64,000 nucleotides of DNA from Solwaraspora sp. WMMA2065. Its GTDB lineage: Bacteria > Actinomycetota > Actinomycetes > Mycobacteriales > Micromonosporaceae. Under the pieces are notes generated by a model. That model did no database searches, was not told the origin of the DNA, and worked only from the letters and a program-made list of their open reading frames with translations. Positions 1 to 64,000 of the stretch are shown here, piece after piece (position 1 is the first letter of the stretch; each line of letters starts with the position of its first letter). Location: assembly GCF_030345075.1 (NCBI RefSeq), contig NZ_CP128361.1, positions 1,860,001 to 1,924,000 of the forward strand, written 5' to 3'. Made by a program: the position numbers and the translations under genes.

Positions 1-967
1 CGATGGTGGTGCCGACCTCGGTCGAGCCGTAGTACTCGTAGACCACCGGGCCGAACCAGTCGAGGATGCGCTGCTTGACCTCGCGCGGGCACGGCGCGGC
101 GCCGTGCAGGACATAGCGCAGCGAGGAGATGTCGTAGCTGTCGCGCACCGGTTGGGGCAGTTGCAGCAGCCGGTAGAAGTGGGTCGGCACCATGCTCGTC
201 CCGGTGACCCGCTGGTCGTGGACCCGACGTAGGAAACCCTCCGGCGTCCAGCCGTCCATCAGGACCATCGTGCCGCCGGCGTGCAGTGCGCCCATCGCGG
301 GGGTGATGTTCGCCGAGTGGTACAGCGGAGCCGAGACGAGCCAGGATCCGAACGCTGGGCGTTCCATCCCGAACTCCTGGAACAACCACCGGTAGGTCGA
401 CGCACCCGTGTCGGCGTCGACTCCGGCCAGTGGTCGTTTCACCCCCTTCGGGCGGCCGGTGGTGCCCGAGGTGTACATCATCAGCGACCCGGCCGGGGTC
501 TGCTCCGGGCTCACGGTCGGCATGCCGTCGGTGAGCTGCGACAGCGGGCGGACGCGACCGGTGGTGGGGGATCCGTCGACGTACACCTGCACCCCGGGCA
601 CACCGGCGAGGGCCGCAGCGGCGACGACCGGCTCCACCCGCGCGGAGCAGACGACCACCTTGGCGCCGCTGTCGGCGAGGATGTAGGCGATCTCGGGCTC
701 GGTCAGGTGGTAGTTGAGCGTCACCAGGTAGAGCCCTGACTGCATCGCGGCCAGGTAGAGCGCGACCATGCCGGCGCTGTTGGTCATCACCGCCGCGACC
801 GTGTCACCGGCACGCAGGCCCGCACGGGTGCGCAGGCCGTGCGAGATCCGGTTCACCTCGGCGTACATCTCGCCGTAGGAGATCTGCCGATCATCGGCAG
901 TCACGATCGCGCACAGCTCCGGCTCGGCGGCTGCCCAGAGCCGGAAGCCGGTCCGCTCGTCGCTCAT
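1..967 (-). CDS. Acyl-CoA synthetase (AMP-binding), C-terminus beyond window
   Basis: Reading leftward from ATG at 967, about 322 codons stay open to the window edge, so the gene is cut off. The product is an ANL-superfamily adenylating enzyme that would activate a carboxylic acid to its CoA thioester in the cytoplasm. It has the P-loop-like motif MMYTSGTTGRPKGV, an APLYHSA segment and the A5-type motif YEYYGSTEVG close to the edge. An AAGGAG ribosome site lies 5 nt before the start. It diverges from the metallo-beta-lactamase-fold gene at 1037, and the shared 70-bp gap carries a TetR-type operator. It is the third acyl-CoA synthetase of this island, so the substrate may need more than one activation step. 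Fold and reaction class are clear; the acid is unknown. Confidence 0.9.
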   Translation of the reverse strand, partial: MSDERTGFRLWAAAEPELCAIVTADDRQISYGEMYAEVNRISHGLRTRAGLRAGDTVAAVMTNSAGMVALYLAAMQSGLYLVTLNYHLTEPEIAYILADSGAKVVVCSARVEPVVAAAALAGVPGVQVYVDGSPTTGRVRPLSQLTDGMPTVSPEQTPAGSLMMYTSGTTGRPKGVKRPLAGVDADTGASTYRWLFQEFGMERPAFGSWLVSAPLYHSANITPAMGALHAGGTMVLMDGWTPEGFLRRVHDQRVTGTSMVPTHFYRLLQLPQPVRDSYDISSLRYVLHGAAPCPREVKQRILDWFGPVVYEYYGSTEVGTTI

Positions 968-985
968 CGGACTCCTTGAGTTAGA

Positions 986-1001
986 TTCCGACCATCCGGT
1001 A
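986..1001. promoter_or_regulatory. TetR-type operator, copy 1 (divergent promoter)
   Basis: TTCCGACCATCCGGTA is an imperfect inverted repeat (TTCCG, 6 bp, CGGTA) midway between the divergent acyl-CoA synthetase and MBL-fold genes. The same 16-bp pattern recurs at 14193, 16944 and 18839 (reverse strand), with a variant at 14288. Its right arm runs into TATGTT (1001-1006), a possible -10 box for the rightward gene, with TTGAGT at 976 as a weak -35. Confidence 0.65.
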
Positions 1002-1036
1002 TGTTGTTGTTTCCACAGTAAGGGAGGCATCTGGCG

Positions 1037-2026
1037 ATGTCCAGACCCGTGAACGACGCGCACGCCGCCAGCTATCACGCCCGGCGGATGCCGACTCCGA
1101 CCGAGGTCACCGACGGGGTCTGGGCGATCCCGGTCCCGCTGCGCGGCAGCGCGCTGCGCTACGTCACCGTCTTCCTGATCGACACCGGTGACGGCAGTGT
1201 CCTGATCGACGCCGGCTACGACCACCCGAGCTGCTGGGAGTCGTTCACCGGGTCGGTCACCGCGATCGGCCACCGGGTCGAGACGATCTCCACCGTCCTG
1301 CTCACCCACAACCACCCGGACCACATCGGCTTCGCCGCCCGGATCCGGGCGCTGTCCGGCGCCTCGGTGGTCATGGGGCAGGCCGACGACTTCGCCACCA
1401 TGCGCCGGAGCAGGGGCGGTTTCCTCACCCAACTGCGCACCGCCCTCACGACGACCGGCGCCCCACCCGACGTCGTCGAGGCGATGTACGCCGACGCGGT
1501 GGCGGTCACCGCGCACCACGAGGACCTGCGGATCGACCTTGCCGTGGCCGACGAGACCGAGTTCCGGTTCGGCGACGTGACCATCCGCGCCGTGCCGGCC
1601 CCGGGGCACACCTACGGGCACACCGTCTACGTCGACACCCGCGGCCTGGTCTTCACCGGCGACACGATGATGTCCGAGGGGCCCACCCAGCTCGCGATCG
1701 TCAGCCGCGCCGACGACGACCCGACGGCGGACCTGTTCCGGACGCTGCAGCGCATCCGCGACCTCGGCGCGACGATCGCCTGCCCGGCCCACCAGTTCCC
1801 GTACCGCGACGTCGCGGCCCGCGCCGACGAGCTGGCCGCGCTGCACCGCGCCGAGGTCGCCGCCGTCAGCGCTCTGGCCGGGGCCGACGGGCAGGCCACC
1901 GCCTGGGACGTCGCCCGGCGGATGCGGTGGCGTAAGCCCTGGGACGAACTCGGCCGGGGCACCCAACGGTTCTCCCTCGTCCATGCCCAGGCCCTGCTGC
2001 GGCACACCGCGGGCGTCCACCGGTAG
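1037..2026 (+). CDS. MBL-fold metallohydrolase with C-terminal helical domain
   Basis: This 329-residue protein has the metallo-beta-lactamase fold. The metal site HNHPDH is at residues 91-96, followed by APGHTYGH and FTGDT for the second metal shell. The last ~80 residues resemble the winged-helix tail common to glyoxalase II/thioesterase-like members. A likely role is hydrolysis of a thioester or lactone in the surrounding acyl-CoA pathway, but the family is catalytically broad. The start is supported by GGGAGG nine bases upstream. It is transcribed alone and ends 4 bp from the convergent operon that finishes at 2030. The operator at 986 suggests regulation with the rest of the island. Confidence 0.85.
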   Translation: MSRPVNDAHAASYHARRMPTPTEVTDGVWAIPVPLRGSALRYVTVFLIDTGDGSVLIDAGYDHPSCWESFTGSVTAIGHRVETISTVLLTHNHPDHIGFAARIRALSGASVVMGQADDFATMRRSRGGFLTQLRTALTTTGAPPDVVEAMYADAVAVTAHHEDLRIDLAVADETEFRFGDVTIRAVPAPGHTYGHTVYVDTRGLVFTGDTMMSEGPTQLAIVSRADDDPTADLFRTLQRIRDLGATIACPAHQFPYRDVAARADELAALHRAEVAAVSALAGADGQATAWDVARRMRWRKPWDELGRGTQRFSLVHAQALLRHTAGVHR

Positions 2027-2029
2027 TCG

Positions 2030-3601
2030 TCAGTCCCGTCGCGACCGGTCGTACGTCCAGTCCGGCTGCGCCGACGACCGCAGCTCCCGCAGGCTCCGCT
2101 TCAGCACCTTGCCGGACGGATTCGTCGGAAACTCGTCCACGACGTAGATCTCCTTCGGGACTTTGAAACCACCGAGGCGCTGCCGGGCGTGCGCGATCAG
2201 CGACTCGGGTTCCAGGCCGGGTCGACCGATCACGAACGCCACCGGGACCTCCAGCCACACCGGATGCGGCGCAGCCACCACCGACGCGGCCAACACCAGC
2301 GGGTGGTCGGCCAGCACGTTCTCGATCTCGGCGCTGGACATGTTCTCCCCACCGCTGCGGATCATGTCCTTGAGCCGGTCGCGGATGTACAGGTAGCCGT
2401 CGGCGTCGAACCGACCGATGTCGCCGGTGTGGAACCACCCGTCGCGCCAGGCCGCCCTGGTCGCCTGCGGATCGTCGAGGTAGCCGGGGCTCACCTTCGG
2501 GCCGCGCGCAATCACCTCCCCGTCGTCGCCGACCAGCACGTCGTTGCCGTCCGCGTCGACCACCCGCACCCGGACCCACGGCACGGGCAGGCCGACCGAC
2601 CCCTGCTTGGACCGCATGTGCGCCTCGTCCAGGTACGTCAGAGCGCCGCACGTCTCGGTGAGACCGTAACCCTCGATCAGCCGCGCGTCCGGAAAAAGCT
2701 CCCGCGCCACGGCGAACAACGCCGACGTGACCTGCGAGTAGATGACCCACCGCAATGAGGTCAGATCGACGGCGGCATCGGCCGCACGGCGGACCATGTC
2801 GAGCATCGTCGCCGCCATCACCATGCCGGTGATCCGCTCGGTCTCGATCGCCCGCAGCACCGCCGCCGGCTCGAACCGCCGTTGCAGCACCATCGTGCCG
2901 CCGACATGCCAGATGCCGAAGCCCGGCAGGTCGGTGCCGCCGACGTGGTACAGCGGTGCGAAGTTGAGGATCCGGTCGCTCGGCCGCAGCCCGAGCTCGA
3001 CGATCTGGGCGTGCATGTTCATGTTCACGTTGCCGTGGGTGAGCAGCACGCCCTTGGGCAGCCCGGTCGTGCCGGAGGTGTAGACGATCCGGTGCAGGGC
3101 CGCGTCGTCGAGATCGACGTCCGCGACCCGGGCACCCCGGTGGGTCCAGATCAGCGCGCGCACGTCTACCCAGCCGTCGTCGTCGATCGGCTCCAGCGCG
3201 AACCGGCGCACGTCGGCCACGGGCTCACTCGATCCGGTGTCGGTCAACGCCGCGTCGGTCAACGCGGCGAACTCCGGGACCGTCGCGACCGCCCGGACCC
3301 GCGCGTGCCGCAGCAGCTGGGCCAGCTCGGCGGCGGTGAGCCGGTAGTTCAGTGGCACGAAGACCGCGCCGAGCTTCGACAACGCCAGCGACAGCAGCAG
3401 GAACTCGGGCACGTTGTTCGAGATGATCGCCACCCGGACGTCGCGGCGGATCCCCTCGGCGGCCAGCCCTGCGGCCAGGGCCTCGACGTCGACGGCGAGC
3501 TGGCGGTGGGTCCACCGCCGGCCCTCGAAGACCAACGCGTCGACGTCGGCGAACCTCCTGGCGTTGCCGGCCAGCATCGCGGCGACGTTCGCCGTACTCA
3601 T
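2030..3601 (-). CDS. Acyl-CoA synthetase (FadD-like), last gene of long operon
   Basis: This is a 523-residue ANL-family ligase. It shows the ATP-binding YTSGTTGLPKGVLLTHGN segment, YGLTETCG, the hinge-region motif GDIGRFDADGYLYIRDRLKDM and the catalytic lysine near the C-terminus (NPSGKVLKR). It would make an acyl-AMP and then an acyl-CoA. Its ATG overlaps the stop of the upstream paralogue by 4 bp (ATGA), which implies translational coupling and fixes the start. It is a close cousin of the 3598-5121 protein, so the pair looks like a tandem duplication that has diverged. It is the terminal gene of the leftward operon that begins at 14121. Confidence 0.92.
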   Translation of the reverse strand: MSTANVAAMLAGNARRFADVDALVFEGRRWTHRQLAVDVEALAAGLAAEGIRRDVRVAIISNNVPEFLLLSLALSKLGAVFVPLNYRLTAAELAQLLRHARVRAVATVPEFAALTDAALTDTGSSEPVADVRRFALEPIDDDGWVDVRALIWTHRGARVADVDLDDAALHRIVYTSGTTGLPKGVLLTHGNVNMNMHAQIVELGLRPSDRILNFAPLYHVGGTDLPGFGIWHVGGTMVLQRRFEPAAVLRAIETERITGMVMAATMLDMVRRAADAAVDLTSLRWVIYSQVTSALFAVARELFPDARLIEGYGLTETCGALTYLDEAHMRSKQGSVGLPVPWVRVRVVDADGNDVLVGDDGEVIARGPKVSPGYLDDPQATRAAWRDGWFHTGDIGRFDADGYLYIRDRLKDMIRSGGENMSSAEIENVLADHPLVLAASVVAAPHPVWLEVPVAFVIGRPGLEPESLIAHARQRLGGFKVPKEIYVVDEFPTNPSGKVLKRSLRELRSSAQPDWTYDRSRRD

Positions 3602-5121
3602 CCGGTCACCGCCGTCTCGCGCAGCTGCTTCTTGAGCACCTTGCCGGAGTCGTTGCGCGGCAGCGACGTCACGATCTGCACGTACTTCGGCACCTTGTAC
3701 CGGGCCAGCTCGGCCCGGCAGTGCTCGCGGATCTCCTCCGCCGTGGTGGTCGCGTCGGCGCGCAGGATCACGTACGCCTTCGGGACCTCGTCCCAGGTCT
3801 GGTCCGGCACCCCGATGACGGCGACCTCGCTGACGTCGGGATGCCCGGCGATGACCCGTTCGACCTCGGCGCTGGCGATGTTCTCCCCACCGGACTTGAT
3901 CAGGTCGGCGCGGCGGTCGACGAACCACAGGTAGCCGTCGGCGTCGATCCGCCCGACGTCTCCGGTCAGGAACCAACCGTCCCGGCGGGTCCGCCGGTTG
4001 GCCTCGTCGTCGTTCCAGTAGCCGGGTGAGATCTTCTCGCCCCGGATGATGATCTCTCCTTCCACGCCGGGCGGCACCAGCTGGAAGTGCTCGTCGACGA
4101 TCCGGATGTGCACCCCGGGAAACGGCGCGCCGAGCGCGCCGACCTTGCACTGTTCGTGGGCGGCATCCAGGTAGCAGACGCCGTTGCACAGCTCGGTCAT
4201 GCCAAAGGTGTCCACCAGCCGGACGTGCGGCAGCCGACGTTTCACCTCGCGCCGCACGCTGGGCGCGACCCCGGCGAAGAGCAGGTAACGCAGCGACCCG
4301 AGATCCGACTGGTCGTCGCGGTCGAGTAGGCCGAAGAGGATCTGCGCGGCCAGGACCATGCCGGTGATCCGCTCCCGGGCCACGGTCCGGGCGATGTCCG
4401 CAGGCTTGAACGTCGGGGTCAGCACCATCGTCGCGCCCGCCACGAACGTCGCCAGGCCCGGCGCCTCCAGCCCACTGACGTGGAACAGCGGAGCGGAGAC
4501 GAGGATCCGGTCGGCTGCGGTCAGCTCCAGTTCGAGCACCTGCGCCAGGTGGTTGGCGGTGAGGTTCCCGCAGGTGTGGATGACGCCCTTCGGCCGTGCG
4601 GTGGTGCCGGAGGTGTAGAGCAGCCGGTGTACGTCGGCAGCGGTCTTCTCGGCGTCCGGCACCCGTACCCCGGGCGGCGCCGCAGCGAGCAGATCGGCCA
4701 GCCGACGGGCGTCAACGACGACCCGGGCCCCGTTGGCCACGACCGTCCGCAGCCCGGTCGTGGCCGCCAGGGTGGCGGCGACGTCGGCGAAGTCGTCGTC
4801 GTAGATCAGCCCGGTGACACCGGCCTGGTCGAGGACGTACGCCTGCTCGTGGGGGTGCAGCCGCCAGTTGAGCGGAACCGAGATCGCACCGAGGCGGCTC
4901 AGCGCCAGCAGTTCGATGACGTAGGTGGCGGTGTTGCGCCCGAGCACCCCGACCAGGTCGCCGTCGACGATGCCGGCGTCGCGCAGTGCCGCAGCGTGCC
5001 GGTCGACGTCGGCGTCCAGTTCGGCATAGGTCCAGCGGGAATCCCCGTCGACCAGTGCCTCCCGCTCGGCGCGGCGCAGCGCCTGCCGGCGCAGCGTTTC
5101 GGTGAAGTTGCTGGTCGCCAT
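3598..5121 (-). CDS. Acyl-CoA synthetase (FadD-like)
   Basis: This is a 507-residue ANL-family acyl-CoA ligase. Its motifs include LLYTSGTTARPKGVIHT, FGMTELCNG, TGDVGRIDADGYLWFVDRRAD and the C-terminal catalytic lysine in DSGKVLKKQL. The ATG shares one base with the TGA of the VOC gene upstream (TGATG), and its own stop overlaps the next start. It probably activates a pathway substrate or an intermediate acid released during degradation. Having two ligases back to back plus a third at 1 kb is notable for one island and hints at a substrate that is cleaved into several acids. Substrate specificity cannot be read from the sequence. Confidence 0.92.
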   Translation of the reverse strand: MATSNFTETLRRQALRRAEREALVDGDSRWTYAELDADVDRHAAALRDAGIVDGDLVGVLGRNTATYVIELLALSRLGAISVPLNWRLHPHEQAYVLDQAGVTGLIYDDDFADVAATLAATTGLRTVVANGARVVVDARRLADLLAAAPPGVRVPDAEKTAADVHRLLYTSGTTARPKGVIHTCGNLTANHLAQVLELELTAADRILVSAPLFHVSGLEAPGLATFVAGATMVLTPTFKPADIARTVARERITGMVLAAQILFGLLDRDDQSDLGSLRYLLFAGVAPSVRREVKRRLPHVRLVDTFGMTELCNGVCYLDAAHEQCKVGALGAPFPGVHIRIVDEHFQLVPPGVEGEIIIRGEKISPGYWNDDEANRRTRRDGWFLTGDVGRIDADGYLWFVDRRADLIKSGGENIASAEVERVIAGHPDVSEVAVIGVPDQTWDEVPKAYVILRADATTTAEEIREHCRAELARYKVPKYVQIVTSLPRNDSGKVLKKQLRETAVTG

Positions 5122-5615
5122 CAGCTGCCGCCCTCCCGCCGCCGGGCCAGGATCTCCTCCCGGGACGGCAGCGCCACGAACTCCAGCAGGTTGCCGTCGA
5201 GGTCACGGGCCGCGAACGCGGTGATCAGCCCGTAGTTGTCGAGCATGACCTCATTCGGCGGGCTCAGACACTGCGCGCCCAGCTCGACCAGTCGTGCGTG
5301 CAGCTCGTCCATCTCCGCCAGCGGCACCGCGAAGCTGAGCAGGAAGGTGCCCAGCTCCAGATGTCCACCGGTCGCCGTCCGGGTCGCGGGGCCGTTCCAC
5401 TCGATCAGCTCCAGCTGACCGATGCGGCTCGGCCCCTGCAGGTACTGGACCCGGCCGGTGGTGCCAGCGGGCAGTCCCAGCGACACCTCGATGCCGGGGC
5501 CGGCCACGTCGGCCCGCAGCGTCCGGCGGTAGCCCAGCGCCTTCTCGTAGAAATCCGCAGCCCGGTCGACGTCGGAAACGGTCACGGCCACATGGTGTAC
5601 CTCGCTCACCGGCAT
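5121..5615 (-). CDS. VOC (glyoxalase/bleomycin-resistance fold) protein
   Basis: This 164-residue protein has the vicinal-oxygen-chelate pattern. It opens with HHVAVTVSDVDRAADFYEKA, has a central QLELIEW strand and ends with DLDGNLLEFVAL. The His and Glu residues at those places are the usual metal ligands. Related proteins include methylmalonyl-CoA epimerases, glyoxalases and extradiol dioxygenases. Beside acyl-CoA enzymes, an epimerase or isomerase role on a CoA ester is plausible but unproven. It lies 22 bp downstream of the SDR gene and overlaps the acyl-CoA synthetase start. A second, double-domain VOC protein is encoded at 15048. Confidence 0.85.
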   Translation of the reverse strand: MPVSEVHHVAVTVSDVDRAADFYEKALGYRRTLRADVAGPGIEVSLGLPAGTTGRVQYLQGPSRIGQLELIEWNGPATRTATGGHLELGTFLLSFAVPLAEMDELHARLVELGAQCLSPPNEVMLDNYGLITAFAARDLDGNLLEFVALPSREEILARRREGGS

Positions 5616-5637
5616 GGTGGCTCCCTTCCTTGACGGC

Positions 5638-6558
5638 TCAGGCGGTTGGGCCGGCGGGTTTGGACAGGGCCCGCTGGATCAGCGTGACCTCGTCGGCGCC
5701 ACTGTCGGGGACGATGAAGTCGTCGAGCCGGCAGATGTCGTCGATCGACGCGCTGATGTCGTCGGGCGAGACCGGCTCGGCCCCGCCGTACCAGCCGGGG
5801 GTGACGCCGATGAAGATTCGCCCGACCCGGCCACCGCCGACGGTGAGGATGTGCCGGTTCAGCTGGCACTGCCCGGAGGCGAGAAAGGTCGCCACCGCAG
5901 CGACGTGCTGCGGGTCGAACCGGTCGGCCAGCTCACCGAGGAGGTTCTCGGTCATCCGGGTCGCGGCGGTCGGTGCGATCGCGTTAACCAGGATGCCCCG
6001 GCGGGCACCCTCCAGCGCGAGCACGTTCATCAGACCGATCAGGCCGGCCTTGGCCGCCCCGTAGTTGGCCTGGCCGAAGTTGCCGAACAACCCGGACGAC
6101 GAGCTGGTCAGCACGATTCGCCCGTACCCCCGATCGGCCATCTGCCCCCACGCGGGCCGCAACACGTGGAACGCACCGGCGAGATGCACGTCGAGGACCG
6201 CGGCGACGTCCTCCTCGCGCATCTTGGCCAGCGTGCCGTCCCGCAGGATGCCGGCGTTGTGGATCACCGCGTCGATCCGGCCGAACTCCTGCAGGGCCCG
6301 TGCGACGAGGTCGGCGCCACCCGCTGCGGTGGCGATCGAGTCCGTCGACGCGACCCCGACGCCGCCCGCGGCGCGGATCTCGTCGACCACCCGCTGCGCC
6401 GCACCGGAGGAACCCGAACCGTCCACCGCCCCGCCGAGATCGTTGACAACCACGCGGGCACCGCGTTCGGCCAGCAGCAGGGCGTGCGCCCGGCCGATCC
6501 CGTTGCCGGCGCCGGTGACGATCACGACCTGCCCGTCGAGGCGCACCTGGGCGTTCAC
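5638..6558 (-). CDS. SDR-family (3R)-hydroxyacyl-CoA dehydrogenase-like protein
   Basis: This 306-residue classical short-chain dehydrogenase has the NAD(P) motif TGAGNGIG at residues 15-22, the NAG motif at 101-103, catalytic Ser in TSSSSG (151-156) and the YxxxK pair Y166/K170. The VVVNDLGGAVDGSG segment after the Rossmann beta-alpha-beta unit is typical of the dehydrogenase unit of peroxisomal multifunctional enzyme type 2. That makes oxidation of a 3-hydroxyacyl-CoA to the 3-ketoacyl-CoA the best guess. The GTG start overlaps the thiolase stop (GTGA). The position directly after the thiolase gene fits beta-oxidation order. An alternative is an alcohol dehydrogenase acting on another part of the substrate. 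Confidence 0.88.
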   Translation of the reverse strand: MNAQVRLDGQVVIVTGAGNGIGRAHALLLAERGARVVVNDLGGAVDGSGSSGAAQRVVDEIRAAGGVGVASTDSIATAAGGADLVARALQEFGRIDAVIHNAGILRDGTLAKMREEDVAAVLDVHLAGAFHVLRPAWGQMADRGYGRIVLTSSSSGLFGNFGQANYGAAKAGLIGLMNVLALEGARRGILVNAIAPTAATRMTENLLGELADRFDPQHVAAVATFLASGQCQLNRHILTVGGGRVGRIFIGVTPGWYGGAEPVSPDDISASIDDICRLDDFIVPDSGADEVTLIQRALSKPAGPTA

Positions 6559-7739
6559 CGCTGACTCCCCAGCACCGCGACGAACGCCACGCAGGAACCC
6601 GGCTGCCCACCGAGGTTCTGGGCGAGGGCCAACCGGGCGTCGGGCACCTGGCGGGCACCGGCCGCACCCCGCAGCTGGGTGAAGCACTCGAACACCATCC
6701 GTAGCCCGGTGGCGCCGATCGGGTGGCCGAACGACTTGAGACCTCCGTCGGTGTTCACCGGCAACGCGCCGCCGCGGTCGTACCGGCCGTCGAGGATGTC
6801 CCGCCAGGCCTTGCCCCGCTCGGAGAATCCCAGGTCCTCCATCAGCACCACCTCCGTCGGAGTGAAACAGTCGTGCACCTCGGCCAGCGAGATCTGTGTC
6901 GCCGGGTCGGTGACACCCGCCTGGTCGTAGGCCTGTCGCGCCGCCTGCACCACCTCCGGGAAGGTGGTGAAGTCGTAGCCGTCGGTGGCCAGACCCGAGC
7001 CCGAGCCCGCGACGAACCCCATCCCCCGCAGGAACACCGGCTTGTCGGTGTAACGGTAGGCGTCCTCGGCTCGGACCAGGATGGCCGCGGCGGCGCCGTC
7101 GGAGACGCCCGAGCAGTCCAGTACGCCGAGCTGCCCGGCGACGCGCGGCGCGTTCTCAACGGCCTCGGCGGAGACAGCCCTACGGAACTGGGCGCGCTCG
7201 TTCAACGCGCCGTTCTCGTGGTTCTTCGTCGCGACCTTGGTGAGCGCATCGCGCATGTCCCGCGCGCCGACGCCGTACGCCTGCTGATAGGCGGGGGCGA
7301 GCAGGGAGAATCCGGCGGGTGCGGTCCAGTCGACGTCGGTGCCGTCGGCGGGTGGGTAGACGGCGGCCAGACCGGAGTACGCCGAATCCTTCAGCTTCTC
7401 CACCCCGGTCGCCATGACCATGTCGTACGCCCCGGACGCGACCGCGAACGCCGCGTTGCGCAGCGACTCCGAGCCGGTGGCGCAGTAGTTCTCCACCCGG
7501 GTTACCGGCTTGCCGACCAGGCGCAACGGCCGGGCAAGAGTCTGCCCGGACATGCCGGAGCCCTGGGTACCCACCCAGAACGCGTCGATGTCGTCGAGGG
7601 TGGCACCGGGCAGCGACCCGACGCACTCGTGCACCGCGTCGACCAGCAGATCGTCGGCGGACCGGTGCCAGTGGTCGCGGAACGGGGTACAGCCCATCGC
7701 GACGATCGCGACGTCGTGGGCCATCCGCCTACTGGCCAT
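6555..7739 (-). CDS. SCP2-type thiolase (acetyl-CoA acyltransferase-like)
   Basis: This 394-residue thiolase-superfamily protein has the acylated cysteine C86 in ENYCATGSESL, a VHDCFTPTEV segment, and the C-terminal GHPIGATG motif with the second catalytic region (NLGGQPGSCVAF). SCP2-type thiolases cleave 3-ketoacyl-CoAs or, with a DUF35 partner, catalyse retro-aldol cleavage of branched side chains. The upstream gene encodes just such a DUF35/OB-fold segment, so a working pair is likely. The chosen ATG has GGAAGGAG seven bases upstream and overlaps the previous stop. A second in-frame ATG at 7724 has no comparable ribosome site. Confidence 0.9.
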   Translation of the reverse strand: MASRRMAHDVAIVAMGCTPFRDHWHRSADDLLVDAVHECVGSLPGATLDDIDAFWVGTQGSGMSGQTLARPLRLVGKPVTRVENYCATGSESLRNAAFAVASGAYDMVMATGVEKLKDSAYSGLAAVYPPADGTDVDWTAPAGFSLLAPAYQQAYGVGARDMRDALTKVATKNHENGALNERAQFRRAVSAEAVENAPRVAGQLGVLDCSGVSDGAAAAILVRAEDAYRYTDKPVFLRGMGFVAGSGSGLATDGYDFTTFPEVVQAARQAYDQAGVTDPATQISLAEVHDCFTPTEVVLMEDLGFSERGKAWRDILDGRYDRGGALPVNTDGGLKSFGHPIGATGLRMVFECFTQLRGAAGARQVPDARLALAQNLGGQPGSCVAFVAVLGSQR

Positions 7740-9129
7740 CGGTGGTCTCCTTCCGTGGCCGGAGTTTCCAGAAGTAGTTGGGGATCGAATCGGTGGTCCA
7801 CAGCCGCCGGAACGTCGGCGTCATCACCATGCCCACGGCCACGTCGCCCGGCGCGACGTCGGTCGCGTACGCGCTGAGTCGGCCGCCGCCGTCGATGTCG
7901 GCGACGACGACCGCGACCTCCGGTTCCGGCATGGTGGTCAGATGGTCCCTGGTCACCGAGACGACCCGGGCGCTCTTGTCCCGCAGCGGGACCGTCGCTG
8001 GCGTCTGTCCCGACGCGGCGCTGCCGCAGGAGGCGCAGACCCGGGCCGGCGGTGTGGTGACCTTCGCACAGGCGTCGCACCGGCTGCCCTCCAGGCGGAA
8101 CTTCCAGCCGGACCGGCGGAACATCGGCGGCGACGCCGGTGCCGGCGACGCGGGCCGGGCCGGGCCCTGCACGTCCAGCAGTCCGCGCCAGCGCAGGTAG
8201 CGGCCGTAGCCGACGGGTTGCCGGGCGGCAAGCTGCTGCCGTACGGCCGGGCCGCCGCGCGCCTCCCGTACCCCGTCGCCGACCCGCCAGACGAAGGCGT
8301 CGGCGCCCTCGGTCGCCGACAGCAGCAGGATCGTCCGGCCGGGCCGCGCCTCGTCGAACGCGGCGGCGAGCAGCAGCGCGGGGTGGGCGGCACCGGTGAA
8401 ACCGGTGGCCCGTTCGACCTTCGCGTCGGCCCCCGATCCGCCCAGCGTGCGCCGCAGCGCCGCGGCGGCGCGGGTATTCGACGACGACACGACGACCTCG
8501 TCGACGGCGTCCAGGCCGGCGAGGGCGAACGCGCGGCGGGCCGCGTCGAGGCCGGCGGTGACGAGGACGTCGGCGGTGAACCGTTCGTCCCAGACGCGGT
8601 CGTGCCGTTCCCCGGGCAGCCGCCACCGTTCCAGGATCTCGGTGGTGTGTCCGGCGCGGGCGAGCAGCGTCGCGGCGCGGGTGCCGCCGCCGACGAACGC
8701 CGCGGCGCCGTCGCCCTGGGCGAGCTCGTCCGGTGCCCCCGGTCGGGTGGTCCGCAGGTCGGCCAGCACCGCCGCGTCGCCGGAGCACGCGACGAGGTTG
8801 AGGGCGGTCGCGCCGCAGCGGTGCCCGCGCAGATCGACCGCGCTGACGGCCGGATCGAGCCCGAGCGCGGCGTGCACGACCCCGGCCGAGGTCTTCGCCT
8901 CGTACGGCGCACTGGTGGTGGCGAGCAGCAGCTGCCGACCGGCGTGGTCGGCGGCGGTGAGGTGCCGCATCGCTTCGACGGCCATGGTGACGGCGTCCTC
9001 GTCGAAGGCGGCGACGCCGCGCACCGGACCGCCCGGCCTGGGTGGTCCGGTCGCGTCGAGCCTGTTGTCGTGCAGGGCGTACGCCGGCAGGTGTACCGCG
9101 TAGCCGTCGATGCCGGGCTGATCGGGCAT
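7729..9129 (-). CDS. HMG-CoA synthase-like / DUF35 OB-fold fusion protein
   Basis: This 466-residue two-part protein has a thiolase-fold region (about 1-310) like HMG-CoA synthase/KAS III. The probable nucleophile is C105 in RGHRCGATAL. The C-terminal DUF35 unit (about 330-460) has a rubredoxin-like zinc ribbon (CDACAKV...CASCG) and then an OB-fold (RVVSVTRDHLTTMPEPEVAVV). DUF35 units channel or position acyl-CoA for thiolase partners, and here the thiolase is the next gene with an 11-bp overlap. The pair could act in C-C bond cleavage (thiolytic or retro-aldol) of a branched CoA ester. The start is set by GAAGGAG upstream of ATG 9129. The function of the synthase-like half is inferred only. 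Confidence 0.85.
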   Translation of the reverse strand: MPDQPGIDGYAVHLPAYALHDNRLDATGPPRPGGPVRGVAAFDEDAVTMAVEAMRHLTAADHAGRQLLLATTSAPYEAKTSAGVVHAALGLDPAVSAVDLRGHRCGATALNLVACSGDAAVLADLRTTRPGAPDELAQGDGAAAFVGGGTRAATLLARAGHTTEILERWRLPGERHDRVWDERFTADVLVTAGLDAARRAFALAGLDAVDEVVVSSSNTRAAAALRRTLGGSGADAKVERATGFTGAAHPALLLAAAFDEARPGRTILLLSATEGADAFVWRVGDGVREARGGPAVRQQLAARQPVGYGRYLRWRGLLDVQGPARPASPAPASPPMFRRSGWKFRLEGSRCDACAKVTTPPARVCASCGSAASGQTPATVPLRDKSARVVSVTRDHLTTMPEPEVAVVVADIDGGGRLSAYATDVAPGDVAVGMVMTPTFRRLWTTDSIPNYFWKLRPRKETTDGQ

Positions 9130-9145
9130 GTGTCGCGGTTCTCCT

Positions 9146-9937
9146 TCAACTCCACGAGGGGATGGCGGCGAGCAGTCGCCGGGTGTACTCCTGTTGCGGC
9201 TCGTCCAACACCTGCTTGGCCGCACCCTGCTCGACGACCCGGCCGCTGCTCATCACCGCGATCCGGTCACAGAGGTCGCTGGCGAGCATCAGGTCGTGGG
9301 TGACGAAGAGCAGGCCGATGCCGAGTTCGTCGACCAGGGTGCGGAACAGCTCGACGACCTTGGTCTGGGTGGTGACATCGAGGGCGGTGGTGCACTCGTC
9401 TGCGATCACCAGCGCCGGACGGGTGACGACGGCCAGCCCGATGGCGACCCGCTGGCGCAGCCCGCCGGAGAGCTGGTGCGGGTAGCTGCCCAGCACCCGG
9501 GCCGGGTCGGTGATGCGCATCTGCGCCAGCACCTCCACCGAGCGGCGCTCGACCTCGGCCCGGGTGATGCCCCGGACGTGGCGGCGCAGCACCTCGACGA
9601 GCTGTGTGCCGATCTTCATCAGCGGGTTCAACGACCGGGAGGCGTCCTGGAAGACCATGCCCACGGCGCTGCCCCGGACCCGGTCGGTGCGGTCCACGCC
9701 GGGGGCCACCACCTCGTCGCCGGCGAGGGTGACCCGGCCCTGTTCGACATCGACGTTGCGTTCGAGCAGCCCGACGACGGTGCGGGCCAGGGTGGTCTTG
9801 CCACTGCCGGACTCGCCGACGACGCCGACGATGCGGCCCCGTTCCACGTCGAGGTCGACGTCGTCGAGCAGTCGCAGGTCGCCGTCGGCGAGTCGGGCGA
9901 CGACGGACAGGCCGCAGACGCTCAGCAGCGCGGTCAT
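9146..9937 (-). CDS. ABC transporter ATP-binding protein (Dpp/Opp type)
   Basis: This is a 263-residue ATPase of the peptide/opine/nickel importer family. Walker [10 protein letters not shown] is at residues 41-49, the Q-loop is VFQDASRSLNPL, the signature is LSGGLRQRV, Walker B is VIADECTTALD and the switch His is in VTHDL. Family-typical C-terminal EYTRRLLAAIP is present. It powers the importer together with the second ATPase at 11750. The ATG overlaps the stop of the permease gene upstream by 4 bp. It is the last transporter gene before the catabolic enzymes, so import and degradation appear co-transcribed. Confidence 0.93.
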   Translation of the reverse strand: MTALLSVCGLSVVARLADGDLRLLDDVDLDVERGRIVGVVGESGSGKTTLARTVVGLLERNVDVEQGRVTLAGDEVVAPGVDRTDRVRGSAVGMVFQDASRSLNPLMKIGTQLVEVLRRHVRGITRAEVERRSVEVLAQMRITDPARVLGSYPHQLSGGLRQRVAIGLAVVTRPALVIADECTTALDVTTQTKVVELFRTLVDELGIGLLFVTHDLMLASDLCDRIAVMSSGRVVEQGAAKQVLDEPQQEYTRRLLAAIPSWS

Positions 9938-10833
9938 CGGCGCCTCTTCCGTGGGTCGTGGTGGGTGAGCAGCGCGTCGCCCAACAGGTTGACCAGCAGC
10001 ACCAGCAGGGTGATGGCGAGCCCGGGGAACAGCGCGATCCACCAGGCCTGGCTCAGCTCGTCCTGGCCGGAGGCCAGCATCGACCCCCAGCTGACGCTCG
10101 GTGGCGGTACGCCGAGGCCGAGGAAGCTCAGCGCGCTCTCGATCAGGATCGCCGTGCCGACCTGGAGGGTGCCGAGCGCGACGACCGTGCCGGCGAGGTT
10201 GGGCAGGACGTGTCGGAAGACGATCCGCGCCTCCGACGCGCCGGCCGCCCGCAGGCCGGTGACGAACTGCCGCTCGCGGATCGCCAGGGTCGCCGACCGG
10301 GTGACCCGGGCGCAGACCGCCCACCCGGTCAGCGCCAGCACCAGGAACAGCACCGGCAGCGAACTGCCCCGGTTCGAGATGATCGCGAGGGCGACCAGGA
10401 TGAACGGCAGGGCCAGCTGAGCGTCGATGAGCACCGAGATGACCCGGTCGACCCAGCCGCGGAAGTAGCCGGCCAGCACGCCGAGCAGGGTGCCGGGGCC
10501 GATCGCGACCAGCGCGCCGACCAGGCCGATCAGAATGGTCAGCCGGCCGGCGGAGACGAACTGTGTGAGGACGTCCTGGCCGAGCTTGTCGGTGCCGAGC
10601 GGGTGCGCCCAGGTTCCGCCGTCGAGGAAGGCGGGCGGTCGCCGGGTCGCCGCCAGGTCCTGCCCGGTGTCGGGCAGCAGTCCGGTCAGCGGCAACACCA
10701 GCACCAGGCCGGCGACGACCACCAGCGGCAGGGACAGCCAGAACACCGAGGTACGGGACCGCCGTGCCGGGCGTCGTGGCGGTTGCGCCGCCGGCGGCGC
10801 CGGGTGCAGATCGGATCGGCTCACGGCCGTCAC
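9934..10833 (-). CDS. ABC transporter permease (DppC-like)
   Basis: This 299-residue inner-membrane protein has an N-terminal Arg/Pro-rich tail, one transmembrane helix (about 30-55), then the BPD permease core with five hydrophobic segments. The DppC-type ATPase-coupling EAA region is GLRAAGASEARIVFRHVLPN, and the SALSFLGLGVPPPSVSWG loop is characteristic of DppC/OppC. It forms the membrane channel with the DppB-like partner encoded just upstream. The GTG start overlaps the preceding stop (GTGA). Confidence 0.93.
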   Translation of the reverse strand: MTAVSRSDLHPAPPAAQPPRRPARRSRTSVFWLSLPLVVVAGLVLVLPLTGLLPDTGQDLAATRRPPAFLDGGTWAHPLGTDKLGQDVLTQFVSAGRLTILIGLVGALVAIGPGTLLGVLAGYFRGWVDRVISVLIDAQLALPFILVALAIISNRGSSLPVLFLVLALTGWAVCARVTRSATLAIRERQFVTGLRAAGASEARIVFRHVLPNLAGTVVALGTLQVGTAILIESALSFLGLGVPPPSVSWGSMLASGQDELSQAWWIALFPGLAITLLVLLVNLLGDALLTHHDPRKRRR

Positions 10834-11753
10834 CTCACCCTCGGGTCGACGACCGAATGGATCACGTCGACGAGCAGGTTCAGCAGGACGAACGTCAACG
10901 CGCCGAAGACGACGATCGCCTGGACGAGCGGGAAGTCACGGAACTGGATGGCCTGCAGCGCCAGCTGGCCGAGGCCGGGCCAGGAATAGACGTACTCGAT
11001 CGCGACTGCGCCGGAGAGCAGGATCCCGGTCTGCAGCACGACGATGGTCAGGATCGGCATCATCGAGTTCTTGAACGCGTGCCGCCACACGACCCGCCGG
11101 CCGCGCAGCCCGCGGGCCCGGGCGGAGTCGATGTACGGCTCGGCCAACGTCTCGCTCATCGACGCCCGGGTGAGCCGGGCGATCTGCGCCATCGGGTACA
11201 CCGCCATGGTGACGGCGGGAAGGACCAGATGCTGCGGGGTGCCGGACTGCCCGGCGGGCAGCCAGCCGAGGTTCACGGCGAACAGCGCCACCAGCATCAT
11301 GCCGAACCAGAAGACGGGCACCGATTGGCCGAGCAGGGCGACGGTGGAGGCGGCGCGGTCCCACCAGGTGCCCTCGCGGGTCGCGGCCAGCACCCCGAGC
11401 GGCACTCCGACGAGTACGGCGAGTGCCATGCCGGCGGCGACCAGTTGCAGGGTGAACGGCAGTCGGTCGGCGATCAGGGTGGTGTTGGCCTGGTAGAACT
11501 GCAGCGACTGGCCAAGGTCACCGGTGAGGATGCCCTTCAGGTACTCGAGGTACTGGACGACCAGCGGCAGGTCGAGGCCGAGTTCGTGCCGCAGAGCGTC
11601 CCGCTGCTCCGGGGTGGCCATCGGTCCGAGGATGGCCACGGTCGGATCACCGGAAAGCCGGCCGAGCGCGAACGCCAGGCTCAGCGCGATGAGCAGGGAC
11701 GCCAGCAGCGACGCCAGGCGGCTGCCGACCCGTCGGACGGTGCTGGCCTTCAT
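10830..11753 (-). CDS. ABC transporter permease (DppB-like)
   Basis: This 307-residue permease has six predicted transmembrane segments. It has the DppB/OppB hallmarks: an N-terminal helix, LGLDLPLVVQYLEYLKGI, GDLGQSL, and a coupling loop YIDSARARGLRGRRVVWRHA. It ends with VDVIHSVVDPRVR, the usual DppB tail. It pairs with the DppC-like protein. The ATG overlaps the stop of the upstream ATPase gene by 4 bp. ATG 11753 is used because longer in-frame extension would run into that upstream ATPase. Confidence 0.93.
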   Translation of the reverse strand: MKASTVRRVGSRLASLLASLLIALSLAFALGRLSGDPTVAILGPMATPEQRDALRHELGLDLPLVVQYLEYLKGILTGDLGQSLQFYQANTTLIADRLPFTLQLVAAGMALAVLVGVPLGVLAATREGTWWDRAASTVALLGQSVPVFWFGMMLVALFAVNLGWLPAGQSGTPQHLVLPAVTMAVYPMAQIARLTRASMSETLAEPYIDSARARGLRGRRVVWRHAFKNSMMPILTIVVLQTGILLSGAVAIEYVYSWPGLGQLALQAIQFRDFPLVQAIVVFGALTFVLLNLLVDVIHSVVDPRVR

Positions 11754-12595
11754 CGGCGGGACCTCCAGCGGGCGCCGGGCATCGCGGCGAGCAGTTCGCG
11801 GGTGTAGTCGTCGCGGGGGGTGACGAAGACCGCCTCGCACGGCCCCGACTCGACCACCCGGCCCTGGTACATGACGTGTACGACATCGCAGATCGAGCGG
11901 ACGACGGCGAGGTCGTGGCTGATCATCAGCAGGGCCGCGCCGGTGCTCTGCCGGATCTGGGTCAGCAGCGCCAGCACGTCGGCCTGCACCGACACGTCGA
12001 GACCGGAGGTCGGTTCGTCCGCCACGATCAGCCGCGGCCGCATCAGCAGGGCGCGGGCGATGCAGACCCGCTGGGCCTGGCCGCCGGAGAGCTGGTGCGG
12101 GTAGCGGTCCAGGATCTGCGGTGCCAGCCGGACCCGGTCGAGCAGTTCGGTGTCGCTGATCCAGGAGGTGCGCTCGGGTTGCAGCCGACGCAGTTCGCGC
12201 AGCCCGGAGCGGACCGACTGCCGGGGGTCGAGCGATCCGTGCGGATCCTGGAAGACCACCTGCACCTCGGGGCGCAGCCGCCGCAGCCGTGCCCGACTGA
12301 TCGCGGAGAGCTGGTGCCCGAGCAGCCGGATTGCCCCGTCGCCACGGGTGCCCAGCCCGGTGGCCGCCATGGCGAGCGTCGTCTTGCCGGACCCCGACTC
12401 GCCGACGACGGCGACGCTCTCGCCGGCGCCGATACGCAGCGACACGTGGTCGACCGCGCGCAGCACCGCCCCCGTGCTCCGGTCGCGGTGCTCGACGACC
12501 AGATCGTCGACCACCAGCACGGCGGTGTCGGTGTCCGAGGTGCGGGGGTGCCCGGCGAGGTCGCCGGGCACCCCCGTCTGCGCTGCTCCGGTCAT
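11750..12595 (-). CDS. ABC transporter ATP-binding protein (OppF/DppF type)
   Basis: This is a 281-residue ATPase with Walker [10 protein letters not shown] at 65-73, Q-loop [13 protein letters not shown], signature LSGGQAQRV, Walker [12 protein letters not shown] and ISHDLAVV. It is the second motor subunit of the importer, sharing the family C-terminus [13 protein letters not shown]. It starts 3 bp inside the end of the binding-protein gene region. Its first ~20 codons contain a perfect 14-bp inverted repeat (12544-12575) that could tune expression relative to the binding protein. Confidence 0.93.
12544..12575 (-). terminator. Strong hairpin after the binding-protein gene (attenuator-like)
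   Basis: A perfect 14-bp inverted repeat with a 4-base loop (GGGGGTGCCCGGCG / CGCCGGGCACCCCC) begins 23 bp past the binding-protein stop, inside the first codons of the ATPase gene. There is no T-tract, so partial termination or 3' protection of the binding-protein message is likelier than full termination. Confidence 0.6.
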
Positions 12596-12597
12596 CG

Positions 12598-14121
12598 TCA
12601 GAGGGTCGTCTTCGTGAAGTCCACGGTATTCAGCGGACCGAACTCGACACCGGTGACACCGGGACCGGTCGCGTAGTTGAAGATCTGCCGGTAGAGCGGC
12701 ACGTAGCAGTGCTTCTCGACCACTCCGATGGTGTTGAGCTGCTCGTAGATCGGGGCGGCCTGCTCGGCGCTGTCCTGTTCGAGCGCCTGCTGGGCGAGCT
12801 GGTCGATCTGCGGGTCAGGGCAGTTGCCGGTCAACGACGCGGTCTTCATGAAGCCGCTGACGAAGTAGTCCGGCACGGCGACGTTGGGCACTCCGGCGAA
12901 GATGGCGACACCGGGGACCTGGCGGCCGATGATCCGCTGAACCAGGGTGCCGTAGTCGAGCGGCTCGTAGCTGACCGTGAAGCCGGCCTGTTCGAGGCTG
13001 CCGCCCACCGCCTGGGCGACCTCTTCGATGTTGGTGTACTGCGCCGCCGGATAGGTGATCTGTACGGCCGGGGTGGCGTCACCGACGAGTTGCGCGGCCT
13101 TCGCCGGGTCGGCGGTGACACTGTCCTGCGGTTGCTGGCCGGGCCGGACGTTGAGCAGTCCGGCGTCGGCAGCGGCCTGGCCGTCGAAGATGCCGCTGAC
13201 GATCGCGTCCCGGTCGATGGCCAGGGCCGCGGCCTCACGCAGCTGCGGGTCGTCGAACGGCGCCTTGGTCGAGTCGAGGAAGGCGATGATCTTTATGGCG
13301 GTCTCGGTGCGTACCACGTCGACCCCGGCCGCTTCGGCCGCCTGCGCCTGGGCCGGCGGTAGGTCGAAGGAGACGTCGACGGTCCCGCTCTGGATCAACG
13401 CGAGCCGCTGCGCGGCCTCGTTTGCCCAGGTGAAGGTCACACCGTCGTTCGTCGGTTCGTCGCCCCAGTAGTCGGGGTTCTTGGTGACCGAGATGTCACG
13501 ACCGGCGTTGGCGCCGGCCCACACGTACGGGCCGGTGCCGACCGGGGCCGCAGCGAAGCCTTCGGACCCCTGCTCCTGGTAGTAGGCCGGTGGGACCAGA
13601 TAGACCGTGGTGAGCAGGTCGGGAATGTTGTACTGCGGCGTGCCGGTGGTGACCACGACGGTGGCGTCGTCGGTGGCCTCGATCGAGGTGACGTTGCCGA
13701 AGTAGGACTTCAGCGGTGACCCCTCAGTGTCGCGGGTGAGCGTGATGGTGTTCGCGACGGCGGCGGCGTCGGCAGCTTCCCCGTTGCTGAAGGTGATGTC
13801 GGGGCGGACGGTGAACGTCCAGGTCGTGGCGTCGGTACGGGTCCAGTTGGTGATGAGACCGGTGTCGGTGGGCGCGAGGTCGTCGCCGGTGTCGATCAGC
13901 GGTTCGAGCATCGTCGCCCAGACGACCTGGGCGGAGCGCGCACCGACGATTGGATCGAGGGTGGCGGGCTGGGCCGCGAGCAGCGCACGGATGACAGTCG
14001 GGCCGGACGAACCGGTGTCGTCGGGTTCGGTGCCACCGCAGGCGGTCAGGCCGACGCTGGCGACAGTGATGGCGGCGGCGGCCACGAGGGGCCGCCGGGA
14101 ACGCAGGATTTTCATGATCAT
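12598..14121 (-). CDS. Solute-binding lipoprotein, SBP_bac_5 family
   Basis: This 507-residue extracytoplasmic binding lipoprotein starts MIMKILRSRR, followed by a hydrophobic h-region and the lipobox LTAC (Cys about residue 28). The mature part shows family-5 features: LDPIVGARSAQVVWATMLEPL near the start, TWTFTVRPDITFSNGEAADA, and the GTGPY motif. Such proteins feed peptides, opines, nickel or other small polar solutes to Dpp/Opp permeases. It is the first gene of the 12-kb leftward operon. AAGGA lies 8 nt before the first ATG, which is chosen over ATG 14115. Co-transcription with catabolic enzymes suggests it captures their substrate, perhaps a conjugated acid. Confidence 0.92.
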   Translation of the reverse strand: MIMKILRSRRPLVAAAAITVASVGLTACGGTEPDDTGSSGPTVIRALLAAQPATLDPIVGARSAQVVWATMLEPLIDTGDDLAPTDTGLITNWTRTDATTWTFTVRPDITFSNGEAADAAAVANTITLTRDTEGSPLKSYFGNVTSIEATDDATVVVTTGTPQYNIPDLLTTVYLVPPAYYQEQGSEGFAAAPVGTGPYVWAGANAGRDISVTKNPDYWGDEPTNDGVTFTWANEAAQRLALIQSGTVDVSFDLPPAQAQAAEAAGVDVVRTETAIKIIAFLDSTKAPFDDPQLREAAALAIDRDAIVSGIFDGQAAADAGLLNVRPGQQPQDSVTADPAKAAQLVGDATPAVQITYPAAQYTNIEEVAQAVGGSLEQAGFTVSYEPLDYGTLVQRIIGRQVPGVAIFAGVPNVAVPDYFVSGFMKTASLTGNCPDPQIDQLAQQALEQDSAEQAAPIYEQLNTIGVVEKHCYVPLYRQIFNYATGPGVTGVEFGPLNTVDFTKTTL

Positions 14122-14188
14122 CAGGGGTGTCCTTCACAGCGATGGACCCGTTCACGTCGCCGCGTTGCGCGCCGGTGACGCTCGCCAC

Positions 14189-14217
14189 AAAGTACCGACC
14201 AGCCGGTATCAAGTCAA
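14189..14217 (-). promoter_or_regulatory. Leftward operon promoter with embedded TetR-type operator (copy 2)
   Basis: Read leftward, TTGACT (14217-14212), a 17-bp spacer and TACTTT (14194-14189) form a sigma-70-like promoter. The operator motif TACCGACCAGCCGGTA (14193-14208 on the + strand) fills the spacer and touches the -10. Repressor binding there would block polymerase. The binding-protein start lies about 65 bp downstream. Confidence 0.68.
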
Positions 14218-14278
14218 CGGTTCAAGCAGGTATCTCGACTATGACATTCGCGTGACAAAGGCCAGCCAACCAGCGGCG

Positions 14279-14313
14279 TTGTGAACATACCGACCGGTAT
14301 GTATGATACCCCG
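14279..14313 (+). promoter_or_regulatory. Rightward promoter with operator variant in its spacer (copy 3)
   Basis: TTGTGA (14279-14284), a 17-bp spacer and TATGAT (14302-14307) are spaced canonically. The palindrome CATACCGACCGGTATG (14286-14301) sits in the spacer. It matches the shared operator for its left eight bases and diverges at two right-arm positions. Transcription would begin about 14314, exactly at a GTG codon of the crotonase gene. Confidence 0.66.
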
Positions 14314-15051
14314 GTGGCCCCTACCCTCACCCCTCGGCACGACGGACGCCTCATCCGGGTGCGCTATGACAACGCGGCCCGCGGCAACTGCTTCGACGAC
14401 ACCGCGCTGCATGAACTCGTCCACGCACTGGAGACCGCTGCGGCCATCGACAGCTGCGCGGTCGTCGAGCTCGAGATGGCCGGCCGGAACTTCTGCGGCG
14501 GCTGGGACACCACGGCGTTCACCGAGCTGGCCGGCAGTTCGTCGGAGACGGTGGCGGACAGTCTGCGCGCCAGCGACGCCGCACTGCGGCGGATCCGGCG
14601 ACTCCCGGTGCCGGTGGTCGCCGCGGTACGGGGCCGGGTGATCGGCTTCGGTGCCGGCCTGCTCGACGCCGTGCACCTGCCGATCGCCGCGACCAGTGCC
14701 CGCCTGTCGTTACCCGAGGCCCGGTTCGGTTTCGCCCCCGCCGGAGTCGGCTACGCGATCGCCCGGGCGCTACCCCGCCCGCAGGCCTACCACCTGCTGA
14801 CCGGGGCCACGACCGCGTCCGCCGATCAGATGCTCGCCTGGGGCCTGGTCGCCGAGGTCGTCGCCGACGACGACCTCGACCGCGCGGCCGGGGCTCTGGT
14901 CGAGACGCTGCTCGCCGTACCCGGCCGCACGCTGCGAGCGGTGGTCGAGGTGGTCGAGTCGAGCCGGGCCACCGGACGGCCGGATCATGTCTACGACGTC
15001 TCGGCGCGCACCATCGTCGCCGGTGTCACCGCGCGCGGAGCGGACCGATGA
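14314..15051 (+). CDS. Enoyl-CoA hydratase/isomerase family protein (crotonase fold)
   Basis: This crotonase-superfamily protein has 245 residues from GTG 14314. An in-frame GTG at 14281 and ATG at 14299 lie within the promoter or operator, so a leaderless start at 14314 fits best. FCGGWD and RGRVIGFGAGLLDAV form the CoA-binding/oxyanion region. The second catalytic Glu position is kept (LPEARFGF), but the first, normally a Glu in GGGCEL-type motifs, is replaced by GFGAGL. That pattern is seen in crotonases with isomerase, hydrolase or decarboxylase activities, so simple hydration is not assured. It is the first gene of a three-gene operon with a double VOC protein and a flavin reductase. Confidence 0.82.
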   Translation: MAPTLTPRHDGRLIRVRYDNAARGNCFDDTALHELVHALETAAAIDSCAVVELEMAGRNFCGGWDTTAFTELAGSSSETVADSLRASDAALRRIRRLPVPVVAAVRGRVIGFGAGLLDAVHLPIAATSARLSLPEARFGFAPAGVGYAIARALPRPQAYHLLTGATTASADQMLAWGLVAEVVADDDLDRAAGALVETLLAVPGRTLRAVVEVVESSRATGRPDHVYDVSARTIVAGVTARGADR

Positions 15052-15857
15052 GCGGTCGGTTCCAGGCTGGCGAGGCCGTCTGGGTGGAGCTGGCCACCCC
15101 CGATCCGGACCAGGTCGAACCTTTCTACCGGGCACTACTCGGCTGGACGGTGCGTGCCGAACGGCTCGGTGCCACCACCTACCGGATGTGTGGCATCGAC
15201 GGACGCGATGTGGCCGGCATCTCCGACGCCGCCGCGCTGCACGCCGGCCGGCCCCGGGGGTGGATCGTCTACTTCGCGGTCGACGACGTGAGTCGGAGCG
15301 CCTCCCGGGCGGTCCAGCTCGGCGGCGAGCTGGTCACCCCACCGCGATATCTGCCGGCCGCCGGAACCGGCGCCGTCGTCATCGACCCGTTCGGTGCCGC
15401 GTTCGGCCTCTACCAGGGCGAGTCACGCACCGGTGCGCAACTGCTCAACTCGGTCGGCGCACTGTGCTGGAACGAACTGAACACCGGGGAGCCCGCCGCC
15501 TCGGTGAGCTACTACCGGTCCCTGTTCGGCTACGCCACCCGGCGGACGGCAGACACGCCCACCGCCCGCCCGTACACCCTGCTGATGCTCGGCGACGTCG
15601 CGGTCGCCGGTGTGCTGGCACTCGACAACGAATGGCCGAACCTGATCCCGGCGAAGTGGATCACCTACTTCGCTGTGGACTGCCTGGACGACGCGCTGCG
15701 GCGGGTCTGCGCGCTCGGCGGGACGCCGACCGTCGGCCCGGTCCGGAGCCCGTACGGACGCCTTCACCTGGTGAAGGATCCCGGCGGCCATTCACTTTGC
15801 CTCATCCAGCTCGACGGCGGTCTGCGCCCCGGGCACGACTCCTCCCCCAGGTGGTGA
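15048..15857 (+). CDS. Two-domain VOC protein
   Basis: This 269-residue protein is built of two vicinal-oxygen-chelate repeats, about residues 6-125 (WVELATPDPDQVEPFYRALL) and 135-260 (LCWNELNTGEPAASVSYYRS). The arrangement resembles the mycobacterial Cfp30B-type glyoxalase-like proteins. The ligand residues are only partly the classical His/Glu set, so a binding rather than catalytic role is possible. The ATG overlaps the crotonase stop by 4 bp (ATGA), indicating coupling. Its presence with a flavin reductase could mean an oxygenation or isomerisation step in the pathway. Confidence 0.82.
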   Translation: MSGRFQAGEAVWVELATPDPDQVEPFYRALLGWTVRAERLGATTYRMCGIDGRDVAGISDAAALHAGRPRGWIVYFAVDDVSRSASRAVQLGGELVTPPRYLPAAGTGAVVIDPFGAAFGLYQGESRTGAQLLNSVGALCWNELNTGEPAASVSYYRSLFGYATRRTADTPTARPYTLLMLGDVAVAGVLALDNEWPNLIPAKWITYFAVDCLDDALRRVCALGGTPTVGPVRSPYGRLHLVKDPGGHSLCLIQLDGGLRPGHDSSPRW

Positions 15858-15863
15858 CCTCCC

Positions 15864-16379
15864 TTGACGGCCGAGCCGCTGTTCGATTCGACGGAGTTCC
15901 GTCAGGTGTGTGGTCACTTCCCCACCGGCGTCACCGCGATCACCGCGATCACCGCCCAGAGCGGCGTCGCCGCGCTGACCGTGAACTCGTTCACCTCGGT
16001 CTCGCTGCAGCCAGCGAAGGTGTTGTTCTGCGTGACCAGTTCCTCGTCCAGCTTCCCGACTTTGGTCGGATCCAGACGGATCGCCATCCACATCCTCAGC
16101 CGGGACCAGGAGGACGTGGCCCGCCGGTTCGCCACATCCGGGCTGACCGGCGCGGAGAAACTCGCCGGGGTGTCCTGGCTGCCCGGCCCCGACGGGGTTC
16201 CGCTGCTGCCCGGCACACCGGCGGTGCTCGCCGGACGACGTGACGAGGTGATCACCAGCGGCGACCACGTCATCTTCCTGCTCGACATCGACCACGTGCA
16301 CCTGAAGCCGACGAACGTGCCGGCGTTGTCGTTCTACCGGGGGCGGTTCGTCAGTCCGTCGGCCACCACGACCGAGTGA
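15864..16379 (+). CDS. Flavin reductase-like protein
   Basis: This 171-residue protein of the FMN-binding split-barrel flavin reductase family has FRQVCGHFPTGVTAITA at the start, TVNSFTSVSLQPAKVLFCV in the core and HVIFLLDIDHV toward the end. Family members such as HpaC and HsaB reduce FMN or FAD with NAD(P)H and hand it to a separate monooxygenase. No oxygenase large subunit is encoded in this window, so the partner is elsewhere or the reduced flavin serves another enzyme. TTG 15864 is the only plausible start after the in-frame stop at 15855, 6 bp past the VOC gene. It ends before the convergent MaoC gene. Confidence 0.85.
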   Translation: MTAEPLFDSTEFRQVCGHFPTGVTAITAITAQSGVAALTVNSFTSVSLQPAKVLFCVTSSSSSFPTLVGSRRIAIHILSRDQEDVARRFATSGLTGAEKLAGVSWLPGPDGVPLLPGTPAVLAGRRDEVITSGDHVIFLLDIDHVHLKPTNVPALSFYRGRFVSPSATTTE

Positions 16380-16417
16380 GCGGGTGACGCCCCGCCGTCG
16401 CCGATCGTCGACGTGGA

Positions 16418-16903
16418 TCAGCTGTAGTACCGGAACAGGATCTCGGCCACGCAGCAGGGCGTCGGCCCATCGGCGAACTCCACCGTCACCGAAGCCTTGG
16501 CCTGCACACCGTCCCCGGTACCAGGGACGGCGGTGATCGGCTGGGCCGACACCAACGTCGCGGTGCCCTGGATCGGCACACCGGGCGGCAAGGGTCGGAC
16601 GAACCGGACCCGATCCAGCCCGTAGTTGATACCCATGGCGAAGGTCTGCACCTCGAGGATGTCCGCGAGCAGGCGCGGGACGAGTGCCAAGGTCAGGAAT
16701 CCGTGCACGACGGTGGTACCGAACGGGCCGGTCCGCGCCCGCTCGACGTCGACGTGGATCCATTGGTGGTCCCCGGTGACGTCGGCGAACTGGTCGATCT
16801 GCCGCTGAGTCACCACCTGTGGTGCGCTGGCCCCCAGCTCCGCGCCGACCAGGTCGAGCAGGTCACCCGGGTTACGCACGATCGTCCGTGATGCGGTTCG
16901 CAT
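16418..16903 (-). CDS. MaoC-like (R)-enoyl-CoA hydratase
   Basis: This 161-residue hot-dog-fold hydratase carries the catalytic motif FADVTGDHQWIHVD, followed by ARTGPFGTTVVHGFLTLAL, the R-hydratase signature. It would hydrate a trans-2-enoyl-CoA to the (3R)-hydroxyacyl-CoA. That stereochemistry matches the MFE2-like dehydrogenase at 5638, so the two can act in series. The start is ATG 16903 with GGAG 8 nt upstream, giving the usual family length; a longer in-frame reading would cross the operator and the divergent gene. It diverges from the acyl-CoA dehydrogenase gene. Confidence 0.9.
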   Translation of the reverse strand: MRTASRTIVRNPGDLLDLVGAELGASAPQVVTQRQIDQFADVTGDHQWIHVDVERARTGPFGTTVVHGFLTLALVPRLLADILEVQTFAMGINYGLDRVRFVRPLPPGVPIQGTATLVSAQPITAVPGTGDGVQAKASVTVEFADGPTPCCVAEILFRYYS

Positions 16904-16943
16904 GGTCACTCCAACGGAGAACGGCCATCGGCGGCCTTCTTCA

Positions 16944-16959
16944 TTCCGACCGGATGGTA
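16944..16959. promoter_or_regulatory. TetR-type operator, copy 4 (divergent promoter)
   Basis: TTCCGACCGGATGGTA lies between the MaoC and acyl-CoA dehydrogenase genes. It matches the island motif, with T for C at the start of the right arm. The right arm leads directly into TATCAT (16958-16963), a good -10 candidate for the dehydrogenase. Confidence 0.65.
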
Positions 16960-16993
16960 TCATCAGCTTCGGATAACTGAGCAGGGAGGTTCC

Positions 16994-18145
16994 GTGGTGT
17001 TCGAGGCGTACCAGCTGCCCGAGGAGCACGCAGCAGTGCGGCAGGCCGTACGAGAGGTGTGCGACGACAAGGTCGCGCCACATGCGGCGGCCGCCGACGA
17101 GAACGCCGAGTTTCCGCAGGCCTCCTACGATGCGCTGCGCGCCGCCGACTTCCACGCCCCGCACATCCCCGTCGAGTACGGCGGTGCCGGCGCGGACGCC
17201 CTCGCCACCGCGATCGTCATCGAGGAGGTGGCACGGGCATGTGCCACCTCCTCGCTGATCCCGGCTGGCAACAAGCTCGGCACCATGCCGCTACTGCTCG
17301 CTGCCGGCGGGCACCTCAAGCAGCGGTATCTACCACCGGTCGCCCGGGGCGAGGCGATGTTCTCGTACTGCCTGTCCGAGCCCGACGCCGGCAGCGACGC
17401 GGCCGGCATGCGGACCCGCGCCGAACGCGACGGCGACGTCTGGGTACTAAACGGGGTCAAGCGCTGGATCACCAACGCCGGACTGAGCGACTACTACACG
17501 GTCTTCGCCGTCACCGACCCGGCGGCACGCACGCGCGGCATCTCCGCCTTCGTGGTGGAAAGGTCCGATCCCGGCGTCAGCTTCGGCGCACCGGAGCGCA
17601 AACTCGGCATCAAGGGATCCCCGACCCGCGAGGTGTACCTCGACAACGTCCGCGTCCCGGCGGACCGGATCATCGGTGCGCCGGGAACCGGCTTCGCGAC
17701 GGCGATGCGGACACTGGATCACACCCGCGTCACCATCGCCGCTCAGGCCCTGGGCATCGCCCAGGGCGCGCTGGACTACGCCCTGGGTTACGTACGGCAA
17801 CGACAACAGTTCGGCCGGGCCATCGCCGACTTCCAAGGCGTCCAGTTCCTCCTAGCGGACATGGGCATGACCCTGGAGGCGGCACGGCAGCTCACCTACG
17901 CGGCCGCCGGCAGGTCCGAGCGGGGCGGGCCGGACCTGACCTACTTCGGCGCGGCGGCGAAGTGCTTCGCCTCAGATGCGGCGATGAGGATCACCACCGA
18001 TGCCGTCCAGCTGCTCGGCGGCTACGGGTACACCCGTGACTTCCCGGTGGAACGGATGATGCGCGACGCCAAGATCACCCAGATCTACGAGGGCACCAAC
18101 CAGGTGCAACGCGTCGTCATGGCCCGCCAACTGCTCGCCGGCTGA
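16994..18145 (+). CDS. Acyl-CoA dehydrogenase
   Basis: This 383-residue FAD flavoprotein introduces the 2,3-double bond into an acyl-CoA. It has the first signature YCLSEPDAGSDAAGMRTRA, WITNAG, a QFGRAIADFQG segment and the second signature around the catalytic base Glu366 in QIYEGTNQVQR. The Glu position matches short/medium-chain rather than isovaleryl-type enzymes. Two tandem GTG codons (16994, 16997) follow AGGGAGG; spacing favours the second, a one-residue difference. It is a single gene opposite MaoC, controlled by the operator at 16944. It would provide the first beta-oxidation step. Confidence 0.93.
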   Translation: MVFEAYQLPEEHAAVRQAVREVCDDKVAPHAAAADENAEFPQASYDALRAADFHAPHIPVEYGGAGADALATAIVIEEVARACATSSLIPAGNKLGTMPLLLAAGGHLKQRYLPPVARGEAMFSYCLSEPDAGSDAAGMRTRAERDGDVWVLNGVKRWITNAGLSDYYTVFAVTDPAARTRGISAFVVERSDPGVSFGAPERKLGIKGSPTREVYLDNVRVPADRIIGAPGTGFATAMRTLDHTRVTIAAQALGIAQGALDYALGYVRQRQQFGRAIADFQGVQFLLADMGMTLEAARQLTYAAAGRSERGGPDLTYFGAAAKCFASDAAMRITTDAVQLLGGYGYTRDFPVERMMRDAKITQIYEGTNQVQRVVMARQLLAG

Positions 18146-18160
18146 CCGGCCCCGCACGGT

Positions 18161-18796
18161 TCAGCGGAGCCCTTCGAGCACCATCGCGCTGAACTGGCGC
18201 GCCACCTCGTCGATGCTGAGCGGACCGTCGACGTTGAGCCACTGGTACGCCCAGGCACACATGCCCACCAGCCCGAAGGTGACGATCCGCGGGTCCATGT
18301 CCGTGCGGAGGACACCACGGGCGATACCGTCGGAGATCATGCCGGCGAAGGCCGCCTCCACCGCGTCACGCTTGCGCGTCACCTCGGCGAACATGTCTCC
18401 GGCGAGGTACCGCCGCTCCTGGTAGAAGATCGTCACGTGTGCCCGGTACTCGGCCACGCTGGTCAGGCTGAACCGGATGAGCTCCGCCACCCGCACCGCC
18501 GGGTCGTCGCTGCCGGACTCGATCTGCTGGATTGCGGCCAGTTGCGCTTCCAGGTACTCCTCCTGGATGTGCCGCAGCAGGTCGTCCTTGCTCTCGAAGT
18601 GGTGGTAGAAGGCACCCTTGGTCAGCCCGGCCTGGTCGGCGATCTCCTGCACCGACGTCCGGTCGAAACCCCGACGCCCGAACAGTTCCAGCGCGCTGGC
18701 GATCAACGACTTGCGGGTGTTCTCCGGGTCGTATCCGTCGGCCCAGCGTTGCCTGCGCCGGGTCGCCGCCGGGCGGTTCGACGTCGCACGAGCCAT
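18161..18796 (-). CDS. TetR-family transcriptional regulator (likely island repressor)
   Basis: This 211-residue regulator has an N-terminal helix-turn-helix domain (about 28-75: RKSLIASALELFGRRGFDRT then VQEIADQAGLTKGAFYHHF). Its C-terminal ligand-binding domain resembles those of acyl-CoA-responsive TetR proteins (TetR_C/KstR-like, ERRYLAGDMF). Its own promoter region (18839-18854) carries the operator motif found at the island's other promoters, implying autoregulation. The natural inducer is probably a pathway CoA ester. Its gene lies between the dehydrogenase (convergent, 15 bp away) and the carboxylase. The direct link between this protein and the motif is inference. Confidence 0.9.
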   Translation of the reverse strand: MARATSNRPAATRRRQRWADGYDPENTRKSLIASALELFGRRGFDRTSVQEIADQAGLTKGAFYHHFESKDDLLRHIQEEYLEAQLAAIQQIESGSDDPAVRVAELIRFSLTSVAEYRAHVTIFYQERRYLAGDMFAEVTRKRDAVEAAFAGMISDGIARGVLRTDMDPRIVTFGLVGMCAWAYQWLNVDGPLSIDEVARQFSAMVLEGLR

Positions 18797-18838
18797 CGGT
18801 GGCCTCCACTTCCCGCTCCACTCAGAGCCCGACAATCC

Positions 18839-18854
18839 TACCGCCCGGTCGGAA
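18839..18854. promoter_or_regulatory. TetR-type operator, copy 5 (autoregulatory)
   Basis: On the reverse strand the site reads TTCCGACCGGGCGGTA, identical to copies 1 and 4 in the eight left bases. It lies upstream of the TetR gene and leads into TAGGAT (18840-18835), a possible -10. The carboxylase stop is only 10 bp away. Confidence 0.66.
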
Positions 18855-18863
18855 GGTTCGCTG

Positions 18864-24332
<5,469 letters not shown>

Positions 24333-24500
24333 CCGATCGGCCCTCCGGTACGCCTACGATCCACGCGTCGCTGATGCGACTCCGACAGGATCACCCTTAC
24401 GCCTGCCGGCTGGAAACACCATAGGGCGTCCGACTAAGTAACGACCATGTCACTCGATGCGGTTGCCGCCACCGGTGCCGGTCGGCTCTCGCCGGATTCC

Positions 24501-25040
24501 TCAGGCCAGCGTGCTCGGCGCGCCGGTAGGTGCCGGCGCGATAGGTCCGACCTGGGCGGATGCCGGTACCATGACCGCCTGGTAGGGCTCGACGACGACG
24601 GCGTCGCCGCAGTCGCGCAGCTGGGTGACGAACGGCTCCGGCACCCACGCCGCCTCGATGTTGCCGGCTTCGAGCTGGGCCGGGACGTCGGGGAAGGCGA
24701 CCTCGCCGAACGGCTGACCGATGGCGAAGTCGATGTCTCCGTTGATCAGGGCGGGGATGGCCTGGGCGCCACCCTGTGCGGGCAGCACCTCCACCTCGAT
24801 CCCCCGCTCGGCGAAGATGCCGGCTCCGATGCCGCCCCACAGGGCGGCGGTTTCCGTACTCGGCAGCGCCGCGACCCTGACCTGACGCAGCTCGCCGTCC
24901 GTCCGGTCGTCGGTCGGGGTCGCGTCCGAGTCGGTGCAGGCGGTAAGGGCGAACGCCATGGTGGCAATCAGCCCGAAGGTAAGTGTCTTCTTCGCTGACG
25001 AGGCCTTCCGGAGCGGAGGTCGTGGGGTGCGTCGATCCCG
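24501..25040 (-). pseudogene. Decayed SsuA/NMT1-type ABC binding lipoprotein
   Basis: A leftward reading frame starts with a lipoprotein signal (KKTLTFGLIATM then LTAC) and the family opening VRVAALPSTETAALWGGI, then AQGGAQAIPALINGDIDFAI. After GQPF the sequence jumps straight to EVAFPDVPAQLEAGNIEAAW, normally about 75 residues further on, so an in-frame internal deletion is evident. The C-terminus stops at about 180 residues against a usual 310-340. No good start codon precedes the signal peptide. No permease or ATPase neighbour remains. It is best read as the relic of a nitrate/sulfonate/taurine-type importer. Confidence 0.75.
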
Positions 25041-25190
25041 GCAGTAGGCCCACCCCGCGAAAATGCGAACTGATGTGAGCGGAGTCACCCTGCCGTGGTG
25101 GCCATGCTCGACTACGAGGTCGCCAGATATCAACAAAGGTCTGACGAACGTCACGGAAAAGCTGAGTATCGCTGCCTGACCGGTGGCACC

Positions 25191-25237
25191 ACGAAGGCCG
25201 CGCCGGACCGGGATTCCCGGTCCGGCGCGGCCTTCGT
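25191..25237 (-). terminator. Rho-independent-like terminator, 23-bp perfect stem
   Basis: Two perfectly complementary 23-base arms (25191-25213 and 25215-25237) are separated by one base, giving in practice about a 21-bp stem. The structure lies 7 bp downstream of the stop of the secreted protein gene at 25245. It is the strongest stem I noticed in the window. Confidence 0.85.
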
Positions 25238-25244
25238 ACCTGGC

Positions 25245-28235
25245 TCAGCTCAGCGGCTCGACCCAGATGTTGCGGTACTGCACGGTGTTCTGGTGGTCCT
25301 GCAGCCGGATCGATCCGGTCGCCGGCCCCTCGGGGATGTTCCCGCCGGTCGGGCCGGTGATGGCGACGTCGTCGTGCACCGTCACGCCGTTCCAGACCAG
25401 GGTGACCCTGGCGTCGGAGGTCTTCTCACCGGCGCTGTCGTAGCGGGCCGCAAGGTAGGTGATGTCGTAGGTCTGCCAGGTCTCCGGCGGCCTCGCGACG
25501 TTGACATCCGGTGCCTTCTGCAGATAGATCGCACCCGCCTCGTTGTTGTCGAGGGTCGGGTCCCCGTACGAGTCGAGGATCTGGATCTCGTACCGCTCCT
25601 GCAGGTAGACGCCGCTGTTGCCGCGGTTCTGCCCGGTGACCTCCGGCGGCAGCTGCGGCACTTTGAACTCGACGTGCAGCCGGAAGTCGCCGAACGCCTG
25701 CCGGGTGCGCAGATCGCCGCAGCAGGCCTCCATCGCCCCGTCACCGACCACCGGCCAGCTCGCCGAGCGCCCGTCGGTGTGCTGCCACTCCGACAGGTTG
25801 CCGCCGTCGAACAGCACGATCCGTTCACCCGGCTTACGGACGGTGACCAGGTCCAGGTTGACGTGACCGGTGTCGGTGGCATCCACCCGGTACTGGATCG
25901 CGTTGGTGCCCCGACGCAGGGTGAGCAGTTCGGTCTTGGTGGCCCATTCCTGCCAGGTGACGGTGCTGGGCAGGACGGTCTGCCGGACCTTCTCGCCGTT
26001 GACATAGATGCTGACCGTCTTGTCCCCTTGGAACGGGTTCGGACCGTTGCTGTAGCGCAGCCCCACCTCGTACTCGCCGTTGCGCTTCACCTCGACGTGC
26101 ACGGTGTTGGCGGCGTTCAACTCGCCGAACCCGGCCACAAAGCCGACGCCCGAGTGGCCGGCGTGCTCGGTGTCGTACCGGGCACTGCCCTGCTGGTAGC
26201 CCTCCTCGGCCTCATAGAAGATCCGGTCCGGCTGGGCACCGGGAATGGCGTTGAGGGTGTACCAGGCCTCGGTGCTCCACAGCTCCTCGCCGTTGGAGGC
26301 GGTGAACGAGCGCGGCGAGCGCAGGTGCACCACCCGGCCCTGCTGCAGGCCGTCGACCATCAACCGGACGGTACGCCGGTCGTTGGAGACGATGACCTCG
26401 CGGACGGTCAGCGTCTCCTCGTCGACCTTCGGTCCGCCGTACGTGGGGGTCGGCGCGTAGCGCCACTGCTTGATCTGGAAGCGCTCGGCGATGTCCTGGA
26501 TGGTGTCAGTTGACAGCGGCCGGGTGTATTCGATCTTGAAGCCGTTCGGGGTGGCGCTCATCGACTTCATGTCGAACGTCCGGTTGCCGTTCGGCGTCAG
26601 CTTCTGCAGTCCGTACCGCAGCTTGCCGGCCTGACCCCAGTTGCCGTCGGCACCGAGCCCACCCACGTAGATCGACCCGTCCGGGCCGATCGAGACCTCG
26701 TTGACGCCGGCCTCCAGCCCCTGGGTGTGCCGGAACACCGCGCCCTGGTACTCGCCGTGCACCTCCTCCAGGTACGCGCGCTGCAGGCCACCGTAGGTGA
26801 CGTCACCGATCAGGAACTGGTCCCGGTACGGGCCCTTCTTGATCCGCACCGGGGTGCTCGGCGAGTTGGCGATCTCGTTCTGCGGCAGCCAGAGCGCCGG
26901 TTGGCTGACCGGGTTGGCGTCGAACGGACCGTCCGGGTTGGTGTAGTGGTTGAAGAACCGGTCCTGCTCGATGTGCACCAGCTTGGAGGCGGGCAGCCAG
27001 CCACCCTGGTTGTCGGTGACGAAGAGCTCCTGGTCCCGGCCCCAACCGATGCCGTTCGGGGTCCGCAGACCACCGGCGATGTAGCTGACCTCGCCGGTGC
27101 GCCGGTTCACCTTGATGCTGGTGCCCCGGTTGCCGATCGGCTGCGGGTCGGTGGTGGCGCCGCCGTAGTCGATCGCCACCGAGAGGTTGAGGTAGAAGTG
27201 GCCGCCCCGGTAGAGCAGGCCAAAGGCGAACTCGTGGAAGTTGCCCCCGTACGGCCAGCTGGCCACCGTCCGGTACTCGTCGGCGACCTCGTCGCCGTCG
27301 ATGTCGTGCAGCTCGGTCAGCTCGTGCTTCTGTGCGACGTAGATGGTGCCGTCGACCACCGCCAGGCCCATCGGCTCCCGCAGGCCGCTGGCGACCTTCT
27401 TGTACGTGACCTGTTCGGCACTGGTCGGCCCGGTGACGTTCTCGACGATGTAGACCTCGCCGAGAACTTCCTCACTGCCGCCCCAGGTGGCGATGACCAG
27501 TCGACCGTCCTCGGTCCAGTCCATACCCGAGACCTGCGGCTCGAACCCGTCCGGCCGTAGGTCGGTCAGGGTGTAGTCGGGGTGCACCGCGTCCAGCGGA
27601 AGCCCGTCGCCGGGGGTGTCGGTGACCCCCTGGCATGCCTTGCGGCCGGGCGCGGTCACCCGGACCACGCCGGCGGCGGTACTCAGTACGGAGTTGGGCA
27701 CGACGGCGAACTCCTCGGCGCCCGGCGGTTGCCAGGACAGGGTGAGCTCCTGCCCACCGCCGGCCTCGAAGTACTCGACCCGCAACGCGTGGTAACCCTC
27801 GGTCAGGGTCACCGCGCCGTCCATCAAGGTCGCCCCGTGCAGCCCGTCGTGGTCGATGACCACCGCGTCGTCGATGTAGAGACGGGAGCCGTCGTCGCTG
27901 ACCAGCCGGAACGTGTACGTGCCTGCGGCGGCGACGTGCAGGTTCGCGAGGGCGTGCGTGACGAAGTTGTCCTCCTGCCCGAAGTCGTCCGCCGTGGACC
28001 AGTCGACGATCGGCATCAACTTGTCGACGTTCGGGGTCTGCCCGGGTTTGAGGGTGCAGATCTCGGTCAGCGGTACGCCGATGTCATACGTACGCAGGGT
28101 GACACCCGGCTCCTGCGGCGGCAGGTCAGCGACCTGGGCAGCGGCCGGTGACGAACTGACGGCGGTCAGTGAGACGAGCAGGGCGGTGACAACGAATATT
28201 GCCGGGCCACGTGTTCTTGGCGGGCGTGGAGACAT
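25245..28235 (-). CDS. Secreted PA14 / beta-propeller / CBM / DUF1080 protein
   Basis: This 996-residue exported protein has a signal peptide (1-33, ending PAAA). A PA14-like carbohydrate-binding domain (about 43-172) includes SDDGSRLYIDDAVVIDHDG. A sorbosone-dehydrogenase-like beta-propeller follows (about 238-550; GMDWTEDGRLVIATWGG). A CBM6/35-like module (about 670-795) starts FYEAEEGYQQGSARYD. The C-terminal DUF1080/3-keto-disaccharide-hydrolase domain (about 803-990) has NRGNSGVYLQERYEIQILDS. The design suggests binding and oxidising or hydrolysing a polysaccharide or oxidised sugar outside the cell. ATG 28235, with GGGGGAGG upstream, is preferred over an earlier in-frame start. It is a single gene. 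The DUF1080 module recurs at 57491. Confidence 0.88.
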   Translation of the reverse strand: MSPRPPRTRGPAIFVVTALLVSLTAVSSSPAAAQVADLPPQEPGVTLRTYDIGVPLTEICTLKPGQTPNVDKLMPIVDWSTADDFGQEDNFVTHALANLHVAAAGTYTFRLVSDDGSRLYIDDAVVIDHDGLHGATLMDGAVTLTEGYHALRVEYFEAGGGQELTLSWQPPGAEEFAVVPNSVLSTAAGVVRVTAPGRKACQGVTDTPGDGLPLDAVHPDYTLTDLRPDGFEPQVSGMDWTEDGRLVIATWGGSEEVLGEVYIVENVTGPTSAEQVTYKKVASGLREPMGLAVVDGTIYVAQKHELTELHDIDGDEVADEYRTVASWPYGGNFHEFAFGLLYRGGHFYLNLSVAIDYGGATTDPQPIGNRGTSIKVNRRTGEVSYIAGGLRTPNGIGWGRDQELFVTDNQGGWLPASKLVHIEQDRFFNHYTNPDGPFDANPVSQPALWLPQNEIANSPSTPVRIKKGPYRDQFLIGDVTYGGLQRAYLEEVHGEYQGAVFRHTQGLEAGVNEVSIGPDGSIYVGGLGADGNWGQAGKLRYGLQKLTPNGNRTFDMKSMSATPNGFKIEYTRPLSTDTIQDIAERFQIKQWRYAPTPTYGGPKVDEETLTVREVIVSNDRRTVRLMVDGLQQGRVVHLRSPRSFTASNGEELWSTEAWYTLNAIPGAQPDRIFYEAEEGYQQGSARYDTEHAGHSGVGFVAGFGELNAANTVHVEVKRNGEYEVGLRYSNGPNPFQGDKTVSIYVNGEKVRQTVLPSTVTWQEWATKTELLTLRRGTNAIQYRVDATDTGHVNLDLVTVRKPGERIVLFDGGNLSEWQHTDGRSASWPVVGDGAMEACCGDLRTRQAFGDFRLHVEFKVPQLPPEVTGQNRGNSGVYLQERYEIQILDSYGDPTLDNNEAGAIYLQKAPDVNVARPPETWQTYDITYLAARYDSAGEKTSDARVTLVWNGVTVHDDVAITGPTGGNIPEGPATGSIRLQDHQNTVQYRNIWVEPLS

Positions 28236-28544
28236 TCCTCCCCCTTCGAGGGTGCTGATGAATGCCGCGATCGCAACCATCGCCGAGGGGTTGCCTGCCC
28301 GGTGGACGAGATCATCTCGAAGCACGGCTGCGGCACATCATGGGTTACATTCGCTGAAGTGGCAAGATCTTCTGAGGAATCGGATCAAACTTTTGCTCTT
28401 GACAGACAAAAGATCCTGCAGTGGCCGCGACGTCCGTCGAAGGACCGGCCGTCAGGGCGGTCGGCGGAATGTGTGTCCACCCGGCACACCGGCACGAGAC
28501 GGTAGAGTCGGCGGGCCGACCTGCGCCCATCAGAAGGAGTGCCG
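28236..28544. other. Divergent intergenic region
   Basis: This 309-bp gap between the secreted protein and the methyltransferase-fold gene is relatively AT-rich for the window. It contains a perfect TTGACA (28399-28404) without a clear matching -10. A TAGAGT at 28503-28508 could serve as a -10 for the rightward gene. I see no gene in it. Confidence 0.5.
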
Positions 28545-29297
28545 ATGGCCGCGCGTTTCGAGGAACTTGACTGGCGGCAGACCCCGATGGGTGAGATCAG
28601 CCTGCGGCGGCGGCGGGACCCCGTCGTGGACCGCGACGTGTACGAGGTCAAACTGGGCGACGAGTACCTGATGTCGAGCCTGTTCACCGTCGCCGAGGTC
28701 GAGCTTGCCCGGCTCGCCCTGGCGGACCTGGTCGGCGAAGAACTCGACGTCGTCGTCGGTGGGCTCGGCCTTGGCTACACCGCCCACGCCGTGCTGCGGG
28801 ACCCACGGGTCCGGTCGTTGATCGTCGTCGAGGCGCTGGCCGACGTCATCGGGTGGCACCAGCGGGGTCTGGTGCCGGGCGGAGAAGCGCTCGTCGGGGA
28901 TCCCCGGTGCCGGCTGGTGTCCGGCGACTTCTTCGCCCTGACCGCGGCGCAGGGCCCCGACCCGGCTGCACCTGGGCGACGGTTCGACGCCGTCCTCGTC
29001 GACATCGACCACTCCCCCGGGCATCTCCTGCACCCGTCGCACGCCGCCTTCTACCGGCCGGAGGGTCTACGGCACCTGGCCGGCCATCTGCGGCCCGGCA
29101 GCGTGTTCGCGCTGTGGTCCGACGACCCACCGGAAGCCGGGTTCACCGCAGCGCTCGGACGGGTGTTCCCACAGGTCCGCACTGAAGTGGTGACGTTTCG
29201 CAACCCGCTGCTCGGCACCGACTCGGCCAACACCGTGTACCTGGCGCAGACCCAGGCAGGGCAGCCGGGGGACCCGGGTCAGCCTCCGTCCGGCTGA
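28545..29297 (+). CDS. Spermidine synthase-like / class I methyltransferase-fold protein
   Basis: This 250-residue Rossmann-fold protein begins like polyamine-synthase paralogues: GEISLRRRRDPVVDRDVYEV, LMSSLFTVAEVELA. Motif I is VVVGGLGLGYTAHAVL, acidic motif II is IVVEALADVIGWH, and the post-I region is FDAVLVDIDHSPGHLL. The aminopropyltransferase catalytic Asp region is not clear-cut, so a methyltransferase or a non-polyamine role is equally possible. AAGGAG five bases before ATG 28545 sets the start. Its last 19 bp overlap the convergent XRE gene. Confidence 0.8.
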   Translation: MAARFEELDWRQTPMGEISLRRRRDPVVDRDVYEVKLGDEYLMSSLFTVAEVELARLALADLVGEELDVVVGGLGLGYTAHAVLRDPRVRSLIVVEALADVIGWHQRGLVPGGEALVGDPRCRLVSGDFFALTAAQGPDPAAPGRRFDAVLVDIDHSPGHLLHPSHAAFYRPEGLRHLAGHLRPGSVFALWSDDPPEAGFTAALGRVFPQVRTEVVTFRNPLLGTDSANTVYLAQTQAGQPGDPGQPPSG

Positions 29298-30217
29298 GCG
29301 GCGACCGGCGGAGCCGCCACCGGAACACGCAGGTCGCGAATCTGCAGCGCGGTTGGTGTGCCGACCGGGTCGGGACGGGCACACGGGGTCGCCGCGGTGG
29401 CCAACGCGGATCGGTCGTCCGCGCTGCTGATCTCGACGGCCACCTCGACGCACCCCTCGGTGGTCCGCAGGACGTTGCCGTACACGCTGTACACCTGGCT
29501 CGGCACCAGGTAGGGATAGTCGAACCGACTGACGGCCCCGTCGGACGGGCGGCTGATGGACAGCCGGATGGTGACCCCGGTCGGCACCCGCTCGGTGGAG
29601 ACGAAGAGTGGCCAGGCCGCCTGGCATCGCTGGGAGTAGCGCAGGGTGAGGCTGCCGTAGGGCGGCTGGGCCGGATCCCGGTCGGGAACCTGCACGGTGT
29701 GGGTGCTCACCGCGTCGAGGTGGCACTGTTCCTGCTGCGGATCCGCGCCGTCCGCCGCCGGTGACACGGCGGCCGAGGTAGCCACGGGTTCCTGCGCCGC
29801 GCCGCCGAGCCGGTCGAGTACCGACGTCGGCACCAGGATAACCGCGGCGACGACAGCCGCGATCCCCCCGGTCGCCGCCAGCGCCCGGCGGGAGACGTGC
29901 GGCTCCCGTACGGCGGTCCGGTCGGCCGGTTGCGCGGCACCGTTGACGAGTGCGTCGACCTGGCCCCACCGCTGCCGCCAGGTGTCCTCGTCGCCGTCAC
30001 AGGCACGGACGAACGCCAAGGTCAGCTCCAGAGAGGGCAGCCGGGTTCCGGACAGCACGCTGGACAGCGCGGTGTGCGAGTAGTGGGCCCGCTCCGCCAT
30101 CTTGCGCAACGAGGGCTGCCCGGCGTCGCGTCGAAGCTGTTCGAGATCGGCGACGAAGGCACCGATCGGGCCGGCGGCGGAACCACGAGCGCCGGCGTGT
30201 CCATTTTCATCCGTCAT
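29279..30217 (-). CDS. XRE-family DNA-binding protein with membrane anchor
   Basis: This 312-residue protein has an N-terminal helix-turn-helix (about 15-75; LRKMAERAHYSHTALSSVLS, LPSLELTLAFVRACDGDE). A single transmembrane helix (about 115-135, IAAVVAAVILVPTSVL) comes next, then an extracytoplasmic domain that resembles DUF2690 (CHLDAVSTHTVQV, LRYSQRCQAAWPLF). Such proteins are common in actinomycetes and may link an outside signal to transcription. The start is ATG 30217, with AGGAG five bases before the AGGCC spacer. It is convergent with the methyltransferase-fold gene. Confidence 0.82.
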   Translation of the reverse strand: MTDENGHAGARGSAAGPIGAFVADLEQLRRDAGQPSLRKMAERAHYSHTALSSVLSGTRLPSLELTLAFVRACDGDEDTWRQRWGQVDALVNGAAQPADRTAVREPHVSRRALAATGGIAAVVAAVILVPTSVLDRLGGAAQEPVATSAAVSPAADGADPQQEQCHLDAVSTHTVQVPDRDPAQPPYGSLTLRYSQRCQAAWPLFVSTERVPTGVTIRLSISRPSDGAVSRFDYPYLVPSQVYSVYGNVLRTTEGCVEVAVEISSADDRSALATAATPCARPDPVGTPTALQIRDLRVPVAAPPVAAQPDGG

Positions 30218-30479
30218 GGCCTCTCCTGAACGCGTAAACCTGGTGTCAACAGCGGTCAAGCCAGTGCTTTACGAGCAGGTCCGCGCCAGTATCAGCCTCG
30301 ACGCAGCTGCCCGTTGGATAGACGCCAGCGAACAGCGTCTCACAGTCCGTACTGGACCACGTACGCGTCCGCATCCTGACCGGCCGGCGCATTCGGGCGA
30401 CGAGAGCCGCCCGCAACGTCGTCCGGCATGGACGCGGTATCGGGTGGACGGGCAGTCCGCTCTACGACAGGAGGACCAC

Positions 30480-31298
30480 GTGCACCACCTCAAGGAATCC
30501 GAACCCGCCCACCGACCGGTGTCCAGAACTTTCCACCGGCTCGTACGGGGCGTCCTGGCGTCCCTCGCCGCGCTGGTGATGGTGCTGGTCGGAGCCACCG
30601 CACCGGCGATCGCCGGGATCACCGGCTACCGGATTACCGGCACCGGTGGCGCCGGGCTGATCGTGCGGACCAACCCGCACGATGCCTCGGCACCGGCGGT
30701 CACCGTCCTCGCCGACGGCACGTACTTCACCGCCGAGTGCGCGGTACGCGGCCGCAACATCTACGGCAACAACGTCTGGCACCAGATCAGCGCGCCGGTG
30801 AACGGCTGGATCAGCGACTACTACACCACCACGCCCGGCTTCAACCAGTACCTGCCGGGCGAGCCGGAGTGCGGCTCCGGCACCCCGCCGCCGACCGGCA
30901 CCCGGGAGCAGCGCGCCCTCGCCTGGGCCCGGTCGGTCCTCGGACACACGCACACCAACGGCGACCTCGGCGACAGCAACCATCCGTGGGACGGCTGGTG
31001 CGACAACTTCGTCGGGCACGCGTACGGACGCGCCGCCAGTGGCTACGCCACCGCACTGGTCCACTACAACGCGTTGTACCAGCGCGGCCTCATCCACACC
31101 ACCGGCACGCCGCCGCCCGGCGCCCTGGTCTTCTTCGCCGGAGCGCAGATCAACGGCTACGCCGGTCACGTGATGCTCTCCGAGGGCAACGGCAGTTACA
31201 TCACCACCGCCCCCACTATCCGGCGTGTCTCGCTCAGTTGGCCCGGCGCGCCGTACCTCGGCTGGTCGTACGCGGACCCGGAGTGGCCGGGACGTTGA
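30480..31298 (+). CDS. Secreted SH3b-NlpC/P60-like peptidoglycan hydrolase
   Basis: This 272-residue protein has a Sec signal peptide (about 1-43, ending APAIAG). An SH3b-type module (LIVRTNPHDASAPAVTVLAD) binds cell wall, and the C-terminal cysteine-peptidase-like domain has WCDNFVGHAYG, APGALVFF-like PPPGALVFFAG, and GHVMLSEG as probable Cys/His active-site segments. It likely cleaves peptidoglycan peptides. GTG 30480 is chosen for AGGAGG five bases upstream; a longer frame would omit a usable signal peptide. It lies 73 bp before another muralytic gene. Confidence 0.8.
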   Translation: MHHLKESEPAHRPVSRTFHRLVRGVLASLAALVMVLVGATAPAIAGITGYRITGTGGAGLIVRTNPHDASAPAVTVLADGTYFTAECAVRGRNIYGNNVWHQISAPVNGWISDYYTTTPGFNQYLPGEPECGSGTPPPTGTREQRALAWARSVLGHTHTNGDLGDSNHPWDGWCDNFVGHAYGRAASGYATALVHYNALYQRGLIHTTGTPPPGALVFFAGAQINGYAGHVMLSEGNGSYITTAPTIRRVSLSWPGAPYLGWSYADPEWPGR

Positions 31299-31371
31299 CC
31301 ACCGCGTCACCCGACCTCCGCTTCACCCGTCGTAACTCAGTCACTGCTCGTCGTTTCCAGGAAGGAACGTG

Positions 31372-32229
31372 ATGGATCCCGATCGTCTCCCGCCCGCCTC
31401 CGACAGCCGCCGTCGGCGCCGTCCCCGACTTACGCTGGGCCTCGCCCTGCTTTCCGTCGTCGGCGTGCTCGCTCTCGCGGTGCCCGGCACGGCCAGCGCC
31501 GCACCGGCCAGCGGTGCCGTCGACGGAGCCGTCCCGGCCAGCGTCGGCGAGCCGGCCGCCACGCCGGCACCGGACACCGTCAACGTCAACGCCGTCGGTA
31601 TCGACCTGTGCGCCCAGGTGGGGTACGCCGCCGGGTTCCGGGGCAGCCCACTGGTCACTGCGGTCGCGGTGGCCATGGCGGAGTCCTCGTGCAACCCGTC
31701 GGCGGTCGGCAGCAACGGCCCCACCGCCGGATGTCCCAATGGATCACTGGACCGCGGACTCTGGCAGATCAACAACTGTTACCACCCCACCGTGACCGAC
31801 ACCTGCGCCTACGACGCCCAGTGCAACGCGAACGCCGCGTACAACATCTCCAGCGGCGGCAGCAACTGGCAGCCGTGGTCGACCTACAACAGCGGCGTGT
31901 ACGCCAACCACCTGTCCGCCGCGCAGGCGGCGGTGAACCGGCTCGGTGGCGGCGGGACGCCGGGCGGCGTGACCGGGACGATCCTGGCCAGCCCGTGGCT
32001 CAACGTCCGGGCCGGTCCCAGCACCACGTCCGCCGTCGTCGGATACACCTACTACGGCAGTACGGTGACCATCTCCTGCTACACCTTCGGTGAGTACGTC
32101 GGCGGCGGATACTGGCCGTCATCGACGTGGGACCGGATCACCGATCCGGCCACCGGTGTCACCGGATTCGCCGCAGACACCTGGATCAACACGACCCACG
32201 ACGTCAAGAGCATGGTCCCGTCCTGCTGA
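31372..32229 (+). CDS. Secreted lysozyme-like / SH3b protein
   Basis: This 285-residue protein has a signal peptide after a short basic start (PRLTLGLALLSVVGVLALAV, cleavage near ASA-AP). A lysozyme-like transglycosylase domain (about 70-195) contains AVAVAMAESSCNPSAVG and SLDRGLWQINNCYHP, where the Glu of MAES is the likely acid catalyst. A C-terminal SH3b domain follows (LNVRAGPSTTSAVVGYTYY). Paired Cys residues suggest disulphides. GGAAGGA precedes ATG 31372; a GTG lies one codon upstream. It ends before a bidirectional terminator. With the preceding gene it forms a small wall-remodelling pair. Confidence 0.85.
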   Translation: MDPDRLPPASDSRRRRRPRLTLGLALLSVVGVLALAVPGTASAAPASGAVDGAVPASVGEPAATPAPDTVNVNAVGIDLCAQVGYAAGFRGSPLVTAVAVAMAESSCNPSAVGSNGPTAGCPNGSLDRGLWQINNCYHPTVTDTCAYDAQCNANAAYNISSGGSNWQPWSTYNSGVYANHLSAAQAAVNRLGGGGTPGGVTGTILASPWLNVRAGPSTTSAVVGYTYYGSTVTISCYTFGEYVGGGYWPSSTWDRITDPATGVTGFAADTWINTTHDVKSMVPSC

Positions 32230-32264
32230 TCCGCGTCGGCGGAGGGCAGCGGTGATGACCTGGC

Positions 32265-32297
32265 GTGCTGTCCCGTGCCAGGGGCACGGGACAGCAC
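32265..32297. terminator. Bidirectional terminator hairpin
   Basis: A perfect 15-bp stem (GTGCTGTCCCGTGCC / GGCACGGGACAGCAC) with a 3-base loop lies in the 99-bp gap between the convergent lysozyme-like and SulP genes. It can serve both. Confidence 0.85.
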
Positions 32298-32328
32298 GGC
32301 GGCCGGCATCTGTGGAACGCCGGTGTGT

Positions 32329-33828
32329 CTAGTGCCCGACCTTGAGCTGCCCGGCGAGGGTGCCGTGGATCCGGGCGCTGGGCTGGTTCAGCTCGATGAT
32401 CTCGACGCTCTTGCCGCGGCTGGCGTACTTGGTGGTGATGGCGTCGAGCGCGGCCACCGACGAGGCGTCCCAGATGTGCGCATGCGTCATGTCGATGATC
32501 ACCCGGTCCGGGTCGCCGGCGTAGTCGAACTGGTAGACGAGGTCGTTGCTGGAGGCGAAGAACAGTTCGCCGTGCACCGAGTAGATCCGGGTGCTGCCGT
32601 CGGGGTCGAGCACGCTGGTGACCTCCACCATGTGTGCGACCCGGCGGGCGAAGATCACCATGGCGGCCAGGACACCGATGATCACGCCGATGGCCAGGTT
32701 GTGGGTGATCAGCACCGCGGCGACGGTGGAAACCATCACTGCGAGTTCCCCCCACGGCATCCGCTTCACGGTGGCGGGGGCGACGCTGTGCCAGTCGAAC
32801 GTCGACACCGCGACGATGATCATCACGGCGACCAGGGCGGCCATCGGGATCCGGGCGACGACGTCGCCCAGGGAGACGACCAGGATCAGCAGGAACACCC
32901 CGGACAGGAAGGTCGACAGCCGGGTACGGGCACCGGCCACCTTGACGTTGATCATCGTCTGGCCGATCATCGCGCAGCCGCCCATGCCGCCGAAGAAGCC
33001 GGTGACGATGTTCGCCACGCCCTGACCCCACGACTCGCGGGTCTTGTTCGAGTGGGTGTCGGTGATGTCGTCGACCAGCTTGGCGGTCATCAACGACTCC
33101 ATCAACCCGACCAGCGCGATCCCGACCGCGTACGGTGCGATCACCTGCAGGGTCGCCCAGGTGTACGGGATCTGCGGCACACCGAGCACGGGCAGGCTGT
33201 CCGGCAGGGATCCCTGGTCACCGACGGTCGGCACGGCGAAGCCGGCGACGACCGTGACGACGGTCAGCACGACGATCGCGACCAGCGGTGCCGGCACCGC
33301 CTTCGTCAGCCGGGGCAGCCCGACAATGATCACCAGCGCGACGACGACCATCGGATAGACCAGCCACGGCACCCCGATCAGGTAGGGCACCTGCGCGGCG
33401 AAGATCAGGATCGCGAGGGCGTTGACGAAGCCGACCATCACACTGCGCGGGACGAACCGCATCAGTCGGGCGACGCCGAGCACGGCGAGCAGCACCTGCA
33501 GCACCCCGCCGAGGATCACCGCCGCCAGCAGATAGCCGAGCCCGTGGTCGCGGGCCAACGGGGCGACGATCAACGCGATCGCGCCGGTCGCTGCGGAGAT
33601 CATCGCCGGCCGGCCACCGCAGACCGCGATGGTCACCGCCATGGTGAACGACGCGAACAGCCCGACCCGTGGGTCGACCCCGGCGAGGATGGAGAACGAG
33701 ATCGCCTCCGGGATCAACGCGAGCGCGACCACCAGGCCGGCGAGGACCTCGGTACGGAACACCTTCGGGGACAACCACGACGGGCGGGACAGACGCGGCC
33801 GCAACACCGCAGGCGAGAACGACGACAT
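32329..33828 (-). CDS. SulP-family anion transporter with STAS domain
   Basis: This 499-residue membrane protein of the SLC26/SulP family has 10-12 hydrophobic segments. It opens with [20 protein letters not shown], carries [20 protein letters not shown], and has the [20 protein letters not shown] signature. A cytoplasmic STAS domain fills the last ~100 residues ([20 protein letters not shown]). Family members carry sulfate, bicarbonate or dicarboxylates. The EAISFS and GGCAMIGQ patterns place it with the bacterial SulP group often annotated as sulfate or bicarbonate transporters. Start ATG 33828 has AAAGG upstream. It is a single gene. Confidence 0.9.
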
Positions 33829-34053
33829 ACAGCCTTTTCCGATCAGGGCGCGCGGCAACGCGCAGGGTCTCGCGGACGTGCCTCGGAGACAGTACCGTCG
33901 CGCGAGGGTAGACACGGGTGGTAAGTGTTCATCGTCACGACCCGACGGTTGACGTGGGCTGACACCGCACCGACCGAGAAACAAGCGCCTCGCACGTTAG
34001 AGTTCGGTCGTCGACCTGCTGCTGGGCAACGGGTGGCGAGAGGAGGACCTCAG

Positions 34054-35661
34054 GTGCCAGGAGTAGTGGAAGTCATACAACAAGTCACCACGGAGGCGGC
34101 ACGACGGCGTACCTTCGCGGTGATCTCCCACCCGGACGCCGGCAAGTCCACCATCACCGAGGCCCTCGCGTTGCACGCTCGGGCGATCAACTCCGCCGGT
34201 GCCGTGCACGGCAAGGGCGACCGCCGTGGCGTGGTCTCCGACTGGATGGCCCTGGAGCAGCAGCGCGGCATCTCGATCACCTCGGCGGCACTGCAGTTCA
34301 CCTACCGCGACACGGTGGTGAACCTGCTCGACACGCCAGGGCACGCGGACTTCTCCGAGGACACCTACCGGGTGCTGACCGCCGTCGACTGCGCGGTGAT
34401 GCTGCTCGACGCCGCCAAGGGACTGGAACCGCAGACGCTGAAGCTGTTCGAGGTGTGTCGCCACCGCCGGGTGCCGGTGATCACCTTCATCAACAAGTGG
34501 GACCGCCCTGGGCTGGAGCCGCTCGAACTGCTCGACGAGATCGAGCAACGGATCGGGCTGCGGTGCACCCCACTGACCTGGCCGGTCGGTGTCGCGGGGC
34601 AGTTCCACGGGGTGGCCGACCGGCGCAGCGGCGGCATGGTCGCGTTCACCCGTACCCCTGGCGGAGCCACCGCCGTCATCGAGGAACCACTCACCGCCGC
34701 CGAGGCCGCCCGACGCTACGGCGCCGACTGGACTCAGGCGATCGAGGAGCTGGACCTGCTCGCCGCCACCGGCGCCGAGCACGAACAGGCCGGCTTCGTC
34801 GCTGCGACCACCACACCCGTGCTGTTCGGCGCCGCAGTCACCAACGCTGGCGTACGCCAGCTCCTCGACGTGCTGGTGGACACCGCCCCCGCGCCGACGG
34901 CCCGACCGGACACCACCGGCACCCTCCGCGAGCTGGACGCTCCGTTCGCCGGATTCGTCTTCAAGACCCAGGCGAACATGAACCCGGCCCACCGCGACCA
35001 GGTGGCGTTCGTCCGGGTCTGCTCCGGCCGGTTCGAACGCGGCATGGTCGTCACCCATGCCGGCACCGGCCGCCCGTTCGCCACCAAGTACGCCCAGCAG
35101 GTCTTCGGCCGCGACCGGGACACCATCGACGAGGCGTACCCGGGCGACGTGGTCGGCCTGGTCAACGCCACCGCGCTGAGCATCGGCGACAGCCTCTACG
35201 CGCCCGGGCCGGCGGTGACGTTCCCGCCACTGCCGTCGTTCGCCCCCGAACACTTCGTCGCCGTCCGAGCCACCGACGCGTCGAAGTTCAAACGGTTCCG
35301 CCGCGGCGTCGAACAACTCGACGGCGAAGGCGTGGTCCAGGTACTGCGATCGGACCGCCGGGGCGAGCAGTCCCCGGTGCTCGCCGCCGTCGGGCCGATG
35401 CAGTTCGAGGTCGCCACCCACCGGCTGGCGACCGAGTTCGGGGTACCGACCGCGGTCGACCATCTGCCGTACACCCTGGCCCGGCGCACCGACGCGGCGA
35501 GTGTGGCCGGGTTGAACGCGGCACCCGGGGTCGAGGTGATGACCCGGGTGCGCGACGGTGAACTGCTCGCCCTGTTCCCCGACAAGTGGCGACTGTCCAC
35601 CGTGCGCAATCGCGACCCCGACCTGGTGCTGGAACCGTTGCTCGCCGATGCCGAGGGCTGA
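34054..35661 (+). CDS. prfC: Peptide chain release factor 3
   Basis: This 535-residue translational GTPase matches E. coli RF3 length (529). G1 SHPDAGKST is at residues 25-33, G2 is in GISITSAALQF, G3 is DTPGHADFSEDTYR and G4 is NKWDRPG. RF3-specific segments such as FKTQANMNPAHRDQVAFVRV and VGPMQFEVATHRL follow. It recycles RF1/RF2 from the ribosome after termination. GTG 34054 follows AGGAGG by 7 bases and gives the family N-terminus; the longer in-frame start at 33925 would add an unrelated tail. Confidence 0.95.
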   Translation: MPGVVEVIQQVTTEAARRRTFAVISHPDAGKSTITEALALHARAINSAGAVHGKGDRRGVVSDWMALEQQRGISITSAALQFTYRDTVVNLLDTPGHADFSEDTYRVLTAVDCAVMLLDAAKGLEPQTLKLFEVCRHRRVPVITFINKWDRPGLEPLELLDEIEQRIGLRCTPLTWPVGVAGQFHGVADRRSGGMVAFTRTPGGATAVIEEPLTAAEAARRYGADWTQAIEELDLLAATGAEHEQAGFVAATTTPVLFGAAVTNAGVRQLLDVLVDTAPAPTARPDTTGTLRELDAPFAGFVFKTQANMNPAHRDQVAFVRVCSGRFERGMVVTHAGTGRPFATKYAQQVFGRDRDTIDEAYPGDVVGLVNATALSIGDSLYAPGPAVTFPPLPSFAPEHFVAVRATDASKFKRFRRGVEQLDGEGVVQVLRSDRRGEQSPVLAAVGPMQFEVATHRLATEFGVPTAVDHLPYTLARRTDAASVAGLNAAPGVEVMTRVRDGELLALFPDKWRLSTVRNRDPDLVLEPLLADAEG

Positions 35662-35675
35662 CCTCCCGTGTCGCG

Positions 35676-36190
35676 TCAAGCGGCGGGCCGGGCCATGGAC
35701 CGTCGCGCGGGGACCAGGTACGTGCGGACCTCGGGGTAGCCGAGTGGCGCGGGGTTGAACTCGCACCCGAAGCCCTGGGACGCGAGGACAGCGAGCGGTG
35801 AGGTTCACCGGTCGGTACTGCTCGGCCACGTCCCAGTCAGGGCGTCTGCGGGCCACCACCGCCTTCTGGAGTTCCTTGTCCTCCGGATACCGGGTGGAGT
35901 TTCCCGGCATGTTCGGATAGTGCACAAAACTGGCGTTGCCAGCGGGCTGGTCGCCGAGGGCCTGCTGGATGACGGTAACGTCGGTCAGCTGGTGCCGCGC
36001 GATGTTGCGGCGCAGGTAGTCAGCGGTAGGGGGCACCGGTTCAAGGGCCCGGACCGTCGCGTCGGGTCAGCGTCGTTTGGTGAACAACGTGAACAGGCCG
36101 ATGTTCGCGCCGATGTCGAAGACGCAGGGCCGGGCCGGCAGGACGAACAGAGGGCCGGCCGGTGGCCGGGCGACGGCCGCCGGTATCGGA
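35676..36190 (-). pseudogene. FkbM-family methyltransferase remnant
   Basis: Read leftward, the SAM-binding motif VFDIGANIGLFTLF (about 36120-36080) is followed by an in-frame TGA (36069-36067). The same frame then continues DATVRALEPVPPTADYLRRN and ALGDQPAGNASFVHYPNMPG, classic FkbM sequence. Near 35790 the frame shifts and the C-terminal part (GFGCEFNPAPLGYPEVRTYL) follows in another frame, with the central LKIDVEGAE-type region missing. The gene has therefore suffered a nonsense change, a frameshift and a deletion. FkbM enzymes O-methylate sugars or natural products. It lies at the edge of the polysaccharide cluster. Confidence 0.75.
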
Positions 36191-36397
36191 CCGTCGAAAT
36201 TGTCCTGTCAACGACTTCCGGAGATGCCCTGGAAACCTCCGGAACCCGTGGGCCCAACCCCGTACCGCTGGTATTGGCTGTTCTCCGCCAGTCGGTGGGT
36301 GCGAACGAGCCGGATGTCAAGAACCGGGGTGGGTGCCGCCGCGCCGCTGGCGACCGGGATGATCGAGCAGGTTTCCGGAGATCTCTCGGACCGCTGC
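36191..36397. other. Unassigned segment between two pseudogenes
   Basis: This 207-bp stretch between the FkbM and MbtH remnants could contain degraded coding sequence from either gene. I recognise no domain. It looks like decayed DNA rather than a regulatory region. Confidence 0.4.
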
Positions 36398-36616
36398 TCA
36401 GCCAATGCCCGGTCGACGCAGCCCGGCGACGCTCGTTGGCCGCTGGTCGGTCCACTCCCGCTCGACCCAGGCCAGAGCGTCGGCGTGGCCGACGGGCCCC
36501 TGCACGACACGCCAACCGGAGGGCACGGCGAAGAACTCCGGTCACAGCGAATGCTGGCCCCTGTCGTTGATCAGGACCACGAAGCAGCCACTCTCGTCGT
36601 CGAGAGGATTCGTCAT
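36398..36616 (-). pseudogene. mbtH: MbtH-like protein gene with Trp-to-stop change
   Basis: The ATG at 36616 overlaps the glycosyltransferase stop (ATGA). Translation gives MTNPLDDESGCFVVLINDRG, then QHSL, TGA (36544-36542), PEFFAVPSGWRVVQGP, and EREWTDQRPTSV, to a stop at 36398. This is full-length MbtH architecture (about 72 codons). The TGA sits exactly where the family has a conserved Trp (HSLWP), so a TGG-to-TGA change is the simplest explanation. MbtH proteins are small partners of NRPS adenylation domains, yet no NRPS gene is in the window. A sequencing error is possible. Confidence 0.8.
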
Positions 36617-37869
36617 CGGGCTCCTCCTCGGCGCGGCCGACAGCCTTCCACCGTCACTCGCAGCGCCTGCTCGACCCGCTCGGCACCGACCGCGACCGAG
36701 AACACCTTGTCGTAATAGGACCGGCCAGCCTGCCCGAGCAGCTCGAGCTTCTCGCGGCCCAGGTCGCACACTTCGCGCAGCGCGGTTCCGATCGATTCCG
36801 GGTCGCCCGCCCGGGCGACGAAGCCCGCGCCGCTGTCCAAGGCGACCGTCGCGGCGTCGCCCTCGGCCGCGACGAGCAGCGCCCGACCTGCCGCAAGGAT
36901 CGCCTGCACCTTGCTCGGCATCGTGTACGCCGACATCCCACCGGGGCGCAGGCTCACGTAGTGCACGTCGGCCGCGGCCATCAGTGCGGGCATCCGGTCG
37001 CGGGGCAGTCGGCCGAGAAACCGGACGTTGGTGGCACCTGCCCGCGCCGCGCGGACACGCAGCCGGTCCTCGGTAGTGCCCGACCCGGCGATGAGACAGA
37101 CCAGCCTCGGATCGTCGATCCGGACGCACGCGTCGATCAACGGGTCGAGGCCCTGTGCCTCACCGAGCGCGCCGGCGTACGACAGCACCACCTGATCGGG
37201 ACGGATCCCGAGCTCGGCGCGCAGATCGGGGCGGCGGACCGGCACCGCCTCGTCGGCCCACATCGGAATGTGGATCAGCTTCTCCTGCGGTACGCCTCGC
37301 CCGGCGAGCAGCCCACCCGCACCGGGCGAGACGTAGGCCACCCGATCCGCGCTGCGGTACATCGCCGCGCACCAACGGGTCATCCCCCGCGCGAGACCCT
37401 GTGACAGGGGACCGTTGCCGAGGAATCCGCTCGCCACCGCACTGTCCGGCCAGATGTCCAGGACATGCAGCAGGACCGGTACCCGGTGGACGTACCGGGC
37501 ATACCACATCGGAATTGCCACCGAGATCGGCGAGTTGCCGACCCAGAGTGCGTCGAGACCGCGCAGCGCGTCGGCGCCGGAGACCAGCGCCGAACCGGCG
37601 AACGAGCCGTAGTTGACCAGTCGCCGTGCGGCGGACCGGTCATGGCTGGGGTAGAGCGCCACCCGGCGGATCCGCACGTCGCCGTCCGTCTCATCGAGCC
37701 GGCGCGCCATCCGGTAGCCGGGAGCGAGCCGGCCGGTCGGATAGTTCGGGAATCCGGTGACCACCCGCACCTCGTGCCCCCGTCGAGCGAGAGCGTGAGC
37801 GAGCCGGCCAGGCAACGCGGCCGGCCCGGGCTCGGGATCGAACCACTGGGTGAGCAGACCGATCAGCAT
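36613..37869 (-). CDS. GT4 glycosyltransferase (WbuB-like)
   Basis: This 418-residue GT-B enzyme has the N-terminal acceptor domain opening GLLTQWFDPEPGPAAL, then GFPNYPTGRL and a DIWPDSAVASGFLG segment typical of WbuB/aminosugar transferases. The nucleotide-sugar half has LSYAGALGEAQGLDPLIDA, FLGRLPRDRMPALMAAADV and PSKVQAILAAGRALL. It likely transfers an N-acetylated deoxyaminosugar to a lipid-linked intermediate. That fits the nearby UDP-L-QuiNAc/FucNAc genes. ATG 37869 is preferred to TTG 37878. It diverges from the 4,6-dehydratase gene. Confidence 0.87.
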   Translation of the reverse strand: MLIGLLTQWFDPEPGPAALPGRLAHALARRGHEVRVVTGFPNYPTGRLAPGYRMARRLDETDGDVRIRRVALYPSHDRSAARRLVNYGSFAGSALVSGADALRGLDALWVGNSPISVAIPMWYARYVHRVPVLLHVLDIWPDSAVASGFLGNGPLSQGLARGMTRWCAAMYRSADRVAYVSPGAGGLLAGRGVPQEKLIHIPMWADEAVPVRRPDLRAELGIRPDQVVLSYAGALGEAQGLDPLIDACVRIDDPRLVCLIAGSGTTEDRLRVRAARAGATNVRFLGRLPRDRMPALMAAADVHYVSLRPGGMSAYTMPSKVQAILAAGRALLVAAEGDAATVALDSGAGFVARAGDPESIGTALREVCDLGREKLELLGQAGRSYYDKVFSVAVGAERVEQALRVTVEGCRPRRGGAR

Positions 37870-37908
37870 GCAATACAACTACCAGTCGCTACGGGCTGTT
37901 TTGCCCCT

Positions 37909-37944
37909 TTTGCGGTTAATGACGACTTTGCGGTTAATGACGAC
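37909..37944. repeat. Perfect 18-bp tandem duplication in divergent promoter
   Basis: TTTGCGGTTAATGACGAC occurs twice with no gap (37909-37926, 37927-37944). It lies in the AT-richer 230-bp region between the divergent glycosyltransferase and 4,6-dehydratase genes. It could be a doubled regulator site or a replication-slippage product; only two units are present. Confidence 0.85.
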
Positions 37945-38099
37945 TCGGCCCGGGATCGCGGGCCACCGGATCATCCGAGCCTTCCTCACCTTGCCGGAAA
38001 ATGACCTCTACGCCAGTTATGTGACTATATCGTCACGTACGACGACATCCACCGTCCCCCGGGGGGTGGCCCGACGGGAGAAGCAAGACAGGGGCAGAT

Positions 38100-39158
38100 G
38101 TGGTTTCCTCGCTATCGGACCGGCGCTTCTTGATCACCGGTGGCACTGGGTCCTTCGGCCAGACGATGGTTTCCCGGTTGCTGGACGCCGGCGCCCAGGA
38201 GGTCCGGGTATTCAGCCGCGACGAGTCCAAGCAGGACGCCATGCGGCACCGACTCGCCGACGAGCGCGTCCGCTACTACGTCGGCGACATCCGGGACTAC
38301 GACAGTGTGCTCAAAGCCGTACGGGGCATGGATTTCGTCTTCCACGCCGCCGCGCTCAAGCAGGTGCCGTCGTGCGAGTTCTTCCCACTCGAAGCGGTCC
38401 GGACCAACGTCCTCGGCAGCGCCCACCTGGTGGACGCGTGTGAACGGGTCGGGGTCGAGGCGCTGGTGCTGTTGAGCACCGACAAAGCCGTCTATCCGGT
38501 CAACGCGATGGGCATGACCAAGGCGTTGATGGAGAAGGTGGCACAGGCACACGCCCGGGACAACCTGACAGCCCGGACCCGGGTCTGCTGCGTGCGGTAC
38601 GGCAACGTCATGTACTCGCGCGGCTCGGTCATCCCGCTGTTCATCGACCAGATCCGCCAGGGCAGCCTGCCGACCGTCACCGAGCCGTCGATGACCCGGT
38701 TCCTGATGTCCCTCGCCCAGTCGGTCGACCTGGTGGAACATGCGTTCCACCACGGCCGGCAGGGCGACGTCTTCATCCGTAAGGCCGACGCCTGCACCAT
38801 CGGCGACCTTGCCACCGCGTTGTGCAACCTGTTCGGCGTACCGGCCAAGTTCGACGTGCTCGGCATCCGGCACGGCGAGAAGATGTACGAGACGTTGGCC
38901 AGCCGCGAGGAGTTGTCCCACGCCGAAGACCTGGGTGAGTTCCTCCGGGTCCCGGTGGACAGCCGCGATCTCAACTACGCCCTCTACGTCGACGAGGGCG
39001 ACGTCGACAGCGGCGGGCTCACCGACTTCAATTCGCACAATGCCCGGCGGCTGACCGTGCCGCAGGTCGAGTCGCTGCTGCTCACCCTGCCGGAGGTGCG
39101 GGCACACCTCGATGCCGCCGCGAGCCCGGTCGACGCGAGCCTGGTCGGCGCGGCATGA
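38100..39158 (+). CDS. UDP-GlcNAc 4,6-dehydratase (inverting, FnlA/CapE/WbjB type)
   Basis: This 352-residue SDR of the polysaccharide-biosynthesis (CapD-like) family has NAD motif GGTGSFG at 14-20, HAAALKQVPSCEFFPLEAV, and STDKAVYP. It has MxxxK (M137/K141) in place of YxxxK, the hallmark of inverting 4,6-dehydratases. It should convert UDP-GlcNAc to a 4-keto-6-deoxy-L-hexosamine, often with C5 epimerisation, the first step to UDP-L-FucNAc or UDP-L-QuiNAc. The product is used by the next gene (ATGA overlap) and by the 2-epimerase at 50684. GTG 38100 is the predicted start after an AGGGG site. Confidence 0.88.
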   Translation: MVSSLSDRRFLITGGTGSFGQTMVSRLLDAGAQEVRVFSRDESKQDAMRHRLADERVRYYVGDIRDYDSVLKAVRGMDFVFHAAALKQVPSCEFFPLEAVRTNVLGSAHLVDACERVGVEALVLLSTDKAVYPVNAMGMTKALMEKVAQAHARDNLTARTRVCCVRYGNVMYSRGSVIPLFIDQIRQGSLPTVTEPSMTRFLMSLAQSVDLVEHAFHHGRQGDVFIRKADACTIGDLATALCNLFGVPAKFDVLGIRHGEKMYETLASREELSHAEDLGEFLRVPVDSRDLNYALYVDEGDVDSGGLTDFNSHNARRLTVPQVESLLLTLPEVRAHLDAAASPVDASLVGAA

Positions 39159-40141
39159 GCGCCCTCGCCGACGCTGGCGGGCACCTGGATCGGGTGCCGC
39201 GGCGGCGGACCGACCGACCGGGTCCCGCTCGACAGCGGGTCCTCGTCGCCGGAGCCACCGGGATGCTCGGTCACACCCTGTTGCGGGAACTCAGCGCCGA
39301 CCCGACGCTCGACGTTCACGGCACCGCCCGCGACCTGGCCGACCGCGCACCCCACTTCCCCGCGCCACTGGTCGGGCGGATCGCCAGCGACATCGACGCC
39401 TCCCGGTTCGACCAGGTCCGCCGGATCGTCGACGAGCTCCGGCCGGACGTGGTCGTCAACTGTGTCGGGGTGATCAAGCAACGCCCCGACGTGCAGGACG
39501 CCACGCACACCGTCACCCTGAACGCTCTCTTCCCGCATATGTTGGCGCAGACCTGCGGCCAGATCGGCAGCCGGCTGGTCCACGTCAGCACCGACTGTGT
39601 CTTCTCCGGACGCCAGGGCGGCTACGTCGAGGAGGACCTGCCCGACCCACCGGACCTCTACGGACGGTCCAAGCTGCTGGGCGAGGTCACCGGCGAAGGA
39701 ACGCTCACACTGCGTACCTCGATCATCGGTCACGAGCTGACCAGCAACCGGTCGTTGGTGGACTGGTTTCTGTCTCGCCCCGGTGGCGTCAAGGGCTGGA
39801 CCAGGGCGATCTACACCGGCGTGACGACCGTCGAGTTCGCCCGGCTGCTGCGGACCGTGGTGCTGCCCCGGACCGATCTCACCGGGTTGTACCACCTGGC
39901 CGCCGAGCCGATCTCAAAGTACGACCTGCTCCGGTTGATCGCCGAGGTGTACCGGTGGCCAGGTGACATCGTGCCGGACGACGGGTTCGCCTGTGACCGG
40001 TCGATGCGCGCCGACCGGCTGGCCGACGTCACCGGGTACCGTCCGCCCTCCTGGCCGGAGATGGTCCGGTCGCTGTACGCCGCCCGGGCCCGCTGGGCCG
40101 GCGCCCCGGCCGAGGTGGACCGGCGACACCTCGTGGTCTGA
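39155..40141 (+). CDS. RmlD-like sugar-nucleotide reductase
   Basis: This 328-residue RmlD/substrate-binding SDR has the nucleotide motif GATGMLGHTLL (after a ~28-residue Arg/Pro-rich tail), HVSTDCVFSGRQGGYVEEDL, YGRSKLLGE with the YxxxK pair, and GLYHLAAEPISKYDLL. In the UDP-L-QuiNAc route the RmlD-like enzyme (QnlA/WbvR type) reduces the 4-keto sugar, and the fusion-free length fits that group. The ATG overlaps the dehydratase stop by 4 bp. Which epimer is produced (L-Rha2NAc/L-QuiNAc or L-FucNAc line) cannot be decided here. It is followed by the polymerase gene. Confidence 0.85.
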   Translation: MSALADAGGHLDRVPRRRTDRPGPARQRVLVAGATGMLGHTLLRELSADPTLDVHGTARDLADRAPHFPAPLVGRIASDIDASRFDQVRRIVDELRPDVVVNCVGVIKQRPDVQDATHTVTLNALFPHMLAQTCGQIGSRLVHVSTDCVFSGRQGGYVEEDLPDPPDLYGRSKLLGEVTGEGTLTLRTSIIGHELTSNRSLVDWFLSRPGGVKGWTRAIYTGVTTVEFARLLRTVVLPRTDLTGLYHLAAEPISKYDLLRLIAEVYRWPGDIVPDDGFACDRSMRADRLADVTGYRPPSWPEMVRSLYAARARWAGAPAEVDRRHLVV

Positions 40142-40206
40142 CGTGCCGGACCGACAGACAGACCGCTCGGGTTCACCCCGGCCCACCGCAAGCCGAAGGA
40201 CGACAC

Positions 40207-41697
40207 GTGGTAGACCGAATGAGCCGGCTGACCGTGCTGGTCGGCGCGGCGGCCCTGCTGGGGGTCACGACCATTCTTGCGGTACGGAATCCGCTGGTCG
40301 CCTCGGCCGCCGTCGCGCTGCTCGTCATGCTCATCTGCGCATCCCAGATGGACGGCTGGCGATGGCTCCTGGCGCTGACGATGGCGCTGCTGATCGGCGC
40401 GTCGTCCGATGTCGAGACGCTGGCCGACGCCAGCTTCTATCCACGGTACGTGGCCGTCGGCGGCCTGGTCGTCTGGGCGCTGTGCCAGCGCCGACCCGCC
40501 GCTGCCGCGCCGACGAGTCCGGCTACCGGTGTCCTGATCGGGTCGCTCTGGGTACTCGCCGGTCTCGCCACGCTCAGCGCGGTCTGGTCGATCGCTCCGT
40601 TCGAGTCCTTCCAACGTGGTCTGGCCCTGCTGCTGCTGGCCGGGCTGGTCCACGGGTTGGCTCGGCGGCGGTGGCCGGACCGGGCGGTCATGATGGCCGA
40701 CCTGCGGGTGGTCTACCTGGTGCTGGCCGTATCCGTCGTGGTCAGCATCGGCTACGGAGCGGCCAACGGCACGTTGGCCCCCGCGTTGTCCGGCAGTTCC
40801 CGGTTCCAAGGGCTGTTCAGCAACCCCAACATGCTCGGCATGGTCTGTGCGTTGGCCGTGCCGCTCGGCTGGGCGGTCTACCGGGAGACCGGGCGACGTG
40901 CCGAACTGCTCGGCATCCTGCCGGTGGCTGGCGCCCTCGTGTTGTCCCAGTCCCGCACCGGACTGGGCGCCGTGCTCGTCGGGGTGCTCTGGGTGATGCT
41001 ACGACATGGGATCGGTACCCTGACCCGGGTCGCCGTCGGCGCGACCGCGGCCCTGCTGGCCGGGTACCTGTCCGGCCTGTTGCCGTCCGTCTTCGCCGCG
41101 TCCTGGATGCAGCAGTTCGTCAGCCGGTTCACTCAGAGCGACCTGTCCAACGGCCGGATCCGGCTGTGGCACATGACGGTCGACCTGTGGTGGGAGAACC
41201 ATCCGGCGCTCGGTTACGGGTACGCGTCCCGCGACCACCTCTACGAACTGGCCAACTACGACGAACTGCGCGGCTTCAACGTCGGGCTGGTGCACAACAG
41301 CTACCTGCAGATGATGCTGGAGCTCGGGCTGGTGGCCGCGGTGCCGCTGCTGCTCACCGTGCTCGCCGCCGGATGGGCCGCTGTCCGGGCTCCGGTGAAC
41401 GGGGCGAACTCGGGTCTGGTCTGGCTCATCGTCACCGGCCTGCTGATCCAGGTCACCGAGTCGGCGATGTTCGGTACCGGGCAGACGTACCCGTACGTGT
41501 TCTGGCTCGCTGTGGTCGCCGTCCTGCTGCACCTGCCCGCCCGACGACGGGCCGGACACCACCGGGCGGCGGCGGACGTCCCACCGCCGTCGCCCCGACC
41601 GGACGCGTCGCCACAGCCAGCTGCCTCGCCGCAGCCAGCACCGTCGGCCGAGCCGGGCAGGTCGCCCAACCGGGGGCGGACCCCGGTCCTGCGGTAG
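40207..41697 (+). CDS. O-antigen ligase/polymerase family membrane protein (Wzy-like)
   Basis: This 496-residue integral membrane protein has about 11-12 hydrophobic helices. The Wzy_C/O-antigen ligase signature region starts at SSRFQGLFSNPNMLGMVCAL, and the large loop WWENHPALGYGYASRDHLYE precedes VHNSYLQMMLELGLV, the usual catalytic loop with conserved Arg and His. A ~50-residue Pro/Ala-rich cytoplasmic tail ends the protein. It would polymerise or ligate lipid-linked repeat units at the membrane. GAAGGA lies 6 nt before GTG 40207. It is the last gene of the rightward three-gene set and is convergent with the next glycosyltransferase. Confidence 0.87.
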   Translation: MVDRMSRLTVLVGAAALLGVTTILAVRNPLVASAAVALLVMLICASQMDGWRWLLALTMALLIGASSDVETLADASFYPRYVAVGGLVVWALCQRRPAAAAPTSPATGVLIGSLWVLAGLATLSAVWSIAPFESFQRGLALLLLAGLVHGLARRRWPDRAVMMADLRVVYLVLAVSVVVSIGYGAANGTLAPALSGSSRFQGLFSNPNMLGMVCALAVPLGWAVYRETGRRAELLGILPVAGALVLSQSRTGLGAVLVGVLWVMLRHGIGTLTRVAVGATAALLAGYLSGLLPSVFAASWMQQFVSRFTQSDLSNGRIRLWHMTVDLWWENHPALGYGYASRDHLYELANYDELRGFNVGLVHNSYLQMMLELGLVAAVPLLLTVLAAGWAAVRAPVNGANSGLVWLIVTGLLIQVTESAMFGTGQTYPYVFWLAVVAVLLHLPARRRAGHHRAAADVPPPSPRPDASPQPAASPQPAPSAEPGRSPNRGRTPVLR

Positions 41698-41700
41698 TCG

Positions 41701-42957
41701 TCAGTTCCGGCCCTCGGCCGGGACGACGAACGTACTGACCCGCTGCGACCAGGCCCGGTGGTCAAACGAACGGCGGGCCCGCGACCGGGCCGCCTGGCTC
41801 ATCGCCGTCCACTGCTCGTCGCGCAGCCGCAACGCGCGCTGCACCGCCCGGCGGACGTCGTCCGGACCGCTGCCGTCGAGCACCAGCCCTTCGGTACCGT
41901 CACGCACGTATTCGGCCAGGTCACTGGTGTGGTTGAGCAGCACCGGGCACCCCGCGGCGAGACTCTCCGGCACCTTGGACGGAAAGCCGTTCGCCGCGTA
42001 GCCGCCGGTGGGCCGCACCAGCATGGCGAAGTGCGACTCGGCCAGCAGTTCCAACACGGTCTCCCGGGGTACCCGGCCGAGGAACACCACCTCGGCGTGG
42101 ACGGACTCGAGCACCGCCGGGTCCAGGTCGGACAGGTTCGCCGCGTCGTCGCGGGTGATCCCGGCGATGGTCAGCCGGACCCGCCGCTGGTCCTGCGGTG
42201 CCAGTCGGCCGATCCCCGCGACGATCACGTGAAGCAGGTCCTTGCGCCCCGGCGTGCCCGCGTACAGCAGACGCAGACCGGCGTCGAGCGACGGCGGCCC
42301 TGGCGGCGCGAACTCGTCGCAGTCCACCTGCGGAGGCACCACCAGCACGGCCCCGCCGCGGCGCTCGAAGTACCCGGCCAGGGTGGTGGACACCGCGGTG
42401 AACCGGTCGACGAGCCTGGTCGCCAGAAACGTCGACCACCGGTGGCGCAGGAAGTAGGGGTCGGACCAGCCACGCCGGAACTGTCGCCGGTCGTGGCGTT
42501 CGCTGGCGTCGACCACGACCGGGCAGCGCAGCCCGAGACGCAGCACCGCCCAGTTGCCGAACGTCATCATCGCCATCGGCAGCAGGACCACGGAGACGTC
42601 GCCGCGGCCGACGCCACGGCGCCGCAACGCCCGCAGCACGCGGACCGGACGGGCCAGACGGGCCGACATCCGGCTGACGTGGTTGGCTCCCCGGATCCGC
42701 AAGGTGATCAGTTCGACGCCGCTGGCCCGTGGCCCGTCCGGCGGAAACGGCAGTTCGCAAGGCCAGTCGTTGACCACCAGCGTCGGCCCGCCCTCACCGG
42801 CGGCGCAGCGGGCGAGTTGCAGCAGCCGGTTCGAGGTGGCGTCACCGTGCGGAAACGCGTACGCGCCGATCAGCAGCGGCCGTGGCCGACGCTGCCGGTC
42901 TGCCGGCCGGTGACCGGCTCGTGGTCCAACCTCGACTGTCGTGGTCTGCTCGGTCAT
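41701..42957 (-). CDS. GT4-like glycosyltransferase
   Basis: This 418-residue GT-B protein has an N-terminal domain with GAYAFPHGDATSNRLLQLAR and VVVDASERHD, and a C-terminal nucleotide-sugar domain with LLYAGTPGRKDLLHVIVAGI, FLGRVPRETVLELLAES and GFPSKVPESLAAGCPVLL containing the family-4 acidic site. It transfers an unknown sugar in repeat-unit assembly. Its start shares one base with the stop of the next upstream glycosyltransferase gene, so it is the last gene of the leftward operon from 46583. It ends 3 bp from the convergent polymerase gene. Confidence 0.85.
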   Translation of the reverse strand: MTEQTTTVEVGPRAGHRPADRQRRPRPLLIGAYAFPHGDATSNRLLQLARCAAGEGGPTLVVNDWPCELPFPPDGPRASGVELITLRIRGANHVSRMSARLARPVRVLRALRRRGVGRGDVSVVLLPMAMMTFGNWAVLRLGLRCPVVVDASERHDRRQFRRGWSDPYFLRHRWSTFLATRLVDRFTAVSTTLAGYFERRGGAVLVVPPQVDCDEFAPPGPPSLDAGLRLLYAGTPGRKDLLHVIVAGIGRLAPQDQRRVRLTIAGITRDDAANLSDLDPAVLESVHAEVVFLGRVPRETVLELLAESHFAMLVRPTGGYAANGFPSKVPESLAAGCPVLLNHTSDLAEYVRDGTEGLVLDGSGPDDVRRAVQRALRLRDEQWTAMSQAARSRARRSFDHRAWSQRVSTFVVPAEGRN

Positions 42958-44192
42958 CAGACTCCTTCGGTGCAGGTCCGGACGCGGCCCGGACGCCGCC
43001 GGTAGATCGCCAGATGGGTTTCGGCCGCAGCATCGATCGCGAACGGGCTGTGGGCGAATCGATCGCTCGCGGCCGAGGGGGTGGTCGCGGCGGTGTACGC
43101 GGCCGCGACGAGCGCAGCCTCCGCCCAGTCCGCCGCCGACGCCCCGGGATCGACGATCACGACGCCGGGTAGCCGCTCGTCGATGAACCGCACGCCGGGC
43201 AGGTCGCAGGCCACCGTGCCGATACCCAGCGCGACCGGTTCCAGCACCCCGCCGGGCAACCCTTCCAGGCTGGACGGGTGGACGACCAGGTCGGCCTGTG
43301 CCAGCAGGCCGCCCACGTCGCCTCGGGGGCCGAGCAGATGCACCCGGCCGGTCACCCCGACGGCGTCCGCCGCGGCACGCACCCGGGCGTCGTCGGCAGG
43401 ATCACCCGGCCCGACGAGTACGGCATGCGCGGTGACCCCCCGGTCACGCAACGCGGCCAGGATCGGCGGCAGCAGCCAGCGGCGCTTCTCCGGCGAGGCC
43501 CGTCCCACGCTGACGCAGACGAGATCGGCGACGCCCGCTCCGATCATCGCCCGCAGGTCATCGACAGACGGTTGACGCAGGCGGTCCAGGTCGAGCCCGT
43601 TGAGCACCACCTGGCAGCGTGGATCGTCCCGCCAGGCCCGGTGGAAGCCGAAGGTGAGCGAGCCGGGCGACACGCCCAGGACGTCGGTGGCGAAGGTCCG
43701 CAGCAGCCGCCCGCCGAGCCACCGGAGGATCCGACGGCGCGGGCTCCTCGGCGCGTTGTCGTCCCCTCGGAAGTGCGCGACGCGGCCGGGCACCCCGGCG
43801 ACCGCAGCGAGGGCGAGCAGCACGCCGGAAAAGTTGGCGCAGTCGACGTGCACCACGTCGGGCCGCAGCTGGCGCAGCAGACGGTGGAACCGGACCGGAA
43901 ACCGCGCACCGAGCGGTACGGCGGTCACCGAGCCACCGTACCGCTCGACCGTCCCGGCCAGCGGTCCCGGTCCAACGTGGTCGCTGAGAGTGAGCAGATG
44001 TATCACGGTGCCGCCACGGACGAGCCGTGGCAGCAGTTCCGCGGTACGCGTCTCGGTGCCGCCGTAGTTCAGTTCGCCCACCACCCGCAGGACACGGCGA
44101 CGGGCCCCGCCCGGCGGTGGGGCGGTCGCCCCACCGCCGGGCGGGGCCGGATGGTCACGGACGTCGTCCGGGTCAACCGCCAACTCGGACAC
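42957..44192 (-). CDS. GT4 glycosyltransferase
   Basis: This 411-residue GT-B glycosyltransferase has a 30-residue acidic/Pro-rich start, then LRVVGELNYGGTETRTAELL, the common opening of group-1 transferases. C-terminal features are CVSVGRASPEKRRWLLPPIL, LLGPRGDVGGLLAQADLVVH and SSLEGLPGGVLEPVALGIGT, with the retaining EX7E-like Glu pair. It probably adds a sugar to the repeat unit. GTG 44192 is preceded by AAGGGGG. Its first 20 bp overlap the flippase gene end, indicating a tightly packed operon. Confidence 0.87.
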   Translation of the reverse strand: MSELAVDPDDVRDHPAPPGGGATAPPPGGARRRVLRVVGELNYGGTETRTAELLPRLVRGGTVIHLLTLSDHVGPGPLAGTVERYGGSVTAVPLGARFPVRFHRLLRQLRPDVVHVDCANFSGVLLALAAVAGVPGRVAHFRGDDNAPRSPRRRILRWLGGRLLRTFATDVLGVSPGSLTFGFHRAWRDDPRCQVVLNGLDLDRLRQPSVDDLRAMIGAGVADLVCVSVGRASPEKRRWLLPPILAALRDRGVTAHAVLVGPGDPADDARVRAAADAVGVTGRVHLLGPRGDVGGLLAQADLVVHPSSLEGLPGGVLEPVALGIGTVACDLPGVRFIDERLPGVVIVDPGASAADWAEAALVAAAYTAATTPSAASDRFAHSPFAIDAAAETHLAIYRRRPGRVRTCTEGV

Positions 44193-45630
44193 CGGTCCCC
44201 CTTCCGTCGACTGTCGGCCGGACCGCCGTGCCACCGCCAGCGCCCGGGTCGGGCGCTGCATTGTCGGGCGCTGCGGGAGACGGGCCGGCGCCGTGGCCGG
44301 CCCGGTCCATTGCCTGCCGGTAGCCGATCACCGCAGCGGGCCAGATGGTGAGCAGGTAAGCCACGCAGGCCGCCAACGGCACGGCCACCAGACCGAGATG
44401 GTGCAGGCCCCAGATCTTCAGGCCGGTCGCCAGGACCAGGAACGCGGCCCAGCCGACGGCCTGCGGCCGGAGCAGCCCGGCGCTGTTCTGCACCAGGATC
44501 AGCGGCGAGCTGACGGCGACCAGCAAGCTCCAGCAGGCGAGTCCGGCGAGGACCGGGACCGGCACCACGGCAGGGTCGATGCCGCCGACCCACAACTCGA
44601 TCAACGGGTGCCCCCAGCCGGCCAGCGCCGCGCCCGCCACCCCGACCACCGCCCCGTAGAGCAACACCAACCGTCGGGTGTGCCGGCGTACCCAGGCCAC
44701 CTCGCCACGGGCCAACGCCGCACCGTTCACGGGCCAGACCGCCATGCCGACCAGGCCGACGAAGATGGACAGCACACCGAAGAGCTTCACCACGACGGCG
44801 TAGTGCGCCGCCACGGCGAGTCCGAGGATGTTCGCCACCAGCGGGCTGTCGACGTTGACAGCGATCGACGACATCACGGTGAGCGCGAAGAACCGCAGGC
44901 CGAGCCGGAGCAGGCCGGCCGCAGTCGCCCGGTCGACCAACCTGGGGCCGGGGCGCTTGGCCGGCTGCTGCACGCCGAAGTAGACCACGGTGTTGACCAG
45001 GTTGACGGCGGGCACCGCCAGTACCGCACAAGCGATCACCGCCAGCGGGTCCCATCCACCGACGATGGCGCACAGCACCGCCACCATGGCGGCCAGCGAG
45101 CCGGCCGACTGCCAGACGCTGCTCTGCACGACCTGACCGTCGGCGTACTGGATCCGTTGGATCAGCGACAGCGGGATGTTGACGGCGAACGCTCCGAACG
45201 ACAGCAGGACCACCGTCGACGTCTCGGCGGCGATGTGCGGATCGGTCACCCCGAACAGTCGTTCCCAGGGCACCAGCGGATTGATCGCGAACAGGCCGCA
45301 GAGCAGGGCGACGGCGACCGTGCCGACCGTGGCGAACGCGCTGGAGATCTCCCTGGCCTGCTGCCCGACGTCGGTACCGAGCCGGCTGAGCCGGGTCAGC
45401 AGTCCGTTGCCCAGCCCCAGGTCGGCGAACCAGGCCATCCCGGTGAGCGCGGTGACCGCCATCCACAGCCCGTACCGCTGGTCACCGAGGTACTGGAAGC
45501 AGGCCGGGGTGATGACCAGCGGGGCCGCCATGCCGGTCGCCTTCGCCGCCATTGCCGCAGCGATGCCGGACCGTACGGCACGGTCACGGTCACGGCCGTC
45601 CGGTCCGGTCCGGTCGGCGGCCCCTGTCAC
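44173..45630 (-). CDS. Polysaccharide flippase (Wzx-like, MATE/MOP superfamily)
   Basis: This 485-residue membrane protein has about 12 hydrophobic segments (APLVITPACFQYLGDQRYGL, then WFADLGLGNGLLTRLSR; paired helices through GWAAFLVLATGLKIWGL), matching the Wzx/oligosaccharidyl-lipid flippase pattern. It would move undecaprenyl-linked repeat units across the membrane to the Wzy-like polymerase. The C-terminal ~50 residues are Pro/Gly-rich and hydrophilic. The GTG start overlaps the epimerase stop (GTGA). It belongs to the leftward operon of epimerase, flippase and two glycosyltransferases. Confidence 0.87.
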   Translation of the reverse strand: MTGAADRTGPDGRDRDRAVRSGIAAAMAAKATGMAAPLVITPACFQYLGDQRYGLWMAVTALTGMAWFADLGLGNGLLTRLSRLGTDVGQQAREISSAFATVGTVAVALLCGLFAINPLVPWERLFGVTDPHIAAETSTVVLLSFGAFAVNIPLSLIQRIQYADGQVVQSSVWQSAGSLAAMVAVLCAIVGGWDPLAVIACAVLAVPAVNLVNTVVYFGVQQPAKRPGPRLVDRATAAGLLRLGLRFFALTVMSSIAVNVDSPLVANILGLAVAAHYAVVVKLFGVLSIFVGLVGMAVWPVNGAALARGEVAWVRRHTRRLVLLYGAVVGVAGAALAGWGHPLIELWVGGIDPAVVPVPVLAGLACWSLLVAVSSPLILVQNSAGLLRPQAVGWAAFLVLATGLKIWGLHHLGLVAVPLAACVAYLLTIWPAAVIGYRQAMDRAGHGAGPSPAAPDNAAPDPGAGGGTAVRPTVDGRGTGVRVGG

Positions 45631-46583
45631 CGGCTCGCGACGGGCTCGACGGCCAGCCGACGGGCCATCCACTCGACGGTCGCCCGCAGGCCGTCCCGAC
45701 GGTCGACCGGGCTGATGCCAGGGAAGAGCGCCTGCAACGTGGCGGTGTCGGCGAGGGAGTGCGCGACGTCGCCGGGACGCGGCGGCGCGTGCTCGCGGTC
45801 GACGCGCCGGCCAAGCAGTCCGGCGAGGTCGTCGAGGACCTCCAGCAGGCTGGCCCGGGCGCCGAAGGCAAGGTTGACCGGGTGCGGGTGGTGCACGCGG
45901 CGCCGCAGCGCGTCCAGAATGACCGCGCACACCGTACCGACGTAGGTGAAGTCCCGGGACTGGGTGCCGTCGCCGTGCACCAGGGCCGGCTCGCCCCGCA
46001 GCGCGGCGTGGACGAACCGGGGGATGACCGCAGCGTAGGCGTGGTCGTGCCGTTGCCCGGGGCCGTACACGTTGAAGAACCGCAACGCCAGCGTGGGCAG
46101 CCCGAACGACGCCTGGTGGGCCAGGGCGTACGCCTCGGTGGCGAGCTTGCTCGCCGCGTACGGGCTCATCGGCCGGGTCCAGGTCAGCTCGGTCTTCGGC
46201 AGCGTCGGGTTCATGCCGTACACCGACGAGGAGGAGGCGACCAGCAGGTGGGCAACGTCGTGCCGGCGGGCCGCCTCCAGCACCAGCAGGGTTCCGGTCG
46301 CGTTCGCGTGATGGGAGGCCACCGGGTCGCGTAGCGACCGGGGCACACTGGGCAGGGCGGCGAGGTGGACCACGGCCTCCCGGCCGGCCATCGCGGCGTC
46401 CAGTGCGGCCGGATCCAGGATCGACCCCTCGACCACCTCGACGTCCAGCCGGGTGAGGTTGTCGCGCAGTCCGACCGACAGGTCGTCCAGGACGGTGACC
46501 TCCTTCACCGCCGGCTCGACCAGTGCGGCACGGGCCAGGTTGGAGCCGATGAAGCCGGCTCCGCCGGTGATCAGAATGCGCAT
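45627..46583 (-). CDS. NAD-dependent sugar-nucleotide epimerase (WbpP/GalE-like)
   Basis: This 318-residue extended SDR has GGAGFIGSNL at 7-16, VVHLAALPSVPRSLRDP, SSSSVYGMNPTLPKTE and the YxxxK pair in SPYAASKLATEAYAL. RFFNVYGPGQR and the DFTYVGTVC segment are typical of UDP-GlcNAc/GalNAc 4-epimerases of the WbpP group, though UDP-glucose epimerases and dehydratases look similar. It is the first gene of the leftward operon. The upstream 230-bp gap, shared with the divergent 675-residue protein, probably holds its promoter. Confidence 0.85.
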   Translation of the reverse strand: MRILITGGAGFIGSNLARAALVEPAVKEVTVLDDLSVGLRDNLTRLDVEVVEGSILDPAALDAAMAGREAVVHLAALPSVPRSLRDPVASHHANATGTLLVLEAARRHDVAHLLVASSSSVYGMNPTLPKTELTWTRPMSPYAASKLATEAYALAHQASFGLPTLALRFFNVYGPGQRHDHAYAAVIPRFVHAALRGEPALVHGDGTQSRDFTYVGTVCAVILDALRRRVHHPHPVNLAFGARASLLEVLDDLAGLLGRRVDREHAPPRPGDVAHSLADTATLQALFPGISPVDRRDGLRATVEWMARRLAVEPVASR

Positions 46584-46814
46584 GGGACAACTCCTCGCAG
46601 TGCCGCCCGGTCACCTGTACATCGAGCCGACCGAGGAGCGGGTAACGGGTTCATAACATCTTTTGTCAGAGATATCGCCTCACATTGTCTATACCGCCCG
46701 CAAGGATCGCCGAACGGCCGGCAGCGTTGTCATGTCACCGACCGAAAACCGTCCTGAACTGCGAAAAGGCGCACAGTGACAGCAGGTCGCGCGGCTCGCC
46801 ATGGAGGTGCCGAG

Positions 46815-48842
46815 ATGCCTGGACTGACGGTCTACCGGTCGAACGCCCTGATGTCGATCAGGTCAAGGTTCGACGGCACCCGGGACCTGGTGATGCCGGC
46901 CAACCTGGCCTACGCCGAGTCCATGGTCGGCATGTGGCACGCGGGCCTGCCCCAGGTCACCCTCGTGCCGTCGACCGCCACCGACGCCCAGGTCTGGCCG
47001 GTCATGTCGGCGGTGGGCACCCGGATCCACGACACCTCGGACGACAACTGCCCGATCCACACCGGCTGGTCGTACATCGGCGGCAACCACGGCTACAACA
47101 TCGGCACCCAGGTCGCGCTCACCAACCACGGTAAGACCACCGCCGACCTGGGCTCCCGGTGGACCGACGGAATCCGGACCTTCACCCTGCTCGCCGTGCC
47201 GAACGGCAACAGCCTGCTGTTCGGCAACCCGTACACGATCGTCGACGGGGTCACCCAGGGCGTGCGGGTGCGGCCGGCGGCGGCACTCACCCACGTCGCC
47301 GGGGCGACGAACCGGACCTCGGTACCGATCACCTGGTTGACCCCGGACGTCCAGATCCGCCCGGCCACCCACTCGCACACCGTGGTCGTCGACCTCGACG
47401 GCCGGCCGGTGCCCGACGGCCGGTCCACCGGTGAGCAGCTGCGGATCCGGGAGTCCTACGTGATCCCCTCGTACCGGGGGATGATCGACACCGCCCAGGC
47501 CAACATCGGCACACCGCTCGCCACCATCATGACCCGGATCCCGCCGATGTGTCGCATCGACAACGACTACCGCTGGTCGCCGGGGGGCCTGCTGGTCACC
47601 CAGCGGGTGACCGCCATGGACCGGTTCACCCTGAGTACCGGGGTCACCCAGTGCTCGGCGCTGACCGTGCCGGCGGGCGGCAGCCGCCTGCAGTTCATGC
47701 CGAACGTCGAGGCGGCCGGGACACTGAACTGGTCGTCCTGGGCGCGGATCGACACGATCACCGCGATCACCGATATCACCCCGGCGAGTCTGCGGGACCC
47801 GACTATGCCGGCGACCGGCATGACCCAGTGGGCGGTCAGCGGCGGCGGGGTCCAGCTGTGGGGAATCGCCGCCGGTCTGCTGCCGGTCGACGACGGAGAG
47901 CCGGCGACCAGGGTGCGGCACACCACAGCGAAGAGCTGGTTCGTCTCGTCCAGCCTGAAGAAGAACTACCCGCAGCTGGTGTGGGGTCGCGAGCTCTGGC
48001 CGGGACAGACGGTCACCGGTACCGCGTACCGACGCTATCTGGCACCGCCGTCGGCCGCGACCGAGCTGGTCGTCTCGGACGGCAGCAGCGACTTCGTGAT
48101 CATCGAGCGGGTGGGTACCGTCGCCGCCGCCCGGATGGCCGTGTCGGAACTGTTCCACCGCCGGCTGGTCCCGGTCGGACCGACGAACCTCGCCGTCGCG
48201 GAGCGGGTCGCGGCCGAAGGCATCGCCTACCAGGTGCCGGTCTCCCCCGGGTACGGCATGTGGCGGGCGGACCCCGACCAGGCCAGCCCGCAGCCGCTGC
48301 CCGGAGCCACCTCCGGGATCGGCAGCTACTTCCTGCCGTTGGCCGGCCCTACCGGGACCACCACCTGCACCGACGCGTTCCAGCGGCTGCTGCTGCACCC
48401 GATGTACCTGGCCGAGGCCACCCGGGTCGACCGGGTGTGTGTGGAGATTACGGCGACCGGTAGCGGCTGGTTGCGCCATGGCGTGTACGCCCACGACCCG
48501 ACGACCGGTCGACCGGCGTCGCAGGGACCGATCGCCGACTTCGGCGCGCTCAGTGTGGCCACCGCCGGTATCCGGGAGTACGTGCTGACCACGCCGGTGA
48601 CGCTGCCCGCCAGCTGGCACTGGTACGCCGTCGTGTGGCAGGGCTCCGCCACCACCCCGCCCACCCTGCGGACCAGCCAGGTCGGCGGTGCCACGGCGTT
48701 GAACATCGGTTCCGGCCCGGCGGCGATGACCGGTAACCGATTCGGCTACCAGATGTCCGGCGTGGCCGGCCTGCTCGGGCCGGTCGCGGTCGCCGGTGTG
48801 CACCAGTTCCCGCCGCCGCGGATCGCCTACCGCCGGGCCTGA
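46815..48842 (+). CDS. Unrecognised 675-residue beta-rich protein, phage-tail-fibre-like C-terminus
   Basis: I do not recognise this protein with confidence. It has no signal peptide and no transmembrane helix. The N-terminal two thirds are Gly/Thr/Val-rich beta-type sequence, including HTGWSYIGGNHGYNIG, a pattern resembling phage structural proteins. The last ~170 residues (RVDRVCVEITATGSGWLRHG, YAHDPTTGRPASQGPIAD, SWHWYAVVWQGSAT) resemble the receptor-binding ends of tail-fibre or appendage proteins. No other phage gene is nearby. It sits alone, rightward, inside a polysaccharide cluster whose flanking genes run leftward. ATG 46815 has GGAGG seven bases upstream. A glycan-binding or lyase role is speculative. 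Confidence 0.6.
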   Translation: MPGLTVYRSNALMSIRSRFDGTRDLVMPANLAYAESMVGMWHAGLPQVTLVPSTATDAQVWPVMSAVGTRIHDTSDDNCPIHTGWSYIGGNHGYNIGTQVALTNHGKTTADLGSRWTDGIRTFTLLAVPNGNSLLFGNPYTIVDGVTQGVRVRPAAALTHVAGATNRTSVPITWLTPDVQIRPATHSHTVVVDLDGRPVPDGRSTGEQLRIRESYVIPSYRGMIDTAQANIGTPLATIMTRIPPMCRIDNDYRWSPGGLLVTQRVTAMDRFTLSTGVTQCSALTVPAGGSRLQFMPNVEAAGTLNWSSWARIDTITAITDITPASLRDPTMPATGMTQWAVSGGGVQLWGIAAGLLPVDDGEPATRVRHTTAKSWFVSSSLKKNYPQLVWGRELWPGQTVTGTAYRRYLAPPSAATELVVSDGSSDFVIIERVGTVAAARMAVSELFHRRLVPVGPTNLAVAERVAAEGIAYQVPVSPGYGMWRADPDQASPQPLPGATSGIGSYFLPLAGPTGTTTCTDAFQRLLLHPMYLAEATRVDRVCVEITATGSGWLRHGVYAHDPTTGRPASQGPIADFGALSVATAGIREYVLTTPVTLPASWHWYAVVWQGSATTPPTLRTSQVGGATALNIGSGPAAMTGNRFGYQMSGVAGLLGPVAVAGVHQFPPPRIAYRRA

Positions 48843-49427
48843 TCACCGCGCCGGTACGCCGTAGATCCGCTTCATCTCCGCATGCTTGGCGGCCACCGGA
48901 AGGTGGCCGATACCCAGCGACTTGGCCTGCAGACTGCGCAGATAGTCGTCGGTCGTGCGCAGCGGTCGGGCCGGCACCCCCGCAGCCACCGTGTTGTCCG
49001 GGATGTCGCGGGTGACGACCGAACCCGCGCCGATGACGCACCGGTTGCCGATGGTCACCCCGGCCAGGATCATCGCCCGCATCCCGATGTAGACGTCGTC
49101 ACCGATGACGATCGGAGCCGTCCAGTCCAGTTCGGGATGCTCCTTGCGGAGGATCAGGGTTCCCCCGTCGTGGGTGACGAACTGCACCCCGGAGGTGATG
49201 TAGACGTTGTCGCCGATCGTGATCAGCCACGGTTCCGAGCCGAACATCGCCCGGTTCACGCCGTAGAAGCGCACCCGGCCGGTCAGGTTGACTCCCAACG
49301 ATCTGACGAACGCCTCGGGATCCCGGCTGGCCGCCAGATGGTCCCGCACCCGCCGGACGATCGTACGAAGACGACTGGACACACCCAGTCCAACGAGCCT
49401 GGCAGCACACCGGTGACGGCGGGTCAC
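48843..49427 (-). CDS. Hexapeptide-repeat acyltransferase (WcaF/CysE-like fold)
   Basis: This 194-residue left-handed beta-helix acyltransferase has hexapeptide repeats such as ITIGDNVYITSGVQFVTHDG and PIVIGDDVYIGMRAMILAGV, then TIGNRCVIGAGSVVTRDIPD and the ending VAAGVPARPLR. The His in THDGG is the usual catalytic base region. It most likely O- or N-acetylates a sugar of the polymer. GTG 49427 overlaps the upstream glycosyltransferase stop (GTGA), so it is translationally coupled. It is the last gene of the leftward 51.8-48.8 kb operon. Confidence 0.87.
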   Translation of the reverse strand: MTRRHRCAARLVGLGVSSRLRTIVRRVRDHLAASRDPEAFVRSLGVNLTGRVRFYGVNRAMFGSEPWLITIGDNVYITSGVQFVTHDGGTLILRKEHPELDWTAPIVIGDDVYIGMRAMILAGVTIGNRCVIGAGSVVTRDIPDNTVAAGVPARPLRTTDDYLRSLQAKSLGIGHLPVAAKHAEMKRIYGVPAR

Positions 49428-50647
49428 CGGCAGAAGTGGCGGGCGTGGTCGAGGACGTTGAGTTCGCGCGCCTGCCGCCGCCATAGCCGGTACCGCCGCC
49501 CCGCCGTCACCTTCGCCGCGGCCCGCTCACCCGCCGACCGGCCAGCCAGCTCGTTCACCGCCTCGGCCAGCGCCGACACCGTCAGCGGCCGGACCACCAC
49601 CCCGCCGGCGCTGGAGATCAACTCACTGAACGGGGTCCGGTCGGAACAGACGACCGGGCAGCCGGCCGCCAGGCTCTCCAGGATGACGTGTCCGAAGTTC
49701 TCGCCCAGCGTCGGGAACAGGAATGCGTCGTACCGGGCGAAGGTCGACAGCACCTCGGCGGCCGGCAGTTCGCCGTGGTACCGCACCCGGACATGGCCGG
49801 GCACCGTCGCGATGAGCTGACCGCACCGCGCCCAGTACGGCTCGTCCTCATCGGGCCCGAAGATGTCGAAGTCGACCGGCCGGGTTGCCTGGGCCACCGC
49901 TGCCAACGCCGTGTCCAGGTTCTTCATCGGTGAGATCCGGCCGATGAAGACCAGCCGCAACGGACCGTCGTGCGCCACGACCGGTGGCGGCGGACGATCC
50001 GGGATCGGACACTCGTTGCCGTTGACCATCACCCGTGCCCAGGGCAGCGCCGCCGCGATCTGATCCGCCTCCAGCTGGCTGCACGCCTGCCACCGCACAC
50101 CGAGGCGACGCAGCACCGGTGCCCACACCGCAAGGAAGAGCCGCTTCTTGCCGCCCTTGATGGCCAGAGCGGCGGGGGCCAGTTCGCCGCGTGGGGCGAT
50201 CATGATCGCCGGTATCCGCAGCAGCCGCAGGGCCACCGCCAGGATCGGGACCACCGAGTACATCGACCACAGGCTGTTGACGTACAGCAGATCAACCGGC
50301 CGCGACCGGATCTGCCGCAGCAGCCGCAGCCACTGCCGGGGGCGCACCGGGTCGAGATAGAACACCGCGCAGCGGCGGTCGCGGTGGACCAGTTCGCCGG
50401 ACAGCCCCGGGTACCGGTCGCTCGCGTGCAGGTCCCGGTCGCGGGTGACCAGGGTGACGTCGAGGTCGTCAGGCAGGGTGTCCAGGATGAAGCGCAGCGA
50501 CCGGATCGGGCCGCCGCCACGGAACCCCGGCTCAAACACCGCAGCGGTGGCGAGGATCCGGAAGGTCCCGGTCGCCGCGTCGGCGGTGGTCTGCCGGGTC
50601 GCCACCCCGCCGGCGGCGGGTCGGACCCGGGTCGTCGTTTCACACAC
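49424..50647 (-). CDS. GT4 glycosyltransferase
   Basis: This 407-residue GT-B transferase has the opening VFEPGFRGGGPIRSLRFILD, the group-1 domain LVFIGRISPMKNLDTALAAV, and the nucleotide-sugar site FPTLGENFGHVILESLAAGC with its EX7E-type Glu pair. MIAPRGELAPAALAIKGGKK is characteristic of transferases linked to WecB-type aminosugar clusters. It acts in the cytoplasm on repeat-unit intermediates. The predicted start is GTG 50647, 36 bp after the 2-epimerase gene. It is coupled to the downstream acyltransferase. Confidence 0.87.
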   Translation of the reverse strand: MCETTTRVRPAAGGVATRQTTADAATGTFRILATAAVFEPGFRGGGPIRSLRFILDTLPDDLDVTLVTRDRDLHASDRYPGLSGELVHRDRRCAVFYLDPVRPRQWLRLLRQIRSRPVDLLYVNSLWSMYSVVPILAVALRLLRIPAIMIAPRGELAPAALAIKGGKKRLFLAVWAPVLRRLGVRWQACSQLEADQIAAALPWARVMVNGNECPIPDRPPPPVVAHDGPLRLVFIGRISPMKNLDTALAAVAQATRPVDFDIFGPDEDEPYWARCGQLIATVPGHVRVRYHGELPAAEVLSTFARYDAFLFPTLGENFGHVILESLAAGCPVVCSDRTPFSELISSAGGVVVRPLTVSALAEAVNELAGRSAGERAAAKVTAGRRYRLWRRQARELNVLDHARHFCR

Positions 50648-50683
50648 TGTCGGCTCAGCCTTCGATTCGTACGGTTGCCGCGC

Positions 50684-51808
50684 TCAGCGACGCAGCCCGG
50701 CCCACTCGTGGTGGCGCCGCACGGTGGACAGGATGAAGTCGACGACCCGCCGTGAGGTGTCGGGCACCTGGTAGTCCGCCGGGCAGGGTACCCCGGCCGA
50801 GGCGACCTGCTCGACGGTTGCCCGGACGGCTTCCACCACGCCGGCCGGGTCCAGCCCGGTCATGATGATGCCACCGACGTCCAAGGCCTCCGGCCGTTCG
50901 ATCGACTCCCGCAGCGTCACCGCTGGAAAGCCCAGGATCGCCGCTTCCTCGCTGATCGTGCCGCTGTCCGACAGCGTGCAGCGGGCGGCGCACTGCAGGC
51001 GTACGTAGTCGAACAGCCCGAACGGCTCGTGGAAGGTGATCCGGTCGAGGCTGGTCGGGTCGGTGGCCAGCACCTCCAGCCGTTTGCGGGTACGCGGATG
51101 GGTGGAGACCAGCACCGGTAGCGCCCACTCGTCGCGTACCGCCCGCAGACAGTCGAGCAGCTGGTGCAGCCGGTCCGGCCGGTCGACGTTCTCCTCACGG
51201 TGGGCGCTGACCACGAAGTACCCGCCGGCGGTCAGCCCGAGTTGGTCGAGCACGGTGGACCTGGCGATATCCGCCCGATGGTGCTCCAGCACCTCCCGCA
51301 TCGGTGAGCCGGTGTGCAGGATGCGGCGCGGATGGAGGCCTTCGGCGATCAGGTTGCGGCGGGCGTGCTCGCTGTAGACGAGATTGAAGTCGGAGACGTG
51401 GTCGACCAGGCGCCGGTTGGTCTCCTCGGGCACGTTCAGGTCGAAGCACCGGTTGCCGGCCTCCATGTGGTAGACCGGCACCCGCATCCGGCGGGCCATC
51501 AGGGCGGCGATGGCACTGTTGGTGTCCCCGAGCACCAGCAGGGCGTCCGGCCGGCAGTCGTCGAGGGCGGCCTCGATGCCGACCAGGACGCCGCCGAGCA
51601 CCCGACCGAGCGAGGTGGTGTCCACGCCCAGCGACCGGTCCGGCGGGCGCAGCCGCAGCTCGGTGAAGAAGACCTCGGAGAGGACCGGATCCCAGTTCTG
51701 CCCGGTGTGTACCAGGACATGGTCGACGGTGCGGTCCAGCCGGTCCATCACCCGGGACAGCCGGATGATCTCCGGCCGGGTGCCGACAACCGTCATCACG
51801 CGGGTCAT
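50684..51808 (-). CDS. wecB: UDP-N-acetylglucosamine 2-epimerase (WecB/FnlC family)
   Basis: This 374-residue epimerase of standard length has VMTVVGTRPEIIRLSRV at the start, VHTGQNWDPVLSEVFF, VLGDTNSAIAALMARRM, HMEAGNRCFDLNVPEETNRR, SAHREENVD, and SDSGTISEEAAILGFPAV. These are the UDP-binding and catalytic segments. In the presence of the FnlA-type dehydratase and an RmlD-like reductase, it probably acts as the C2 epimerase of the L-QuiNAc/L-FucNAc pathway (FnlC/QnlB role) rather than only making UDP-ManNAc. ATG 51808 has AAGGAG six bases upstream. It starts a three-gene leftward operon. Confidence 0.9.
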   Translation of the reverse strand: MTRVMTVVGTRPEIIRLSRVMDRLDRTVDHVLVHTGQNWDPVLSEVFFTELRLRPPDRSLGVDTTSLGRVLGGVLVGIEAALDDCRPDALLVLGDTNSAIAALMARRMRVPVYHMEAGNRCFDLNVPEETNRRLVDHVSDFNLVYSEHARRNLIAEGLHPRRILHTGSPMREVLEHHRADIARSTVLDQLGLTAGGYFVVSAHREENVDRPDRLHQLLDCLRAVRDEWALPVLVSTHPRTRKRLEVLATDPTSLDRITFHEPFGLFDYVRLQCAARCTLSDSGTISEEAAILGFPAVTLRESIERPEALDVGGIIMTGLDPAGVVEAVRATVEQVASAGVPCPADYQVPDTSRRVVDFILSTVRRHHEWAGLRR

Positions 51809-51956
51809 GACCGACTCCTTCATTGCCGATTCGGGACGCCTGGGGCACCACCACCCACGCAAAGCGGGCAATCTCCTCATATACCAACGAAGCATCGCAC
51901 TACCGGTAACGACAGCGTTGATCGGTCAGCCGGACCATCGAGAGGAGCAGCAAACC

Positions 51957-52768
51957 ATGAGATCCGAATCCGTACGCGGCACGGGAAGCCGCGTACTCGC
52001 CGCTCTGGTGATCGCGGCGACACGGTGGAGCAGGTGGCCAGCAACCGTGCCTGTGTGCGGCACTACGCGGGCACGGAGGCCGACGACGGCGCCGACCCGG
52101 ACGACGTCGCGCAGTGGCAGGCCGAGGACACCGATCTCGGCACCACCTGGTACGCCAACGCCACCGCGGCCGCGGCCGAGTTCTGGGACTCCGACCTGGT
52201 CTGCTCGATCGGTGACCCGCACTACAGCACCCACGGCTACACCATCCTGGGCGCGGCGTTGGAGGGCGCGACCGGCACCCCGGTGGGCGAGCTGACCGAA
52301 TCGGAGCTGACTGCCGCGTTCAACCTGGGCACCCTGCGGCCCGAGAACCTGTCGGACACCTCGGTGCGGCGCAGCACCTTCTACGACGGCGCCAACGACG
52401 AGTACGGCGGCGACGAGGTGAGCTGGAAGGTCCTCGGCGGCGGGATGGAGTCCTCGGTCGCCGACCTGGCCCGCTTCGGCGACAAGCTGATCGGCGGCGA
52501 GATCGTCGGCCCGGACTCGCTCGACCCCATGTGGGTCGACACCGGGTGGAGCTACGCGTACGGGTGGTCGATCAGCACCGAGGACGGGCACCGCCGGATC
52601 GGCAAGACCGGTGGCGCCGACGGTTCCACCGCGTATCTACAGATGTACCCGGACGACGGGATCGTGGTGGCGGTACTGATGAACCGGGCCGACGGGGTGG
52701 CCGGCGAGAACCGGGCCGGTGTGCTCGGCTCCGAGATCGGCACGCTGGTGCTGAACACCCTGCCCTGA
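51957..52768 (+). pseudogene. Truncated beta-lactamase/serine hydrolase pseudogene
   Basis: An ATG at 51957 begins a signal-peptide-like stretch (MRSESVRGTGSRVLAALVIA) but shifts frame at about 52020. A second frame then encodes the C-terminal half of a class C beta-lactamase-fold hydrolase: HYSTHGYTILGAALEGATGT, VLGGGMESSVADLARFGDKL, and RRIGKTGGADGSTAYLQMYP up to the stop at 52768. The SxxK catalytic region and roughly the first 150 residues are missing. A perfect 9-bp inverted repeat (51972-51996) sits near the junction. The protein cannot be active. Confidence 0.75.
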
Positions 52769-52773
52769 CCGGT

Positions 52774-52829
52774 GCCGGATCCCCGGTCCGCGGGATGCCC
52801 GAGCGGCGTCCTGCGGCCGGGGATCCGGC
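52774..52829 (+). terminator. Hairpin terminator, 13-bp stem with 30-base loop
   Basis: GCCGGATCCCCGG (52774-52786) pairs perfectly with CCGGGGATCCGGC (52817-52829). It lies 6 bp past the serine-hydrolase remnant and upstream of the iron-regulated operon. The loop can form further GC pairs. Confidence 0.65.
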
Positions 52830-52884
52830 GTCGCCGCCGGTACGCCGGGCGGCCGGTGCCCGGCGACTTTGCCTCGATCAACGT

Positions 52885-52903
52885 TTAGGGTAGCCTCACC
52901 TAA
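52885..52903 (+). promoter_or_regulatory. IdeR/DmdR/DtxR-type iron box
   Basis: TTAGGGTAGCCTCACCTAA is a 19-bp near-palindrome matching the actinobacterial iron-box consensus TTAGGTTAGGCTAACCTAA, especially TTAGG and CCTAA at the ends. It ends one base before the ATG at 52905, so the operon is probably repressed by iron-loaded regulator and may be leaderless. Confidence 0.88.
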
Positions 52904-52904
52904 C

Positions 52905-53720
52905 ATGATCGCGACGGCGTTGCACGGCGACGACCTGGTGCTCGGATACCAGCGCACCACGGTCGTCCACGGCGTGTCCGTCGCCATCCACCCCGGCGTG
53001 GTGACCGCCCTGATCGGCCCCAACGGCAGTGGCAAGTCCACCGTGCTGCGTTCGCTCGCCCGACTGCACCGGGCATCGTCCGGCCGGATCATGCTCAGCA
53101 GCGGCAACGGCGACCTCGAGGACGCGGCACCGCTGTCCGCCCGCGACTTCGCCCGCCGGGTGACCCTGCTGTCCCAGTCGCGACCGCACCCGTCCGGCCT
53201 GCGGGTCCGCGACGTCGTCGCCTTCGGGCGCCACCCGCACCGGCGCCGGTTCAGCCCGCTCACCGACACCGACCAGGCGATGGTCGACCACGCCATGGAG
53301 CTGACCGGGACCACGCCGATGGCCCACCGCGCGGTCGACCAGCTCTCCGGCGGTGAGCTGCAACGGGTGTGGCTGGCCGCCTGTCTCGCCCAGGACACCG
53401 GCGTGCTGCTGCTCGACGAGCCGACCAACCATCTCGACCTGCGCTACCAGGTCGAGATCCTCGACCTGGTCCGTGACCTCGCGGACCGGCACCAGACGGC
53501 GCTCGGCGTCGTCCTGCACGACCTGAACCAGGCCGCCGACGTGGCCGACCAGATCGTGCTGCTGAGCCAGGGCCGGGTGCGGGCCGCCGGCCCGGCGGCC
53601 GAGGTACTGACCACGGAGCACCTCTCCGAGGTCTACGGGTTGCCGATCGACACCACCGTGGACCCGGCCACCGGTCTGGTGCGGGTCGAGCCCCGAGGGC
53701 GACACCACCGGCGCCGCTGA
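52905..53720 (+). CDS. Siderophore ABC transporter ATP-binding protein (FecE/FhuC-like)
   Basis: This 271-residue ATPase of the ferric-siderophore/B12 importer family has Walker A GPNGSGKST at 38-46, signature LSGGELQRVWLAACLAQ, Walker B LLLDEPTNHLD, and GVVLHDLNQAADVADQI, all typical of FecE/FhuC. It powers import through the fused permease at 54785. ATG 52905 directly after the iron box is chosen; an in-frame GTG at 52869 lies upstream of the box and would be read only without it. It is followed by the binding-protein gene after 30 bp. Confidence 0.93.
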   Translation: MIATALHGDDLVLGYQRTTVVHGVSVAIHPGVVTALIGPNGSGKSTVLRSLARLHRASSGRIMLSSGNGDLEDAAPLSARDFARRVTLLSQSRPHPSGLRVRDVVAFGRHPHRRRFSPLTDTDQAMVDHAMELTGTTPMAHRAVDQLSGGELQRVWLAACLAQDTGVLLLDEPTNHLDLRYQVEILDLVRDLADRHQTALGVVLHDLNQAADVADQIVLLSQGRVRAAGPAAEVLTTEHLSEVYGLPIDTTVDPATGLVRVEPRGRHHRRR

Positions 53721-53750
53721 TCGCCCGGTCAACCAACGAGTGAGGAACCC

Positions 53751-54779
53751 ATGAGAACCCGATCGATGACGGCTGCCCTGGCCGCCGTCCTGTTTATCCC
53801 GTCGGCGCTGGCCGCCTGCGGCACCAGCGACCCGCAGACCGCAGACGAGACGCCCACGGCCAACGCCTCCGGTGATTGCGCCGACGACACCACCGTGACC
53901 TCTACCGGACCGGTGGAGGTCACCGACGCGCTCGGGCGCACCGTGACGTTGGACGAGCCGGCACAGCGGGTGGCCGTACTGGAATGGCAGCAGATCGAGG
54001 ACGTCCTCACCCTGTGCCTCACCCCGGTGGCGGTGGCCGACCCGGACGGCTACCGCACCTGGGACACCGCCGAGGAGCTGCCGGACGGCGTCGCCGACGT
54101 GGGACTGCGCGGCGAGCCCAACCTCGACGCGCTGTTCGCCGCCGACCCGGACCTGGTGATCGTCGAGGCCACCGCCGAGGACGACCCGGTCATCGCGCAG
54201 CTCGCCGAGTACGACGTCCCGGTGCTGGCCACCCGGGGGGCGGATGCCGCCGACCCGGTCCAGAACATGCTGGACACCTTCGCGATGATCGCCGAGACCC
54301 TCGGCCGCTCCGATCGGGCCGACCTCGTCGCCGACGAGTTCCAGGCCAGCCTGGACGAGGCGAAGCAGCAGATCGCCGGCGCTGAGCTCACGAGCACCGA
54401 GTTCGTCTACTTCGACGGCTGGGTCCAGGGCGGCAACGTCGCTATCCGGCCGTTCGGCCAGGGATCGCTGGTCGGTGAACTCGGCGAGGCGATCGGCCTG
54501 ACGAACGCCTGGACCGGCGAGGTCGACCCGGCGTACGGCCTTGGTCAGACCGACATCGAGGGGATGACCACCGTCGGCGACGCCACCCTGTTGTACACCG
54601 GCACCACCGACCCCGCCGGCAGCGTCCTGACCGAGCTGGAGAAGAACGAGATCTGGGCGTCGCTGCCGGCGGTCGAGCAGGGGCGGGCGTACGCCTTCCC
54701 GGCCGGCATCTGGACCTTCGGCGGCCCCCGCTCGTCGCAGCAGGTGCTCGACGCCTACGTCGACGTCCTGGCCAGCTGA
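53751..54779 (+). CDS. Siderophore-binding lipoprotein (FecB/FepB-like)
   Basis: This 342-residue periplasmic-binding-type lipoprotein of the FecB/TroA class has signal AVLFIPSALAACG with a lipobox LAAC (Cys about residue 22). The mature part has VEVTDALGRTVTLDEPAQRV, EPNLDALFAADPDLVIVEAT and the C-terminal WASLPAVEQGRAYAFPAGIW, normal for family III solute-binding proteins. It captures a ferric siderophore outside the membrane and passes it to the permease. The type of siderophore cannot be predicted. It lies between the ATPase and the fused permease in the iron-box operon. Confidence 0.92.
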   Translation: MRTRSMTAALAAVLFIPSALAACGTSDPQTADETPTANASGDCADDTTVTSTGPVEVTDALGRTVTLDEPAQRVAVLEWQQIEDVLTLCLTPVAVADPDGYRTWDTAEELPDGVADVGLRGEPNLDALFAADPDLVIVEATAEDDPVIAQLAEYDVPVLATRGADAADPVQNMLDTFAMIAETLGRSDRADLVADEFQASLDEAKQQIAGAELTSTEFVYFDGWVQGGNVAIRPFGQGSLVGELGEAIGLTNAWTGEVDPAYGLGQTDIEGMTTVGDATLLYTGTTDPAGSVLTELEKNEIWASLPAVEQGRAYAFPAGIWTFGGPRSSQQVLDAYVDVLAS

Positions 54780-54784
54780 CCATC

Positions 54785-56911
54785 GTGAACGACGGTCCAC
54801 GGGTGCCCACGGGGCTCCGTCCGACGCCGGGCACCGTCGCCACCAGACCGGTGGCGGCGTCCGGTGCGGACCGCCGGGCCGTGGTCGGCGGGTTGGGCAC
54901 CCTGCTGTCGCTCGGGCTGGCCCTGGTGGTCGCCGCCGGCTGGCACCTGACCCAGGGCACCTCGGGGGTGGGGCTCGCCGACCTGCTCGCGGCGGCGGGC
55001 GGCGGGGACACAGGTGCCGACGAGGCGGTCCGGGAGATCCTGCTCGGCTCCCGGCTCCCGCGGCTGGCGGCCGGAATCGCGGTCGGCTTCGCCCTCGGCG
55101 TCGCCGGCGCGCTGTTCCAGTCGCTGGCCCGCAACACACTCGCCTCACCGGACACCCTCGCGGTGACCGCGGGGGCGTACTTCGCCGTCAGTGCGGTCGC
55201 GGCGTTCGGCCTCGGTGTGCCGCTCTGGGCGTCGGGCGTCGTCGCCTTCGTCGGCGGGCTGCTGGCCGCCGGTCTCGTTCTGGGTCTCGCCGGCGGCGCG
55301 GGCAGCTCGACGACTCGTCTCGTGCTGGCCGGCTCCGTCGTCGCGATGGCGTTGCAGTCGGCCACGGCCGCGGTGCTGATCGGCTTCCAGCAGGAAACGA
55401 CCGGGCTGTTCGCCTGGGGCAGCGGATCGCTGAGCCAGCTCGGGCTGACCGCCTTCGGGCAGGCCGCGCCGGTCGTGGTCGGCGCCACGGCTGTGGCCGG
55501 GCTGCTGGCCCGCCGACTCGACCTGCTGGGTCTCGGCGACGACACGGCCGGGGCGCTGGGCGTACCGGTCCGGGCGACCCGGGCGGTCGGGACGGTGCTC
55601 GCGGTGCTGCTCACCGCGGCGGCGGTGACCCTGGCCGGCCCGATCGGGTTCGTCGGTCTCTGCGCGCCGGCGGTGACCCGGATGTCGGCACGGTTCGTAC
55701 CGGCGCTGCACCGGCACGCCGTACTGGTGCCGGCGGCGGGTCTGGTCGGCGCGCTGACGGTCGTCCTGGCCGACGGGGTGATCCGCGCCCTGCTCGGCGC
55801 GGACCGGGCCGGTCAGGTGCCGACCGGGGTGGCCACCACCCTGGTCGGTGCCGTCCTGCTCATCGTGCTGGCCCGCCGGGTACGCGACTTCGGCCCGACC
55901 CGGCAACCGCCGGGCAGCCGGATGGGGCCCCGGAGCCGCCGCCGGTACCGGACGGTCCTGGCGGTCGTCAGCGCGACCGCCGCCGGCGCCGGGCTGCTCG
56001 GCCTGCTCGCCGGCAACACCTGGCTGCTCACCGGCGACATCGCGCTCTGGCTGTCCGGTGAAGGACCGCCCGTCATCCGCTTCGCACTGGACGAACGGGC
56101 ACCACGGGTGGCGGCGGCGCTGGCCGCCGGGGGTGCCCTCGCGTTGTCCGGTTCCCTGGTCCAGGCGACCTGCCGCAATCCGCTCGCCGAGCCGGGAATC
56201 CTCGGCATCACCGGTGGGGCCGGGCTGGCCGCAGTGATCGTGGTGACCGGCGGCGTCGGCGGCAACGCGACGATGATCGCCGCCGCCACCGGCGCCGCGC
56301 TGGCCGCCTTCGGTCTGGTCTACTCCGTGGCCTGGCGGGGCGGGCTGCACACCGACCGGCTGGTCCTGATCGGTGTCGGGGTCTGGTACGCGGCGACCGC
56401 CCTGACGACCTATCTGCTGGTGCGGTCGAATCCGTGGGACACGCCGAAGATCTACACGTGGCTGTCCGGCACGACGTACGGCCGCAGTTGGACCCAGGTG
56501 GTCCCGGTGGTGGTCGCCCTGCTGGTGGCGCTGCCGGTCGCCCTGGCCGCCCACCGCGAGCTGGACCTGATCGCGATCGACGAGGACTCGCCCCGGATCG
56601 TCGGTGTCGGTCTGGAACGGATCCGTCTCCTGGTGCTGGCGGTCGCCGCCGTGCTGGCCGCGTTGAGCGTGACCGCGATCGGTGTCGTCGGCTTCGTCGG
56701 ACTGGTCGCGCCGCACGCCGCACGGGCGCTCGTCGGCGGCCGGCACGCGCGGATCATCCCGGTCGCGGTGCTGCTCGGTGCGGTCCTGCTCGGACTGGCC
56801 GACACCGTGGGCCGTACCGTCGTCGCGCCGGCCCAACTGCCGGCCGGCCTGGCGGTGGCGTTGATCGGTGCCCCGTACTTCGTCTACCTACTGGCCCGGT
56901 CCCGGGCCTGA
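54785..56911 (+). CDS. Fused double FecCD-type siderophore permease
   Basis: This 708-residue polytopic protein contains two complete FecCD permease units in tandem. The first (about 35-365) includes LPRLAAGIAVGFALGVAGAL and FQSLARNTLASPDTLAVTAG. The second (about 380-708) includes RVAAALAAGGALALSGSLVQ, CRNPLAEPGILGITGGAGLA and VGVGLERIRLLVLAVAAVLA. It resembles FhuB-like fusions, so a separate second permease is unnecessary. Predicted start GTG 54785 lies 5 bp after the lipoprotein stop. With the two upstream genes it makes a complete importer. Confidence 0.92.
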   Translation: MNDGPRVPTGLRPTPGTVATRPVAASGADRRAVVGGLGTLLSLGLALVVAAGWHLTQGTSGVGLADLLAAAGGGDTGADEAVREILLGSRLPRLAAGIAVGFALGVAGALFQSLARNTLASPDTLAVTAGAYFAVSAVAAFGLGVPLWASGVVAFVGGLLAAGLVLGLAGGAGSSTTRLVLAGSVVAMALQSATAAVLIGFQQETTGLFAWGSGSLSQLGLTAFGQAAPVVVGATAVAGLLARRLDLLGLGDDTAGALGVPVRATRAVGTVLAVLLTAAAVTLAGPIGFVGLCAPAVTRMSARFVPALHRHAVLVPAAGLVGALTVVLADGVIRALLGADRAGQVPTGVATTLVGAVLLIVLARRVRDFGPTRQPPGSRMGPRSRRRYRTVLAVVSATAAGAGLLGLLAGNTWLLTGDIALWLSGEGPPVIRFALDERAPRVAAALAAGGALALSGSLVQATCRNPLAEPGILGITGGAGLAAVIVVTGGVGGNATMIAAATGAALAAFGLVYSVAWRGGLHTDRLVLIGVGVWYAATALTTYLLVRSNPWDTPKIYTWLSGTTYGRSWTQVVPVVVALLVALPVALAAHRELDLIAIDEDSPRIVGVGLERIRLLVLAVAAVLAALSVTAIGVVGFVGLVAPHAARALVGGRHARIIPVAVLLGAVLLGLADTVGRTVVAPAQLPAGLAVALIGAPYFVYLLARSRA

Positions 56912-57490
56912 TCCCGGCGGCTCCGGACAGCTTCAGCCAACACTGTGGTCACTGCTCGTGACCTAACGCCCTTCCACACCTTCTGTCGACACTGGCGAAA
57001 GTCTGGGATGAACCACCGAAAGATGTAGACACCTCGATCCCAAGTCCGATAGCCTCCAGATCACCGAGGCATTCGGTTAGGTAACCAAACAGTTTGGCTG
57101 CCCCGACCGGACGCCGTCGGGCGGGCACGGCACCCGCCCGACGGCGACGACCTCGCCGGGGCCGTGGCACCCCCCGGAAACACTGGACGCATCCGATCGG
57201 CGCGGCGGCGCGCGCCCGCACCCCCGTCGCCCTACTCATTCCCTGGCCGCCAGGGCAGTCGTCACCTGTCGGACCCGCCCAACGTTTCCCGTCACCTACC
57301 TACCCGCACACCCGGTATCACCACCGCACCCGCCCGGCGTCGGCCGCCTGCCCCGGGTGCCGGTGAAGCGTGGCCGCACCCGTGCCCCCACTGGTGCAGT
57401 TTCCGCGCGCCCGGATCACCCCCGGCCGGTGGCCGACCATGCACCGAGTCTGTCCGAAACGGACCGGCCTGTGATGAAAGGTACGCTGAG
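56912..57490. other. Intergenic region with palindrome and terminator stem
   Basis: This 579-bp gene-free stretch has no convincing coding signal. It holds the palindrome CCAAACAGTTTGG (57085-57097) preceded by GGTTAGGTAACC-like sequence (57075-57086), a possible regulator site. It also has a perfect 14-bp hairpin (57112-57125 / 57133-57146, loop CACGGCA) that may end the siderophore operon. The promoter of the secreted cupredoxin gene is probably downstream. Confidence 0.6.
57112..57146 (+). terminator. Terminator-like hairpin, 14-bp stem
   Basis: CGCCGTCGGGCGGG and CCCGCCCGACGGCG pair perfectly around a 7-base loop. The stem lies 200 bp after the permease gene. It has no T-tract, as is common in high-GC actinomycetes. 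Confidence 0.7.
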
Positions 57491-59464
57491 ATGGCAGTCA
57501 ACCCTGACCAACACGGCGGAGCTGTCCGCCCGAGCAGAGCACCGACCCGACCGCGACGGTCGCTGACCGCGCTGGCGGCCGTGGTCGGCATGGTCCTCAC
57601 CACCACATTGGCCGCGGCGCCGGTCAACGCCCGCCCGACCCACGGCGGTCCACCGGAGTACCGGGCCGCCCAGGTACTGACCTGGACCACGGGCAACGAC
57701 GTCACCGCGTACACCTCGGCGCCGACCACCGCCGAGCCCGGCCCGGCGACGCTGGTCTTCGAGAACAGCGCAGCGACCGGCAACACCAGCGGCATGCAGC
57801 ACACGCTCACCTTCGAGACCGCTGACCCGACCTACAACCAGGACGTGAACGTCAACATCCTGGCCGACCCGTACGACGCCAACGGCGGCCTGTGGACCGT
57901 CGACGTGGTACTCACTCCGGGGACGTACCGGTACTTCTGCGCCATCCCCGGCCACGGTCTGATGAACGGGCTACTGGTGGTCAGCGACGACAACACCGAA
58001 GACACCACCGCGCCCCAGGTGACCGCGGCGCTGGCCGGGCCGCGCGACGACGACGGGGGCTACCTCGGTGCCGCCACCGTCACCCTCACCGCCACCGACG
58101 ACATGTCCGGTGTCGACACCATCGAACACTCCCTCGACGGCGACGAGTTCAGCGAGTACACCGCCCCGGTCACCGTCAACGAGCCGGGCCAGCACACGCT
58201 GACCTACCGGGCGACCGACATCGCCGGAAACACCTCGGACCCGCGGTCGGTCACCTTCACCGTCACCACGCCCCCGGACCCGGACACCACCGCACCCACG
58301 GTGACCTCGTCCGTCTCCGGTGCCCGGACGCCGGACGGCGGCTACCTCGACACCGCGACGGTGACCCTGATCGCGACCGACGACGACTCCGGGGTCGCCA
58401 GTGTCGAGTACTCCCTCGACAGCGGTGCCTACACCGGCTACACCGCCCCGGTCACGGTGAACAGCCCGGGTACGCACACGGTCAGCTACCGCGCCACCGA
58501 CGAAGCCGGCAACACCTCCGATCCCGGATCGGTCACCTTCACCGTGGTCGCCGGCGGCGGCGATCCGCAGTGCCCGGTGCTGGACACCCGCCCGACGGTC
58601 TGGCTGGGCACCCGCAACAGTGCGGTGCCCAACCGGCAGGTGGGTCCCGGCTGCACCATCAACAACCTGATCGCCAGCGAACGGATCTGGCGTAACCACA
58701 ACGAGTTCATGCAGCACGTCCGCGCGGTGGTCAAGAACCTGCGCGAACAGGGTGTCATCAGCCAGGCCGAGCGGGTCACCCTGATCGACACGGCCAAGCT
58801 GTCGGCAGTCGGCAAGTCGGACGCCCACACCGGCTACCAGCCGATCCTCAACCGGTCGGGCGCGTCGTTCGATCAGTGGGAGCAGGTCGGCGCGGGCGGG
58901 TTCACCCGCAACGCCGACGGTTCGATCACCAGCCGGCCGGTCGCCGGACTCGGCCTGCTCTGGTTCCCGATCCGCAGCTACGGCGACTTCTCGGTGAAGC
59001 TGCAGTGGCGCGACGACGCCCCGGGTGACGCCCGGGCCAACAGCGGCGTCTTCGTCCGGTTTCCCGGCGTGCACCAGCATCCGCAGGAGCCCCGGCCGGA
59101 ATGGGTGGCCATCAAGTACGGCCACGAGGTGCAGATCTTCGACGGCCCGGTCGGCGACCGCTACAAGACCGGTTCGGTGTACGGGTTCGACGGCGTCGAC
59201 GTTGACGCCGCCGGGGTCACCCCGAAGGGCACCTGGAACGACTACGAGATCCGGGTGGTCGGGCAGCACTACTCGATCTTCCGCAACGGGGAGCTGGTCA
59301 ACGAGTTCGTCAACACCCCTGACCTGGTGTTCGACCCGCCTCGGGCCGACGACCCGGGCGGTGCCGGTCGGCAGCGGACCGAAGGTTACCTCGGCCTGCA
59401 GGTGCACGGCGCGGACGACATCGTCAGCTTCCGCAACGTCCGGATCGCCCCGCTGACGCCGTGA
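57491..59464 (+). CDS. Secreted cupredoxin / OmpL47-repeat / DUF1080 protein
   Basis: This 657-residue exported protein starts with a twin-Arg-containing long signal region (about 1-48; TRPRRSLTALAAVVGMVL). A plastocyanin-like domain (about 57-170) shows type-1 copper ligands H104, C150, H155 and M158 (FCAIPGHGLM). Two OmpL47-type Ig-like repeats follow (about 176-350; DDMSGVDTIEHSLDG and DDDSGVASVEYSLDS). A Cys-containing module (about 355-455) has RPTVWLGTRNSAVPN and GPGCTINNLI. A C-terminal DUF1080 domain (about 455-655) follows. It could transfer electrons or bind copper while acting on an oxidised sugar. ATG 57491 has AAAGG nine bases upstream. It leads the three-gene operon. Confidence 0.85.
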   Translation: MAVNPDQHGGAVRPSRAPTRPRRSLTALAAVVGMVLTTTLAAAPVNARPTHGGPPEYRAAQVLTWTTGNDVTAYTSAPTTAEPGPATLVFENSAATGNTSGMQHTLTFETADPTYNQDVNVNILADPYDANGGLWTVDVVLTPGTYRYFCAIPGHGLMNGLLVVSDDNTEDTTAPQVTAALAGPRDDDGGYLGAATVTLTATDDMSGVDTIEHSLDGDEFSEYTAPVTVNEPGQHTLTYRATDIAGNTSDPRSVTFTVTTPPDPDTTAPTVTSSVSGARTPDGGYLDTATVTLIATDDDSGVASVEYSLDSGAYTGYTAPVTVNSPGTHTVSYRATDEAGNTSDPGSVTFTVVAGGGDPQCPVLDTRPTVWLGTRNSAVPNRQVGPGCTINNLIASERIWRNHNEFMQHVRAVVKNLREQGVISQAERVTLIDTAKLSAVGKSDAHTGYQPILNRSGASFDQWEQVGAGGFTRNADGSITSRPVAGLGLLWFPIRSYGDFSVKLQWRDDAPGDARANSGVFVRFPGVHQHPQEPRPEWVAIKYGHEVQIFDGPVGDRYKTGSVYGFDGVDVDAAGVTPKGTWNDYEIRVVGQHYSIFRNGELVNEFVNTPDLVFDPPRADDPGGAGRQRTEGYLGLQVHGADDIVSFRNVRIAPLTP

Positions 59465-59537
59465 GCGGCCCGGGACCCCGACGGACAGACCACCACCCCC
59501 GACCGGCGATGACCGACGCGACGAACAGGAACGGACG

Positions 59538-60767
59538 TTGAACGAGACGACAGAGTTGAGCACCGGCCCGATCGACCGATCGGCCAGACCGGGTGGCCCG
59601 CCTGATAACGGCGTGGGCCGGGCCCTGGTGGTCCTGGCGGTCCTGGCGGTCACCTTCGCCAGCGCGGGTGCCGCGTACGCGGTCAACCACCGCGCCACCG
59701 ACCCGGTGGCCGCAGTCGAACCAGCCGACGGCGTGGTGCCCGGGGGCTGCGTGGCTCCGGACCGGGAGCTGCAGCTGTACGCCGTGGAGCTGCCCCGCGA
59801 CCCGGTGACCAACCAGATCCGGCTGGGCTACGGCCTGACCCCGCAGACCGCCTCCTACCCGGGCCCGACGATGGAGATGATCGAAGGCGAGTGCCTGGCG
59901 ATCACCCTGCACAACCAGGTGACCGCCGAGACGCTGGGTCAACTGCGGACCGATCCGGAGCACCCGCTCGGCGTCTCGTTGCACGCACACGGGGTGAAGT
60001 ACACCCAGGACTCCGACGGGACCGTACACAGTGGCTCCTATGTCGGGCCGGGTGAGTCCCGGACCTACACCTGGTACGCGAAGCCGCGCAGTTCCCGGAC
60101 CGGCTCGCCGGGCACCGCCGGCTACTGGTGGTACCACGACCACGTGGTCGGCGGCCCGCACGGCACCCAGGGCATCGGCTCGGGCCTGTTCGGCGGCCTG
60201 GTGGTACGCCGGCAGGGCGACCCCCGGCCGGACCGGACCTACGTGACGGTCTTCGGCGACCGCCAGTCGATCAACCTGCGTCGCGGGGCCGCGACCGACG
60301 ACTGCGACCTGGACAACCCGGTGCCCGGCCCGGCCTGCTTCGTCGCGAAGGTCGGCGAGCGGGTCGAGTTCATCGTGGTCGGCACCGGCGACGACATGCA
60401 CACCTGGCACGTCCACGGCCACTCCTGGGCGGACACCCGCACCGGCGTGGTCGCCGGCGACAACAAGGCGATCGTCGACTCCATCCCGGTTATCGACAAC
60501 AAGACCCTCGGTCCCGGTGACTCGTTCGGCGTGACCATCGTCGCCGGCGACTCGGTCGGACCGGGCCACTGGATGCTGCACTGCCACATGCAGTTCCACT
60601 CCGACCTGGGCATGGCCACCACCCTGCACGTCCTCGACGAGAACGGACAGATGCCGCCCGGCGGTCACCAGCACCGTGCGGTGCTCGCCCAGTCGGGTGT
60701 CGACGTCGGCGGCGAGCCGGCCGCCGACATCCAGGCCGGTGCCGGACACGACGGCCACCAGAACTGA
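59538..60767 (+). CDS. Two-domain multicopper oxidase
   Basis: This 409-residue oxidase carries all four copper-binding segments: LHAHG, WWYHDH, HTWHVHGHSW and HCHMQFHSDLGM. The Cys-His bridge links the type-1 and type-3 sites. An N-terminal hydrophobic segment (about 27-48) may be a signal anchor or export signal. Its length and two cupredoxin domains place it near small laccases, which oxidise phenols or metals with O2. Here it may re-oxidise a partner such as the cupredoxin at 57491 or the dehydrogenase at 60825. TTG 59538 with AGGAACGG upstream is the likely start. Confidence 0.88.
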   Translation: MNETTELSTGPIDRSARPGGPPDNGVGRALVVLAVLAVTFASAGAAYAVNHRATDPVAAVEPADGVVPGGCVAPDRELQLYAVELPRDPVTNQIRLGYGLTPQTASYPGPTMEMIEGECLAITLHNQVTAETLGQLRTDPEHPLGVSLHAHGVKYTQDSDGTVHSGSYVGPGESRTYTWYAKPRSSRTGSPGTAGYWWYHDHVVGGPHGTQGIGSGLFGGLVVRRQGDPRPDRTYVTVFGDRQSINLRRGAATDDCDLDNPVPGPACFVAKVGERVEFIVVGTGDDMHTWHVHGHSWADTRTGVVAGDNKAIVDSIPVIDNKTLGPGDSFGVTIVAGDSVGPGHWMLHCHMQFHSDLGMATTLHVLDENGQMPPGGHQHRAVLAQSGVDVGGEPAADIQAGAGHDGHQN

Positions 60768-60824
60768 ACCGTCCCAGCCACCCCACCCCGGCGCATCCCG
60801 CGCCGGCCGCTGTAAGGAGCAGGA

Positions 60825-63800
60825 ATGGCCGACAGACGCCATTTCAGATTCCCCCGACTGCGCCACCGATCAGCCGCCGCGGCCGCGGCCGTCACCCTGC
60901 TGGGCGGTCTGCTGACCGCGCCGGTCTCCCCCGCCCAGGCTGACCCCACGCCACCCACCTGGGGCAACCGGGTCGTCAACGTGCTGGTCTTCCACGGCCC
61001 CGAGGCCGAACAGAGCGACCCGGTCCGCCGGGCCACCAACGTCATCCGGCGGCTCGGCAACGAGCACGGCTTCTATGTGCACTCGTCCGACGATCCGAGC
61101 GTGTTCAACCCCGACAACCTGGCCCGCTACCGCAGCGTGGTCTTCCTCTCCACTGCCGGCGTCACCCTCGACGACGCGCAGGAGGCGGCGTTCCAGGCGT
61201 ACGTCAAGGGCGGCGGCGGCTTCGTCGGCGTGCACGACGCGGCGTACACCCAGCCCGGATCGGAATGGTTCACCGGTCTGCTCGGCACCCGGCCGGCACC
61301 CACCCTGCCGCCGGCGGAGACGGTGGTCGAGTCGAGCGCCAGCGGCAACAACCCGCCGAACGAGACCGCCAGCCACGCGTTCGACCGCGCCACCGGCACC
61401 AAGTGGCTGACCCGCTCCCCGACCGGCTGGCTGGCCGGTGAGCTGGCTGAGCCGACCGTGGTCAACCGGTACGCGCTCACCTCGGCCAACGACTTCCCCG
61501 GCCGCGACCCGCGGGACTGGACGCTGCAGGGGTCCAACGACGGCGAGAACTGGACCGATCTGGACCGCCGGACCGGGCAGAGCTTCCCACAGCGGTTCCT
61601 CACCCGGCAGTTCGCGTTCGACAACACCGAGGCCTACCGGCACTACCGGCTGGACATCACCGCGAACAGCGGCGAGCCGCTGACCCAGCTCGCCGAGCTC
61701 TGGCTGATCGGTGCCGACGCCGGCGCGGCACCGGAGACCCAGATCCAGCAGGCAGAGGTCGACGTCACCGACCGCAACCACCCGGCGACCCGCGACCTGC
61801 CGATGAACTGGACCCGCGACGACCAGTGGATCAGCTGGGACCCGAACCCGGTTGGTCGGGTGCACGTCGTCGCCCAGGTCGACGAGACCAGCTACGACGC
61901 AGGGCTCAGCGGCAACGGACCGTTCCACCCGGTGGCCTGGTGCCACGACTACGACGGTGGCCGGTCGTTCTACACCGGAATGGGCCGCACCGAGGCAAGC
62001 TGGGCCAAGGACCTCCAGTTCCGCGACCACATCCTCGGCGCGATCCAGTGGACCGCCGGCACGGTACGCGGTGACTGCCAGGCGACGATAGCCGCCAACT
62101 ACCGGATCGAGCGGCTCACCGGCACCAACCAGCAGGGTGAACTGGATCAGGTCGGTGAGCCGCACGGCCTGACCATCGCGCCGGACGGCACGGTCTTCTA
62201 CATCGGCCGCGCCGCCTGCCCCTCCGGGGCGATCCCCGACTGGTCGAACCCGGACATCGGCAAGGGCTGCGGCACCATCCACCAGTGGGATCCGCGGACT
62301 CGGGAGGTGAAGCTGCTCACCACTCTGGAGGTGATGGGCAACCGGGGCAGCGGCAGCGAGCTGGTCAAGAGCGAGGAGGGTCTGCTGGGCATGACCCTGG
62401 ATCCGGCGTTTACCGACAACGGCTGGTTCTACGTGTACTGGATGCCCCACGAGTCGATTGACCGGGAGAACCGGATCGGCCAGCGGACCGTGTCCCGGTT
62501 CACCTACGACCACGACAACGCCAGCATCGACCAGGCCACCCGTGAAGACCTGCTCAGCTGGGACACCCAGATCCACAGCTGCTGCCACGCCGGGGGTGGG
62601 ATGACCTTCGACGACGCGGGCAACCTGTACGTCAGCACCGGTGACGCCAACTCGTCCGGTGGCTCCAGCGGCTACTCCGGCAACAACTGGACCCAGGAGT
62701 ACGCCGGCGTCTCGTTCCAGGACGCCCGCCGTACCGCCGGCAATACCAACAACCTCAACGGCAAGATCCTGCGGATCACACCGAAACCGGACGGCACGTA
62801 CAGCATCCCGGACGGCAACCTGTTCACCGGCGAGGAGGAAGGCGGCGGCAAGACCCGCCCGGAGATCTACGTCATGGGGGTACGCAACCCGTCGCGCATC
62901 GCCTGGGACCCGGTCAACGACTGGCTGACCGCTGCCTGGGTCGGCCCGGACGCCACCAACCCGGATCCGGAACTCGGTCCGGCGAAGTACGAACACGCCA
63001 CGATCATCACCTCCGCCGGTAACCAGGGCTGGCCGTACTGCATGGGCAACCGGCAGCCGTACCGGGACCGCAGCAACACCGACGCGTCGGTACTGACCGG
63101 CTGGTACGACTGCGACAATCCGCGAAACACCTCGCCGCGGAACACCGGGCTGGTGAATCTGCCGCCGGTGCGCGACAACATGATCTGGTACTCGCCGCAG
63201 GGCGGCGGCCCGGTCTTCCCGACCCGTGCCGGTGGCAGCGGGTTGCCCACGTACGAGCCGGGCGAAGAGACCTTCACCCGGCCCTACCTGCGCGGTGGCG
63301 GCCAGGCCGTGATGAACGGCCCGACGTACCACCGCTCACAGGTCGACACCGACAGCGGTGTGGCCTGGCCGGTGCACTGGGACGGCAAGTGGTTCATCGG
63401 TGACCAGTCCAACGCGGACAACCGGGTGGCGGTCACCGTCGACCCGGCGGTGGTGCCCGACCAGGGCGCCCCCGCCTACGCGGAGGACCTTCGGGCGATC
63501 ATTCCCGGTGGCAACGGCGGCACCCAGTTGCAGCACTGGATGGACGCCAAGTTCGGCCCGGACGGCGCGCTCTACCTGCTGGACTACGGCGGCGGATTCT
63601 TCACCCTGCACGGCAATCAGAAGCTGATCCGGATCGTCTACGACGGCGGCGCGCCGACCCCGGGACCGGAGTACGCCTCGGCCCGGGTCCCGGATCCGAG
63701 CGACCCGCGTACGGTGACCTTCTCCAGCCACCGGGTGGGCGGGGTGGCCTGGGAGTGGACCTTCGGTGAGGGCAACCGGGTGTCGCACCTGCCGCACCCG

Positions 63801-64000
63801 ACCCACACCTACCGCAAGCACGGGCGGTTCGAGGCGACGGTGAAGGTGACCTACGCCGACGGCGAGGTGGCCGAGCACACCATCGTGGTCGACACCGGCT
63901 GCGACGCACCGGACGCCCGGGAGACGGTCTGGCTGCTGGACACCGACACCGGGGTGACGAACCACGACGCCGGTGCCGGGTGCACGGTCAACGACCTGAT
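60825..64000 (+). CDS. Giant secreted ThuA / F5-8C / GSDH / PKD protein, C-terminus beyond window
   Basis: At least 1058 residues stay open to the window end. Order: signal peptide (1-38), ThuA part 1 (about 52-163; VLVFHGPEAEQ), inserted F5/8-type C domain (about 164-300; SHAFDRATGTKWLT), ThuA part 2 (about 305-417; HPVAWCHDYDGGRSFYTGMG). A glucose/sorbosone dehydrogenase propeller (about 426-941; HSCCHAGGGMTFDDAGNLYV) and a PKD domain (about 958-1025) come next. The start of the shared Cys module has ARETVWLLDTDTGVTN and GAGCTVNDLI. ThuA proteins are linked to 3-keto-sugar metabolism, and GSDH domains oxidise sugars with PQQ. It would act outside the cell on glycans. AAGGAG lies 5 nt before ATG 60825. 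Confidence 0.87.
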   Translation, partial: MADRRHFRFPRLRHRSAAAAAAVTLLGGLLTAPVSPAQADPTPPTWGNRVVNVLVFHGPEAEQSDPVRRATNVIRRLGNEHGFYVHSSDDPSVFNPDNLARYRSVVFLSTAGVTLDDAQEAAFQAYVKGGGGFVGVHDAAYTQPGSEWFTGLLGTRPAPTLPPAETVVESSASGNNPPNETASHAFDRATGTKWLTRSPTGWLAGELAEPTVVNRYALTSANDFPGRDPRDWTLQGSNDGENWTDLDRRTGQSFPQRFLTRQFAFDNTEAYRHYRLDITANSGEPLTQLAELWLIGADAGAAPETQIQQAEVDVTDRNHPATRDLPMNWTRDDQWISWDPNPVGRVHVVAQVDETSYDAGLSGNGPFHPVAWCHDYDGGRSFYTGMGRTEASWAKDLQFRDHILGAIQWTAGTVRGDCQATIAANYRIERLTGTNQQGELDQVGEPHGLTIAPDGTVFYIGRAACPSGAIPDWSNPDIGKGCGTIHQWDPRTREVKLLTTLEVMGNRGSGSELVKSEEGLLGMTLDPAFTDNGWFYVYWMPHESIDRENRIGQRTVSRFTYDHDNASIDQATREDLLSWDTQIHSCCHAGGGMTFDDAGNLYVSTGDANSSGGSSGYSGNNWTQEYAGVSFQDARRTAGNTNNLNGKILRITPKPDGTYSIPDGNLFTGEEEGGGKTRPEIYVMGVRNPSRIAWDPVNDWLTAAWVGPDATNPDPELGPAKYEHATIITSAGNQGWPYCMGNRQPYRDRSNTDASVLTGWYDCDNPRNTSPRNTGLVNLPPVRDNMIWYSPQGGGPVFPTRAGGSGLPTYEPGEETFTRPYLRGGGQAVMNGPTYHRSQVDTDSGVAWPVHWDGKWFIGDQSNADNRVAVTVDPAVVPDQGAPAYAEDLRAIIPGGNGGTQLQHWMDAKFGPDGALYLLDYGGGFFTLHGNQKLIRIVYDGGAPTPGPEYASARVPDPSDPRTVTFSSHRVGGVAWEWTFGEGNRVSHLPHPTHTYRKHGRFEATVKVTYADGEVAEHTIVVDTGCDAPDARETVWLLDTDTGVTNHDAGAGCTVNDL

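Follow-up and report, generated by a model that had tools for sequence, protein, structure and literature searches.

Three consecutive plus-strand genes at the end of the window (the 64,000-nucleotide stretch of Solwaraspora sp. WMMA2065 DNA analysed here) bring a small laccase together with a cupredoxin-DUF1080 protein and a ThuA-GSDH protein, and this set is conserved in other actinomycetes. This association suggests that the natural job of the laccase could be to pass sugar electrons to O2 outside the cell. We propose that the three proteins may form a secreted, copper-wired module that oxidises and then cleaves glycosides, electrons moving from sugar through the GSDH domain, the cupredoxin and the laccase to O2 while the ThuA and DUF1080 domains perform the cleavage, a reading on which we find the case evenly balanced. 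It builds on what is directly established: gene and domain content, copper-ligand motifs, a modelled propeller fold with equivalents of catalytic residues, co-occurrence and clustering of the genes, and fusions in other loci.

Organisation of the three genes and their products

Gene 1 runs from an ATG at 57491 to 59464 (+ strand, 657 amino acids by open reading frame and start calling); its longest open reading frame begins with a GTG at 57164 and encodes 766 amino acids. Gene 2 (59538–60767, + strand, TTG start, 409 amino acids) follows after 73 bp and gene 3 after a further 57 bp, with an ATG at 60825 on the same strand and the reading frame still open at the window end (64000). The complete gene 3, taken from locus L006 (4326–8306, equivalent to about 60825–64805 in window numbering), encodes 1326 amino acids. 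These coordinates agree with a sequence-only reading of this DNA, which had described a consecutive trio on one strand with gaps of 57–73 bp. Two minus-strand open reading frames with transposase domains lie 3' of gene 3, so there are no more operon members downstream; a promoter and terminator scan returned 0 sites.

The product of gene 1 consists, in order, of a secreted-type cupredoxin, two OmpL47-type Ig repeats, a domain with a cysteine pair that we term X, and DUF1080. The cupredoxin domain (57641–57994, + strand, approximate borders; MQHTLTF to C-AIPG-H-GL-M in the alignment) carries the His-Cys-His-Met ligand set of a type 1 copper site, and these residues (H213, C259, H264 and M267 in the numbering of the 766-residue frame) are invariant in all ten aligned gene 1 orthologs. 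The Pfam Copper-bind profile matches the window protein weakly, at 16.4 bits (E 0.013) where the cut-off is 21.2, passes in the ortholog at L119 (24.4 bits) and gives no match at E up to 1 in that at L133. Across three sets of fetched loci the cupredoxin motif was found in 43/45, 79/80 and 9/12; one of the loci missing it has a variant spacing and five are without any cupredoxin match. The Ig-like repeats were detected by Pfam, and the OmpL47 repeats score 178.7 bits against an NCBIfam cut-off of 40. Domain X (approximately 58559–58819, + strand) has no annotation and recurs ahead of DUF1080 in gene 3. DUF1080 itself (58835–59446, + strand; PF06439, 4.1e-32) spans residues 558–761 of the 766-residue frame. 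Both DUF1080 domains of the cassette exceed the PF06439 gathering score of 26.8 bits (112.2 and 120.7 bits) and are 3-keto-disaccharide hydrolase-like, with a putative activity of that kind.

Gene 2 encodes a two-domain multicopper oxidase (Cu-oxidase_2 and Cu-oxidase_3 in Pfam) with an N-terminal hydrophobic segment, and is the sole Cu-oxidase_2 match of its genome at E ≤ 0.001. Where the window protein has this segment, 8/11 aligned laccases carry a twin-arginine motif, as judged by eye. The T1 motif HCHMQFHSDLGM (HCHxxxHxxxxM) lies in the second domain and is accompanied by three HxH-type motifs of the trinuclear cluster; judged by these motifs, gene 2 is a small laccase of the SLAC family. 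The motifs are kept in the best laccase of each laccase-bearing fetched locus (43, 80 and 12 loci), with ten Streptomyces laccases deviating solely at the residue after HxHG. Laccases of the SLAC type are homotrimers that reduce O2 at a trinuclear cluster between subunits. Family and copper motifs are common to gene 2 and the crystallised enzymes SLAC (3cg8), SgfSL (5lhl) and 3t9w, each of which is near-identical to a laccase within a cassette of this kind (312/327, 320/322 and 275/278 residues, respectively), while the window laccase is only 41–43% identical to the crystallised small laccases. The earlier description of gene 2 as a two-domain multicopper oxidase is borne out by Pfam and the copper motifs; its identity as a small laccase had been missed, and is the most consequential point beyond that description.

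Gene 3 begins with a signal-like N-terminus, followed by ThuA, F5/8C, ThuA, GSDH propeller, PKD, X and DUF1080. In Pfam the ThuA match (2.7e-58) comes in two stretches; F5/8C and PKD are recognised as well, as are GSDH (1.7e-20) and, beyond the window, a C-terminal DUF1080 (9.8e-35). ThuA scores 198.1 bits against the PF06283 gathering score of 33.4 and is split around the F5/8 type C (discoidin-like) module (61335–61697, + strand; PF00754, residues 171–291). In the PDB this module is most similar to one from a GH92 mannosidase (7nsn); it is present in 6/11 aligned gene 3 proteins and missing from both Streptomyces ones. The ThuA and GSDH domains named by the sequence-only reading were recovered with Pfam, and the second DUF1080 of gene 3, lying past the window end, had been missing from it.

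Conservation of the cassette

A conserved neighbourhood in other actinomycetes had been named as a check on the idea, and strong evidence for one was obtained. Across an order-level sample of 298 genomes, laccase and long gene 3 matches occur in the identical 44 genomes. Among 394 genomes of the class, 49 have the laccase, 48 have gene 3 and 48 have both, and all 48 pairs lie on one contig with matched stretches no more than 1918 bp apart; these order and class figures are raw genome counts that ignore phylogeny. Since the laccase and gene 3 co-occur across the genome samples in this way, the adjacency of the trio is not a matter of chance. The cassette is found in six family-level groups of the two samples and in Streptomyces records. 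Cupredoxin-DUF1080 and ThuA-GSDH accompany 79/80 named laccase loci (the 80 top-scoring of 501 confirmed relatives); all but two of these 80 are Streptomyces, the others being a Kitasatospora and an 'Actinobacteria bacterium', so breadth was judged on the order and class samples.

The copper-ligand motifs present in laccase and cupredoxin alike might also be read as marking a copper homeostasis or copper-oxidase system whose sugar-enzyme neighbours are accidental. This is very improbable given that the laccase accompanies gene 3 in 44/44 and 48/49 genomes. In addition, gene 2 scores 32 bits with TIGR01480 against a cut-off of 478.95, on which a CopA-type copper-resistance oxidase was rejected, and no Pfam family named for copper transport was found in the three open reading frames upstream and six downstream of the window cassette; the searches of the other loci covered cassette genes and genes neighbouring the cassette in the window.

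The set stays together although its gene order varies, with three or more orders seen besides a divergent arrangement, and DUF1080 may be located in the cupredoxin protein, the GSDH protein or both. There are exceptions: in G174 the laccase is about 440 kb away from the other two genes, in G063 the nearest gene 3 is on a different contig, and no intact gene 3 was found in the fetched stretches of G312 and L145. Forty-eight records of a plasmid collection match the laccase, three of which were examined for partners. The S. fungicidicus plasmid carries the laccase with partner genes, whereas no cupredoxin, ThuA, GSDH or DUF1080 match lies within 8 kb of the laccase on the Streptomyces NBC_00316 plasmid (65% identical to that of L140) or on a Methylocystis plasmid (30%); these two plasmids count against a universal link between laccase and partners.

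Siderophore-type ABC genes upstream of the trio (52869–56911) were considered as members of the unit and rejected, FecCD-like matches occurring in just 2/45 neighbour loci (L110 and L117), about 5 kb or more from the cassette. Matches to abcA at 26–40% identity occur in many neighbour loci and were interpreted as general ABC ATPases.

The GSDH propeller and its cofactor

The GSDH-type beta-propeller region (62094–63656, + strand; PF07995) contains a Cys-Cys-His motif that includes the catalytic-His equivalent. An AlphaFold2 model based on 50 sequences reached a pLDDT of 89.1; an earlier model from nine close sequences (pLDDT 57.8) was poor and was discarded. The best PDB match of the model is soluble PQQ glucose dehydrogenase 1c9u (Foldseek E 1.1e-17 at a probability of 1.00, with a TM-score of 0.55 when normalised by query length), and the predicted fold is of the soluble glucose dehydrogenase type, shared with the PQQ glucose/aldose dehydrogenases 1c9u, 3das and 2ism. 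The gene 3 propeller differs from these enzymes in its length of about 520 residues, its fusion to ThuA and DUF1080, and the Cys-Cys ahead of the catalytic His.

In soluble PQQ glucose dehydrogenase His144, Arg228 and Asn229 are catalytic, the Gly247-Pro248 pair is functional, and Arg406 and Arg408 anchor PQQ. Equivalents of the three catalytic residues are conserved in 50/50 aligned GSDH sequences, as is Gly247, with Pro248 in 48/50. The PQQ-anchoring arginine, in contrast, is replaced. By alignment, not superposition, the Arg408 position is Met in 48/50, with Arg just in two canonical own-genome dehydrogenases, and at the Arg406 position 37/50 have Asn or Ser, 1 has Arg and 5 have a gap. Gene 3 scores 42.8 bits with TIGR03606, for which the curated cut-off is 434.55. 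No PqqE was found over the cut-off in the host genome, nor in any of 24 cassette genomes within the host's own family; it passes in just 15/44 cassette genomes, and PQQ biosynthesis was rejected as a co-occurring requirement. Given the replaced arginine, the Cys-Cys pair ahead of the catalytic His and the lack of a host PqqE, PQQ dependence, a check proposed in the sequence-only reading, is unsupported, and the redox activity of the GSDH domain stays putative. PQQ may be obtained by uptake without synthesis of its own, or the propeller may use a non-PQQ cofactor.

The Met at the Arg408 position, the low TIGR03606 score and the lack of host PqqE would also be in keeping with a propeller that is a binding domain or scaffold, not a dehydrogenase, within a hydrolase complex whose laccase and cupredoxin are redox partners, the laccase doing some other job such as cross-linking or pigment formation. 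Hedgehog-interacting protein, which is not an enzyme, has a propeller fold in common with the gene 3 model. We nevertheless consider this unlikely: the full set of catalytic equivalents, a mean column identity of 78% over the domain (nine sequences) and the fusion of GSDH to haem and copper carriers elsewhere all argue against it.

A possible electron path from sugar to oxygen

If the module acts as proposed, the GSDH propeller of gene 3 would oxidise a sugar hydroxyl, most likely giving a keto-glycoside. The gene 1 cupredoxin would accept the electrons at its type 1 copper and hand them on to the small laccase, which would receive them at its T1 copper and reduce O2 to water at its trinuclear cluster. 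The oxidised (3-keto) glycoside would then be cleaved or otherwise processed by ThuA and DUF1080, and the Ig repeats, F5/8C and X modules may tether the parts close to the wall or substrate. The oxidised position, the substrate, the electron flow and the cleavage are the steps that we infer. An earlier account of the module as a copper electron carrier, an O2-reducing oxidase and sugar-oxidoreductase-like and keto-sugar-hydrolase-like domains is fair, and is backed by GSDH-cupredoxin fusions in other loci (ThuA-GSDH-Malectin-Copper-bind, Cupredoxin_1-GSDH-Copper-bind and Copper-bind-GSDH in Pfam). GSDH-PKD-cytochrome c-CBM6 and DUF1080-GSDH proteins also occur, and a Paenibacillus ThuA-GSDH protein lacks a carrier domain, which counts against the proposed path.

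A different division of labour would have ThuA, DUF1080 and GSDH strip the sugar from plant phenolic glycosides and the laccase oxidise the freed phenol, with the cupredoxin serving laccase or copper supply and no electron chain. SLAC oxidised 12/23 substrates tested, plant phenolics included, in the available portion of PMC3918160; that of PMC9007349 has Caulobacter LacABC acting on salicin, with DUF1080 proteins that may act on 3-ketosalicin. In 57/80 named loci (the best 80 of 501) a LacI-type regulator is also encoded 3' of the laccase, though not at a fixed distance. However, phenolic-glycoside use, which we doubt, leaves unexplained both the retention of the cupredoxin in nearly all loci and the fusions of GSDH to cupredoxin or cytochrome c at L216, L217 and L232, where no laccase is present in the fetched stretch.

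Copper carriers would set the proposed chain apart from known systems. In Caulobacter LacABC, the LacA subunit belongs to the GMC flavoproteins and LacC is a cytochrome. Pfam finds neither GMC flavoprotein nor cytochrome c domains in our three proteins, in which GSDH, cupredoxin and laccase would substitute, and membership of a LacABC-type 3-keto-glycoside pathway was rejected. Work in Bacteroides reportedly describes a 3-keto glycan pathway. The cassette resembles the Caulobacter system in its extracytoplasmic oxidise-then-hydrolyse logic: the accessible text of PMC9007349 proposes a scheme of extracytoplasmic dehydrogenase plus DUF1080 for lactose use, with the DUF1080 protein CCNA_01705, encoded near the LacABC lactose 3-dehydrogenase, as 3'-ketolactose hydrolase. 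Fungal AA12 PQQ pyranose dehydrogenase and the Teredinibacter multidomain redox proteins described in the available sections of PMC10916295 likewise combine extracellular propeller-type or similar domains with electron-transfer modules and act, or are thought to act, on carbohydrate, but use haem carriers. In those sections PQQ binding was not observed for a Teredinibacter domain pair similar to PQQ dehydrogenases, and ThuA, DUF1080, cupredoxin and laccase are not mentioned.

More broadly, and with somewhat less conviction than we attach to the module itself, SLAC laccases may mainly be terminal oxidases of a secreted, copper-only glycoside-oxidising chain rather than phenol oxidases, with a possibly non-PQQ GSDH that bears a Cys-Cys pair next to the catalytic His; ThuA and DUF1080 would cleave the keto-glycosides, and the chain would be a copper counterpart of Gram-negative cytochrome systems. 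The excerpt of PMC3527528 describes most characterised bacterial laccases as having unknown physiological functions, and for Streptomyces laccase that of PMC7036934 names speculated roles in morphogenesis and pigmentation, in the degradation of lignocellulose, in interactions between bacteria and in connection with antibiotics. The small-laccase papers, in the parts available, treat these enzymes as isolated phenol oxidases and do not mention ThuA-GSDH or cupredoxin-DUF1080 partners; nor do the titles and abstract openings of the papers listed from an open-licence library join small laccases with ThuA, DUF1080 or GSDH. The conserved partner genes offer a concrete substrate-chain hypothesis for enzymes with many solved structures. 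If true, it would mean an O2-linked electron chain outside the membrane for glycan breakdown in Gram-positive bacteria, and the lignin-oriented study of small laccases would shift to sugar oxidation. One further locus, L231, combines a pair of laccase genes with one for a cupredoxin and lacks gene 3, a set consistent with a direct partnership between cupredoxin and laccase.

Organisation of the three-gene cassette

The sequence-only reading had placed three genes consecutively on one strand, and this was confirmed by ORF reading: gene 1 (57491–59464, +), gene 2 (59538–60767, +) and gene 3 (+), which runs from 60825 to near 64805, outside the window, are separated by gaps of 73 bp (genes 1/2) and 57 bp (genes 2/3). 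Read from the genome past the window end, the full gene 3 product has 1326 aa. Pfam assigns Ig-like repeats (OmpL47-type by NCBIfam) and DUF1080 to gene 1, Cu-oxidase_3 and Cu-oxidase_2 to gene 2, and to gene 3 a ThuA domain split into two stretches by an F5/8C module and followed by GSDH, PKD and DUF1080. Two overlapping transposase-domain ORFs (DDE_Tnp_1_6, DUF772) border the cassette downstream of gene 3 (8722–10214, −, of L006, the own-genome stretch holding full gene 3).

The closest PDB matches of the gene 2 protein are two-domain laccases, and the copper-motif residues are invariant across 11 aligned gene 2-type sequences; judged by sequence, the product is a small laccase. Relatives are almost identical over aligned columns to crystallised enzymes: the Streptomyces griseoflavus laccase (L140) to 5lhl (320/322), that of S. 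coelicoflavus (L159) to 3cg8 (312/327) and that of L110 to 3t9w (275/278). We take 5lhl and 3cg8 to be SgfSL and SLAC, respectively, and 3t9w to come from Amycolatopsis. The window laccase, encoded by the sole Cu-oxidase_2 match in its genome, shares 41–43% identity with these three over aligned columns, gaps counted.

The gene 1 protein scores 16.4 bits against Copper-bind, under the cut-off of 21.2; its ortholog in L119 lies above it (24.4 bits), and that in L133 is missing from the match list. The type 1 ligands His213, Cys259, His264 and Met267 (numbered on the 766-aa reading frame of gene 1) are invariant in 10/10 aligned orthologs. The ligand motif is present at 43/45 loci from the order, 79/80 named loci (the best-scoring relatives with organism names) and 9/12 further loci from the class; among the six loci missing it, one has variant spacing and five are without any cupredoxin match. 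Genes 1 and 3 also share, before DUF1080, a stretch of about 80–100 aa with a Cys pair (domain X; 58559–58819 in gene 1, its gene 3 counterpart lying past the window end). Since it closes the protein in seven of the eight printed cupredoxin proteins without DUF1080, domain X may be a docking domain.

The F5/8C module (61335–61697) lies inside the ThuA fold of gene 3. Six of the 11 gene 3 proteins that were aligned have it, the window copy among them; it is absent from both Streptomyces proteins, L096, L110 and L216. Its resemblance to a GH92 mannosidase module is a weak hint at mannan-like substrates.

Conservation of the neighbourhood in actinomycetes

A conserved neighbourhood in other actinomycetes, which the sequence-only reading had named as a check on its proposed operon, was found in 42/44 laccase-bearing order genomes (own genome included), 48/49 laccase-bearing class genomes (laccase with gene 3) and 79 of the best 80 named loci; the genomic basis of the cassette is strong. 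In the order sample (298 genomes) laccase (E ≤ 1e-20) occurs in 44 genomes and gene 3 relatives (E ≤ 1e-20) in 98, with E = 0 best matches (long matches, identity 61% or more) in exactly the laccase-bearing 44; the remaining 54 have more distant gene 3 relatives and no laccase match. Laccase therefore co-occurs with one ThuA-GSDH subfamily; Fisher values for co-occurrence ignore relatedness, and the order and class samples share some genomes.

For the 43 order genomes other than that of Solwaraspora, 45 loci were fetched. In 41 of these genomes all three genes are clustered, the window making 42/44 (gene 3 of L090 was confirmed separately), and at least three gene orders occur. In G063, laccase and gene 1 adjoin a paralog of gene 3 (57%), and a different contig carries the closer gene 3; in G174, laccase is about 440 kb away from genes 3 and 1. 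Of the 394 genomes in the class sample, 49 have laccase (E ≤ 1e-50) and 48 have gene 3 (E ≤ 1e-150), with 48 having both. In each of these 48 the two genes share a contig, no more than 1918 bp separating the matched stretches; 30 pairs are divergent and 18 co-directional. In the remaining laccase-bearing genome, G312, laccase genes adjoin a cupredoxin gene at a contig edge, and gene 3 is missing from the two stretches that were fetched. In L220 (from G312) and L231 (from G379) a cupredoxin gene has two laccase genes next to it and the stretch fetched lacks gene 3, which suggests that the laccase-cupredoxin pair can stand alone.

Counterparts of genes 1 and 3 are inside the locus in 79 of the best 80 of 501 named relatives (78 Streptomyces, one Kitasatospora, one 'Actinobacteria bacterium'), which are close relatives because they were picked by score; L145 (Kitasatospora aureofaciens) has a ThuA fragment only. 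A LacI-type regulator lies downstream in 57 of these best 80 of 501. Three of 48 matching plasmid-collection records were opened: the S. fungicidicus laccase has cassette partners, but two are counter-examples, the laccase of Streptomyces NBC_00316 (65% to that of L140) and a Methylocystis oxidase (30%) having none within 8 kb. L108 and L120–L126 contain, some 3 kb upstream of laccase, an extra ThuA-GSDH gene distantly related to gene 3 (about 34%). Solwaraspora itself has three more ThuA-GSDH loci, near 5870705, 2813318 and 2474778 of G000:C1 (L021, L022, L023), on which the window occupies 1860001–1924000, despite its single Cu-oxidase_2 gene.

DUF1080 is in both the cupredoxin and GSDH proteins of the window. 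Among the 45 order loci it is in both proteins in 9, in the GSDH protein only in 35 and in neither in one, by deduction L102, since it is the sole locus lacking any GSDH or cupredoxin match. It is in the cupredoxin protein only in 78 of the best 80 of 501 named loci; in the other two, L145 and L147, the cupredoxin and DUF1080 matches lie in different reading frames. Of 12 further class stretches, 7 have DUF1080 in the GSDH protein, 1 has it in the cupredoxin protein and 4 have it in neither; gene 3 is missing from four of these stretches. ThuA, GSDH, cupredoxin and laccase are retained across loci, named exceptions aside. A DUF1080 domain that shifts between proteins, within a kept gene set of changing order, argues for one task shared by the cassette genes. 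A second C-terminal DUF1080 protein is encoded at 25245–28325 (−; 1026 aa; PA14, DUF7133-like, CBM35, DUF1080), its DUF7133-like match scoring 25.7 bits against a cut-off of 27.

The GSDH propeller, its cofactor and electron carriers

An AlphaFold2 model of the gene 3 propeller (50 sequences; pLDDT 89.1, pTM 0.93) has soluble PQQ glucose dehydrogenase 1c9u as its best structural match (E 1.1e-17; TM-score, normalised by query length, 0.55); a further match is Hedgehog-interacting protein. By alignment, equivalents of catalytic His144, Arg228, Asn229 and the Gly247-Pro248 pair are conserved. Cys-Cys directly precedes the catalytic His in 48/48 ThuA-type sequences of the 50-row alignment, the other two rows being canonical own-genome dehydrogenases (L007, L008). 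The Cys-Cys-His motif is also in L021, L022 and L023. Methanol dehydrogenase has a vicinal disulfide, a possible analogy for this pair.

PQQ dependence, which the sequence-only reading had raised, is not supported by these comparisons: the Arg408 position is Met in 48/50 aligned sequences and that of Arg406 is Asn or Ser in 37/50, the TIGR03606 score is far under cut-off, the Cys-Cys pair precedes the catalytic His, and PqqE over cut-off, found in 15/44 cassette genomes, is absent from the host genome and from all 23 further genomes of its family that have the cassette. A Teredinibacter domain pair resembling PQQ dehydrogenases is reported not to bind PQQ (PMC10916295).

Gene 3 relatives from the plasmid collection, taken from the top of the list (86 records) and not a random sample, include fusions of GSDH to carriers: ThuA-GSDH-Malectin-Copper-bind and Cupredoxin_1-GSDH-Copper-bind in haloarchaeal Haladaptatus, Copper-bind-GSDH in haloarchaeal Halocatena and GSDH-PKD-cytochrome c-CBM6 in Runella. 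There are also DUF1080-GSDH in Natronococcus and, without a carrier domain, ThuA-GSDH-PKD-CBM6 in Paenibacillus. The stretches fetched from Haladaptatus, Halocatena and Runella contain no laccase match. We count the GSDH-carrier fusions as pointing to electron transfer in the cassette.

A proposed glycoside oxidation scheme

In the mechanism that we propose, the gene 3 propeller would oxidise a glycoside, electrons would pass from the propeller to the cupredoxin and on to the laccase, with O2 as final acceptor, and ThuA/DUF1080 would act on the keto-glycoside. We consider this the best reading of the cassette, with about an even chance of being right. Its sugar steps are modelled on the Caulobacter lactose scheme, whose source proposes a DUF1080 protein encoded near lactose 3-dehydrogenase as the 3'-ketolactose hydrolase, and cites BT2157 as a 3-ketotrehalose hydrolase and one DUF1080 protein as an endo-xanthanase/lichenase (PMC9007349). 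Given this last activity, direct glycan hydrolysis by DUF1080 is, by analogy, also possible.

No link of small laccases to the cassette partner genes was found in the part of the open-licence literature searched, which does not prove absence; to our knowledge, the cassette joins known families in an undescribed small-laccase combination.

Two further window genes have fused architectures. The 708-aa ORF at 54785–56911 has two FecCD stretches, as in a fused siderophore-type permease, and adjoins a binding protein and an ATPase. The 1822-aa ORF at 18864–24332 (−) fuses biotin carboxylase, biotinyl and carboxyltransferase domains in an acetyl-CoA-carboxylase-like single chain.
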